In this document: positions 1 to 40,192 of the stretch, piece by piece
Position numbering within the stretch: position 1 is the stretch's first letter
Layout of the letters: each line of letters opens with the position of its first letter
DNA from: Sphingomonadales bacterium
GTDB lineage: Bacteria > Pseudomonadota > Alphaproteobacteria > Sphingomonadales > Sphingomonadaceae
NCBI GenBank assembly: GCA_014763545.1
Contig: JACXVD010000022.1
Span: 1-40,192, forward strand
Direction of reading: 5' to 3'
DNA length: 40,192 nt
The notes under the pieces: model-generated
Databases searched by the model: none
Told to the model about the DNA's origin: nothing
The model's input: the letters and a program-made list of their open reading frames with translations, nothing else
Position numbers and translations under genes: made by a program

Positions 1-1155
1 GTGGCGGTGACCGGGGCGGAGGCATTGCGCACTGCGGGTGCGCTCGCCAAGGCGGGCGGGCAGGGCGGCGACAATGTCTTGCAGGCGGCGGCGCGGGCGC
101 GCCCCACCGACTATCGCGGGGCCTATGGCTTGCGCCTGCCGGTGGACGTTTATCCGTTGTATGAGAATGCGCTGCGCGCCAGCCTCGGCCAGTCGCTGGC
201 CGAAGGTCAGGCGGAAAGCGGGGCGATCTGGGCGGCGATGTCGCAAATGGCCGCTGCCAATCCGGCGGCCTGGATGCGCGAGCCGGTCGCGGCCGAGACG
301 ATCGTCACCCCATCGGCCGACAACCGCCCGATTGCCTTTCCCTATACCAAGCTGATGGTCGCCAATGCGGCGGTCAACCAGGGTGCAGGCTTCATCGTGA
401 CCAGCCTGGCAGAGGCGCGCGCCCACGGCATCGCGGACGACCGGCTGGTATTCGTCGGGCTGGGGGCAGCGGCGAAGGAGCCCGCCGATTTCCTCGCGCG
501 GGCGGATTATCGCTCCTCGCCCAGCCTCGAAATTTCGATCCGTGAGGCGCTGCGGCGCAATAGCGTCGCGGCGGAGGAGCTCGCGCATGCCGAACTCTAC
601 AGCTGCTTTTCCTGCATGCCGAAAATGGCGCGGCGGGTGCTCGGCTGGCCGCTCGACCGGCCCGTCAGCCTCTTCGGCGGGCTGACCTTCGGCGGCGGGC
701 CGATTGCCAATTACATGAGCCACGCGGTCGCCAGCATGGTCGATGCCTTGCGCGCGGGCGGGGGCAAGGGATTGCTGTTCGCCAATGGCGGCTATGCAAC
801 CGACAGCCATACGATCATGCTGGGCAGCGAACCCTTCGCGCCGACCGGGGCGCCGCGCGATTACGATGTGCAGGCGCAGGCCGATGCATTGCGCGGGCCG
901 GTCCCGTCGCTCGATCCGTCCTATGCGGGGGCGGCGGAGATCGAAAGCTACACCGTGCATTATCGGCGGGACGGCAGCGCGCGCTCCGGCACCATCGTGG
1001 CGCGCACGGCGCAGGGCAGCCGCACGCTCGCGCTGGTGCCGGGGGAGGATACGGCGACGATCGCCTTCCTCACCGACGGCGCAGCGGAGCCGGTCGGGGC
1101 ACGCGGGGAAATCGTCGCGGGCGAGGGTGGCTTGTCGTACTGGCGCGCCGCCTAG
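1..1155 (+). CDS. Thiolase-family acetyl-CoA acetyltransferase-like protein (5' end cut by window)
   Basis: The frame is open from the first base, so the true start probably lies upstream and the 384 visible residues are the C-terminal three quarters of a protein of roughly 490 residues. It resembles the SCP-x/acetyl-CoA acetyltransferase branch of the thiolases, which make or cleave beta-ketoacyl-CoA. Supporting motifs are YSCFSC (about residues 200-205), the glycine-rich GGLTFGGGP-NY segment with a following SHA, and NGGYATDSH near residue 267, the counterpart of the C-terminal thiolase NGG-T-H motif. The N-terminal active-site region is not visible, so activity cannot be judged. The gene ends 6 bp before the convergent LysR gene. 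Its position beside the leucine operon fits acyl-CoA metabolism, but the substrate is unknown. Confidence 0.75.
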   Translation: MAVTGAEALRTAGALAKAGGQGGDNVLQAAARARPTDYRGAYGLRLPVDVYPLYENALRASLGQSLAEGQAESGAIWAAMSQMAAANPAAWMREPVAAETIVTPSADNRPIAFPYTKLMVANAAVNQGAGFIVTSLAEARAHGIADDRLVFVGLGAAAKEPADFLARADYRSSPSLEISIREALRRNSVAAEELAHAELYSCFSCMPKMARRVLGWPLDRPVSLFGGLTFGGGPIANYMSHAVASMVDALRAGGGKGLLFANGGYATDSHTIMLGSEPFAPTGAPRDYDVQAQADALRGPVPSLDPSYAGAAEIESYTVHYRRDGSARSGTIVARTAQGSRTLALVPGEDTATIAFLTDGAAEPVGARGEIVAGEGGLSYWRAA

Positions 1156-1161
1156 ATTGGC

Positions 1162-2034
1162 CTAGGCGGCCAGGTCTGCGCGCAGATCGCCGGCCAGCGC
1201 GGCGACCTGCCCGCGCCGTTCGTCCCCGTCGAGCCAGCGGCTGCCGAGCCGCAGGCCCAGCGTGCGGCTATAGTCGTATCCCTCGATGGGCAGCGGGGTG
1301 ACGCCGTCGCGCGCGAAGGACAGCGGGGCGGTGGTGATCGCGATCCCCGCCGCCACCATCGCGATGCAGCGTGTGTCGTCGCTCGATCGCAGCGCGAAGC
1401 GGGGGCGCACGCGGTGGCGGGTGAAGAAGCGGCTGGTTTCGTCGAGCAACTCGCAATTGCGCCTGGCGATCATCGTTTCCGAGGCAAGCTCGTCCGGCCG
1501 CACCGTGCCGCGCGCCAGCAACGGGTGGCCCGCCCGCACCAGCATGGCGTAGGGTTCGGTCAGCAGCGGGAAGGCGCTCGCCGGATCGTCCGCGCCGTGG
1601 AGCAAGGTCAGCGCCGCGTCGATGCGTCCGTTGGCCAGCGCGCCGTCCAGCTCGCTTTCGTTGCCTTCGACCAGTTCGAGCGAGAAACGGGCGGCGAAAT
1701 GTGCAGAGATCCGTTCGAGCAGCGGCGCGGCAATCGTATTGAGTACGCCCAGCCGAATGTCGGGCCAGTTGCCCGCGCGCGCCTCGCCGAAATTGTCCGC
1801 AGCGAGGAAGTTGCGCTCCAGCTCGCGCGCGATGGGCAGGAACTTGCCGCCCGCCTCGGTCATGCGGATGCGGCGGCGGTTGCGCACGAACAGCCTCGTG
1901 CCGACCTGCCGCTCCAGCTCGGCAATCCCGGCGGACAGCGTCGGCTGGGTCACGCGGATACGCGCGGCGGCCTGGGTGAAACTGCCGGTTTCCACCACGG
2001 CGAGGAACTGGCGGATATGGGATCGTTTTATCAT
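1162..2034 (-). CDS. LysR-family transcriptional regulator
   Basis: This 290-residue protein has the usual LysR size and layout. An N-terminal winged helix-turn-helix (about residues 3-62; FTQAAARIRVTQPTLSAGI is the helix-turn-helix core) is followed by a periplasmic-binding-protein-like effector domain to the C-terminus. It is divergent from the isovaleryl-CoA dehydrogenase operon across a 106-bp gap, the classic layout for a LysR activator that also represses itself. An inverted repeat with T-N11-A spacing overlaps its own start codon. The control of the leucine operon is inferred from this layout. The effector, perhaps an acyl-CoA or organic acid, cannot be read from sequence. Confidence 0.9.
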   Translation of the reverse strand: MIKRSHIRQFLAVVETGSFTQAAARIRVTQPTLSAGIAELERQVGTRLFVRNRRRIRMTEAGGKFLPIARELERNFLAADNFGEARAGNWPDIRLGVLNTIAAPLLERISAHFAARFSLELVEGNESELDGALANGRIDAALTLLHGADDPASAFPLLTEPYAMLVRAGHPLLARGTVRPDELASETMIARRNCELLDETSRFFTRHRVRPRFALRSSDDTRCIAMVAAGIAITTAPLSFARDGVTPLPIEGYDYSRTLGLRLGSRWLDGDERRGQVAALAGDLRADLAA

Positions 2035-2050
2035 AGGAAAATTCTATGAT
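2030..2050. promoter_or_regulatory. Probable LysR operator (T-N11-A box)
   Basis: A perfect 7-bp inverted repeat, ATCATAG-N7-CTATGAT, contains the LysR signature ATAG-N7-CTAT (T-N11-A). It covers the start codon of the LysR gene (positions 2032-2034) and lies about 90 bp upstream of the dehydrogenase start. Location over the regulator's own start suggests autorepression. A role in activating the divergent operon is inferred. Confidence 0.65.
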
Positions 2051-2140
2051 ACTTCCCTGACGCTTTCAATTTTTCTTTGATAGGCAAGAGGCGTAACCAG
2101 CCGCGCGAAAGAAACCGCCGCCAGGTGGAGAGGAGCACAG

Positions 2141-3310
2141 ATGCGCGCGACGCCCGATTTCGATTTCTCGCTCGGCGAAACCGCCGAAATGATCCGCGAG
2201 GTCACCGCCCGTTTCGCCGACGAACAGATCATGCCGCTGGCCGAAAAGGTCGACCGCGACGATTGGTTCCCGCGCGACGAGCTGTGGACCGCGATGGGCG
2301 AACTGGGCCTGCACGGCATCACCGTGACGGAAGAAGATGGCGGGCTGGGCCTGGGCTATCTCGAACACGTCATCGCTTGCGAGGAAGTCAGCCGTGCCAG
2401 CGCCTCGATCGGCCTTTCCTACGGCGCGCATTCCAATTTGTGCATCAACCAGATCCGCCGCTGGGGTAATCCCGACCAGAAAGCCCACTACCTGCCCCGG
2501 CTGATCAGCGGCGAACATGTCGGCGCGCTGGCGATGAGCGAGGCCGGCGCGGGCAGCGACGTGGTCGGCATGAAGCTGCGCGCCGATGAGGTCGCGGGCG
2601 GCTTCCGCCTCAACGGTACCAAATTCTGGATCACCAATGGCCCGGAAGCCGATACGCTGGTGGTCTATGCCAAGACCTCACCCGGCGAAGGCAGCCGCGG
2701 GATCACCGCCTTCATCATCGAGAAGGGGATGGAGGGTTTCTCCATCGGCCAGAAGATCGGCAAGATGGGCATGCGCGGCAGCCCGACCGCCGAACTGGTG
2801 TTCGACGATTGCTTCGTCCCCGAAGACAATGTGATGGGCCCGCTGCATGGCGGCGTGGGCGTGCTGATGAGCGGGCTGGACTATGAACGCGTGGTCCTGT
2901 CCGGCGGGCAATTGGGGCTGATGCAGGCCTGCCTCGACGTCGTCATCCCCTATGTCCGCGAGCGCAAGCAGTTCGGCAAGCCCATCGGCAGTTTCCAGCT
3001 GATGCAGGCGAAGGTGGCCGACATGTACACCGCCCTGCAGAGCGCGCGCGCCTATGTCTATTCGGTCGCCAAGGCCTGCGATGCCGGGCAGACCACCCGC
3101 TTCGACGCGGCCGGGGCGATCCTGATGGCGTCCGAAGCGGCAGTTCGCGTGGCCAATGAATCGATCCAGGCACTGGGCGGCGCGGGCTACACCACCGACT
3201 GGCCGGTCGAACGCTTCTACCGCGATGCCAAGCTGCTGGACATCGGCGCGGGAACCAACGAAATCAGGCGCATGCTGATCGGACGCGAATTGATCGGGGC
3301 TGGCGGGTAA
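2141..3310 (+). CDS. ivd: Isovaleryl-CoA dehydrogenase
   Basis: This 389-residue acyl-CoA dehydrogenase oxidises isovaleryl-CoA to 3-methylcrotonyl-CoA in leucine breakdown, passing electrons to ETF. The three-part fold is visible: an N-terminal helical domain, a middle beta domain with [10 protein letters not shown] and FWITNG flavin-binding segments, and a C-terminal helical domain. The substrate call rests on the catalytic base. The residue at the usual position in other acyl-CoA dehydrogenases (YEGT) is here Ala in GAGTNE, while a Glu sits in [11 protein letters not shown] (E249), as in isovaleryl-CoA dehydrogenases. A strong ribosome site (GGAGAGGAG) precedes the ATG. The carboxylase genes follow with a 1-bp gap, confirming the pathway. 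Confidence 0.95.
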
Positions 3311-3311
3311 G

Positions 3312-4919
3312 ATGACCGCACCCGTCCTCACCACCAAGCTGGACCTCGAAAGTCCCGAGGCGAAGGCGCGCAGCAGCCATAATCGCGCGCTGGCGCAGGA
3401 TCTGCGCGCGCAGGTCGCACAGGCGGCGCTGGGCGGGCCGGAGAAGCATCGCGAGCGCCATATGGCGCGCGGCAAGCTGCTGCCGAGGGAACGTGTCGAG
3501 CGCCTGCTCGATCCGGGGTCGCCCTTTCTCGAGATCGGCCAGCTTGCCGCCAACGGTATGTACGAGGGCGACGTTTCGGGCGCTTCGATGATTTGCGGCA
3601 TCGGGCGGGTATCGGGCCGGCAGGTGATGATCGTCGCCAACGATCCGACGGTGAAGGGCGGCTCCTACTACCCGATGACCGTCAAGAAGCATCTGCGCGC
3701 GCAGGAGATCGCACAGGAAAACCGCCTGCCGTGCATCTACCTCGTCGACAGCGGCGGGGCGAATTTGCCCTACCAGGCCGAGGTCTTTCCCGACCGCGAC
3801 CATTTCGGGCGCATCTTCTTCAACCAGGCGAATATGTCCGCGCTGGGCATCCCGCAGATCGCCTGCGTGATGGGCAGCTGCACCGCAGGCGGGGCCTATG
3901 TCCCGGCGATGAGCGACGAGACGGTGATCGTGCGCGAACAGGGCACGATCTTCCTTGCCGGCCCGCCGCTGGTGAAGGCCGCGACGGGCGAGGAAATCAG
4001 CGCCGAGGATCTGGGCGGCGGCGACCTGCATGCGAAGAAATCGGGCGTGGTCGACCATCTGGCGGAGAATGACGAACACGCGCTGACCATCGTGCGCGAC
4101 ATCGTCAGCCACCTCGGCGACAATTATGCGCGCGCGAAGGATGTCGCGCTAAAAGACCCGCGTCCGCCTAAATTCGACGCCGAAGATATCTATGCGATCA
4201 TCCCCGAGGACGTTCGCGCGCCCTATGATGTGCACGAGGTGATCGCGCGGCTGGTGGACGGAAGCGAGTTCCACGAATTCAAGGCGCTGTTCGGCAGCAC
4301 GCTGGTCTGCGGCTTCGCGCATATCTGGGGGATGCCGGTGGCGATCCTCGCCAACAACGGCGTGCTGTTTTCCGAAAGCGCGCAGAAGGGCGCGCATTTC
4401 ATCGAGCTCGCCTGCCAGCGCCGCATCCCGCTGCTGTTCCTGCAGAACATCTCCGGATTCATGGTCGGCGGGAAGTACGAGGCCGAAGGCATCGCCAAGC
4501 ACGGCGCGAAGCTGGTGACCGCCGTCGCCACCGCACAGGTGCCCAAGGTGACCGTGGTGATCGGCGGCAGCTTCGGTGCGGGCAATTACGGCATGTGCGG
4601 CCGGGCCTATTCCCCGCGCTTCCTGTTCACCTGGCCCAACGCGCGCATCAGCGTGATGGGCGGCGAGCAGGCCGCATCGGTGCTCGCCACCGTTCACCGC
4701 GACGCCGACAATTGGACGCCGGAACAGGCCGAGGAATTCAAGGCCCCGATCCGCCAGAAATACGAGGACGAAGGCAACCCTTACTACGCCACCGCGCGGA
4801 TGTGGGATGATGGCGTGATCGACCCGGTGCAGACCCGCGACGTGCTGGGCCTCGCCTTCGCCGCGACGCTGGAAGCCCCGATTGCGGAGGCGCCCCGGTT
4901 CGGGGTGTTCAGGATGTAA
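3312..4919 (+). CDS. mccB: Methylcrotonyl-CoA carboxylase, carboxyltransferase (beta) subunit
   Basis: The 535-residue protein has the length of 3-methylcrotonyl-CoA carboxylase beta subunits. It transfers CO2 from biotin to 3-methylcrotonyl-CoA, giving 3-methylglutaconyl-CoA. Two crotonase-like carboxyltransferase halves are present. The N-terminal half carries [10 protein letters not shown] and [16 protein letters not shown], and the stretch [16 protein letters not shown] is typical of MCC and related beta subunits. The C-terminal half carries [11 protein letters not shown] and [16 protein letters not shown]. It lies between ivd (1-bp gap) and the biotin subunit, whose ATG overlaps the last base of this stop codon, so the three genes form one translation-coupled operon. 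Confidence 0.96.
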
Positions 4920-6814
4920 TGGCTATGATCACCTCTCTCCTCATCGCCAATCGCGGCGAGATCGCGTGCCGCATCATCCGCACCGCGCGGGCGATGGGTA
5001 TTCGCACCGTCGCGGTCTATTCCGACGCCGATGCCAAGGCGCTGCATGTGCGGCAGGCGGACGAGGCGGTGCATATCGGGCCTTCGCCGGCGGCAGAGAG
5101 CTATCTCGTTGGCGAGAAAATCATCGCCGCGGCGAAGGCGACCGGGGCTCAGGCGATCCATCCGGGTTATGGCTTCCTGTCGGAGAATGCCGGGTTCGCG
5201 CAGTCGGTGATCGGCGCCGGGCTGGTGTGGGTCGGCCCCAAGCCCGCGAGCATCGAGGCGATGGGGCTGAAGGATGCGGCCAAGCAGCGGATGCGCGATG
5301 CCGGCGTGCCGGTGACGCCGGGCTATGACGGCGCGGACCAGTCGGTCAGCCGCCTCAAGGCCGAGGCCGATGCGATCGGCTATCCGGTGCTGATCAAGGC
5401 GGTCGCCGGTGGCGGCGGCAAGGGCATGCGCAAGGTCGATGATGCGGCGGATTTCGAGGCCGCGCTCGAAAGCTGCAAGCGAGAGGCCAAGGCCAGCTTC
5501 GGCAATGACGAGGTGCTGCTCGAAAAGTGGATCACCTCGCCCCGCCATATCGAGGTGCAGGTGTTCGGCGACAGCCACGGCAATGTCGTCCATTTGTTCG
5601 AACGCGATTGCTCGCTCCAGCGCCGCCACCAGAAGGTGATCGAGGAAGCCCCCGCTCCCGGCATGGACGCGGCCACGCGCGAAGCGATCTGCGCCGCCGC
5701 CGTCCGCGCCGCCAAGGCGGTCGACTACGAGGGCGCGGGCACGATCGAATTCATCGCCGATGCCAGCGAAGGCCTGCGCGCCGACCGCATCTTCTTCATG
5801 GAAATGAACACCCGCCTTCAGGTCGAACACCCGGTGACCGAGGAGATCACCGGGGTGGACCTGGTGGAGTGGCAGCTTCGCGTCGCGAGCGGCGAGCCGG
5901 TGCCGCTTAAGCAGGAAGAGCTCAGCATCGACGGTCACGCCATTGAGGTGAGACTTTACGCTGAAGACCCCGCAAAGGGCTTTCTGCCCTCAACAGGGCC
6001 GCTGGAGCACTCTGACCTCGATCACCTTTCGGATCGACGGAACGGTTTTCGTTTCGAAATGAGCGTTGAAGAGGGCGATGTTGTTTCGCCCTTCTACGAT
6101 CCCATGATTGGGAAGATCATTCTCCACCGTCCGACGCGTAGCGAGGCGATTGATGATTTGGCTAGTTACCTCAGCCTTGTCGAAATCTGGCCGATCCGAA
6201 CTAATGCGCCGTTTTTATGGCGGGCGCTCGATCATCCTGATTTCAAAGCAGGACGCATTACTACAAGCTTCATCGAGGATCATTCCGACCAGCTTGCCGT
6301 CTCGAACGAACCCCGCGACGAGCACTGGGCGGCGGCCGCTAGAGCCAAACTCGACCCCAAGGACGGTGAAGATGAGAAGCTTCTTGTCGGCTTCAGATTG
6401 AACGCGCCGCCGGTAGAGCGGGTCACATTCTACCGTGGCGACGAAGTGCGTACCCTGACGCGTCATGACGTTGATCCTGATTCTTTTGTCACTTCTCTGC
6501 GCGATGAGCACAGCATCGTCATTCTGGACGAAGGCGGTTATTTCGAATTCGATCTCACTTCTCGCGGCACCGGCACCCACTCCGCCCACGATGGCGACAT
6601 CATCGCCCCCATGCCGGGCAAGGTCATCGCGGTCGATGTGGCCGAGGGCCAGACCGTCACCGCCGGCCAGCGGCTGCTGGTGCTCGAGGCGATGAAGATG
6701 GAACACGCGCTCACCGCGCCGTTCGACGGGACGGTGGCCGAGCTGTCGGTCAGCGCGGGCGCGCAGGTGCAGGTGGAGGCGCTGCTCGCACGGGTCGAGC
6801 CGGCGGGGGACTAG
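4919..6814 (+). CDS. mccA: Methylcrotonyl-CoA carboxylase, biotin carboxylase/BCCP (alpha) subunit
   Basis: This 631-residue subunit carboxylates its own biotin using ATP and bicarbonate. Domains in order are a biotin carboxylase N-domain beginning SLLIANRGEIACRI, an ATP-grasp domain with AVAGGGGKGMR and EMNTRLQVEHPVTE, a biotin carboxylase C-domain (HAIEVRLYAEDP), a linker, and a C-terminal biotinyl domain with EAMKMEH (biotinylated Lys K593). The ATG at 4919 overlaps the mccB stop; an in-frame ATG at 4925 is an alternative start. Bases from about 5935 to 6560, covering the carboxylase C-domain and linker, have about 55% GC and different codon choice, against 70-78% in sampled flanking rows. 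The frame stays intact and motifs are kept, so the protein is probably functional. Confidence 0.95.
   Translation: MAMITSLLIANRGEIACRIIRTARAMGIRTVAVYSDADAKALHVRQADEAVHIGPSPAAESYLVGEKIIAAAKATGAQAIHPGYGFLSENAGFAQSVIGAGLVWVGPKPASIEAMGLKDAAKQRMRDAGVPVTPGYDGADQSVSRLKAEADAIGYPVLIKAVAGGGGKGMRKVDDAADFEAALESCKREAKASFGNDEVLLEKWITSPRHIEVQVFGDSHGNVVHLFERDCSLQRRHQKVIEEAPAPGMDAATREAICAAAVRAAKAVDYEGAGTIEFIADASEGLRADRIFFMEMNTRLQVEHPVTEEITGVDLVEWQLRVASGEPVPLKQEELSIDGHAIEVRLYAEDPAKGFLPSTGPLEHSDLDHLSDRRNGFRFEMSVEEGDVVSPFYDPMIGKIILHRPTRSEAIDDLASYLSLVEIWPIRTNAPFLWRALDHPDFKAGRITTSFIEDHSDQLAVSNEPRDEHWAAAARAKLDPKDGEDEKLLVGFRLNAPPVERVTFYRGDEVRTLTRHDVDPDSFVTSLRDEHSIVILDEGGYFEFDLTSRGTGTHSAHDGDIIAPMPGKVIAVDVAEGQTVTAGQRLLVLEAMKMEHALTAPFDGTVAELSVSAGAQVQVEALLARVEPAGD
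5935..6560 (+). other. Compositionally atypical block inside mccA (possible recombinant segment)
   Basis: Hand counts of successive 60-base rows give about 57, 52, 50, 55, 55, 48, 68, 58, 57 and 50% GC from 5941 to 6540. Flanking rows give 70% (5881-5940), 78% (5641-5700) and 70% (6601-6660). Codons rare elsewhere in the window appear, such as AGA, CTT, GTT and TTT. No insertion sequence, repeat or frame change marks the borders. The simplest reading is homologous replacement of part of the gene by DNA from a lower-GC relative. A relaxed linker region is an alternative. Confidence 0.65.
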
Positions 6815-6850
6815 TTTCGGCGCACAACCAGAAGCCCGTCCGGGTGGGCG

Positions 6851-8359
6851 CTAACCCGCTTTCGGCACTACGCTCGCCACCCTTTGCATCGCCAGCGCGG
6901 CGACCAGCAGCGATCCGGCGGCGAACAGCATGGTCCACACCGGCTCGCCGGGGAAGGCGAGGGTCATGATCGTTCCCATCACCGTCGCCACCAGCAGCTG
7001 TGGCACCACGATGAAGATGTTGAACAGCCCCATGTAGATGCCCAGCTTCGCCTGTGGCAGGTTCGAAGCGAGGATCGCATAGGGCATCGCGAGGATGCTC
7101 GCCCAGGCAATGCCGATGCCCACCTCGCAAACCAGCAGCGCATTGGCATCGCGCAGCACGAAGAAGCCGAGATAGCCCAGCGCCCCGGCGACGAGACACA
7201 GCGAATGGGTCATCACCGGGCCGATCCTGCGGCTCAGCGCGGGCAACAGCGCCAGCGCCGCCACCGCCGCGACGCCGTTATATACAGTGAAGAGGACATT
7301 CACCCAGTTCGCACCTTCATTATAGGCGGCGCTGGCGGTGTCGGTGGAGCCGAAGACATATTGCGTCACCACCGGGGTGGTGTTGACCCACATGATGAAC
7401 AGCGCGCTCCAGCTGAAGAACTGCACCAGCGCCAGCCGCTTCATCACCGGCGGCATGCCCGAGAAGTCGCCGACGATCGAGGCGAGCATGTTGGCGCTGC
7501 GCCCCGCCTTCACCAGCGCGATCGCGATGGCCGAGAGCAGCCCGTAGAAGATCAGCAGCGCGCCCAGCAGCAGCACTTCCTTGGCCAGCGCGAAATGCAG
7601 CACCACGCCGATCACCAGCGCCCCGGCGACGATCCAGGGCAGGGTGGTGGCATAGGAGCGCGTGGCGAGTGCGGCGGTGGTGTCGGCAGCGGCGATGCTT
7701 TCCGCCCCGCCGAAAGCCGCCAGCTGTTCGGGGCTGTATTCGCGGGTGGTGGCGATGGTCCACAGCACCGCCGCCAGCAGCGCCGCGCCGCCTGCCCAAA
7801 AGCTCCACCGCACCGTGTCGGGGATACCCCCGCCCGGCGCGACATTGGCGACGCCGAGATGTTCGAGCAGGAAGGGGAAGATCGATCCGACCACCGCGCC
7901 CGCGCCGATGAAGGCGGTCTGCACCGCATAGCCCGCGCTGTGCTGGTCGGTGCGCAGCATATCGCCGACGAAGGCGCGGAACGGCTCCATCGAGACGTTG
8001 AGGCTGGCATCGAGCACCCACAACATGGTGGCGGAGAAGATCAGCGGCATGGCGAAACCGGGGGCAAACGGCATCAGGAACAGCGCCAGCGCGGCGAAGA
8101 TTGCCCCGGTGAGGAAATAGGGGCGCCGGCGGCCGAGCCGGTTCCAGGTCCGGTCGGACAGATGGCCGATGATCGGCTGGACCAGCAGCCCGGTGAGCGG
8201 GGCGGCGACCCACAGCGCGGACAGCTCGTCGATATTCGCGCCGAGCGTCTGGAACACGCGGCTCATGTTCGAATTCTGCAGCGCGAAGCCGATCTGAATC
8301 CCGAAAAAGCCGAAGCTGATGTTCCACAGCCCGGCCCAGCTTTGCCGCGGTTTATCCAT
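6851..8359 (-). CDS. MFS sugar transporter, probable maltose/maltodextrin-type (SLC45-like)
   Basis: This is a 502-residue inner-membrane protein with about twelve hydrophobic segments. Its N-terminal half has features of the glycoside/SLC45 branch: [17 protein letters not shown], then [16 protein letters not shown], the loop 2-3 motif of the major facilitator family. A longer reading frame begins at 8425, but the ATG at 8359 is preferred because GAGAGGAA lies about 10 bases upstream and the protein then begins at the usual point, shortly before the first membrane segment. It follows the LacI gene on the same strand and is divergent from the TonB receptor. This matches the Caulobacter maltose locus of regulator, MFS transporter and receptor. 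Substrate is inferred from that context. Confidence 0.88.
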
Positions 8360-8406
8360 GGTGAATCCGGTTCCTCTCGCGCTTGTCCGGCTCTGCCGCC
8401 CGGCTT

Positions 8407-8422
8407 CCAGCCCGAGGGCTGG
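8407..8422 (-). promoter_or_regulatory. Small hairpin between the LacI and MFS genes
   Basis: A perfect 6-bp stem (CCAGCC/GGCTGG) with a 4-base loop sits in the 120-bp gap between the regulator stop and the transporter start. No T-run follows. It may shield message ends or partly stop transcription; a function is not shown. Confidence 0.35.
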
Positions 8423-8479
8423 CACGGCGCGGCGCCCGCGGCAAGGCGCATACGAATGCGATGGCGGCCCCGCGCGGGC

Positions 8480-9544
8480 CTAGCCCGCGGTGCTGGCGCG
8501 CACGATCAGCCGGGTGGGCAGGGTGCGGTGCGGCGGTGCGCTGCCATCCAGCTGCGCGACCAGCGTATCGACCAGCAGTTCGCCCGCCTGCGGCATGTCC
8601 TGCTTGAGCGTGGTCAGCGGGGGTGAGGTCATGCTGGCGGAAGGGATATCGTCGAAACCGACCACCGCCACATCCTGCGGCACTTTCAGCCCCGCTTCGG
8701 CCAAAGCGCGCATCGCGCCGATCGCGATCAGGTCGCTGGCAGCAAAGATCGCGTCGAACCCCGCCCCGGCCGCGATCAGCGAACGGGCTGCGGCATGCCC
8801 GTCATCCTCGCTGGTCAGCGCATCGCGTTGCAGGGCGGGGTCGGGGGCGATCCCGGCGTCTGCCAGTGCGGCGCAGAGCCCGCGGTAGCGTTCGGCAAAT
8901 TCCGGGTAATGCTCGTCTGCCTGGCCGATGAAGGCGATGCGCCGCCTTCCCAGATCCAGCAAATGTTCGCCAGCGATCCGGCCTGCGCCGAAATTGTCCG
9001 AACCCACGGTGGCACCGACATTGTCTTCGCCGACCGATCCCCAGCGCACGAAATGCGTGCCTTGCGCAACCAGCTGTTCCAGCCGCGCCTCGTAAAGCGT
9101 GTAGTCGCCGTAGCCGAGCAGGATCAGCCCGTCGGCCCGATGGCTGTCCTGGTAGCGGACATGCCAATTGTCCTCCATCCGCTGGAACGAGATCAGCAGG
9201 TCCAGCCCGCGATCGGCGGCTGCACGGGTGATCGAACCGAGCATCGCGAGGAAGAAGGGATTGATCGTGCCGCCCGCTTCGCCGGCGCTGTCCGACGCGT
9301 CCTGCGCGGTTGCCGGTTCTTCGAAGAACAGCAGCGCCAATGTGTTCGAGCGCTGGCTGCGCAATGAAGAGGCGTTCTTGTCGACGGTGTAGTTCAGCTC
9401 GCGCGCGATCTTCTCGATCTTTTCGCGGGTGGCCTGGCTGACCGAGCGGTCTCCGCGCAGCGCGCGGCTCACCGTCGGCTGGGAGACCCCGGCCAGGTAA
9501 GCGATGTCGAAGCTCGTTGGTCTGCCTGTGGGTACGCGGCCCAT
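8480..9544 (-). CDS. LacI-family transcriptional regulator of the glucan locus
   Basis: The 354-residue protein has the standard LacI design. An N-terminal helix-turn-helix (about residues 10-32, DIAYLAGVSQPTVSRALRG) is followed by a hinge helix region and a type I periplasmic-binding-protein-like sugar-sensing domain ending in DVAVVGFDDIPSASMTSPPLTTL, typical of the family. It is divergent from the TonB receptor and lies upstream of the MFS gene on the same strand. By analogy with the Caulobacter maltose regulator it probably represses both sides until maltose or a related sugar is present. The likely operator is the palindrome at 9645-9680. Confidence 0.93.
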   Translation of the reverse strand: MGRVPTGRPTSFDIAYLAGVSQPTVSRALRGDRSVSQATREKIEKIARELNYTVDKNASSLRSQRSNTLALLFFEEPATAQDASDSAGEAGGTINPFFLAMLGSITRAAADRGLDLLISFQRMEDNWHVRYQDSHRADGLILLGYGDYTLYEARLEQLVAQGTHFVRWGSVGEDNVGATVGSDNFGAGRIAGEHLLDLGRRRIAFIGQADEHYPEFAERYRGLCAALADAGIAPDPALQRDALTSEDDGHAAARSLIAAGAGFDAIFAASDLIAIGAMRALAEAGLKVPQDVAVVGFDDIPSASMTSPPLTTLKQDMPQAGELLVDTLVAQLDGSAPPHRTLPTRLIVRASTAG

Positions 9545-9644
9545 GATCCTGTCCCTTAGCGATCCCTAATCGAGCGCGGCCCCCTTGGCAAACCGGGCCT
9601 GCCGGGCTGCGCCACAGCGGGTGCAGGGTGGTGCATATCGGACA

Positions 9645-9680
9645 CATATGTATGTTGTGCGGCGCACAAACATACGTATG
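9645..9680. promoter_or_regulatory. Large palindromic operator between lacI-type gene and TonB receptor
   Basis: A near-palindrome of 36 bp is centred on TTGTGC-GGC-GCACAA, a perfect 6-bp inverted repeat (9655-9669). The outer arms are CATATGTATG on the left and CATACGTATG on the right. The right arm is itself a perfect 10-bp palindrome. It lies about 100 bp from the LacI start and about 140 bp from the receptor start, in an AT-rich patch of an otherwise GC-rich gap. This is the best candidate for the LacI binding site and may contain two stacked operators. Confidence 0.6.
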
Positions 9681-9817
9681 CCGTGTTTCGCGGCGGGGCC
9701 GCGCGGACCTATGAGCCGCGCTGACGAGCCCGACCGGGTCGCACCCATCGTGCTCGCATGGACTGGCAACTGCATAAGCCGCGCCACAGCCCGCGGCATG
9801 TTTGGGGAGAGAAAACC

Positions 9818-12514
9818 GTGGCAAATCGCAATTTCCTGGCCGCATCGGCCAGCGGTTCCGCACTTGCGCTCGCACTGGCGCTGGGTGTCGCGCCGCAGGC
9901 CGCCTTTGCACAGGACGCCCAGCCCGCCGCCGATGAGGCGCAGGACAATGGCGAAACCGTTATCACCGTGACCGGCTTTCGTGCCTCGCTGCAGACCGCG
10001 ACCAGCACCAAGAAGCGCGCCGATGTGGTCGTGGAATCGGTTGCCGCGGAAGACATCGGCAAGCTGCCCGACAACAGCATCGGTGAATCGATCGCCCGCC
10101 TGCCGGGTATCGCCGCGCAGCGCGCCAACGGCCGCGCCAACATCATCTCCATCCGTGGCTTCGGCCCCGACTTTTCGACCACCACGCTGAACGGTCGCGA
10201 GCAGACCACCACCAACGACAGCCGCGCGGTGGAATTCGACCAGTTCCCCTCCGAAATCCTTTCCGGCGTCGATGTCTACAAGACCTCTTCGGCCGATCAC
10301 ACTGCCGGCGGGCTGGTCGGCAGCATCAATCTGCGCACCATCCGCCCGCTCGATGCCAAGAAGCGCGTCCTCGCGATCGGCGCGCGCGGCACCTATGTCG
10401 ACCAGAAGGTGATCCCGACCGTCACCGACAAGGGCTATCGCGTGTTCGGCACCTTCGTGGATACGTTTGCCGACGACACGATGGGTATCGCCCTGTCGGC
10501 GGCCTATACCGACGAGCCGTACCAGACGCATGACTGGAATGCCTGGGGCTATGGCGATTACGACGGCAACGGCAATTACGGCATCAGCGGCGTCAAGACC
10601 TGGGAAGAGGCTTCGCGTCTTAAGCGGCTGGGCATCAACGGCACCTTCCAGGCCAAGCTGGGCGACCAGCTGACCTTCACCGTCGATGGCTTCTATTCGC
10701 ATTTCGACGAGAAGCTCGACCAGAAGGGCTTCGAAATGCCGATCCTGTGCTGCGGCTCGACCGTCACGGGTTTCACTTCGCAGCCGCTGTCCGGCATTGC
10801 TGCCGGTTCCTCGATCGTCACCAGCGCGACCTGGACCGGGCGGCCGATCATCGAAAACTACGCGACCGACCAGAAGAACGACACCTATTCGTTCGGCGGC
10901 AATCTCGCCTGGGATAATGACGCTGGCACCCGCGCGACGATCGACGTCAGCTGGTCGCGCACCGACCGCTGGCAGGATCGCCTCGAAACCACGGCCGGGC
11001 TAGGTCACAATCTGCCGACCCCGGGCGGTACCTTCGGCTACACGCTCACCGACCATGCGCTGGAATTCACCAGCGACTTCAACGGGGTCGACCCGGCGCT
11101 GGTGCTGACCGACGTGCAGGGCTGGTCGGGCAGCACGGTGCAGGCCGGTTACGACAAGATCCGCCGCAGCCGCGACGATCTGAAGGAAATCCGCGCCGAG
11201 GTTGAACAGGATATCGGCGGCGGCTTGATCGAATCGATCAAGCTCGGTGTCGACCACACCTATCGCACCAAGACCCTGACGCAGGACGAAGCTTTCCTAG
11301 TCCCGCCGAACGGTGCCGAGACCGCTGCGATTCCGTCGAACCTGCTGCTCACCCCGGTGAACCTGTCGCGCGGCTTCGGCCCGATCCTGTCCTACGATCC
11401 GCGCACGCTGGTCGGCGCGGGCGTGCTCGATTACCAGGCCAACCCGTATGGCGCCTCGCAGGCTTATGACATCACCGAAGATGTCTGGACGCCTTTCGCC
11501 ATGGCTCGCCTCCACGCACAGCTGGGCGATAGCGAACTGACCGGTAATATCGGGGTCCAGGCGATCCACACCTCGCTGACGTCGGAAGGTGCCGTCAATC
11601 CGACGGTCAAGGACAACTACTGGATGGTGCTGCCCAGCCTCAACCTGGCGGTCCGCACCCCGTATGACATGGTCATCCGTTTCGCTGCCGCCAAGCAGAT
11701 GATGCGCCCGCGCCTGCCGCAGATGAACAACATCATCGGCTTCGGCGTGAACAACTCCTACAATCCCCCGATCTATACCGGTGGCGGCGGCAACCCGCTG
11801 CTGCGCCCCTATCGCGCCACCGCGCTCGACCTCAGCGTCGAGAAATACTTCGGCAACAAGGGTTATGTTGCGGTCCAGCTCTATTGGAAGCATCTGGACG
11901 ATTACGTTGATCCCAGTGCCAACGATCTGGCGTTCGATTATTCCGGCTTCCCGCTTCCCGCAGGGCAGGTGCCGTCTTCGCCGATCGGTATCTTCAGCGG
12001 CCCGGTAAACACCCATGGCGGCTACATCATGGGTGGCGAAGTCGCCGGTACCATCCCGTTCGAAGTCTTCTCACCTGCGCTCGAAGGTTTCGGCATCACC
12101 GGTGGCTTCGGTCTCACCTACACCAAGGCGTTCGACTACAACGGAAACGCTTCGACGATCCCGGGTTATTCGAAATATGTCGGCAACCTGACCGCGTTCT
12201 ACGAAAACTCGGGCTTCAGCCTGCGTGGCAGCATGCGGTATCGTTCGGGCTTCCTCGGTGACTTCTCGCTGTTCAGCGGCGGGCTGGATCGTCAGTCGGT
12301 GCTGTCGGAAACCGTGATCGACGCGCAGATCGGGTATGATTTCCCCGAAAGTTCGGCCCTTAATGGGCTGTCGCTGTTCCTGCAGGGGCAGAACCTGACC
12401 GACGAACGCCAGGCGACGCTCGCCCAGATCAACGGGCAGGCGATCTCCGATGCGTGGCTGAAGTACCAGACCTACGGTCGCCGCTTCCTCGCGGGCTTCA
12501 CCTACAAGTTCTGA
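9818..12514 (+). CDS. TonB-dependent receptor, probable maltodextrin importer
   Basis: This 898-residue outer-membrane receptor is of the Xanthomonas/Caulobacter type. A signal peptide ending in AAFAQ is followed by a TonB-box-like ETVITVTG, a plug domain (SIGESIARLPGIAAQR, ISIRGFGPD, and GGLVGSINLRTIRPL), and a beta-barrel ending in a terminal Phe, as outer-membrane insertion requires. I place the start at the GTG at 9818 because GGGGAGA precedes it and the signal peptide then starts correctly. An upstream ATG at 9758 would add an implausible leader of 20 residues. No SusD partner follows. Co-localised amylase and glucosidases suggest maltodextrins as ligand, as for Caulobacter MalA; this is inference. 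Confidence 0.93.
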   Translation: MANRNFLAASASGSALALALALGVAPQAAFAQDAQPAADEAQDNGETVITVTGFRASLQTATSTKKRADVVVESVAAEDIGKLPDNSIGESIARLPGIAAQRANGRANIISIRGFGPDFSTTTLNGREQTTTNDSRAVEFDQFPSEILSGVDVYKTSSADHTAGGLVGSINLRTIRPLDAKKRVLAIGARGTYVDQKVIPTVTDKGYRVFGTFVDTFADDTMGIALSAAYTDEPYQTHDWNAWGYGDYDGNGNYGISGVKTWEEASRLKRLGINGTFQAKLGDQLTFTVDGFYSHFDEKLDQKGFEMPILCCGSTVTGFTSQPLSGIAAGSSIVTSATWTGRPIIENYATDQKNDTYSFGGNLAWDNDAGTRATIDVSWSRTDRWQDRLETTAGLGHNLPTPGGTFGYTLTDHALEFTSDFNGVDPALVLTDVQGWSGSTVQAGYDKIRRSRDDLKEIRAEVEQDIGGGLIESIKLGVDHTYRTKTLTQDEAFLVPPNGAETAAIPSNLLLTPVNLSRGFGPILSYDPRTLVGAGVLDYQANPYGASQAYDITEDVWTPFAMARLHAQLGDSELTGNIGVQAIHTSLTSEGAVNPTVKDNYWMVLPSLNLAVRTPYDMVIRFAAAKQMMRPRLPQMNNIIGFGVNNSYNPPIYTGGGGNPLLRPYRATALDLSVEKYFGNKGYVAVQLYWKHLDDYVDPSANDLAFDYSGFPLPAGQVPSSPIGIFSGPVNTHGGYIMGGEVAGTIPFEVFSPALEGFGITGGFGLTYTKAFDYNGNASTIPGYSKYVGNLTAFYENSGFSLRGSMRYRSGFLGDFSLFSGGLDRQSVLSETVIDAQIGYDFPESSALNGLSLFLQGQNLTDERQATLAQINGQAISDAWLKYQTYGRRFLAGFTYKF

Positions 12515-12523
12515 TGGGCCAAG

Positions 12524-12560
12524 GGTGTGTCCGGCGGGGGTTTGACCTGCCGGACACACC
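12524..12560 (+). promoter_or_regulatory. Strong intercistronic hairpin downstream of the TonB receptor
   Basis: A perfect 12-bp stem (GGTGTGTCCGGC with its complement) and a 13-base loop lie 9 bp after the receptor stop and 19 bp before the next start. There is no following T-run, so full termination is doubtful. Such hairpins commonly protect the 3' end of the upstream message or cause partial termination, which would leave more receptor than downstream enzyme. Confidence 0.7.
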
Positions 12561-12579
12561 GGGCCACTGATCTTGTACC

Positions 12580-14085
12580 ATGAGCAACGCAGCGCCCCTC
12601 CAGATCGTGATTGCCGGCGGCGGTACGGCGGGCTGGACGGCAGCCGCTGTGCTGGCCCGCTTCATCGGCGATGCCGCGACCATCACCCTCGTCGAATCCG
12701 AGGCGATCGGCACGGTCGGCGTCGGTGAGGCGACGATACCGCAGATCCATAATCTGATCATCGGCCTCGGGCTGGACCAGGCCGAATTCATGGCCGCGAC
12801 CAATGCCAGCTTCAAACTGGGCATCGAGTTCGATGGCTGGCTGCGCCCCGGCGAAAGTTACATCCATTCCTTCGGCAGCGTGGGGCGCGGGGCGGGGCTG
12901 ATCCCCTTCCGCCAGCTGTGGCTGCGCGGCCGCTCCATGGGCGTGGCGACGGATTACGGCGACTACAGCGCCAATGTCGCGGCGGCGCGGGCAGGGCGCT
13001 TTGCCCTCGGCACCGCAAGCGCGACGCAGCCCGAACTTGCCTACGCCTATCATTTCGACGCCAGCCTGCTGGCGAAGCTCCTGCGGCAATATTCCGAACA
13101 GCGCGGCGTGACCCGCGTCGAAGGAATGATCGAGGCGGTCGAACGCGATGCGCAGAGCGGCGATATCGCGGCGCTGCGGCTGGATGGCGGCCGGCGGGTC
13201 GCGGGCAGTTTCTTCATCGACTGCACTGGTTTTCGCAGCCTGTTGCTGGGCGATGCGCTGGGTGTTCCGTTCGAGGATTGGAGCCATTGGCTGCCCTGCG
13301 ACACTGCGCTGGCGGTGCCGAGCGAGGGCGGGGCGTTTCGTCCCTACACCCAGTCGATGGCCCGCCCGGCTGGCTGGCAATGGCGCATCCCCTTGCAGCA
13401 CCGCACGGGCAACGGCCATGTGTTCTGCTCGCGCTACATGTCGGTGGACGAAGCGAGCGCGATCCTGCTCGCCAATCTCGAGGGCAAGCCGCTGGCCGAC
13501 CCGCGCCCGATCCGCTTCACCACCGGCCACCGCCGCGAATTCTGGTCGCATAATTGCCTCGCGCTGGGGCTGGCTGCGGGCTTCATGGAGCCGCTGGAAT
13601 CGACGTCGATCCATCTCGTCCAGTCGGCTATCGACCGCCTGTTGAAACTGCTGCCGGGCGACCTGTCCGACCTGTCCGCGCCGCGCGCCGCGTTCAACCG
13701 ACTGTCCGATGTCGAATGGGCGCGGGTGCGCGATTTCCTGATCCTGCACTATGTCGCCAATGCGCGCGAGGGCGAGCCATTCTGGGACCATTGCCGGGCG
13801 ATGCAGATTCCCGCGACCCTGGCAGGAAAGATCGCTCTGTTCGGCCAGTCCGGCGCTTTCGTGCGCGAGGAAGACGAATTGTTCCTCGACGACAGCTGGG
13901 GGCAGGTGATGATCGGGCAGGGGATCGCGCCGCGCCATTACTCGCCGCTGGCCGATAATGTGCCGGGCGAGGATCTCGGCCCGTTCCTCGAAACGCTGGC
14001 CAAGGCCGCACGACTGCGTGCCGACGCGATGCCGACGCATCGCGCCTTTATCGATGCGATGATGCAGCAGGGGGTTGCCCGATGA
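12580..14085 (+). CDS. Flavin-dependent (tryptophan) halogenase-family protein 1
   Basis: The 501-residue protein aligns with PrnA/RebH-type FADH2-dependent halogenases. Visible motifs are the FAD-binding GGGTAGW (13-19), VGVGEATIP (46-54), the catalytic lysine in NASFK at residue 79 (the same number as RebH and PrnA K79), the diagnostic W-x-W-x-I-P at 266-271, and EPLEST, which holds the catalytic Glu-Ser pair. All signature residues are intact, so it may halogenate a substrate, using reduced flavin from a separate reductase not seen here. TonB-receptor-linked homologues in Xanthomonas and Brevundimonas are known to brominate indole in vitro; their natural substrate is unclear. Its stop overlaps the amylase ATG by 4 bases. 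A role in glucan use is not established. Confidence 0.9.
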   Translation: MSNAAPLQIVIAGGGTAGWTAAAVLARFIGDAATITLVESEAIGTVGVGEATIPQIHNLIIGLGLDQAEFMAATNASFKLGIEFDGWLRPGESYIHSFGSVGRGAGLIPFRQLWLRGRSMGVATDYGDYSANVAAARAGRFALGTASATQPELAYAYHFDASLLAKLLRQYSEQRGVTRVEGMIEAVERDAQSGDIAALRLDGGRRVAGSFFIDCTGFRSLLLGDALGVPFEDWSHWLPCDTALAVPSEGGAFRPYTQSMARPAGWQWRIPLQHRTGNGHVFCSRYMSVDEASAILLANLEGKPLADPRPIRFTTGHRREFWSHNCLALGLAAGFMEPLESTSIHLVQSAIDRLLKLLPGDLSDLSAPRAAFNRLSDVEWARVRDFLILHYVANAREGEPFWDHCRAMQIPATLAGKIALFGQSGAFVREEDELFLDDSWGQVMIGQGIAPRHYSPLADNVPGEDLGPFLETLAKAARLRADAMPTHRAFIDAMMQQGVAR

Positions 14086-15965
14086 ATTTGCGTGCCACCC
14101 TGATGGCGCTGCCGCTGGCGGCGCTGAGCCTGTCCGCCTGCACCTCCACCGGTGTCGCCCGTGAAGCCGCGCCGGACGCGAGTGCGGCGGCCCCTGCGGC
14201 AGGGGCTGCGGTGGCGGCAATGCGCGCCCGCCCGCCCGAAGACGAGGTGGTCTATTTCGTCCTGCCCGACCGGTTCGCCAATGGCGATCCGGCGAACGAT
14301 CTGGGCGGCTACCCGGCCGACCGGCTCAAGAGCGGGTTCGATCCGGCGGCCAAGGGTTTCTACCACGGCGGCGACCTCAAGGGGCTGACCGCCAAGCTCG
14401 ACTACATCCAGCAGATGGGCGTGACCGCGATCTGGTTTGCGCCGATCTTCAAGAACAAGCCCGTGCAAGGCCCCAAGGGTGACGAGAGCGCGGGGTATCA
14501 CGGCTATTGGGTGACCGATTTCACCCAGGTCGATCCGCATTTCGGCACCAATGACGATTTCCGTGCCTTCGTTTCCGCCGCGCATGCGCGCGGGATCAAG
14601 GTCTATATGGACATCATCGTCAACCACACGGCCGATGTGATCCAGTATCGCGAGGGGGCGGACACCGGCTTCTCCTATCGCAGCAAGGCGGATTATCCTT
14701 TCTCGACGCGCGGCAATGCGCAGGGTGCGCCGATCAACCCCGGCTTCATGGGGGACGGCGATGCCTCGCCTGCCAACTGGGCGAAACTGGTCGATCCGTC
14801 CTTCGCTTACACGCCCTTCGTCCCTGAGGCGGAGAAGAACGTCAAGGTTCCCGCCTGGCTCAACGATCCGATCTACTACCACAATCGCGGCAATTCGAAC
14901 TGGGTCGGCGAAAGCTCGCTTTATGGCGATTTCGTGGGGCTGGACGATGTCGCGACCGAAAATCCCCGCGTGGTTTCGGGAATGATCGAGATTTTCGGCG
15001 GCTGGATCGACAACTTCGGGATCGACGGCTTCCGCATCGACACCGCGCGCCATGTGAACCCCGAATTCTGGCAGCAATTCGTCCCCGCGATGCTGGCGCG
15101 CGCGAAGGCGAAGGGCATCCCCCATTTCCATATCTTCGGCGAAATCGCCTACGAAGTGCCGAGCGCCGCACCGGCGGCCGAAGTGATGGCCAACAGCGGC
15201 TTGCCCGCTGCGCTCGACATGGGTTTCGCCAAGGCCGCGCAAATGGTCGTGTCGGGTAAGGCATCGCCGCAGGTGATGGCCGAGCTGCTGCAGCAGGACG
15301 TGCTCTACCCCGGTGGCGCCAGCACCGCGCTGCAACTGCCGACATTCCTGGGCAACCACGATTTCGGTCGCTTCTCGATGTTCGTGAAGCAAGCCAACCC
15401 CGACGCAAGCGACGAGGAACTGCTCGCCCGGGTGGAGCTGGGCCATGCCATGCTGTTGCTGCTGCGCGGCGTGCCGGTGATCTATTACGGCGACGAACAG
15501 GGCTTCGTGTCCGATGGCAACGACCAGCTGGCGCGCGAAGACATGATGCCCAGCAAGGTCGCGGTCTACAATGACAATCGCTTGCTCGGCACCGCTGCCA
15601 CGACCGCCGATGCCAATTTCGACACCGGTCACCCGCTCTACCGGCAGGTGCGTGCGCTGGCCGAAGTGCGGCTGGACAATCCGGCGCTGACCGAAGGGCT
15701 GACGACGATCGCCGCCTTCGATACCGAGCCGGGCCTGCTGGCGGTGGTGCGCAAGGATCCGGCGAGCGGGCAGCGCGTGCTGCTGGCTTTCAACACATCG
15801 GCCCGGTCGATCGACCGCGCGGTCGCGGTGGATTACGACATCGGTCGGATGGCGCCGCTCGCGGGGCAATGCCCGGTTTCAGTTACTGCGCCGGGATCGG
15901 CGCGCATCAGCCTGGCGGCATTCGGTTTCGCTGCCTGCGAATTGCTGCCCGGAGACGGAGAATGA
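14082..15965 (+). CDS. GH13 alpha-amylase-type lipoprotein
   Basis: This 627-residue GH13 enzyme should hydrolyse alpha-1,4-glucans, cyclodextrins or pullulan-like chains. A lipoprotein signal peptide with lipobox LSAC (Cys about 20) suggests outer-membrane or periplasmic anchoring. The (beta/alpha)8 barrel carries the conserved regions: I, DIIVNHT; II, GFRIDTARH with nucleophile D320; III, FGEIAY with acid/base E354; IV, FLGNHD with D427. After the barrel comes a beta-sandwich domain. The ATG overlaps the preceding stop by 4 bases and its own stop overlaps the next gene, so expression is translation-coupled. The organisation resembles SusA/neopullulanase-type enzymes. Exact specificity cannot be decided by eye. 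Confidence 0.93.
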   Translation: MNLRATLMALPLAALSLSACTSTGVAREAAPDASAAAPAAGAAVAAMRARPPEDEVVYFVLPDRFANGDPANDLGGYPADRLKSGFDPAAKGFYHGGDLKGLTAKLDYIQQMGVTAIWFAPIFKNKPVQGPKGDESAGYHGYWVTDFTQVDPHFGTNDDFRAFVSAAHARGIKVYMDIIVNHTADVIQYREGADTGFSYRSKADYPFSTRGNAQGAPINPGFMGDGDASPANWAKLVDPSFAYTPFVPEAEKNVKVPAWLNDPIYYHNRGNSNWVGESSLYGDFVGLDDVATENPRVVSGMIEIFGGWIDNFGIDGFRIDTARHVNPEFWQQFVPAMLARAKAKGIPHFHIFGEIAYEVPSAAPAAEVMANSGLPAALDMGFAKAAQMVVSGKASPQVMAELLQQDVLYPGGASTALQLPTFLGNHDFGRFSMFVKQANPDASDEELLARVELGHAMLLLLRGVPVIYYGDEQGFVSDGNDQLAREDMMPSKVAVYNDNRLLGTAATTADANFDTGHPLYRQVRALAEVRLDNPALTEGLTTIAAFDTEPGLLAVVRKDPASGQRVLLAFNTSARSIDRAVAVDYDIGRMAPLAGQCPVSVTAPGSARISLAAFGFAACELLPGDGE

Positions 15966-17587
15966 ACGAGATGTCCAGCCCTGTCCCTGCCCCCACCGGG
16001 AAGGCTGAAGCCACGCTGCCATGGTGGCGCGGGGCGGCGATCTACCAGATCTATCCGCGCAGTTTCATGGATTCCAACGGCGACGGGATCGGCGATTTGC
16101 CGGGGATCACCGCGCGGCTCGATCATGTTGCCGCGCTCGGGGTCGATGCGATCTGGATCTCGCCCTTCTTCACCAGCCCGATGCGCGATTTCGGCTATGA
16201 CGTGGCCGATTATTGCGACGTCGACCCGATTTTCGGAACGCTGGCCGATTTCGATGCGCTGGTGGCGAAAGCGCATGCGCTGGGGCTGAAGGTGCTGATC
16301 GACCAGGTCTATGCCCATACGTCGGATGATCACGCTTGGTTCGCCGAGAGCCGGGGCAGCCGCAACAATCCCAAGGCCGACTGGTATGTCTGGGCCGATG
16401 CCAAGCCGGACGGCAGCCCGCCGAGCAACTGGCAATCGGTGTTCGGCGGCCCGGCGTGGACGTGGGACGCGCGGCGGCGCCAGTATTACATGCACAATTT
16501 CCTCACCAGCCAGCCGCAGCTCAATTTGCATAGTCCCGATGTGCAGGATGCACTGCTGGGCGTGGCGCGTTTCTGGCTGGATCGCGGGGTCGACGGGTTC
16601 CGGATCGACGCGCTCAATTTCACGATGCACGATCCGCAATTGCGCGACAATCCGCCCGCCCCGCCGAGCGACAAGCCGCGCACCCGCCCGTTCGATTTCC
16701 AGCTGAAGCGCTATAACCAGTCGCACCCGGACATCCCGCAGTTCATCCGCCGGATCCGTTCGTTGCTCGATGAATACGGCGCCACCTTCACCGTGGCCGA
16801 GGTCGGCGGTGACGAGGCCGACACGGAAATGAAGGCATTCACCGCTGGCGAGACGCATCTCAATTCGGCCTATGGGTTCGACTTCCTCTATGCCGAACGC
16901 CTGACCCCGGGGCTGGTCTGCGCGGCGCTGGCTGGCTGGCCGGATGAACCGGGCGTGGGCTGGCCGAGCTGGGCGTTCGAGAACCATGACGCCCCGCGCG
17001 CCCTGTCGCGCTGGTGGGCGGGCGAACACCAGGCCCCTGCGGCGCGGCTGAAGATCGCCCTGCTGTGCGCGCTGCGCGGCAATATCATCCTGTTCCAGGG
17101 CGAAGAGCTGGGGCTGACCCAGGTCGATATTCCCTTCGACATGCTGCAGGATCCAGAAGCCATCGCCAATTGGCCGCTGACGCTCAGCCGCGACGGAGTG
17201 CGCACGCCGCTGCCGTGGGAAGCGGCGGCCCATGCGGGAGGTTTTTCGAGCGGCGACCCGTGGCTGCCGCTCGGGGCGGAGAATATCGGCCGCGCGGTCG
17301 ATCTGCAGGAGCATGACGCGCAATCGCTGCTCGCCCACACCCGCGCCATGCTGGCGCTGCGCGCGGCGCATCCCGCGCTGCATCATGGCGGCGCGGCATG
17401 CCGTGCCGAAGGTGCGCTGCTGTCGATTACCCGCACCACGCCCGAGGAGATTGTCGAGTGCCGCTTCAATTTGTCGTCCGAATCGCTCGAACTGCCCGAA
17501 GCGGTGGCGGGGACCGTGCTGGCCAGCGTCAATGGGGCGCAGGGAAGGCATCTGCCGCCGTTCGGCGCGCTGGTGGTGCGCCGGTGA
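15962..17587 (+). CDS. GH13 alpha-glucosidase (GH13_23-like)
   Basis: A 541-residue exo-acting alpha-glucosidase begins WWRGAAIYQIYPRSF, typical of oligo-1,6-glucosidase and alpha-glucosidase groups. Conserved regions are DQVYAHTSDDH (I), GFRIDALNF with nucleophile D216 (II), VAEVGGDE with acid/base E280 (III) and ENHDAPRA with D343 (IV). The DQV-HTSD form of region I is typical of the proteobacterial GH13_23 enzymes that split maltose and transfer glucosyl groups. No signal peptide is evident, so it is probably cytoplasmic. The reading frame extends upstream to 15869, but the ATG at 15962 overlaps the amylase stop by 4 bases and has GGAGACGGAG before it, so it is preferred. Confidence 0.93.
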   Translation: MNEMSSPVPAPTGKAEATLPWWRGAAIYQIYPRSFMDSNGDGIGDLPGITARLDHVAALGVDAIWISPFFTSPMRDFGYDVADYCDVDPIFGTLADFDALVAKAHALGLKVLIDQVYAHTSDDHAWFAESRGSRNNPKADWYVWADAKPDGSPPSNWQSVFGGPAWTWDARRRQYYMHNFLTSQPQLNLHSPDVQDALLGVARFWLDRGVDGFRIDALNFTMHDPQLRDNPPAPPSDKPRTRPFDFQLKRYNQSHPDIPQFIRRIRSLLDEYGATFTVAEVGGDEADTEMKAFTAGETHLNSAYGFDFLYAERLTPGLVCAALAGWPDEPGVGWPSWAFENHDAPRALSRWWAGEHQAPAARLKIALLCALRGNIILFQGEELGLTQVDIPFDMLQDPEAIANWPLTLSRDGVRTPLPWEAAAHAGGFSSGDPWLPLGAENIGRAVDLQEHDAQSLLAHTRAMLALRAAHPALHHGGAACRAEGALLSITRTTPEEIVECRFNLSSESLELPEAVAGTVLASVNGAQGRHLPPFGALVVRR

Positions 17588-19623
17588 TGGCGCGTCTTGT
17601 CCTCGCCGCATTGCTCGCGACTACGGCCGTGCCCGCGCTGGCGGGCAGCGTCGATTCCCCCGATGGGCGGATCCATGTGACGGTCGATACCGACCAGGAC
17701 GGGGTGCCGTTCTACACGGTCGAGCGGGACGGCAAGGCCGTGCTGGCCAAGAGCTTCCTCGGGTTCAATTTCACCGATGCCGAACCGATGCGGCGCGGCT
17801 TCCGGATCGAGCAGGAAACCACCGCCACGGCGGACAGCAAATGGGAACAGCCGTGGGGCGAGCGCCAGTGGGTGCGCGACCATCACAACGAGCTGGCGGT
17901 TACCATGATCCAGCCATCGACCAAGGGAGAGCGCCATTTGACCGTGCGCTTCCGCGTGTTCGACGATGGCATCGGCTTCCGCTACGAATTCCCCGACCAG
18001 GCGAGCCTGCCGGTCGCGAACATTGCCGACGAACTGACCGAATTCAACATCGCGCAGGACGGCAAGGCCTGGTGGATCCCCGGCGGCGACTGGAACCGCT
18101 ACGAATATCTCTATCACGAAACCCCGATCTCCAGCGTCGGCATGGCACACACGCCGATCACCATGGTGCTGGGCGACGGGACGCATGTCTCGTTCCACGA
18201 GGCCGCGCTGGTCGATTATTCGGGCATGTGGTTCCGGCGGATGGAAGGCACGCGTTTCCGCGCCAGCCTGGCGCCATCCTCGCGCGGCGCGAAAGTGGTG
18301 CGCAAGGGTGCGTTCGACACGCCCTGGCGGACGATCCGCATCGCGCCCGATGCCGCCGGGCTGGTCGAGAACGATCTCGAGCTCAACCTCAACGAACCCA
18401 ACAAGCTGGGCGATGTCAGCTATTTCAAGCCGCAGAAATATATCGGCATCTGGTGGGGGATGATCCGCGGCGACTGGACCTGGGCGCAGGGGCCCAACCA
18501 CGGCGCCACCACCGCGCGGTCGAAGCAATATATCGACTTCGCCGCCAAGCACCGCTTCTCCGGCGTGCTGATCGAAGGCTGGAACGAAGGGTGGGACGGC
18601 AATTGGTTCGGCAACGGACGCGATTTCAGCTTCACCAAGGCCTATCCCGATTTCGACATCAAGGCGGTGACCGATTATGCGCGCAAGAAGGGCGTGCAGA
18701 TCATCGGCCACCACGAAACCGGCGGCAATATCGCGGTTTACGAAAAGCAGATGGACGCAGGCTTTGCGCTGGACGAACAGCTCGGCATCCATCTGGTCAA
18801 GACCGGATATGTCGCCGATGCGGGCAATCTGATTTCCTGCAACGCCGACATTCACGATCCGTGCGGGGATGAAATATTCGAATGGCATGACGGCCAGCGT
18901 TCGGTGCAGCACCATCTGGCGGTGCTGGAGGATGCTGCCCGCCACAAGGTCGCGATCGACAGCCACGAACCGGTGAAGGATACCGGCCTGCGCCGGACCT
19001 ATCCCAACTGGGTCGCGCGCGAGGGCGCCCGCGGGCAGGAATACAATGCCTGGGCAAAATTCGCCAACGGGCCGGGGCACGAGGTGAACCTCGTCTATAC
19101 CCGCATGCTGGCCGGGCCGATGGATTTCACCCCCGGCGTGCTCAGCCTGGTGGGCAGCAATGGCCAGCCGATCGCCTCGACCGAGGCCAAGCAGCTCGGC
19201 ACCTATCTGGCGATCTATTCACCGATCCAGATGGCGGCGGATTTCATCGAGAACCTCGCCGCGCATCCGAAGGAACTGGCCTTCATCGAACAGGTCCCTG
19301 CCGACTGGGCGGAAAGCCACCTGATCGCTGGCGAGGTGGGCGAATATGCGATCTTCGCGCGCAAGGACCGCAACAGCGCGGACTGGTATGTCGGCGGGGT
19401 CAACAATGCGACCGCGCGCGATGTCGAACTCGGCTTCGACTTCCTCGAACCGGGCAAGGTTTATACCGCGACGATCTACAAGGATGGGCCGGGCGCAACC
19501 TACGAGACCGAGGCGCGCTTCAACATTGCCTATGACACGCGCAAGATCCGCAAGGGGGACAAGCTGCCGCTGTGGCTGGCACCCGGCGGCGGTGCGGCGA
19601 TCCGCCTGACGCCGGACAAATGA
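17587..19623 (+). CDS. GH97 glycoside hydrolase, SusB-like alpha-glucosidase
   Basis: This 678-residue protein has a signal peptide (about 1-19, ending ALAG), an N-terminal beta-sandwich, a (beta/alpha)8 barrel (about 270-570) and a C-terminal beta domain. It should release glucose from malto-oligosaccharides in the periplasm. Conserved acids are E134 (FRYEFP), E330 (VLIEGWNEGW), E377 (HHETGG), E461 (SHEP), E479 and E485 (QEYN). Their spacing reproduces, as I remember it, Bacteroides SusB E194, E391, E439, E508, E526 and E532, the calcium and catalytic residues of inverting GH97 alpha-glucosidases. The ATG shares one base with the preceding stop (TGATG), and the stop overlaps the esterase ATG. 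Confidence 0.94.
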   Translation: MARLVLAALLATTAVPALAGSVDSPDGRIHVTVDTDQDGVPFYTVERDGKAVLAKSFLGFNFTDAEPMRRGFRIEQETTATADSKWEQPWGERQWVRDHHNELAVTMIQPSTKGERHLTVRFRVFDDGIGFRYEFPDQASLPVANIADELTEFNIAQDGKAWWIPGGDWNRYEYLYHETPISSVGMAHTPITMVLGDGTHVSFHEAALVDYSGMWFRRMEGTRFRASLAPSSRGAKVVRKGAFDTPWRTIRIAPDAAGLVENDLELNLNEPNKLGDVSYFKPQKYIGIWWGMIRGDWTWAQGPNHGATTARSKQYIDFAAKHRFSGVLIEGWNEGWDGNWFGNGRDFSFTKAYPDFDIKAVTDYARKKGVQIIGHHETGGNIAVYEKQMDAGFALDEQLGIHLVKTGYVADAGNLISCNADIHDPCGDEIFEWHDGQRSVQHHLAVLEDAARHKVAIDSHEPVKDTGLRRTYPNWVAREGARGQEYNAWAKFANGPGHEVNLVYTRMLAGPMDFTPGVLSLVGSNGQPIASTEAKQLGTYLAIYSPIQMAADFIENLAAHPKELAFIEQVPADWAESHLIAGEVGEYAIFARKDRNSADWYVGGVNNATARDVELGFDFLEPGKVYTATIYKDGPGATYETEARFNIAYDTRKIRKGDKLPLWLAPGGGAAIRLTPDK

Positions 19624-20546
19624 TCGCACGGCGGCTCGGGCGGGCGCTCACCGCATTGCTCGCGCTGGCGCTCGCCGCCTGCGCGGCGGTGCCTGCGCCG
19701 CCCAGCCCCGCGCGCCAGGTGGAATGGACAGAGGCCGCGGCGGGCCTGCCCGAACAGCATGTTACCGTCTGGCTTCCGCCCGGCTACGACAGCGAGCGGT
19801 CCCGCCGCTACCCGGTGCTCTACATGTGGGACGGGCAGAATCTGTTCGACCCGGCGCAGACCCATTACGGCAAGGCGTGGATGGTGCAGGATGTGCTCGG
19901 CGGCATGGTTGCTGCGGGAAGCGCCGAGCCGCATATCGTCGTCGGCATATGGTCGCCGCCCGGGCTGGACCGTTATCGCGTGTACCTCGCCAAGCCGCTC
20001 TACGACGCGCTCGACGGCGAGATGAAGCAGGACATGGACCGGATGGCCGGCGGGCCGATCGCATCGGATGCGATGCTCGCCTGGACGGCCGACACGCTGA
20101 AGCCGCGCATCGACCGCGAATATCGCACGCGCACTTCGCCTGCGGACACCACCATCGCGGGATCGAGCATGGGCGGGCTGATGGCCTGCTATGCGATTGT
20201 CGAACGGCCCGATGTGTTCGGCCGCGCCGGTTGCGTCAGCGCGCATTTCGCGCTGGCCGATCCGGAGCTGGCGGCGAGACACGCGCCGGAGATCGAGCGG
20301 GCGTGGGCCGATTATCTGTCGCGCAAGCTCGGGCAGCCGAGGGGGCGCAAGATCTGGCTGGATCACGGAACCGCGACGCTCGATGGCTGGTACGGCCCGT
20401 GGCAGGATGCGATTGCCGCCGATTTCGCGGCGCAGGGATGGCAGGAGGGCCGCGATTTTGCCGCGCGCACCTATCCCGGTGCGGAGCATGACGAGAATTT
20501 CTGGCGGGCGCGCATGCCCGAAATGCTCGGCTGGCTGTGGCCATGA
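19620..20546 (+). CDS. Lipoprotein alpha/beta-hydrolase of the putative esterase (esterase D-like) family
   Basis: A 308-residue hydrolase starts with a lipoprotein signal peptide (LALAAC lipobox, Cys about 21), so it is membrane-anchored outside the cytoplasm. The fold is recognised from VWLPPGYD, YPVLYMWDGQNLFD, the nucleophile elbow GSSMGG with Ser183, and a C-terminal catalytic His in GAEHDENFW (H290). The acid is probably in the LDHGTATLDGW region. The family removes acyl groups from sugars and other alcohols. In a glucan locus it could de-esterify acylated maltodextrins, but the substrate is unknown. The ATG overlaps the GH97 stop by 4 bases, and the stop overlaps the second halogenase gene. 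Confidence 0.85.
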   Translation: MIARRLGRALTALLALALAACAAVPAPPSPARQVEWTEAAAGLPEQHVTVWLPPGYDSERSRRYPVLYMWDGQNLFDPAQTHYGKAWMVQDVLGGMVAAGSAEPHIVVGIWSPPGLDRYRVYLAKPLYDALDGEMKQDMDRMAGGPIASDAMLAWTADTLKPRIDREYRTRTSPADTTIAGSSMGGLMACYAIVERPDVFGRAGCVSAHFALADPELAARHAPEIERAWADYLSRKLGQPRGRKIWLDHGTATLDGWYGPWQDAIAADFAAQGWQEGRDFAARTYPGAEHDENFWRARMPEMLGWLWP

Positions 20547-22030
20547 CGCCGCCGCATGTCGTGGTTCTCGGCGGGGGTAGCGCCGGGTGGATCACCGCCT
20601 GCCTGCTGCACCACAAATGGGGCGCTCGCGGCGGACGGGTGACGGTGGTCGAAAGCCCCGACATCGGGATCATCGGGGTGGGCGAGGGTTCGACGCCGCA
20701 GCTCAAGGCGTTCTTCGACCTGCTCGACATTGCCGAGGGCGAGTGGATGCCCGCCTGCGATGCGACCTACAAGCTGGGCATCCGCTTCACCGGATGGAGC
20801 GAGCGGCCGGGTTTCGAAAGCTATTTCCACCCGTTCCCTGGCCCGGTGGACCTGCATACGCAAGGCGGCTGGTTCCACAATTGCATGCTTGCCCGGCGCG
20901 GCTTCGATGTGCCGGTGCTGCCCGATGACTGGTTCCTCGCGGCGCAGCTGGCCGAAGCGGGGATGGGGCCGCATGCGGGGGCGCATTTTCCCTTCGCACC
21001 CAGCTATGGCTACCATTTCGATGCCTACAAGCTGGGCCATTTCCTGCGCGACTGGGCGGTTGCACGCGGTGTGCGCCACTTGCCGCTGAAGGTCGCGGAG
21101 GTTGCGCTGGCAGGGCAGGGCGAGGTCGCCGCGCTGCTGGCGGAGGACGGTACGCGGATCGAAGGCGATATCTTCGTCGACTGCTCGGGCTTTCGCAGCC
21201 TCATCGCCCAGCAGGCGCTGGGCGGCGAATTCATTCCCTTTGCCGAAAACCTGTTCAACGACAGCGCAGTGGTGATGCCCACGCCGCATCGCGAGGCACC
21301 GCGCCCGCAGACCGATTCCATCGCGATGAGCGCGGGCTGGCGCTGGTCGATCCCGCTCACCAGCCGGGTCGGCAATGGCTATGTCTATTCGTCCAGGTAC
21401 CTCTCCGACGAGGATGCCGAGGCCGAGCTGCGCGCAGCGATCGGCATGCAGGACAGCGAGCAGCCCGCCCGGTTCCTCAAGATGAAGGTCGGTCGCATGC
21501 GCGACAGCTGGCAGGGCAATTGCCTCGCCGCCGGGCTGGCGCAGGGCTTCATCGAACCGCTCGAGGCGACCGCGCTGCATATCGTGATCAACACCGCGCT
21601 GGATTTCGCGCAAGCCTATGAAGCCGGCGGCTTCGGCCCGCAGCACCGCGAGGCGTTCAACACCGCGATCGCCGAACGATACGACGGGATCCGCGACTAT
21701 ATCGTGGCCCATTACCGGCTCAGCCAGCGCAGCGATTCGCCCTATTGGCGCGATTGCCGCGCAAACCAGCAATTGCCCGAAACGCTGAAGGCAATGATGA
21801 CCGCGTGGTTCACCCATGGCGACATTGCCGAGGTCAATGCCCGCAGCTGGCGCCACCCGCCCTATCCGGCGATGAGCTGGCACGCACTGCTGGCGGGCTA
21901 CGGCACATTTCCGCCGCCCGAGAAGATGCAACCGCTCCCGCCGGAGGTGCCAACGGGCGATCATGCAGGCGTCGCAGCGATGCTCGACGCCTGCCTCGGC
22001 AACTTCGACGCCTATGACCAGCGCGCCTGA
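20543..22030 (+). CDS. Flavin-dependent (tryptophan) halogenase-family protein 2
   Basis: This 495-residue second halogenase-like protein has GGGSAGW, IGVGEGSTP, the catalytic-lysine segment ATYK (K77), and the W-x-W-x-I-P motif at 266-271 (GWRWSIP). The segment carrying the catalytic glutamate reads EPLEAT, so the serine next to Glu in PrnA/RebH (S347) is alanine here, unlike the first copy. GEGST also replaces the usual GEATIP. It is therefore not a recent duplicate of the first gene, and its chemistry may differ. The ATG at 20543 overlaps the esterase stop by 4 bases and is preferred over an in-frame GTG six bases earlier. It ends the seven-gene run. Confidence 0.88.
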   Translation: MTPPHVVVLGGGSAGWITACLLHHKWGARGGRVTVVESPDIGIIGVGEGSTPQLKAFFDLLDIAEGEWMPACDATYKLGIRFTGWSERPGFESYFHPFPGPVDLHTQGGWFHNCMLARRGFDVPVLPDDWFLAAQLAEAGMGPHAGAHFPFAPSYGYHFDAYKLGHFLRDWAVARGVRHLPLKVAEVALAGQGEVAALLAEDGTRIEGDIFVDCSGFRSLIAQQALGGEFIPFAENLFNDSAVVMPTPHREAPRPQTDSIAMSAGWRWSIPLTSRVGNGYVYSSRYLSDEDAEAELRAAIGMQDSEQPARFLKMKVGRMRDSWQGNCLAAGLAQGFIEPLEATALHIVINTALDFAQAYEAGGFGPQHREAFNTAIAERYDGIRDYIVAHYRLSQRSDSPYWRDCRANQQLPETLKAMMTAWFTHGDIAEVNARSWRHPPYPAMSWHALLAGYGTFPPPEKMQPLPPEVPTGDHAGVAAMLDACLGNFDAYDQRA

Positions 22031-22050
22031 CCGACTTTCGTCAGGCGCGA

Positions 22051-22064
22051 TTGCGGCGGCGCAA
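22051..22064. promoter_or_regulatory. FNR/FixK-type site upstream of fnr
   Basis: TTGCGGCGGCGCAA is a palindrome fitting the alphaproteobacterial FNR/FixK pattern TTG(A/C)-N6-(T/G)CAA. Its centre is about 28 bp upstream of the fnr start codon, too close for standard class II activation of a leadered transcript. Autorepression or a leaderless arrangement are possible. The GC-rich context makes a chance match more likely here than at the other sites. Confidence 0.4.
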
Positions 22065-22085
22065 GCTTGCTGTTAGGCGCAGGTA

Positions 22086-22784
22086 ATGAGCTATTGCGAC
22101 ACATGTGTGGTGCGAAACCGGGCGATCTGTTCGTCGCTCGACAACACGGAAATTCAATCGCTTAACGCGATTGGTCGCCGCCGCATGCTCGAACCGGGTG
22201 AACCGCTCATCTGGGAAGGCGACGATTCGGTGCTGGTCGCCAATGTCATCGAAGGTGTGCTCAAGCTGTCGAGCAGCACTGCCGACGGGCGCGAACAGAT
22301 CGTCGGCGTGGTGTTCCCGTCCGACTTCATCGGCCGCCCCTTCGGCAAGACCACGCCGCACAGCGTCACCGCGCTGACCGAGGCGAAAGTATGCGTTTTC
22401 TCGCGCTCCGATTTCGACGGTTTCGCCTCGCGCCATCCGGCGCTGGAGCACAAATTGCTCAAGCGGACCCTGTCCGAACTCGACCGCACGCGCAGCTGGA
22501 TGCTGCTGCTGGCGCGCAAGAGCGCGGAAGAAAAGATCGCGACCTTCCTGCTGGAAATGTCCGAGCGGCTGGTCGCGCCGGGCTGCGAAGCGCCGGGTGA
22601 TGAACCGCTCGATTCCTTCGACCTGCCGTTCTCGCGCCAGCAGGTCGCCGACGTGCTCGGCCTGACGATCGAGACGGTGAGCCGCCAGCTGACCAAGCTG
22701 AAGAAGGAAGGCATCCTCGAACTGCCTGCGCGGCGGACCATCGTGATCCGCGACCGCACCGCGCTGGAAGATATCGCCGGCTAG
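22086..22784 (+). CDS. fnr: FNR-type oxygen-sensing Crp/Fnr regulator
   Basis: The 232-residue protein has a cNMP-like sensor domain and a C-terminal Crp-type helix-turn-helix. An N-terminal cysteine set C4-x2-C7-x7-C15 plus a central C103 (EAKVCVF) supplies four possible ligands for an oxygen-labile [4Fe-4S] cluster, as in FNR and FnrL. The recognition helix ETVSRQLTKL keeps the E-x2-S-R pattern that reads TTGA half-sites. It stands next to ompW, the cbb3 oxidase genes and, further on, hemN, all known targets of such regulators elsewhere. It probably activates them under low oxygen. The ATG at 22086 places C4 correctly. Confidence 0.93.
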   Translation: MSYCDTCVVRNRAICSSLDNTEIQSLNAIGRRRMLEPGEPLIWEGDDSVLVANVIEGVLKLSSSTADGREQIVGVVFPSDFIGRPFGKTTPHSVTALTEAKVCVFSRSDFDGFASRHPALEHKLLKRTLSELDRTRSWMLLLARKSAEEKIATFLLEMSERLVAPGCEAPGDEPLDSFDLPFSRQQVADVLGLTIETVSRQLTKLKKEGILELPARRTIVIRDRTALEDIAG

Positions 22785-22848
22785 GGCGTTTTGCGCGGCG
22801 CGGCGCTTTGCTGCCTGCGCTGGGATTTGACTGCATCGCAGAAAAGCG

Positions 22849-22883
22849 AAGCCCCTCCGCCCGGGTGGGGGGCGAAGGGGCTT
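22849..22883 (-). terminator. Probable rho-independent terminator of ompW
   Basis: A 14-bp stem with one mismatch and a 7-base loop is closed by AAGCCCCT and its complement. On the minus strand the stem is followed by CGCTTTTC, a short T-run, so it best serves ompW, whose stop is about 80 bp upstream in that direction. It could also stop fnr transcripts from the other side. Confidence 0.6.
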
Positions 22884-22964
22884 GCCTGGCGGCGCGGCGC
22901 GGTCCGGAACCCTCACGGTCCCCATCCGGTCCGCCGCTGCGCCGGAACCTCCCGTCCGGGGAGA

Positions 22965-23669
22965 TCAGAAGCGGAAGTACACGCCCGCGCTGACGACCCA
23001 CGGGTCCAGCTTGTGGGTGGTTTCCAGGGCCAGCGCGCTGCCTTCGTAGAACTTGGCGTGCGGGCGCACGAAGTACTTCTTGGCATCGAGGCTGAGGCCC
23101 ATCTTTTCGTTCATCGCGATATCGACGCCGCCCTGCAGGGCTACGCCGAGCTGGTTCGACATCTTGACCTTGGTCACGCCCAGCGCCGTCGCAGTCGCGC
23201 CCGGCTTTTCGTCGAACACGAAGAACATGGTCGGGCCAGCGCCCACATAGGGCTTAATCGGGCCGGCATCGATATGGTACTTCAGCGTGACAGTGGCCGG
23301 GAGGATCAGCACGTGATCGACCAGCTCGGCGCCCGCGAGGGCGCCCGTGCCGCTGACGTGGTGCTGCGTGAAGCAGCAGATCGTTTCGACCGAGACATTC
23401 GGCGTGGCGAAATATTCGACGGCCAGGGTCGGAACGAAATTGTCGTTCGCCTTGGTGTCATACGGGGTCGTGATACCGGCGAGCGTCGAACCCAGCGTGG
23501 TGGTGGTGTCGACCGACTTCACGTCCTTGATCTTGCCGTCGGGCAGTACGCCGGTGCCCAGGACCTTGACCTGGATAGTGCCGGCTTCGGTTGCCATGGC
23601 GGGGGTCGCCAGCCCGGCAGCAGCCGCAAGGGCGAGCCCGAGGGCGACAGGGGCGGTCGCATATTTCAT
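22965..23669 (-). CDS. ompW: OmpW-family outer-membrane protein
   Basis: This 234-residue protein has a signal peptide (about 1-26, ending AMA), alternating amphipathic strands of an eight-stranded barrel, and a C-terminal aromatic YFRF. The sequence NVSVETICCFTQHHV, followed by LPATVTLKYHID and IKPYVGAG, is typical of sphingomonad OmpW. The frame stays open far upstream (to 26096), but the ATG at 23669 has a strong ribosome site, GGAGGT, and begins a proper signal peptide. OmpW forms a narrow hydrophobic channel and is FNR-controlled in enterobacteria. Here it is divergent from the cbb3 genes, with FNR-type sites between them. Its leader holds overlapping inverted repeats. Confidence 0.92.
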   Translation of the reverse strand: MKYATAPVALGLALAAAAGLATPAMATEAGTIQVKVLGTGVLPDGKIKDVKSVDTTTTLGSTLAGITTPYDTKANDNFVPTLAVEYFATPNVSVETICCFTQHHVSGTGALAGAELVDHVLILPATVTLKYHIDAGPIKPYVGAGPTMFFVFDEKPGATATALGVTKVKMSNQLGVALQGGVDIAMNEKMGLSLDAKKYFVRPHAKFYEGSALALETTHKLDPWVVSAGVYFRF

Positions 23670-23691
23670 GTTATTACCTCCGGCGCGGCAG

Positions 23692-23731
23692 TGGCCGTCC
23701 CTTACGGCCAAGCAATGTGCAGCGCTTGGCC
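23692..23731 (-). promoter_or_regulatory. Overlapping, mutually exclusive inverted repeats upstream of ompW
   Basis: Two perfect inverted repeats share a strand. TGGCCGT/ACGGCCA (23692-23698 and 23704-23710, 5-base loop) and GGCCAAGC/GCTTGGCC (23706-23713 and 23724-23731, 10-base loop) both need bases 23706-23710. In an ompW leader RNA only one could form at a time. The nearer one ends 22 bases before the start codon. They may be RNA switches or DNA operators. Confidence 0.5.
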
Positions 23732-23762
23732 TGCCAGATGGACGCGACATTGGCTTGTAACA

Positions 23763-23776
23763 TTGACCCATCGCAA
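23763..23776. promoter_or_regulatory. FNR/FixK-type site in the ompW-ccoN gap
   Basis: TTGACCCATCGCAA matches TTG(A/C)-N6-(T/G)CAA. Its centre is about 100 bp upstream of the ompW start and 110 bp upstream of ccoN. It shares its first eight bases with the site before hemN. It may activate ompW or be a secondary site for the oxidase promoter. Confidence 0.5.
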
Positions 23777-23808
23777 AATTGCGCGGGACAATTTTGAACT
23801 TTCGGAAA

Positions 23809-23822
23809 TTGACCTCAGTCAA
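23809..23822. promoter_or_regulatory. FNR-type site upstream of ccoN
   Basis: TTGACCTCAGTCAA has both consensus half-sites TTGA-N6-TCAA. Its centre lies about 64 bp upstream of the ccoN ATG. An FNR-dependent promoter of class II would place the transcript start near 23857, leaving a leader of about 23 bases with the GGGAAGG ribosome site. This is the strongest of the four sites. Confidence 0.8.
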
Positions 23823-23879
23823 TGTTGCGTCACGCGCGCTAGCTAGGTAGCACCTGTCAAAACGGGAAGGAAAATTGAC

Positions 23880-25529
23880 ATGGAAAGCGTAGTTGCGCGC
23901 GCGGGCCTCTGGTTCGTCGTGCTGGTGCTCGCCGTGATGGGGATCGCGGCAGCCCAGGACGGGGGCTTTGCTGTACATATGACGATTGTCGCACTGGCTG
24001 CGGGAATCACCCTGTGGGTGACCATCTCCAAGGCCGATTATTCCGCCATCGCCAGGGGTATCCTGCGCGCACCGGCGGATGAATCGCGTTATTATGACGA
24101 CCCGATTCGCTGGGGCGTCATCGCGACGGTGTTCTGGGGCATGGCGGGCTTCACCGCGGGGCTGTTCATCGCCCTGCAGCTGGCATACCCGCTGCTGAAC
24201 ATCGAACCCTATCTGAATTTCTCGCGCCTGCGCCCGCTGCATACGTCGGCAGTGATCTTTGCCTTCGGGGGCAACGCGCTGATCGCCTCGTCCTTCTACG
24301 TGGTGCAGCGCACTTGCCGGGCGAGGCTCGCCTTCCCGGGCCTCGCCCGCTTTGTTTTCTGGGGCTATCAGCTGTTCATCGTGCTGGCTGCGACCGGCTA
24401 TCTGATGGGCGTTACCCAGAGCCGCGAATATGCCGAGCCGGAATGGTATGTCGACCTGTGGTTGACCATCGTCTGGGTCGCCTATCTGGTGGTCTTCGTC
24501 GGCACGATCGTGAAGCGCAGCGAACCGCATATCTACGTGGCCAACTGGTTCTACCTGGCGTTCATCGTGACCATCGCGATGCTGCATGTGGTGAACAACC
24601 TGGCGATCCCGGTCAGCTTCACCGGCTCGAAGAGCTACAGCCTGTTTTCGGGCGTGCAGGATGCGCTGACCCAGTGGTGGTACGGCCATAACGCGGTGGG
24701 CTTCTTCCTGACCGCCGGCTTCCTGGCGATGATGTACTACTTCATCCCGAAGCAGGCCGAACGTCCGGTCTATTCCTATCGCCTGTCGATCATCCACTTC
24801 TGGGCGCTGATCTTCCTCTACATCTGGGCGGGTCCGCACCACCTCCACTACACCGCGCTGCCCGACTGGGCGCAGACGCTGGGCATGGTCTTCTCGATCA
24901 TGCTGTGGATGCCCAGCTGGGGCGGCATGATCAACGGCCTGATGACGCTGAACGGCGCCTGGGACAAGGTCCGCACCGACCCGATCATCCGCATGTTCGT
25001 GCTGTCGGTCGCCTTCTACGGCATGTCGACCTTCGAAGGCCCGATGATGTCGATCAAGTCGGTCAACTCGCTCAGCCACTATACCGACTGGACGATCGGC
25101 CACGTGCACTCCGGTGCGCTCGGCTGGAACGGCATGATCACCTTCGGCACGATCTACTTCCTCGTGCCGCGCCTGTGGAAGCGTGAACGCCTCTACAGCC
25201 TGCGGATGGTCAACTGGCACTTCTGGCTCGCGACTGCCGGCATCGTGTTCTACGCCGCCAGCATGTGGGTGGCGGGGATCACCCAGGGCCTGATGTGGCG
25301 CGAATACGGGCCGGACGGTTACCTGGTGAACAGCTTCGTCGAAACGGTTTCGGCGCTGCATCCGATGTTCGTCCTGCGTGCCTTCGGCGGCCTGCTGTAT
25401 CTCAGCGGCGCGGTGATCCTGGTGATCAACGTGTGGGCCACGATCCTCGGCAAGCTGCGCAACGAAGCGCCGATGACCGAGACGCCGTACAACGAAGCGG
25501 CCGACCGTCCGCTCGTTCCCGCCGAATAA
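23880..25529 (+). CDS. ccoN: cbb3-type cytochrome c oxidase subunit I
   Basis: This 549-residue catalytic subunit reduces O2 to water with high affinity and pumps protons in the inner membrane. It has about twelve or more membrane segments. Metal ligands are visible: [15 protein letters not shown] (low-spin haem b), [14 protein letters not shown] and [13 protein letters not shown] (CuB and channel region), and [13 protein letters not shown] (haem ligands). GGGAAGG lies 9 bases before the ATG. An FNR-type site lies upstream. It heads the ccoNOQP operon; ccoO follows after 18 bp. Confidence 0.97.
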
Positions 25530-25547
25530 GACCGAAGGGTTTTCGCC

Positions 25548-26294
25548 ATGAGCATTATGGAAAAACACAAGAAGCTGGAGCGTAACATCACGCTCCTCGG
25601 CGTCGGCGCCTTCATCACCGTCGCCATTGGCGGGATCGTGGAAATCGCCCCGCTGTTCTGGATCGACAACACGATCGAGAAGGTGGAAGGGGTTCGCCCC
25701 TACACCCCGCTGGAACTGGCCGGGCGCGATATCTACGTCCGCGAAGGGTGCTACGTCTGTCACAGCCAGATGATCCGCCCCTTCCGCGACGAGGTCGAAC
25801 GCTATGGCCACTACAGCCTGGCCGCGGAATCGATGTACGACCACCCCTTCCAGTGGGGTTCCAAGCGCACCGGGCCAGACCTGGCGCGCGTGGGCGGTCG
25901 TTATTCGGACGCCTGGCACGTGGAACACCTGAAGGATCCGCGCAGCGTGGTGCCCGAAAGCATCATGCCGAAATACGGTTTCCTCGCCGAAACGGACCTC
26001 CATGTGCCCGATATCGCCGCGGATCTCAGGACCCAGCGGATGGTGGGTGTGCCCTACACCGAGAAGGACGTGGAGATGGCCGAGAAGGATCTCCATGCCC
26101 AGGCCAATCCCGATGCCGACGCGGGCGATCTGACCACGCGTTATCCCAAGGCAGTCCAGCGCGACTATGACGGCGATCCCAAGCGGATCACCGAAATGGA
26201 CGCGCTCGTCGCCTATCTTCAGATGCTCGGTACGCTGGTCGATGTGAACAGTGCCGCCGCGCAGGAAGAACTGGCGACGGAGAAGGGGCGGTGA
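25548..26294 (+). CDS. ccoO: cbb3-type cytochrome c oxidase subunit II (mono-haem)
   Basis: The 248-residue protein has one N-terminal membrane anchor (about residues 14-38) and a periplasmic cytochrome c domain with a single haem-binding motif CYVCH (in [13 protein letters not shown]). It passes electrons from CcoP towards the CcoN haem b. The length and the [13 protein letters not shown] segment are typical. The stop overlaps the GTG start of ccoQ (GTGA). Confidence 0.96.
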
Positions 26295-26461
26295 GCGGGC
26301 AAGACACCTACACCATGATGCGCCACCTGGCTGATAGCTGGGGGCTGCTGACCATGGTGGCTGTCTTTATCGGCCTTTGCCTGTGGGCGCTCCGCCCCGG
26401 CGCGAAGGAGCATCACCGCGATGCGGCAAACGCGATTTTCAAGGATGAAAACGATGGCTGA
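26291..26461 (+). CDS. ccoQ: cbb3-type oxidase small subunit
   Basis: This 56-residue single-pass membrane protein was translated by eye from the GTG at 26291. It reads [18 protein letters not shown], then a hydrophobic segment ([16 protein letters not shown]), then a basic and polar tail. Size, one membrane segment followed by a basic patch ([12 protein letters not shown]), and position between ccoO and ccoP identify it as CcoQ/FixQ, which stabilises the CcoP-CcoNO complex. The start overlaps the ccoO stop by 4 bases, and its last 8 bases overlap the ccoP start. Confidence 0.9.
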
Positions 26462-27398
26462 GAACAAGCGCATCGACGACGCCACGGGCGTCGAAACCGT
26501 CGGCCACGAATGGGATGGCATCGAAGAACTCAACAATCCCCTGCCGCGCTGGTGGGTGTGGAGCTTCTATGCCTGTATCGCCTTCGCGATCGGCTACATG
26601 ATCGTCTATCCGGCGATCCCGATGGTCCACAGCGCCACCTCCGGCCTGTGGGGCTGGAGCAGTCGCGGCCAGTTGGCCGACGAAGTCAAGGTCGGCGATG
26701 CCAAGCGCGACGAACAGATCGCCGGGCTTGCCGCCATGCCGATCGAACAGCTGCCGGGCGATCCCAAGCTGCTCGCTGCGGCGGTGGCCGGTGGCCGGGC
26801 GGCGTTCAAGGTCAACTGCGTGCAGTGCCACGGTTCGGGCGCGGCGGGCGGCAATGGCTATCCCAACCTCAACGACGACGACTGGCTGTGGGGCGGTGAC
26901 ATCAAGACCATCGAAACCACACTGCAGCACGGCATCCGCCAGCCGGGCGACGATGCCACGCGGATGAGCATCATGCCCTCCTTCGGGCGTGACGGCATCC
27001 TGACCCAGCCGCAGATCGGCGCGATCGCCGATCACGTGCTGTCGCTGTCGGGCAAGGCGAAGGACAACCCGCAGGGTGCGGCGCTGTTCGAAGCCAATTG
27101 CGCGGTCTGCCACGGTGCCGACGGCAAGGGGATGCGCGACTTCGGTGCGCCGAACCTGTCCGATGCGATCTGGCTGCATGCCAAGACGCCGGGCGTGATG
27201 TCGAAAGACGAACTGGTGCAGTTCATCTCCGATCCCAAGATGGGCGTGATGCCGGCCTGGCAGGGCCGCCTCAGCCCGCTGACGATCAAGATGCTCGCCG
27301 CCTATGTCCATTCGCTCGGGGGGGGCGAAGCCATGGCACAACCGGCTGCGGCAAGCAGCGCTGGTGGTGCCGAGGAGACCCCCAGTGAACAGCCATAG
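26454..27398 (+). CDS. ccoP: cbb3-type cytochrome c oxidase subunit III (di-haem)
   Basis: This 314-residue subunit has an N-terminal membrane segment (RWWVWSFYACIAFAIGYMIV, about 31-52) and two cytochrome c domains with CVQCH and CAVCH motifs. It takes electrons from soluble cytochrome c or the bc1 complex. I place the start at ATG 26454, with AAGGA 8 bases upstream, although the frame extends to 26421 and ATG 26445 is possible. The tail after the second haem domain is Ala/Gly/Pro-rich. It overlaps ccoQ at the start and ccoG at the end. Confidence 0.95.
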   Translation: MAENKRIDDATGVETVGHEWDGIEELNNPLPRWWVWSFYACIAFAIGYMIVYPAIPMVHSATSGLWGWSSRGQLADEVKVGDAKRDEQIAGLAAMPIEQLPGDPKLLAAAVAGGRAAFKVNCVQCHGSGAAGGNGYPNLNDDDWLWGGDIKTIETTLQHGIRQPGDDATRMSIMPSFGRDGILTQPQIGAIADHVLSLSGKAKDNPQGAALFEANCAVCHGADGKGMRDFGAPNLSDAIWLHAKTPGVMSKDELVQFISDPKMGVMPAWQGRLSPLTIKMLAAYVHSLGGGEAMAQPAAASSAGGAEETPSEQP

Positions 27399-28848
27399 TG
27401 ATGTGAAATCACCGGCTCCCGCAAAGCTTTATGCCAAGCGGGAGCCGGTCTTCAACCGGCGGATCGATGGACCGTTCCGCCGGTTCAAATGGGCGGTGAT
27501 GATCCTCACCCTGGGGATCTATTACGTCACCCCCTGGCTGCGCTGGGACCGGGGCCCCTACGCCCCGAACCAGGCCGTGCTGGTCGATCTCGCCAACCGC
27601 CGCTTCTACATGTTCGGCATCGAGATCTGGCCGCAGGAATTCTATTTCGTGGCCGGCCTGCTGATCATGGCCGGGATCGGGCTGTTCCTCGTGACCAGCG
27701 CGGTCGGTCGTGCATGGTGCGGTTACAGCTGCCCGCAGACGGTGTGGACCGACCTGTTCCAGCATGTCGATCGGCTGATCGATGGCGATCGCAACGCGCG
27801 CCAGCGGCTCTACAATGCGCCGTGGGGGCCGGGCAAGATTGCCCGCCGTGCGCTGAAATACGCGATCTACCTGGTGATCAGTTTCTGGACCGGCGGTGCA
27901 TGGATCATGTATTTCGCCGACGCGCCCACGCTGGTGCGCGAATTCTGGGCGGGCGATGCTGCGCCTGTGGCCTATGCCACGGTGGCGGTGCTGACCGCGA
28001 CGACCTTCGTCCTCGGCGGCTTCATGCGCGAACAGGTGTGCATCTACATGTGCCCGTGGCCGCGCATCCAGACGGCGATGCTCGACGAAAAGAGCCTGAT
28101 CGTCACCTACAAGGACTGGCGCGGCGAACCGCGCGGCAGCGTCAAGAAGGCCGAGAAGAATCCCGGCCAGTTCGGCGACTGCATCGACTGCACCCAGTGC
28201 GTGCAGGTCTGCCCGACCGGGTATGACATCCGCAAGGGGCCGGATATTGCCTGCATCACCTGCGGACTGTGCATCGACGCCTGCGACAAGGTGATGAAGG
28301 ATATCGGTCGCCCGCGCGGGCTGATCGATTACGCGACGCTGGAAGATTGCGAGCGCGAGAAGGCCGGCGCGCCTGCGCGTTCGCCGATGAAGGCGCTGCT
28401 GCACCCGCGCACGATCGTCTATTTCGTGATCTGGGGCGGCATCGGTGTCGCGCTGCTGTTCCTGCTGGGCAATCGCAGCCATACCGATATTTCGGTGGCG
28501 CCCGATCGCAACCCGCCCTTCATGCTGATGAGCGACGGCAGCGTGCGCAACGCCTACACCGTCAAGCTGCGCAACATGGAGAGCAGGCCGCGCGAGATGC
28601 GCGTGACCATCGCCGGCATTCCGGGGGCCAAGATGTGGACCGACGACATGGATCGGGCTGCCGCTGCCGAAACGCTGGTGCGCGAAGTGCCGGCCGACCA
28701 GACCCTGCCGCTGCGCATCTATGTGGTCGCCCCGGCCGGAACGCACGGCAAGGATCTGTCGTTTGCCGTCAAGGCTGCGCCGATCGAAGGCCAGGCCGAA
28801 GGCGAAAGCGACAAGGCCGATACCACCTTCACTGGCCCCGGAGACTGA
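27385..28848 (+). CDS. ccoG: Cytochrome oxidase assembly iron-sulfur protein (cupric reductase)
   Basis: This 487-residue membrane protein has about five membrane segments. Between them lie two 4Fe-4S motifs, CIDCTQCVQVCP and CITCGLCIDAC, and a C-terminal Ig-like periplasmic domain (FixG-type). A membrane-adjacent GYSCPQTVW and a MCPWPRIQ motif are family hallmarks. CcoG is reported to reduce Cu(II) to Cu(I) for CuB assembly. The start is GTG at 27385, with GAGGAG 7 bases upstream; the longer frame from 27304 lies within ccoP and lacks support. It overlaps ccoP by 14 bases. Confidence 0.95.
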   Translation: MNSHSDVKSPAPAKLYAKREPVFNRRIDGPFRRFKWAVMILTLGIYYVTPWLRWDRGPYAPNQAVLVDLANRRFYMFGIEIWPQEFYFVAGLLIMAGIGLFLVTSAVGRAWCGYSCPQTVWTDLFQHVDRLIDGDRNARQRLYNAPWGPGKIARRALKYAIYLVISFWTGGAWIMYFADAPTLVREFWAGDAAPVAYATVAVLTATTFVLGGFMREQVCIYMCPWPRIQTAMLDEKSLIVTYKDWRGEPRGSVKKAEKNPGQFGDCIDCTQCVQVCPTGYDIRKGPDIACITCGLCIDACDKVMKDIGRPRGLIDYATLEDCEREKAGAPARSPMKALLHPRTIVYFVIWGGIGVALLFLLGNRSHTDISVAPDRNPPFMLMSDGSVRNAYTVKLRNMESRPREMRVTIAGIPGAKMWTDDMDRAAAAETLVREVPADQTLPLRIYVVAPAGTHGKDLSFAVKAAPIEGQAEGESDKADTTFTGPGD

Positions 28849-28850
28849 CG

Positions 28851-29315
28851 ATGGCAAACAGCGAGAACGCCAAGCGCGGGTTCACCGGCTGGCATATGTT
28901 CGGCTCGCTGGCCGCCTTCTTCGGGGTGGTGATCGCCGTGAATGTGCTGATGGCAACCTATGCCACCAGCACATTCGGGGGGCTGGTGGTCGAAAACTCG
29001 TATATCGCCAGCCAGAAATACAACAGCTGGCTGGACGAGGCCCGCAATGAAGCGGCGCTGGGCTGGAAGGCGCAGGCGCATATCCAGCCCGATGGCCGCG
29101 TGGCGCTGACCTTCGAAGGCGTGCCCGCCGGTGCGGTGGTGAAGGCCGAAGCCCGCCACCCCCTCGGCCGCATGCCCGACCGGTTGCTGACCTTCCAGCC
29201 CGACGGGATGCACAGCTTCGTTTCGGACGAGGCGCTGCCGATGGGTCGGTGGGACCTGCGGCTGGAAGTCGAAGGCGACGGCCATCGCTGGCGCGAGGAG
29301 ATCGCGCTCCAATGA
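28851..29315 (+). CDS. ccoH: FixH/CcoH-family cbb3 oxidase assembly protein
   Basis: A 154-residue protein with one N-terminal membrane segment (FGSLAAFFGVVIAVNVLMATYA) and a periplasmic beta-rich domain. The VVENSYIASQKYNSWLDEA segment after the membrane span is characteristic of FixH. It interacts with CcoN during oxidase assembly. It starts 2 bp after the ccoG stop, and its own stop overlaps the ccoI ATG by 4 bases. Confidence 0.93.
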   Translation: MANSENAKRGFTGWHMFGSLAAFFGVVIAVNVLMATYATSTFGGLVVENSYIASQKYNSWLDEARNEAALGWKAQAHIQPDGRVALTFEGVPAGAVVKAEARHPLGRMPDRLLTFQPDGMHSFVSDEALPMGRWDLRLEVEGDGHRWREEIALQ

Positions 29316-31432
29316 CCGCGCAACGCGCCCCCGACGTCGCCGAGCAGGACGTCACCGTCCTCGCGGTGCCGGGGATGCATTGTGCCGGTTGCATGAGCAA
29401 GGTCGAACGCGCGCTCGGCGGAACCGACGGCGTATGCGATGCGCGGGTCAATCTGTCGGCCCGGCTGGTCACCATCCACCACGATCCGAAAATCGACACG
29501 AGGCGACTGGTCAATGCGCTCGACGCGATCGGCTTCGAGGCGCAGGTGCGGCGCGACGAGCTGGCCCGTCCGGTAACCAACGTCCGCCCGCTGCTCGCCC
29601 CGCTGGCGGTGGCGGCCTTTGCCGCGATGAACGTCATGCTGTTGTCGGTCAGCGTCTGGTCGGGCGCGAGCGGGGCGACGCGCGAGCTGTTCCACTGGAT
29701 TTCCGCGGCCATCGCGCTGCCGGCCATCGCCTATTCGGGCCAGCCCTTCTTCCGCTCGGCATGGAAGGCGCTGCGTCACTGGACGACCAACATGGATGTG
29801 CCGATCTCCATCGGCATCGTCACCGCCACCGGCCTCAGCCTGTATGAAGTCGCCACTTTCGGGCCGCATGCGTGGTTCGATGGCGCGCTGATGCTGATTA
29901 CCTTCCTGCTTGCCGGGCGGGTGCTCGACGCGATGATGCGCGACCGCGCGCGCAGCGGGGTCGATGCGCTGCTGAGCCAGGCGGCGCAGGGCGCGACCGT
30001 GGTAGGGGAAGACGGAACGCTGGCGTGGAAAGACGCCGCCGCGCTCGCCCCCGGCATGGTGATGCGCGTGGCCGCTGGCGAACGGCTCGCTGCGGATGGC
30101 GAGATCGTGGTCGGCCGGAGCCGGTTCGACCAGTCGCTGCTGACCGGCGAGACGGTGCCGGTGGCTGCGGGCGAGGGCGACCAGACGCTGGCGGGAACGC
30201 TCAACCTCGATGCCCCGGTCGATGTGCGGGTCAGCCACGCCGGGCGCGACACCACGCTGGCCGAGATCGCGCGGCTGATGGAAGCGAGCACGCAGAATCG
30301 CTCGCGCTATGTCCGCATCGCCGACCGTGCGGCGCGGCTCTATGCCCCGGCGGTCCATTCGCTGGCCGCGCTGACGGTCATCGGCTGGCTGTTTGCGGGT
30401 GCCGGGCTGTACCAGGCGCTGGTCTATGGCGTGGCGGTGCTGATCATCACCTGCCCCTGCGCGCTCGGCCTGGCCGTGCCGGTGGCGCAGGTGGTGGCGA
30501 GCGGGGCGCTGATGCGTGCGGGGATCATGGTGAAGGACGGCTCGGCGCTGGAACGTGTTGCGGCGGTCGACCGCGCGCTGTTCGACAAGACGGGGACGCT
30601 GACGCTCGGCCGCCCGACGCCGGACGCCACGGCGCTCAGCGCGCTACCCGCCGATGCCGCTTCGGTTGCACTCGCGCTGGCGAGCCACAGCCGCCACCCG
30701 CTCTCGCGCGCACTGGCAGACAGTCTTGCTGCCGCCGATGTGCGCGCAGCACCGCTCGAACAGGTCGAAGAACGCGCAGGCGATGGGGTGTTCGCCGTGT
30801 GGCAGGGCCGCCCGGTGGCGCTGCGCCGCCCCGAACGGGCGGGCGGCATCGCGGTCAGCCTCGACCTTGGCGGGGGGACCAGCTGGCTGGTGCCCTATGT
30901 CGACCGGCTGCGGCCCGATGTTACCGAAACGCTCGCCCGCCTTGACAAGCTCGGGGTGGAAAGCTCGATCGTGTCGGGCGACAACGAAGCTGCCGTTGGC
31001 GAAGTTTCGCGCGCGACGCGTCTTCCCGCGCAGGCAGGCGTCTCGCCCGCCGGCAAGCAGCAGGCGATTGCCGCGCTGCAGGCGGAGGGGCGCACGGTGC
31101 TGATGGTCGGCGACGGGCTGAACGATGGCCCCGCGCTGGCTGCTGCCAATGCCTCCATCGCGCCCGGTTCGGCGAGCGATGTCGGGTTGCAGGCGGCGGA
31201 TTTCGTCTTCGTGCAGGATTCGCTGGTCGCCGTGCCGCGCACGATCCAGGCATCGCGCCGCACGATGGCGGTGGTGCGTCAGAACTTCGGCCTCGCCATC
31301 GTCTACAACGTGCTCGCGGTGCCGCTGGCGATTGCCGGGCTGGTCACTCCGCTGGTCGCGGCCATCGCCATGTCGGCCAGTTCGCTGATCGTGGTCGCCA
31401 ATTCGCTACGGCTGGTGAGGGCGGCGAAATGA
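29312..31432 (+). CDS. ccoI: Copper-transporting P1B-type ATPase for cbb3 oxidase maturation
   Basis: The 706-residue pump has an N-terminal heavy-metal-associated domain with GMHCAGC (C24, C27), eight membrane segments, the ion-channel motif TCPCALGLAVP (C381-P-C383), the phosphorylation motif DKTGT (D425) and the hinge GDGLNDGPAL (D601). CcoI/FixI pumps export Cu(I) slowly to supply the oxidase CuB centre. The start at ATG 29312 overlaps the ccoH stop by 4 bases; the frame is open further upstream but inside ccoH. The stop overlaps the ccoS ATG. Confidence 0.95.
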   Translation: MTAQRAPDVAEQDVTVLAVPGMHCAGCMSKVERALGGTDGVCDARVNLSARLVTIHHDPKIDTRRLVNALDAIGFEAQVRRDELARPVTNVRPLLAPLAVAAFAAMNVMLLSVSVWSGASGATRELFHWISAAIALPAIAYSGQPFFRSAWKALRHWTTNMDVPISIGIVTATGLSLYEVATFGPHAWFDGALMLITFLLAGRVLDAMMRDRARSGVDALLSQAAQGATVVGEDGTLAWKDAAALAPGMVMRVAAGERLAADGEIVVGRSRFDQSLLTGETVPVAAGEGDQTLAGTLNLDAPVDVRVSHAGRDTTLAEIARLMEASTQNRSRYVRIADRAARLYAPAVHSLAALTVIGWLFAGAGLYQALVYGVAVLIITCPCALGLAVPVAQVVASGALMRAGIMVKDGSALERVAAVDRALFDKTGTLTLGRPTPDATALSALPADAASVALALASHSRHPLSRALADSLAAADVRAAPLEQVEERAGDGVFAVWQGRPVALRRPERAGGIAVSLDLGGGTSWLVPYVDRLRPDVTETLARLDKLGVESSIVSGDNEAAVGEVSRATRLPAQAGVSPAGKQQAIAALQAEGRTVLMVGDGLNDGPALAAANASIAPGSASDVGLQAADFVFVQDSLVAVPRTIQASRRTMAVVRQNFGLAIVYNVLAVPLAIAGLVTPLVAAIAMSASSLIVVANSLRLVRAAK

Positions 31433-31578
31433 GCGTTATCCTGCTGCTTATCCCGGTGGCGCTGCTGCTCGGCCTGTCGGGGCTGGTCGCCTTCTTCTGG
31501 GCCTTGCGCTCGGGGCAGTTCGACGATCCCGAAGGCGCCGCCAATCGCATCCTGATCGACGAGGAGGATCAGTCGTGA
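31429..31578 (+). CDS. ccoS: cbb3-type oxidase assembly protein
   Basis: This 49-residue protein, translated by eye, begins MSVILLLIPVALLLGLSGLV and has one membrane segment followed by FFWALRSGQFDDPEGAANRI. The SGQFDDPE-G/A--R-L/I motif is the CcoS signature. CcoS is needed for cofactor insertion into the oxidase. The ATG overlaps the ccoI stop by 4 bases. The next gene starts inside its stop codon. Confidence 0.93.
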   Translation: MSVILLLIPVALLLGLSGLVAFFWALRSGQFDDPEGAANRILIDEEDQS

Positions 31579-31826
31579 AGGAACATTTGCTGCCCGCGCT
31601 GACCGGCGTCGTCGCGCTGGTGCCGGCGGCACTCAACCCGTCGCTGCTGGCCACCGAAATGACCCTCGGCGCGATCGTCTGCGGCAGCGGGGTGACGGTG
31701 CAGATCCCGCTGGGCGACCCGGTCCTTCCCGGCACGCTGGGCAGCGCCTGCTGCGCCAAGGGTTGCCACAGCAGCGAGAGGAAGAAAAAATCCGCTCGCA
31801 ACCCGGGAATTGACCCACAGCAATGA
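31575..31826 (+). CDS. Small Cys-rich protein coupled to ccoS, function unknown
   Basis: An 83-residue reading frame starts with GTG at 31575 and overlaps the ccoS stop by 4 bases (GTGA), the same coupling used throughout the operon, which argues that it is real. It has two weakly hydrophobic stretches (ALTGVVALVPAAL and LATEMTLGAIVCGSGVTVQIPL), then a cysteine cluster GSACCAKGCHSS and a basic tail SERKKKSARN. The CC-x2-CH cluster could bind copper or iron, fitting oxidase maturation, but I do not recognise the family. Its end covers the FNR-type site in front of hemN. Confidence 0.65.
   Translation: MKEHLLPALTGVVALVPAALNPSLLATEMTLGAIVCGSGVTVQIPLGDPVLPGTLGSACCAKGCHSSERKKKSARNPGIDPQQ
31810..31823. 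promoter_or_regulatory. FNR/FixK-type site upstream of hemN
   Basis: TTGACCCACAGCAA matches TTG(A/C)-N6-(T/G)CAA and shares its first eight bases with the site at 23763. Class II spacing puts the transcript start near 31858, and TCTAAC at 31846-31851 is in place for a -10 element. This would make the hemN message start at or next to its ATG at 31859. Confidence 0.65.
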
Positions 31827-31858
31827 ACGGGGCCGCCTCGGCTGGTCTAACAGCCTGC

Positions 31859-33172
31859 ATGTGGCCTTATCATCCCGATCTGCTCGCGACCCCGGTGCCG
31901 CGCTACACCAGCTTCCCGACCGCCGCCGAATTCGGCGACAAGGTGGGTGAGGGCGATCTGCGTAGCGCTCTCGCAACGGTGGAGGGCGATGTGTCGCTCT
32001 ATGTCCACATCCCCTTCTGCGAGAAGATCTGCTGGTACTGCGGCTGCAACACCGCTGCGGCCAACCGCAAGCAGCGGCTAACCGCTTATCTCGACGCGTT
32101 GCACCACGAAATCGCCCTGATGGCCTCGCTGCTGCCGGGGCCGGTCAACATCACGCGCATCGCCTTCGGCGGGGGCAGCCCCAATGCCATCGCGCCCTAC
32201 GATTTCGTGCGGCTGATGGATTCGCTCTATCTCGCCTTCGCGCCGCGCGACCCGGTGATTTCGATCGAGCTCGACCCGCGTACGCTCACCGCCGAATGGG
32301 GTGAAGTCGTTGCCGGGGTCGGCGCAACGCATGCGAGCATGGGGGTGCAGACCTTCTCGCCGCGCCTGCAGCGCGCGATCGGCCGCGTCCAGCCCGGCGA
32401 AATGATCGAGCAGGGCACAGCGTTGCTGCGCCGCTCGGGCATCACCTCGCTCAATTTCGACCTGATGTACGGTCTGCCGGGCCAGACCATGGTCGATGTC
32501 GGCCATTCGATCGAGCGCGCGGTGGAACTGGGCGCAGATCGCATCGCGCTGTTCGGCTATGCCCATGTCCCGCACATGATCCCGCGCCAGCGCCAGATCG
32601 CGGCGGACAATCTGCCGGGCGCGCAGATGCGCTTCGCCATGGCGGAGTTCGGCCACCGGCTGCTGACCGACGAGGGCTATGTCGCGATCGGTTTCGACCA
32701 TTTCGCGCGCCCCGGCGACCCGATGGCGCAGGCCGCACGCGGCGGGCGGCTGCATCGCAACTTCCAGGGCTTTACCGAAGACACGGCCCCGGTGTTGCTG
32801 GGGCTCGGCGCTTCGGCGATCAGCAGCTTCCCGCACCTGCTCATCCAGAACGAGAAGAATGCGGGGCGTTACCGCATGCTGCTCTCGCAGGATCGCTTGC
32901 CCGCCAGCCATGGCGTCGCCCGCAGCGCGGACGATCAGGCGCGGGGCGCGGCGATCGCGGAATTGCTGTGTCACGGGTCGGCGGAAATCCCTCCGGCGCT
33001 GGCCCGTGAGGCCTATGACCGGCTGGAACCCTATCTGGCGCGCGGCTTGTGCGACTATGACAAGGGTCGCCTGGTGATTGCCGCCAACGCGGTGCCCTAT
33101 GCGCGCAGCATCGCGGCGGCGTTCGACCCCTATCGCCAGCAATCCGCGCGGCGCTTCAGCTCGGCGGTCTGA
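31859..33172 (+). CDS. hemN: Oxygen-independent coproporphyrinogen III oxidase
   Basis: This 437-residue radical-SAM enzyme converts coproporphyrinogen III to protoporphyrinogen IX without oxygen. The cluster motif is C54-x3-C58-x2-C61-G-C63 (CEKICWYCGC), followed by GGGSPN for SAM binding. The C-terminal HemN domain and the YTSFPTA start are typical of true HemN rather than HemW. An ATG at 31823 would add 12 residues, but it overlaps the FNR-type site, and family proteins begin close to MWPYHPDLL, so 31859 is preferred even though no ribosome site is seen. Its place after the cbb3 genes fits supply of haem under low oxygen. Confidence 0.94.
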   Translation: MWPYHPDLLATPVPRYTSFPTAAEFGDKVGEGDLRSALATVEGDVSLYVHIPFCEKICWYCGCNTAAANRKQRLTAYLDALHHEIALMASLLPGPVNITRIAFGGGSPNAIAPYDFVRLMDSLYLAFAPRDPVISIELDPRTLTAEWGEVVAGVGATHASMGVQTFSPRLQRAIGRVQPGEMIEQGTALLRRSGITSLNFDLMYGLPGQTMVDVGHSIERAVELGADRIALFGYAHVPHMIPRQRQIAADNLPGAQMRFAMAEFGHRLLTDEGYVAIGFDHFARPGDPMAQAARGGRLHRNFQGFTEDTAPVLLGLGASAISSFPHLLIQNEKNAGRYRMLLSQDRLPASHGVARSADDQARGAAIAELLCHGSAEIPPALAREAYDRLEPYLARGLCDYDKGRLVIAANAVPYARSIAAAFDPYRQQSARRFSSAV

Positions 33173-33206
33173 ACCTCCTTACGCTTCCCATGCCGTAACA
33201 GTTCTT

Positions 33207-33236
33207 GGCCCTTCCGCGATGTGTTCGCGGGGGGCC
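33207..33236 (+). terminator. Possible transcription terminator after hemN
   Basis: A two-part stem, GGCCC/GGGCC enclosing CCGCGA/TCGCGG with a 5-base loop, starts 35 bp after the hemN stop. No clear T-run follows, so it may end or only stabilise the message. Confidence 0.45.
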
Positions 33237-33298
33237 TGCTGCGTTCGAGAGTGCTTGCTTGCCGGGGCGATTTGGCGCGGAGGCGCGCCAGATGAATT

Positions 33299-33331
33299 GG
33301 GGCACCGGCTTCCCCACGATGCCGGTGCCCC
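33299..33331. repeat. Perfect 11-bp inverted repeat between hemN and ligB
   Basis: GGGGCACCGGC and its exact complement are separated by 11 bases in the 227-bp gap between convergent hemN and ligB. Neither side has a T-run. It may act as a terminator for ligAB or as a message-protecting hairpin. No other gene or promoter is visible in this gap. Confidence 0.5.
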
Positions 33332-33399
33332 GCGGCTGGCGACGTTGCGAAGGGCTGGATTTCGCGCCGCCGGCCGATCCGTTTATCCCGCGTGCCCGC

Positions 33400-34266
33400 T
33401 CAGGCGGTCACCGCCTCGCGGTTCTCCAGCAGCACGGTTGCAGCCGCCGTGTTGGAGATCGGGATGTGATAATTGCTCGCCAGTTCGACCACCGAACCGC
33501 GCCCGGCGACATCCATCGCGCCGCGGGCGCCGATCCAGTTGAGGATCTCCACGCCCTGGCTGCCCGCCAGTTCGACGATGTCGAGCACACTGTGCTTCAG
33601 CAGCGCCTCGGGATCGGTGGCCAGGTGCTGCAGGCAGAACCGGTCGTACTCCGGGTTCAGGTGCCCGGCGCGCTCGCCGTCGAGCTGGTGCGACAGGCCG
33701 CCGGTGCCGATGACGACGATTTTCTCGTCGCCCTTCCAGCTTTCCAGCGCGTGGCCAACCGCCCGGCCGAGGTCGAAACACCGCTTCGGGCTGGGCAGCG
33801 GATGCTGCACCGTGTTGATGTTGATCGGCACCAGCTTGACCGGCCATTTGGCCAGCCCCGGCCACGAAAGCGCGAAGGGCATGGCAAGACCGTGGTCGAC
33901 CGTCATCTTCTGGCAGGTGACCGGATCGAATTCCTCGCCGACCACGTGATCGATGATGTGCCACGACAGTTCGGGATGGCCTTCGAAGGTCGGGAATTTC
34001 GGCAGGCCCCAGCCTTCGTCCTCATTGGCATATTCATGCGCCGCGCCGATCGCGAAGGTCGGCATCTTGTCGAGGAAGAAATTGAGCCCGTGGTCGTTGT
34101 AGAACACCACCGCGACATCCGGCTTGACCCGTTCGACCCATTCGTGGACCGGGGCGAAGCCGTCGAAGAACGGCTTCCAATACGCATCTCCCTGCAGCCC
34201 TTTGGCGATGGCGTTGCCGATCGCGGGGACGTGGCTGGAGAAGATTCCGCCGACGACCTTGCTCAT
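33400..34266 (-). CDS. ligB: Protocatechuate 4,5-dioxygenase-type extradiol dioxygenase, beta (catalytic) subunit
   Basis: This 288-residue protein belongs to the class III (LigB) extradiol dioxygenases that open protocatechuate or related catechols between carbons 4 and 5 using Fe(II) and O2. Probable iron ligands are H12 (SSHVPAIG), H59 (YNDHGLNFF) and a C-terminal Glu in VVELASNYHIP. A catalytic His lies in GTGGLSHQL. The frame extends upstream through ligA, but the ATG at 34266 overlaps the ligA stop by 4 bases and gives the expected N-terminus. Gallate or another catechol could be the real substrate. No other lig-pathway gene is in view. Confidence 0.92.
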   Translation of the reverse strand: MSKVVGGIFSSHVPAIGNAIAKGLQGDAYWKPFFDGFAPVHEWVERVKPDVAVVFYNDHGLNFFLDKMPTFAIGAAHEYANEDEGWGLPKFPTFEGHPELSWHIIDHVVGEEFDPVTCQKMTVDHGLAMPFALSWPGLAKWPVKLVPININTVQHPLPSPKRCFDLGRAVGHALESWKGDEKIVVIGTGGLSHQLDGERAGHLNPEYDRFCLQHLATDPEALLKHSVLDIVELAGSQGVEILNWIGARGAMDVAGRGSVVELASNYHIPISNTAAATVLLENREAVTA

Positions 34267-34643
34267 GCCGCAACCCTCCGTTCGGTCAGGCCCTGGGCCA
34301 GCAGGCGCGCCTTGAAATCGTCGGTCGACATGCCGGTCTGCAAGCCGCCCAGATCCTGGACGTTGAGGCCGAAGATGCCCGCCAGCTTGGCAAGGTAATA
34401 GACGTTGCCGCCCGCCGAGATCATGCCCAGCACATCGCGCCGACGCACCGCATCGCGCTGTTCCGCGTCGAGGCCATAGCGTTCCATATAGGCTTCCTCG
34501 TCGGCGACGAAGGCCTTGCGGTTGGCGTCCTCGTTGAAGGAATAGCACATCGCATTGATTGCGAAGCCACGCTCCGCAGCGGCACCATCGAACACCGGTG
34601 TGCCCGGTATCGGGCGGCGCGGTCCTGCGTAATACTGGTCCAT
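34263..34643 (-). CDS. ligA: Protocatechuate 4,5-dioxygenase-type alpha subunit
   Basis: A 126-residue helical subunit matches LigA: IPGTPVFDGAAAERGF near the N-terminus, NRKAFVADEEAYMERYGL in the middle, and GGNVYYLAKLAG, the most conserved stretch, which closes over the LigB active site. The ATG at 34643 (MDQYYAG) has GAGG just upstream. A GTG at 34676 would add 11 residues and is less likely. It is the first gene of a two-gene ligAB unit and is divergent from the short-chain dehydrogenase across about 170 bp. Confidence 0.9.
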   Translation of the reverse strand: MDQYYAGPRRPIPGTPVFDGAAAERGFAINAMCYSFNEDANRKAFVADEEAYMERYGLDAEQRDAVRRRDVLGMISAGGNVYYLAKLAGIFGLNVQDLGGLQTGMSTDDFKARLLAQGLTERRVAA

Positions 34644-34810
34644 GTCCTCAGCCCTTTTCTCTATTTGCGATTGCACACTGCGCCGGGGCGGGGGGCGAGT
34701 CTTTGCGCGGCGTCAAATTGTAAGATTCGTTAAGATGGGCGGTGCGATTGCCCTTGACCTGCGGGGCTGGCATGGCCGGTGCAGTACACAGACATGAGGA
34801 TGGAACGGGC

Positions 34811-35479
34811 ATGATTATCGTCACCGGCGCAGCGGGGATTCTCGGGCAGGCCGTGGTGCGGCGACTGGCGCAGGATGGGCTGGCGGTTGCCGCGCTCGAT
34901 CTGGCGACGGAGATTCCCGATGGCGGCCAGGCGCGGGCGCTGGGCGGGATCGACCTGACCGATGCGGCTGCCGTCGCGCAGGCGGTGGCGCAAGTTGCGC
35001 AGGATGGCGCGCTTGCCGGGCTGGTCAATGTCGCGGGCGGTTTCGTGTGGGAGACGCTGGGCGAAGGCGATCCGGCAACCTATGACAAGATGTTCCGCAT
35101 CAACGTGCAGACCGCAGCTAATGCCTGCGCCGCCGCACTGCCCGCGTTGCGCGAAGCGCGGGGCGCGGTGGTCAATGTCGCGGCTGCTGCCACGCTCAAG
35201 GCAGGGGCCGGGATGGGGGCCTATGCGGCGAGCAAGGCCGGGGTGATGAAGCTGACCGAAGCGCTTGCGGCGGAAGAGCTGGACAGCGGCGTGCGGGTCA
35301 ACGCCGTGATGCCGTCGATCATCGATACACCGGCCAACCGCAAGGACATGCCCGATGCCGACTTCGGCAAGTGGGTGTCGCCCGATGCGCTGGCGGGGGT
35401 GGTCGCCTTCCTGCTTTCCGCAGATGCCGCGCCTGTGACCGGCGCCTGCCTCCCGGTGACGGGCGGGGTCGCCTGGTAA
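34811..35479 (+). CDS. Short-chain dehydrogenase/reductase-like protein without the canonical serine
   Basis: This 222-residue protein has the SDR Rossmann start VTGAAGILG (TG-x3-G-x-G), an NVAG motif, and YAASK with the catalytic Tyr and Lys. The residue 13 before Tyr, normally the catalytic Ser in N-x2-S, is Ala here (VVNVAAAAT). Close relatives with GAAAxLKAGAGMGAY are, as far as I remember, common in proteobacteria, so this is likely a subgroup trait and not decay. The C-terminal PVTGACLPVTGG is usual for SDRs. ATG 34811 has GAGGA about 9 bases upstream; the frame extends to 34742 without support. Substrate unknown. Confidence 0.88.
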   Translation: MIIVTGAAGILGQAVVRRLAQDGLAVAALDLATEIPDGGQARALGGIDLTDAAAVAQAVAQVAQDGALAGLVNVAGGFVWETLGEGDPATYDKMFRINVQTAANACAAALPALREARGAVVNVAAAATLKAGAGMGAYAASKAGVMKLTEALAAEELDSGVRVNAVMPSIIDTPANRKDMPDADFGKWVSPDALAGVVAFLLSADAAPVTGACLPVTGGVAW

Positions 35480-35497
35480 TCCCGCCGCGCAGGCCGC

Positions 35498-37462
35498 CTA
35501 GGGGGTAACGATCGCGAAGCCGGAAATGCGCTGGTCCATCGCGCCGAACAGATGCGCCAGATTGGCCGGATCGCCCTCCAGCCGCGCCTTGCCCGCCTGC
35601 AGCAGCGCGGGCAGCGTCACCTCGCCGCCCAGCAGGCGGTTCAGATCGGCCCGGTCGATCACCAGCCGCGTGTCGGGCTGGTCCACCTTGCCCATGCGCG
35701 GGAACACGACACTGCGGCGCAGGTCGAGCGTCACCGCCTCGCCCGTGTCGGGCAGCTCGAAGAGGATCACCGCTTCCTTCCCCTGCATCTTCGCCGGGTC
35801 GAACCTGGTTGCCAGCGCATCGAACAGGTCGGCGGTGGGGATCGAGGCGAGCAGCGCCGGGCTGGCCGTGTCGGGCGCTTCGCCCTGGCGGCCGTCGCGC
35901 AGTTCGGCAGCGCCGGTGAGGTAGATGTTGCGCCAGGTGCCGCCCTCGGCCTGAAAGCCGAGTTGTTCGTAGGTCGCCGCAAGCCAGCGGCGCGCTTCGG
36001 CATTGTCCGGGTCCGCGAAGACGAGCTGTTGCAGCAGCGTCGCTGCCCAGCGGTAATCGCCGCTGTCGAAGGCCGCGCGTCCCTTGGCCAGTGCGGCATC
36101 CGGCCCGCCCACGGCATCGACCCAGTGCTTCGCCTGCTCGACCTTGGGCAGCGCATCGTAATCGGCGGGGACGCCGTCCCACCAGCCGAAGTAACGCTGA
36201 TACACCGCCTTGGCATTGTGCTTGTAAGTGCCGTAATATCCGCGCGTGCCGAAATCCTGCGCGGCGAAATCCGGCTCGCCGATGTCCTCCGCGATCTCGT
36301 CCATCGTCAGCCCCTTGTTGGCAAGGCGCAGTGTCTGGTCGTGCAGGAAACGATAGGCGTCGCGCTGGTCGCGCAGCCGTGCCCTCACATTGTTGCTGCC
36401 CCAACTGGGCCAGTGGTGCGAGGCGAGCATCACATCGCTGCGGTCGGCATAGCGCATCATCATCGTGTCGATCACCCGGCTCCAGCGCAGCGCATCGCGA
36501 ACCAGCGCGCCGCGGGGGGTCAGCACATTATGCATGTTGCGCGTGGCGACCTCGGCTGTGTGCAGCGCGCGGAACTGGGGGAGGTAGAAAACCATTTCGG
36601 CCGGAGCCTCGGTTTCGGCGGCGTCCATGAATTCGAAGGTGATGCCGTCGATCGCAATCGTCTCGCCCGCGGCGGATACTTCATGCGTCGGCGGCAGCAG
36701 GCCGATCGGGCCGACCGACAGCGCCGGGCCCAAGCCGACGCCGATGGCGCTGCGTGTCGCGGGCGGCAGGGTGGCACCGAACTGGTATTGCGCGCGGCGG
36801 CTCATCGCGGTGCCCGCCAGCACGTTTTCGCCCACGGTCTCGCGCATGAAGCCATGCGGCGCGAAGATCTGCACCTTGCCTGCTTCGAGCGCGGCGCGGC
36901 TGGTGACGCCCAGCACCCCGCCGAAATGGTCGGCATGGCTGTGGGTATAGATCACCGCGACGACCGGTCGCTCGCCCAGCACCTTGTTCGCCAGTGCCAG
37001 CCCGGCTTGCGAGGTCGCCGGGCTGAGCAGCGGGTCGATCACAATCCAGCCGGTCTTGCCGCGAACCAGCGTCATCACCGAAAGATCGTAGCCGCGCAGC
37101 TGGTAGATGCCCGGCACCACTTCGAACAATCCGTGGATCGCGGTGAGCTGGCTCTGCCGCCACAGCGACGGGTTCGCCGTGGCCGGTGGCGCACCATCGA
37201 GGAAGTCGCGCGCGTGCAGCTGCCACGCGACACTGCCATCGGGGTTGAGGATATCGTGGTCGATCTGCGCCAGCAGACCGCGCGACGCATCTTCGAAATC
37301 CCGGGGATCGGCCAGCGGGAGGCTGGCCGCCACCGCGCGATTATGCGCGGCGGTCGCCTCTGTCGCGGTGCCTTCGGGCGGCGGCGCATTGCCGAGCAGC
37401 GCGAGCGCGAGGACGGCGGGGGACATATACGCGATGGGGCGGGTGGTTTGGCGGCGGGCCAT
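35498..37462 (-). CDS. Alkylsulfatase-type metallo-beta-lactamase-fold hydrolase
   Basis: This 654-residue exported protein resembles the SdsA1-type alkylsulfatases, which split sulfate from alkyl sulfates such as dodecyl sulfate. After a signal peptide (hydrophobic MSPAVLALALLGNA) come a metallo-beta-lactamase domain with THSHADH at 173-179, further metal ligands in LHTAEV and SHHWPSWG, a helical dimerisation domain (AYRFLHDQTLRLANKGLTMDEIA to GGTWRNIYLTGA), and a C-terminal SCP2-like domain. The ATG at 37462 has a strong GGAGGA site. It lies 89 bp after the TonB receptor on the same strand, which may import the sulfated substrate. Exact substrate is unknown. Confidence 0.9.
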   Translation of the reverse strand: MARRQTTRPIAYMSPAVLALALLGNAPPPEGTATEATAAHNRAVAASLPLADPRDFEDASRGLLAQIDHDILNPDGSVAWQLHARDFLDGAPPATANPSLWRQSQLTAIHGLFEVVPGIYQLRGYDLSVMTLVRGKTGWIVIDPLLSPATSQAGLALANKVLGERPVVAVIYTHSHADHFGGVLGVTSRAALEAGKVQIFAPHGFMRETVGENVLAGTAMSRRAQYQFGATLPPATRSAIGVGLGPALSVGPIGLLPPTHEVSAAGETIAIDGITFEFMDAAETEAPAEMVFYLPQFRALHTAEVATRNMHNVLTPRGALVRDALRWSRVIDTMMMRYADRSDVMLASHHWPSWGSNNVRARLRDQRDAYRFLHDQTLRLANKGLTMDEIAEDIGEPDFAAQDFGTRGYYGTYKHNAKAVYQRYFGWWDGVPADYDALPKVEQAKHWVDAVGGPDAALAKGRAAFDSGDYRWAATLLQQLVFADPDNAEARRWLAATYEQLGFQAEGGTWRNIYLTGAAELRDGRQGEAPDTASPALLASIPTADLFDALATRFDPAKMQGKEAVILFELPDTGEAVTLDLRRSVVFPRMGKVDQPDTRLVIDRADLNRLLGGEVTLPALLQAGKARLEGDPANLAHLFGAMDQRISGFAIVTP

Positions 37463-37501
37463 GGCAAAGCTCCTCCAATGGACGATCGGGGGCAAGCGAA
37501 A

Positions 37502-37525
37502 CAGGCGGACCTTGCGGCCCGCCTG
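37502..37525 (-). promoter_or_regulatory. Hairpin between the second TonB receptor and the alkylsulfatase
   Basis: A perfect 7-bp stem (CAGGCGG/CCGCCTG) with a 10-base loop lies 27 bases after the receptor stop. On the minus strand it is followed by TTTCGC, a weak T-run. As at the first receptor gene, it may cause partial termination or protect the receptor message. Confidence 0.5.
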
Positions 37526-37551
37526 CTGCACCTTGCCGGGTAACGGCAGGA

Positions 37552-40107
37552 TCAGAATTTGCCGCGCAGGGTGATGCCGTAGCTGCGCGGTTCCTGGATG
37601 AAGGCACTGCGCGAGCCGGTGCGCAGCACCGTGTTGAAGGTCACGCCCCGGGTCACGACATTGGTGAGGTTGGTGACGAAACCTTCGATCGCCCAGCGAT
37701 CATCCTGCGAACCGATCCCGGCGCGCAGGTTGACCTTGATCGTCCCGTCCTGCGTATCGAACGGCACCGGTATCTGCGCGGCGAGGTCTGCCGGGTCGAT
37801 CGCCTGGGTCGATGTCCGCCGGTCGGATTCGAGCCGGACCTGGCCATTGGCGAAGAACTTCAGCGATGTACCGATATCCTTGGTATAGGTCGTCCCGGCA
37901 ATCGCCACCCAGTGCGGGGCGTTGGTCAGCGTATAGCCGCACAGCGACACCACATTGGCGGCGGTCTGCGATCCGGCGCAATCCTTGGGATAATAGGCGT
38001 CGGTATAGGTCACGCCGAGATTGAACAGCCAGTTCGGGTTCGGGCGGATGGTGGATTCGATCTCCACCCCCTGCGAACGCGCCTTGGGCACGTTGAAGGT
38101 GGTGAACTGGGCCCCGGTGAATTCCAGCACCTGGAAGTTCTGGAAATCCTCGCGGAAGATGGCGAGGTTCAGCGTCACCGCATTGTCGAGGAAGCGGCCC
38201 TTCATCCCCGCTTCGTAGCTGTCGACCGTTTCCGACGCGAAGCGCGGGTCGGCCCCGCCCGCAGCGGCGGTGGAATCGAGGTTGAAGCCCCCCGATTTGT
38301 AGCCGTGGGTGAAGCTGGCATAGGTGTTGATCTGCGGCGCGACCTCGTACGCCACCTTGAAGGTATAGATCAGCTCGTTGTCCTTGAACTTGCCCGAGAA
38401 GGTCCGCGGCAGCGGGAATACTGCGGCATAGGGCAGGTCCGCCGGCGCGGTGAAGGCGAAGCAGCCGGTGCCGAAGACATTGTTGATGAACGGCGCGGGG
38501 ACGTTGCCCCCGGCGATCGAGGCCAGGATTGCCGGGCACAGGGCGTTATTGTTGTTGCCCTGCGCGAAGTAGCCGTCCTTGCTTTCGTCCGAATAGCGCA
38601 GCCCCACGGTGAAGGAGAGGCCATCGGTCACCTCCAGCGTGTTGTGGGTGAAGATCGACCAGCTGGTCGAATTCTGGCCGTAGATGTTGGTGTTGGTGGT
38701 CCCGGCCGGATCGACCCCGCCCGACAGCACGGTGAGCGGATTGGCGGTAAGGTAATACGGGCTCGCGGGATTGAGCGTTGCCCCGCCGGTCGCGGCTGCG
38801 AACAGCGCGCCGATCAGTTCGCCATAATCTTCGCCTAGTGCGAAGCTGACCTGTTGGCGGATTTTCTCGTCCGAGTAATAGCCGCCGACCAGCCAGTCGA
38901 GCTTGCCGTCGAAGGCGTCGCCCTGGATGCGCAATTCATGCGTCATCGTCTTGATGTTGGTGAAATTGCTGGTGACGTTGAACACGTCGAGGCCCGAGAA
39001 ATCGGAATCATACGCCTCGTTGGCGTCGTATTTGCGATAGGAACCGACGTAATAGAGCGCCGCCGCATCGCCCAGCGGCAGTTCGAAATCGCCGGTGATG
39101 CCCCAATTCTTGACCCGCGTGACCGGTTCGAAGCTCACCGTGGCGATGCGGTCGTCGACCGCGCGCTGGCCCGCGGCGAAGTCGAACGGGCTGGTGGCGA
39201 CATTGGGCGCTGCCATGCCGCCGCGCAGGCCCAGCCCGACCGCGGCGAACAGGCCGGCGGTTTCGACCGGCGATTGCATCACTTCCACCGCCGCGCCGAA
39301 GGGGGCGGTGCTCTTGGCGTAGTCGGCGATGATGCGGCCCTTGAAACCGCTGCCGGTTTCGAAGCCGAGCTGGCCGCGCAGCAGGTACTGGTCGGCGCCG
39401 TTGCTTTCGCCGATCTTGTCGCCGGTCCGGTCGACCAGCGTGTAATAGCCGTCGCGCTTGCGATAGGCGCCGGTCACGCGCAGCGCCAGCGAACCCGGGG
39501 CAATCGGCACATTGACCGCGCCCTGCACCGAATAGAGATTGCGATTGCCGTAGGTTGCGTTGACGAAGCCGCCGAACTCATCGAGGTCGGGGCGCCGATT
39601 GGTGATGTTCAGCGCACCGGCAGACGTGTTACGCCCGAACAACGTGCCCTGCGGGCCGCGCAGCACTTCGACCCGTTCGACATCGACAAACTCGCTCAGC
39701 GCGATGCCGGGGCGCGACTGATAGGCGCCGTCGATGAAGATGCCGACCGCGCTTTCGAAGCCGATATTGTTCGATGTGGTGCCGACGCCGCGAATGCGCA
39801 GCACCACCGAACCCGATGCGAGCTGGGCGTTGGAGGTGGAGAAGCTGGGCGAGACCTGGGTGATGTTCTGGACGTTGACCACACCCTGCCGTTCGAGCTG
39901 CACCGGGCTGACGGCGGTGACCGCCAGCGGCACCTTCTGCACGTCTTCGGCGCGGCGGGTGGCGGTGACGATGATCACATCGTCTTCATCGGCCATGGTC
40001 GCGGTGGTGGTGTCGTCTGCCGCGGCGCCTTGCGCATGCGCGGCGACCGGGACCAGCATGCTGGCGCCAACCAGCGATGCAGCAAACCTGCTCGTGAAAG
40101 CTTTCAT
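37552..40107 (-). CDS. TonB-dependent receptor
   Basis: An 851-residue outer-membrane receptor has a signal peptide ending VAAHAQG, a TonB-box-like DDVIIVTATRR, a plug domain with VPLAVTAVSP, the classic VEVLRGPQGTLFGRNTSAGALNI, and a beta-barrel with a terminal Phe (RGKF). It belongs to the large sphingomonad group whose members import diverse organic compounds and iron chelates. The ATG at 40107 is preferred because GGAGAGG lies just upstream, inside a longer frame that starts at 40119. It is upstream of the alkylsulfatase gene on the same strand, suggesting uptake of organosulfates. This is inference. Confidence 0.93.
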   Translation of the reverse strand: MKAFTSRFAASLVGASMLVPVAAHAQGAAADDTTTATMADEDDVIIVTATRRAEDVQKVPLAVTAVSPVQLERQGVVNVQNITQVSPSFSTSNAQLASGSVVLRIRGVGTTSNNIGFESAVGIFIDGAYQSRPGIALSEFVDVERVEVLRGPQGTLFGRNTSAGALNITNRRPDLDEFGGFVNATYGNRNLYSVQGAVNVPIAPGSLALRVTGAYRKRDGYYTLVDRTGDKIGESNGADQYLLRGQLGFETGSGFKGRIIADYAKSTAPFGAAVEVMQSPVETAGLFAAVGLGLRGGMAAPNVATSPFDFAAGQRAVDDRIATVSFEPVTRVKNWGITGDFELPLGDAAALYYVGSYRKYDANEAYDSDFSGLDVFNVTSNFTNIKTMTHELRIQGDAFDGKLDWLVGGYYSDEKIRQQVSFALGEDYGELIGALFAAATGGATLNPASPYYLTANPLTVLSGGVDPAGTTNTNIYGQNSTSWSIFTHNTLEVTDGLSFTVGLRYSDESKDGYFAQGNNNNALCPAILASIAGGNVPAPFINNVFGTGCFAFTAPADLPYAAVFPLPRTFSGKFKDNELIYTFKVAYEVAPQINTYASFTHGYKSGGFNLDSTAAAGGADPRFASETVDSYEAGMKGRFLDNAVTLNLAIFREDFQNFQVLEFTGAQFTTFNVPKARSQGVEIESTIRPNPNWLFNLGVTYTDAYYPKDCAGSQTAANVVSLCGYTLTNAPHWVAIAGTTYTKDIGTSLKFFANGQVRLESDRRTSTQAIDPADLAAQIPVPFDTQDGTIKVNLRAGIGSQDDRWAIEGFVTNLTNVVTRGVTFNTVLRTGSRSAFIQEPRSYGITLRGKF

Positions 40108-40129
40108 GTTCCTCTCCATTTCCCCTGCG

Positions 40130-40145
40130 CGGCCTTTTTCGGCCG
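40130..40145 (-). promoter_or_regulatory. Small hairpin in the leader of the second TonB receptor
   Basis: CGGCC and GGCCG flank an A-rich loop on the minus strand, ending about 23 bases before the receptor start codon. It may lie in the 5' untranslated region. The rest of the 85-bp gap holds no gene; a promoter cannot be assigned with confidence because the window ends here. Confidence 0.3.
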
Positions 40146-40192
40146 TCTGCAGCGGGGAGAGTTTCCTAATTTTGCCGCGCTGTCACTAGCTG

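Follow-up and report, generated by a model that had tools for sequence, protein, structure and literature searches.

Flavin-dependent halogenase genes accompany the receptor gene in TonB-dependent glycan-uptake loci

Two flavin-dependent halogenases (FDH), Hal1 and Hal2, are encoded in a glycan-uptake operon of a Sphingomonadales bacterium (family Sphingomonadaceae), and their genes are very probably standing accessory genes of the receptor in TonB-dependent receptor (TBDT) glycan-uptake loci of the CUT type. The halogenases are tied to the receptor and not to a particular sugar pathway, and the tie is independent of glycan type. The window, the whole stretch of DNA that was analysed, comprises 40,192 nucleotides of contig JACXVD010000022.1 (GCA_014763545.1). 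The relevant features are as follows.

6851..8365, minus strand: MFS sugar transporter (PF07690, 60.5 bits; weak GPH_sucrose similarity; start chosen, the longest ORF extending to 8425)
8480..9544, minus strand: LacI-family regulator, divergent from the TBDT gene (PF00356 and Peripla_BP_3)
9655..9669, no strand: candidate LacI operator, a perfect 7+1+7 palindrome, TTGTGCG-G-CGCACAA (putative operator function)
9758..12514, plus strand: TBDT, MalA-type (TIGR01782, 501.7 bits; Plug domain; true start possibly further downstream)
12524..12560, plus strand: predicted hairpin in the receptor-Hal1 gap, 15 pairs with a 7-base loop
12580..14085, plus strand: Hal1, BrvH/Xcc4156-like flavin-dependent halogenase, 501 aa (PF04820, 586.7 bits)
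14082..15965, plus strand: GH13 enzyme, N-terminus lipoprotein-like by eye (PF00128, 212.3 bits)
15962..17587, plus strand: GH13 enzyme, probably of the alpha-glucosidase type (PF00128, 377.5 bits)
17584..19623, plus strand: GH97 enzyme with all three GH97 domains (PF10566/PF14508/PF14509)
19620..20546, plus strand: putative esterase (PF00756, 77.8 bits)
20537..22030, plus strand: Hal2, divergent halogenase at the operon end, 497 aa (PF04820, 428.6 bits)

Pfam matches bore out the sequence-only reading that halogenase genes open and close a run of six genes, the others encoding two GH13 enzymes, a GH97 enzyme and an esterase. The overlapping junctions it described were also found: neighbouring genes share four bases, as ATGA at 14082, 15962 and 19620 and as GTGA at 17584, and the Hal2 junction is again a four-base ATGA if translation starts at ATG 20543, or a 10-base overlap if it starts at GTG 20537. 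The TBDT gene, outside the span which that reading had covered, ends 65 bases upstream of Hal1. The LacI regulator and MFS transporter genes likewise lie outside that span, and this divergent pair was seen again in the loci of relatives. By its gene content (TBDT, inner-membrane transporter, regulator and glycan enzymes) the locus classifies as a CUT locus. These components and the MalA-type receptor are shared with the Xanthomonas CUT loci and the Caulobacter mal locus, but the available text of PMC1790865 does not mention halogenases in them (0 occurrences of the term 'halogenase'). The terminator scan gave no terminator call for the hairpin at 12524..12560. Folding stronger than that of mononucleotide (not dinucleotide) shuffles (z < -2) was found in 41/45 receptor-Hal1 gaps.

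The association of halogenase and receptor genes was far above expectation. Across nine genomes, a TIGR01782 receptor gene was present no more than 10 kb from 56 of the 60 full-length PF04820 genes (expected 4.0), after two PF04820 fragments below 20 bits were dropped and one receptor listed as two pieces was merged, giving 62 receptors. The genome that contains the window has three PF04820 genes, each of them in a receptor locus. Starting from the receptor, a halogenase gene was found within 700 bp of 43 of the 47 MalA-type receptors scoring at least 430 bits. The earlier proposal that the halogenases belong to the unit and are not bystanders is upheld by this count, and the pattern named as counting against it, homologous loci that normally lack halogenases, is not what was found. 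GH13 genes are kept in all four halogenase-less loci of the 47 and a GH97 gene in one. No halogenase was present in the locus for 7/55 MalA-type receptors examined; that analysis took the best 56 matches and left out the very weak rows below these and one receptor row. Locus counts throughout are from homology-first gene finding unless stated, and intergenic distances are between longest ORFs, so that true gaps may be larger.

Halogenase presence tracks the receptor tree, with 10 changes compared to a mean of 35.6 and a minimum of 30 in 300 shuffles. The partial correlation of distances was 0.246 for receptor and Hal1 (reached by 3/999 permutations) and 0.047 for receptor and GH13. Hal1 also gave partial correlations of 0.205 with GH13 and 0.179 with GH97, and its co-variation is thus not with the receptor alone. 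The halogenase mostly lies downstream of the receptor on the same strand, and upstream on the opposite strand in 18/73 pairs. The order TBDT-FDH-GH13-GH13-GH97, on one strand, was present in 34/61 loci examined (window included), 25 of which also have a terminal FDH. Since many of these 61 loci were fetched for resembling the window, the receptor-based 43/47 is the fairer count. The arrangement is more than chance, and it also occurs, without the esterase, on a named Qipengyuania citrea plasmid. A Hal1 relative was present in 89 of the 149 genomes of the window's family searched, with up to 11 matches per genome. We found no description of the halogenase-receptor link in searches of an open-licence library; it may be covered in Ismail 2019 (Xanthomonas halogenases), Dejean 2013 (Xanthomonas xylan locus) and Lohmiller 2008 (Caulobacter MalA).

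In the halogenase tree, sequences group mostly according to the type of locus and their place in it, so positional orthology is observed, with exceptions: the first-position halogenases of GH13-type loci L054, L074, L077, L081, L085 and L088 fall outside the Hal1 group. Tip L046 is inside that group but, by its context tag, outside the 41 sequences counted. Only 17 of the 80 Xcc4156-type loci were used in the receptor and halogenase trees, to limit redundancy.

Hal1 and Hal2 are both halogenases with intact catalytic residues and predicted halogenation activity. PF04820 matches both over their full length (cut-off 21 bits), and both have GxGxxG, the Lys equivalent to PrnA K79, the Glu equivalent to E346, and WxWxIP, which extends to the Glu the earlier observation of FAD motif, Lys and WxWxIP. 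The Lys, Glu and WxWxIP are invariant in 41/41 Hal1-group and 27/27 Hal2-clade sequences. Both proteins are expected in the cytoplasm; by eye, no signal peptide was seen in Hal1.

The best solved relatives of Hal1 are 6y1w (Xcc4156), 6frl (BrvH) and 9luq, at 495, 413 and 508 bits, respectively, and it has the same family and catalytic residues as these three and, like them, no Trp4 motif. Judged by these closest relatives, the missing Trp4 motif and a non-Gly second halide residue, Hal1 classes with the open-site BrvH/Xcc4156 type (group C). That residue is Ser in Hal1 (halide loop ESTS) and BrvH and Asn in Xcc4156. Like Hal1, relatives of Xcc4156 and BrvH are encoded beside receptors, but the GH13/GH97 operon of Hal1 lacks the SapC and Cupin_8 genes of Xcc4156-type loci. 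Hal2, too, lacks the Trp4 motif and has Ala, not Gly, as its halide residue, yet it sits on a separate long branch (length 0.74) and is about equally similar to the tryptophan halogenases. Its halide loop reads EATA, and Ala replaces both Ser and Gly in 27/27 members of its clade (support 1.0), all 27 of which come from GH13/GH97 loci. The predicted Hal2 model (mean pLDDT 79.0; below 50 at 102-110, 123-155, 436-443 and 470-497) had PyrH 2wes as its best Foldseek match (E 3.2e-42), with free-tryptophan halogenases among its matches; it confirms the fold and nothing beyond.

Comparison by eye with the Trp4 substrate-binding motif of groups A and B, as described in the available part of PMC8269204, does not support identity of Hal1 or Hal2 as a free-tryptophan halogenase. 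The motif is absent from the C-terminal stretch of Hal1, and the corresponding HPPYPAMSW of Hal2 is not the group B motif. PrnA, RebH, PyrH and, as references, SttH and Th-Hal share PF04820, GxGxxG, Lys, Glu, WxWxIP and HxF with Hal1 and Hal2, whereas the genes surrounding the latter are for sugar uptake.

Halogenases of the group of Hal1 and Hal2 adjoin receptors in loci for several other glycans: GH3/GH30, GH10 (by Pfam, one representative), GH16/GH3/GH43, GH20, GH95 and alpha-N-acetylglucosaminidase loci. They therefore do not track one glycan or aromatic substituent. Among named loci of Xcc4156 relatives, 73/80 have a receptor gene with the halogenase within 3 kb, SapC being present in 72 and Cupin_8 in 70 of these 73; in the remaining 7, no more than 5.2 kb of sequence precedes the match. 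The cassette takes the form TBDT-(FDH)-SapC-Cupin_8-FDH. Two BrvH relatives (64% and 63%) are encoded directly 3' of a receptor gene, at 12 and 68 bp between longest ORFs. Of strong Cupin_8 matches, six below 35 bits having been dropped, 11/17 were within 5 kb of a halogenase (expected 0.37). Genes for SapC, Cupin_8 and DUF6445 recur in other loci of this kind; SapC is only partly linked to halogenases (4/13), and DUF6445 was linked in 2/6. Among the ten window proteins scanned, neither SapC nor Cupin_8 gave a Pfam match beside the TBDT-FDH pair; in the window's genome, a single SapC gene lies on a different contig and Cupin_8 is matched only below the cut-off. For SapC, the AlphaFold model (mean pLDDT 83.9, against 60.5-74.5 for the other four models) matched nothing in Foldseek below E 0.36 or in VIA at Z >= 2, and the sequence matched nothing in the PDB up to E 1; the structure thus offered no hint of function. 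No ORF examined was a fusion matching more than one of the receptor, halogenase, SapC, Cupin_8 and DUF6445 models.

By established chemistry, a sugar is an impossible halogen acceptor for an electrophilic aromatic halogenase, and we know of no natural substrate of BrvH or Xcc4156. The substrate is probably Trp in a polypeptide rather than a sugar. According to the available parts of PMC5945002 and PMC7336383, both characterised enzymes accept indole but do not act on free Trp, their sites are open and the Lys is exposed to solvent, and their authors suggested that they act on peptides. A functional analogy was proposed with MibH, a lanthipeptide Trp halogenase whose substrate is a peptide Trp, although Xcc4156 shares 26% identity with MibH and does not cluster closely with it (PMC7336383, in part). 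We propose that a conserved cytoplasmic oxidative module serves TBDT glycan-uptake loci. Hal1 and Hal2 would halogenate the indole side chain of an uptake-system polypeptide before it is exported, with the precursor of the receptor and other products of the operon as candidate targets, and this halogenation may tune or protect the uptake system. This mechanism as a whole, accessory halogenases acting on a polypeptide of the uptake system, is plausible, and we advance it tentatively and with somewhat less than even confidence.

The receptor Trp residues were examined as possible targets. In the MalA-type alignment, only two Trp columns (W456 and W263) are at least 85% conserved in 40 halogenase-linked receptors; for this count L041 and L064, whose halogenase had escaped gene calling, were placed in the linked group on Hal1 match evidence and L037_0 and L039_0 were dropped as unrelated. 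W456 is present in 40/40 of these receptors and in 3/6 without a linked halogenase, and W263 is likewise kept in 3/6 of the latter. W456 also occurs in halogenase-less receptors L071 and L083, outside the six aligned, and for two of the halogenase-less receptors that keep W456, the genomes (G129 and G046) gave no match to Hal1. Three linked receptor clades, few and not independent, each have their own fully conserved Trp columns, often as a WG pair. WG was present in 88/102 linked and 10/42 other receptors, a contrast confounded by clade; six named linked receptors added to the 102 comprise four with WG and two without. This direct test gave no support for a receptor Trp as target, and Trp conservation is suggestive at most.

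Alternatively, a small aromatic or indolic compound could be the substrate, whether a plant phenolic, an antibiotic or a signal; it would be taken up by the receptor or would regulate the locus, and the sugar genes would be no more than context. Free indole is a substrate of BrvH, which brominates it at C3 (PMC5945002, available part), and a single locus may hold 2-4 halogenases, some with a Cupin_8 gene. However, these enzymes are found with receptors whose loci serve unrelated glycans, and none of the recurrent gene clusters inspected, in an unsystematic reading, resembled aromatic biosynthesis. We consider this explanation rather unlikely.

We regard as similarly doubtful the idea that these are repurposed non-halogenating flavin oxidases, or sensors of flavin, oxygen or halide that regulate receptor expression. 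The Ala/Ala halide loop throughout the Hal2 clade would fit it, as would a degenerate halogenase group kept in several loci. This group comprises ten paralogues without the catalytic Lys, nine of which also lack the Glu. The residues invariant throughout the Hal1 group and Hal2 clade speak against it, as does the halogenation of indole by Xcc4156 and BrvH, close relatives of which are encoded next to receptors (PMC5945002 and PMC7336383, in part). Mutation of the catalytic Lys abolishes BrvH activity (PMC5945002, same part); together with the conserved Lys and Glu, this weakens the non-halogenating oxidation that the sequence-only reading had offered.

TonB-dependent receptors are entry points for phage, bacteriocins and antibiotic conjugates. 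Halogenases that mask or inactivate such a receptor-abusing agent would accord with this and with a linkage to the receptor and not the pathway, but PADLOC models matched no window locus proteins except the two GH13 proteins (a GlgB-like model), and a defence role is very unlikely. An aryl-glucoside or acylated-glucan pathway specific to the window operon, as first suggested, has the esterase in its favour but is likewise very unlikely: the esterase gene is missing from some relatives, including L244, which retains both halogenases, halogenases also occur in loci for glycans other than maltodextrin, and halogenase-less maltodextrin-type loci retain GH13 genes.

Polypeptide halogenation may belong to a wider scheme. 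Proteobacteria would have a cytoplasmic oxidative protein-modification system dedicated to TBDT glycan receptors, comprising receptor-specific halogenases and, in many loci, a Cupin_8 (JmjC-like) oxygenase, DUF6445 and SapC. Aromatic residues of the receptor or its partners would be halogenated or hydroxylated before export. BrvH, Xcc4156 and the products of many orphan 'tryptophan halogenase' genes would have this as their natural function. We offer this as a speculative and, at present, improbable extension.

Genes of the 'tryptophan halogenase family' are common in the window's family, and the tie to the receptor gives a lead to their natural role. Because the halogenases are tied to sugar receptors across glycan loci, a short list of operon-encoded candidates replaces a natural-product search. 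Halogenation of the receptor or a partner would be a protein modification not expected in nutrient uptake; if neither is halogenated, the loci would point to a new signal or protective chemistry.

A complete uptake locus lies within the window; the first and last genes of its sugar operon (Hal1 and Hal2) encode flavin-dependent halogenases (FDHs). Its features, from heuristic gene calls, are as follows.

6851-8365, minus strand: MFS transporter
8480-9544, minus strand: LacI regulator
9655-9669, between LacI and receptor genes: perfect palindrome, candidate operator
9758-12514, plus strand: TonB-dependent receptor (TBDT; NCBI family TIGR01782)
12524-12560, in the 65-base gap between receptor and Hal1: predicted 15-pair hairpin
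12580-14085, plus strand: Hal1 halogenase (PF04820)
Between Hal1 and Hal2, plus strand: two GH13 enzymes, a GH97 enzyme and an esterase, in that order
20537-22030, plus strand: Hal2 halogenase (PF04820)

The sequence-only reading had described overlapping junctions throughout the six-gene run from Hal1 to Hal2, and each junction does overlap, by 4 bases (ATGA or GTGA; the Hal2 case assumes a start at ATG 20543). Same-strand gaps between receptor and halogenase were compared with mononucleotide shuffles in the window and 44 relatives, and folding beat the shuffles in 41 of 45 (z < -2). The gap hairpin could keep the receptor level above that of the genes behind it. The region 3' of the operon (22086-26294) is ordinary, with an FnrL-like regulator followed by two ORFs that by eye resemble cbb3 oxidase subunits.

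Hal1 and Hal2 each cover the PF04820 model almost end to end. The nearest solved relatives of Hal1 are PDB 9luq, Xcc4156 (6y1w) and BrvH (6frl), and Hal2 is about equally similar to Trp halogenases and to BrvH. Five PDB sequences were aligned with 176 halogenases drawn from the loci retrieved. In this alignment the catalytic Lys and Glu (K79 and E346 in PrnA numbering) and WxWxIP are kept in 41/41 sequences of the Hal1 group and 27/27 of the Hal2 clade, which bears out the earlier claim that the Lys and WxWxIP are intact. The halide loop reads ESTS throughout the former and EATA throughout the latter. Free-Trp binding is tied to the Trp4 substrate motif in the portion of PMC8269204 consulted; by eye, Hal1 has no such motif and Hal2 fits neither version. 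Inspection by eye found no signal peptide at the start of either protein, and the FAD motif begins at residue 12 or 13, so that a cytoplasmic location is expected for both.

Ten halogenase-like proteins lack the catalytic Lys (L095, L096, L097, L098, L099, L100, L101, L103, L111 and L220, named by locus), one gene per locus (e.g. at 8456 in L099) and mostly in multi-halogenase xylan-type loci. The Lys is replaced by Arg in eight, Ala in one and Ser in one, and the Glu is lost in 9/10. These proteins recur across genomes next to intact copies and are apparently conserved pseudo-enzymes.

In nine complete genome scans, 56 of 60 PF04820 genes had a TIGR01782 receptor gene no farther than 10 kb away, compared with 4.0 under uniform placement; viewed in reverse, 30 of the 62 TIGR01782 receptor genes had a halogenase within 10 kb. 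Among the closest receptor-halogenase pairs of sphingomonad-type loci (n=73), the halogenase lay downstream on the receptor's strand in 52, upstream on the opposite strand in 18 and otherwise in 3. Across 149 genomes of the window's family, a Hal1 relative was present in 89 (up to 11 matches per genome) and a Hal2 relative of at least 51% identity in 28, the next identity down being 43%. The MalA-type receptor (the kind found in the window) and the GH13 enzyme were searched in the same genomes. The survey of TBDT, halogenase, GH13 and GH97 neighbourhoods that had been proposed found a halogenase within 700 bp of 43 of 47 receptor matches of at least 430 bits; the other four (genomes G129, G101, G123 and G043) kept their GH13 genes. 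The first 20 regions were mostly picked by Hal1 similarity, and the list of 47, which came from the receptor search, is free of that choice. For 46 of the 55 receptor rows with surroundings fetched (one further row was left out), a halogenase fell inside the 700 bp limit. The nine misses comprise seven rows whose locus has no halogenase and two where it is farther away, at 1856 bp in one and, measured from an incomplete receptor match, at 732 bp in the other.

Companion genes were counted in the same nine genomes. A halogenase lay no more than 5 kb from 11 of 17 strong Cupin_8 matches (expected 0.37), 4 of 13 SapC genes (expected 0.25) and 2 of 6 DUF6445 genes (expected 0.12). Every scanned genome also had one SapC gene away from halogenases, which accounts for the remaining nine. 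All three families were absent around the 37 receptors that had no halogenase in the fetched stretch. For the SapC protein of locus L157 (8193-8906, PF07277), sequence comparison gave no solved relative, and the PDB contained no fold match to its model.

The halogenase link is not to starch. A third halogenase of the window's own genome (locus L053, contig C1) lies in a LacI-TBDT-GH3-FDH-GH30-MFS locus. Further loci, which have 2-4 halogenases, encode GH10 and Cupin_8 proteins (Pfam confirmation for one representative each) as well as GH3-like and GH31-like proteins, judged from their sequences. Six named plasmid records, picked for variety from 48 matches listed, were examined, and in all six a TBDT adjoins the halogenase or its cassette.

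Qipengyuania citrea: TBDT-halogenase beside GH13/GH97
Catenovulum: TBDT-halogenase beside GH3, with DUF6445
Asticcacaulis: TBDT-halogenase beside alpha-N-acetylglucosaminidase and GH95
Sphingomonas sanguinis: GH43 with TBDT-DUF6445-FDH
Pseudoalteromonas: TBDT-halogenase beside GH20
Sphingobium: TBDT-SapC-cupin-FDH-GH16-GH3-GH43, with LacI and MFS genes between GH16 and GH3

The Q. citrea locus (L244, NZ_CP098495.1) has both halogenases, lacks the esterase and adjoins a gyrB gene. Resemblance to named plasmid matches is also the basis for calling the genomes sphingomonad-like.

Relatives of the CHARACTERISED enzymes (Xcc4156, BrvH) hold the same position, beside a receptor. Named genomes were scanned with the 6y1w segment, and the top 80 of 508 loci came from Xanthomonas, Lysobacter, Massilia and others. 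In 73 of the 80, a receptor gene of at least 650 codons had a halogenase within 3 kb; SapC was present in 72 of these and Cupin_8 in 70. The Xanthomonas order is TBDT-SapC-Cupin_8-FDH, then a protein with a TonB C-terminal domain. GST-like and DPP-IV-like genes precede the cassette in L114 and other Xanthomonas loci. The closest Xanthomonas matches listed are 84-90% identical to Xcc4156 (one is 71%), so the locus described belongs to near relatives of Xcc4156 and not to the exact gene. For BrvH relatives (64% and 63%), the gene immediately upstream encodes a receptor, and on the halogenase tree these sequences cluster with BrvH. A peptide-substrate hypothesis is extended to Xcc4156 in the part of PMC7336383 consulted.

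The receptor tree, with 96 linked and 41 unlinked tips (137 in all), required 10 linkage changes, compared with a mean of 35.6 and a minimum of 30 in 300 label shuffles. On their own tree, halogenases cluster mainly according to the type of locus and their position within it. The clusters are the Hal1 group, the Hal2 clade (27 tips, support 1.0, branch 0.74), the Xcc4156 clade, one clade that takes the first position in SapC loci and several clades from loci with multiple halogenases. The exceptions are six first-position halogenases of GH13-type loci that fall outside the Hal1 group. Over 37 maltodextrin-type loci (999 permutations each), the distance correlation of receptor and Hal1, controlled for GH13 and GH97, was 0.246 (3/999); partial correlations were 0.19 for receptor-GH97 (16/999), 0.047 for receptor-GH13 (282/999), 0.205 for Hal1-GH13 (15/999) and 0.179 for Hal1-GH97 (7/999). 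This signal is weak, in the expected direction.

As halogenases, Hal1 and Hal2 are additions to a known family, and their uptake locus is likewise of a known kind. Our search of open-licence literature, with subscription papers outside it, found no description of this halogenase group in TBDT loci, nor of SapC, Cupin_8 and DUF6445 in many halogenase-TBDT loci. The portions of PMC1790865 and PMC2996990 consulted describe TBDT sugar loci without mention of halogenases.

The halogenases are receptor-linked, not bound to one glycan and largely conserved in position, with their catalytic residues kept. A sugar cannot serve as halogen acceptor. We propose that the halogen would go to an indole side chain in a polypeptide that is synthesised along with the uptake system and modified in the cytoplasm, ahead of export. 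Indole acceptance and an open active site would hold by analogy with relatives described in papers. A single aromatic cargo is not easily squared with uptake loci of such varied glycan types. A test of the receptor, the obvious target, gave no support: its most conserved Trp persists without a linked halogenase, even in receptors of two genomes lacking a Hal1 match, and a WG pair otherwise enriched in linked receptors is absent in 2/6 receptors added as a check. In each clade of halogenase-linked receptors certain Trp columns are invariant, in most cases with Gly as the next residue, and they fall in a variable region at about residues 430-620. Since the receptor is unsupported and another protein or a small molecule may be the substrate, the whole mechanism, including a polypeptide indole acceptor modified before export, is advanced tentatively, as somewhat short of an even prospect. 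The Cupin_8 family includes protein hydroxylases, and its presence beside many of these halogenases fits a protein-modifying module.
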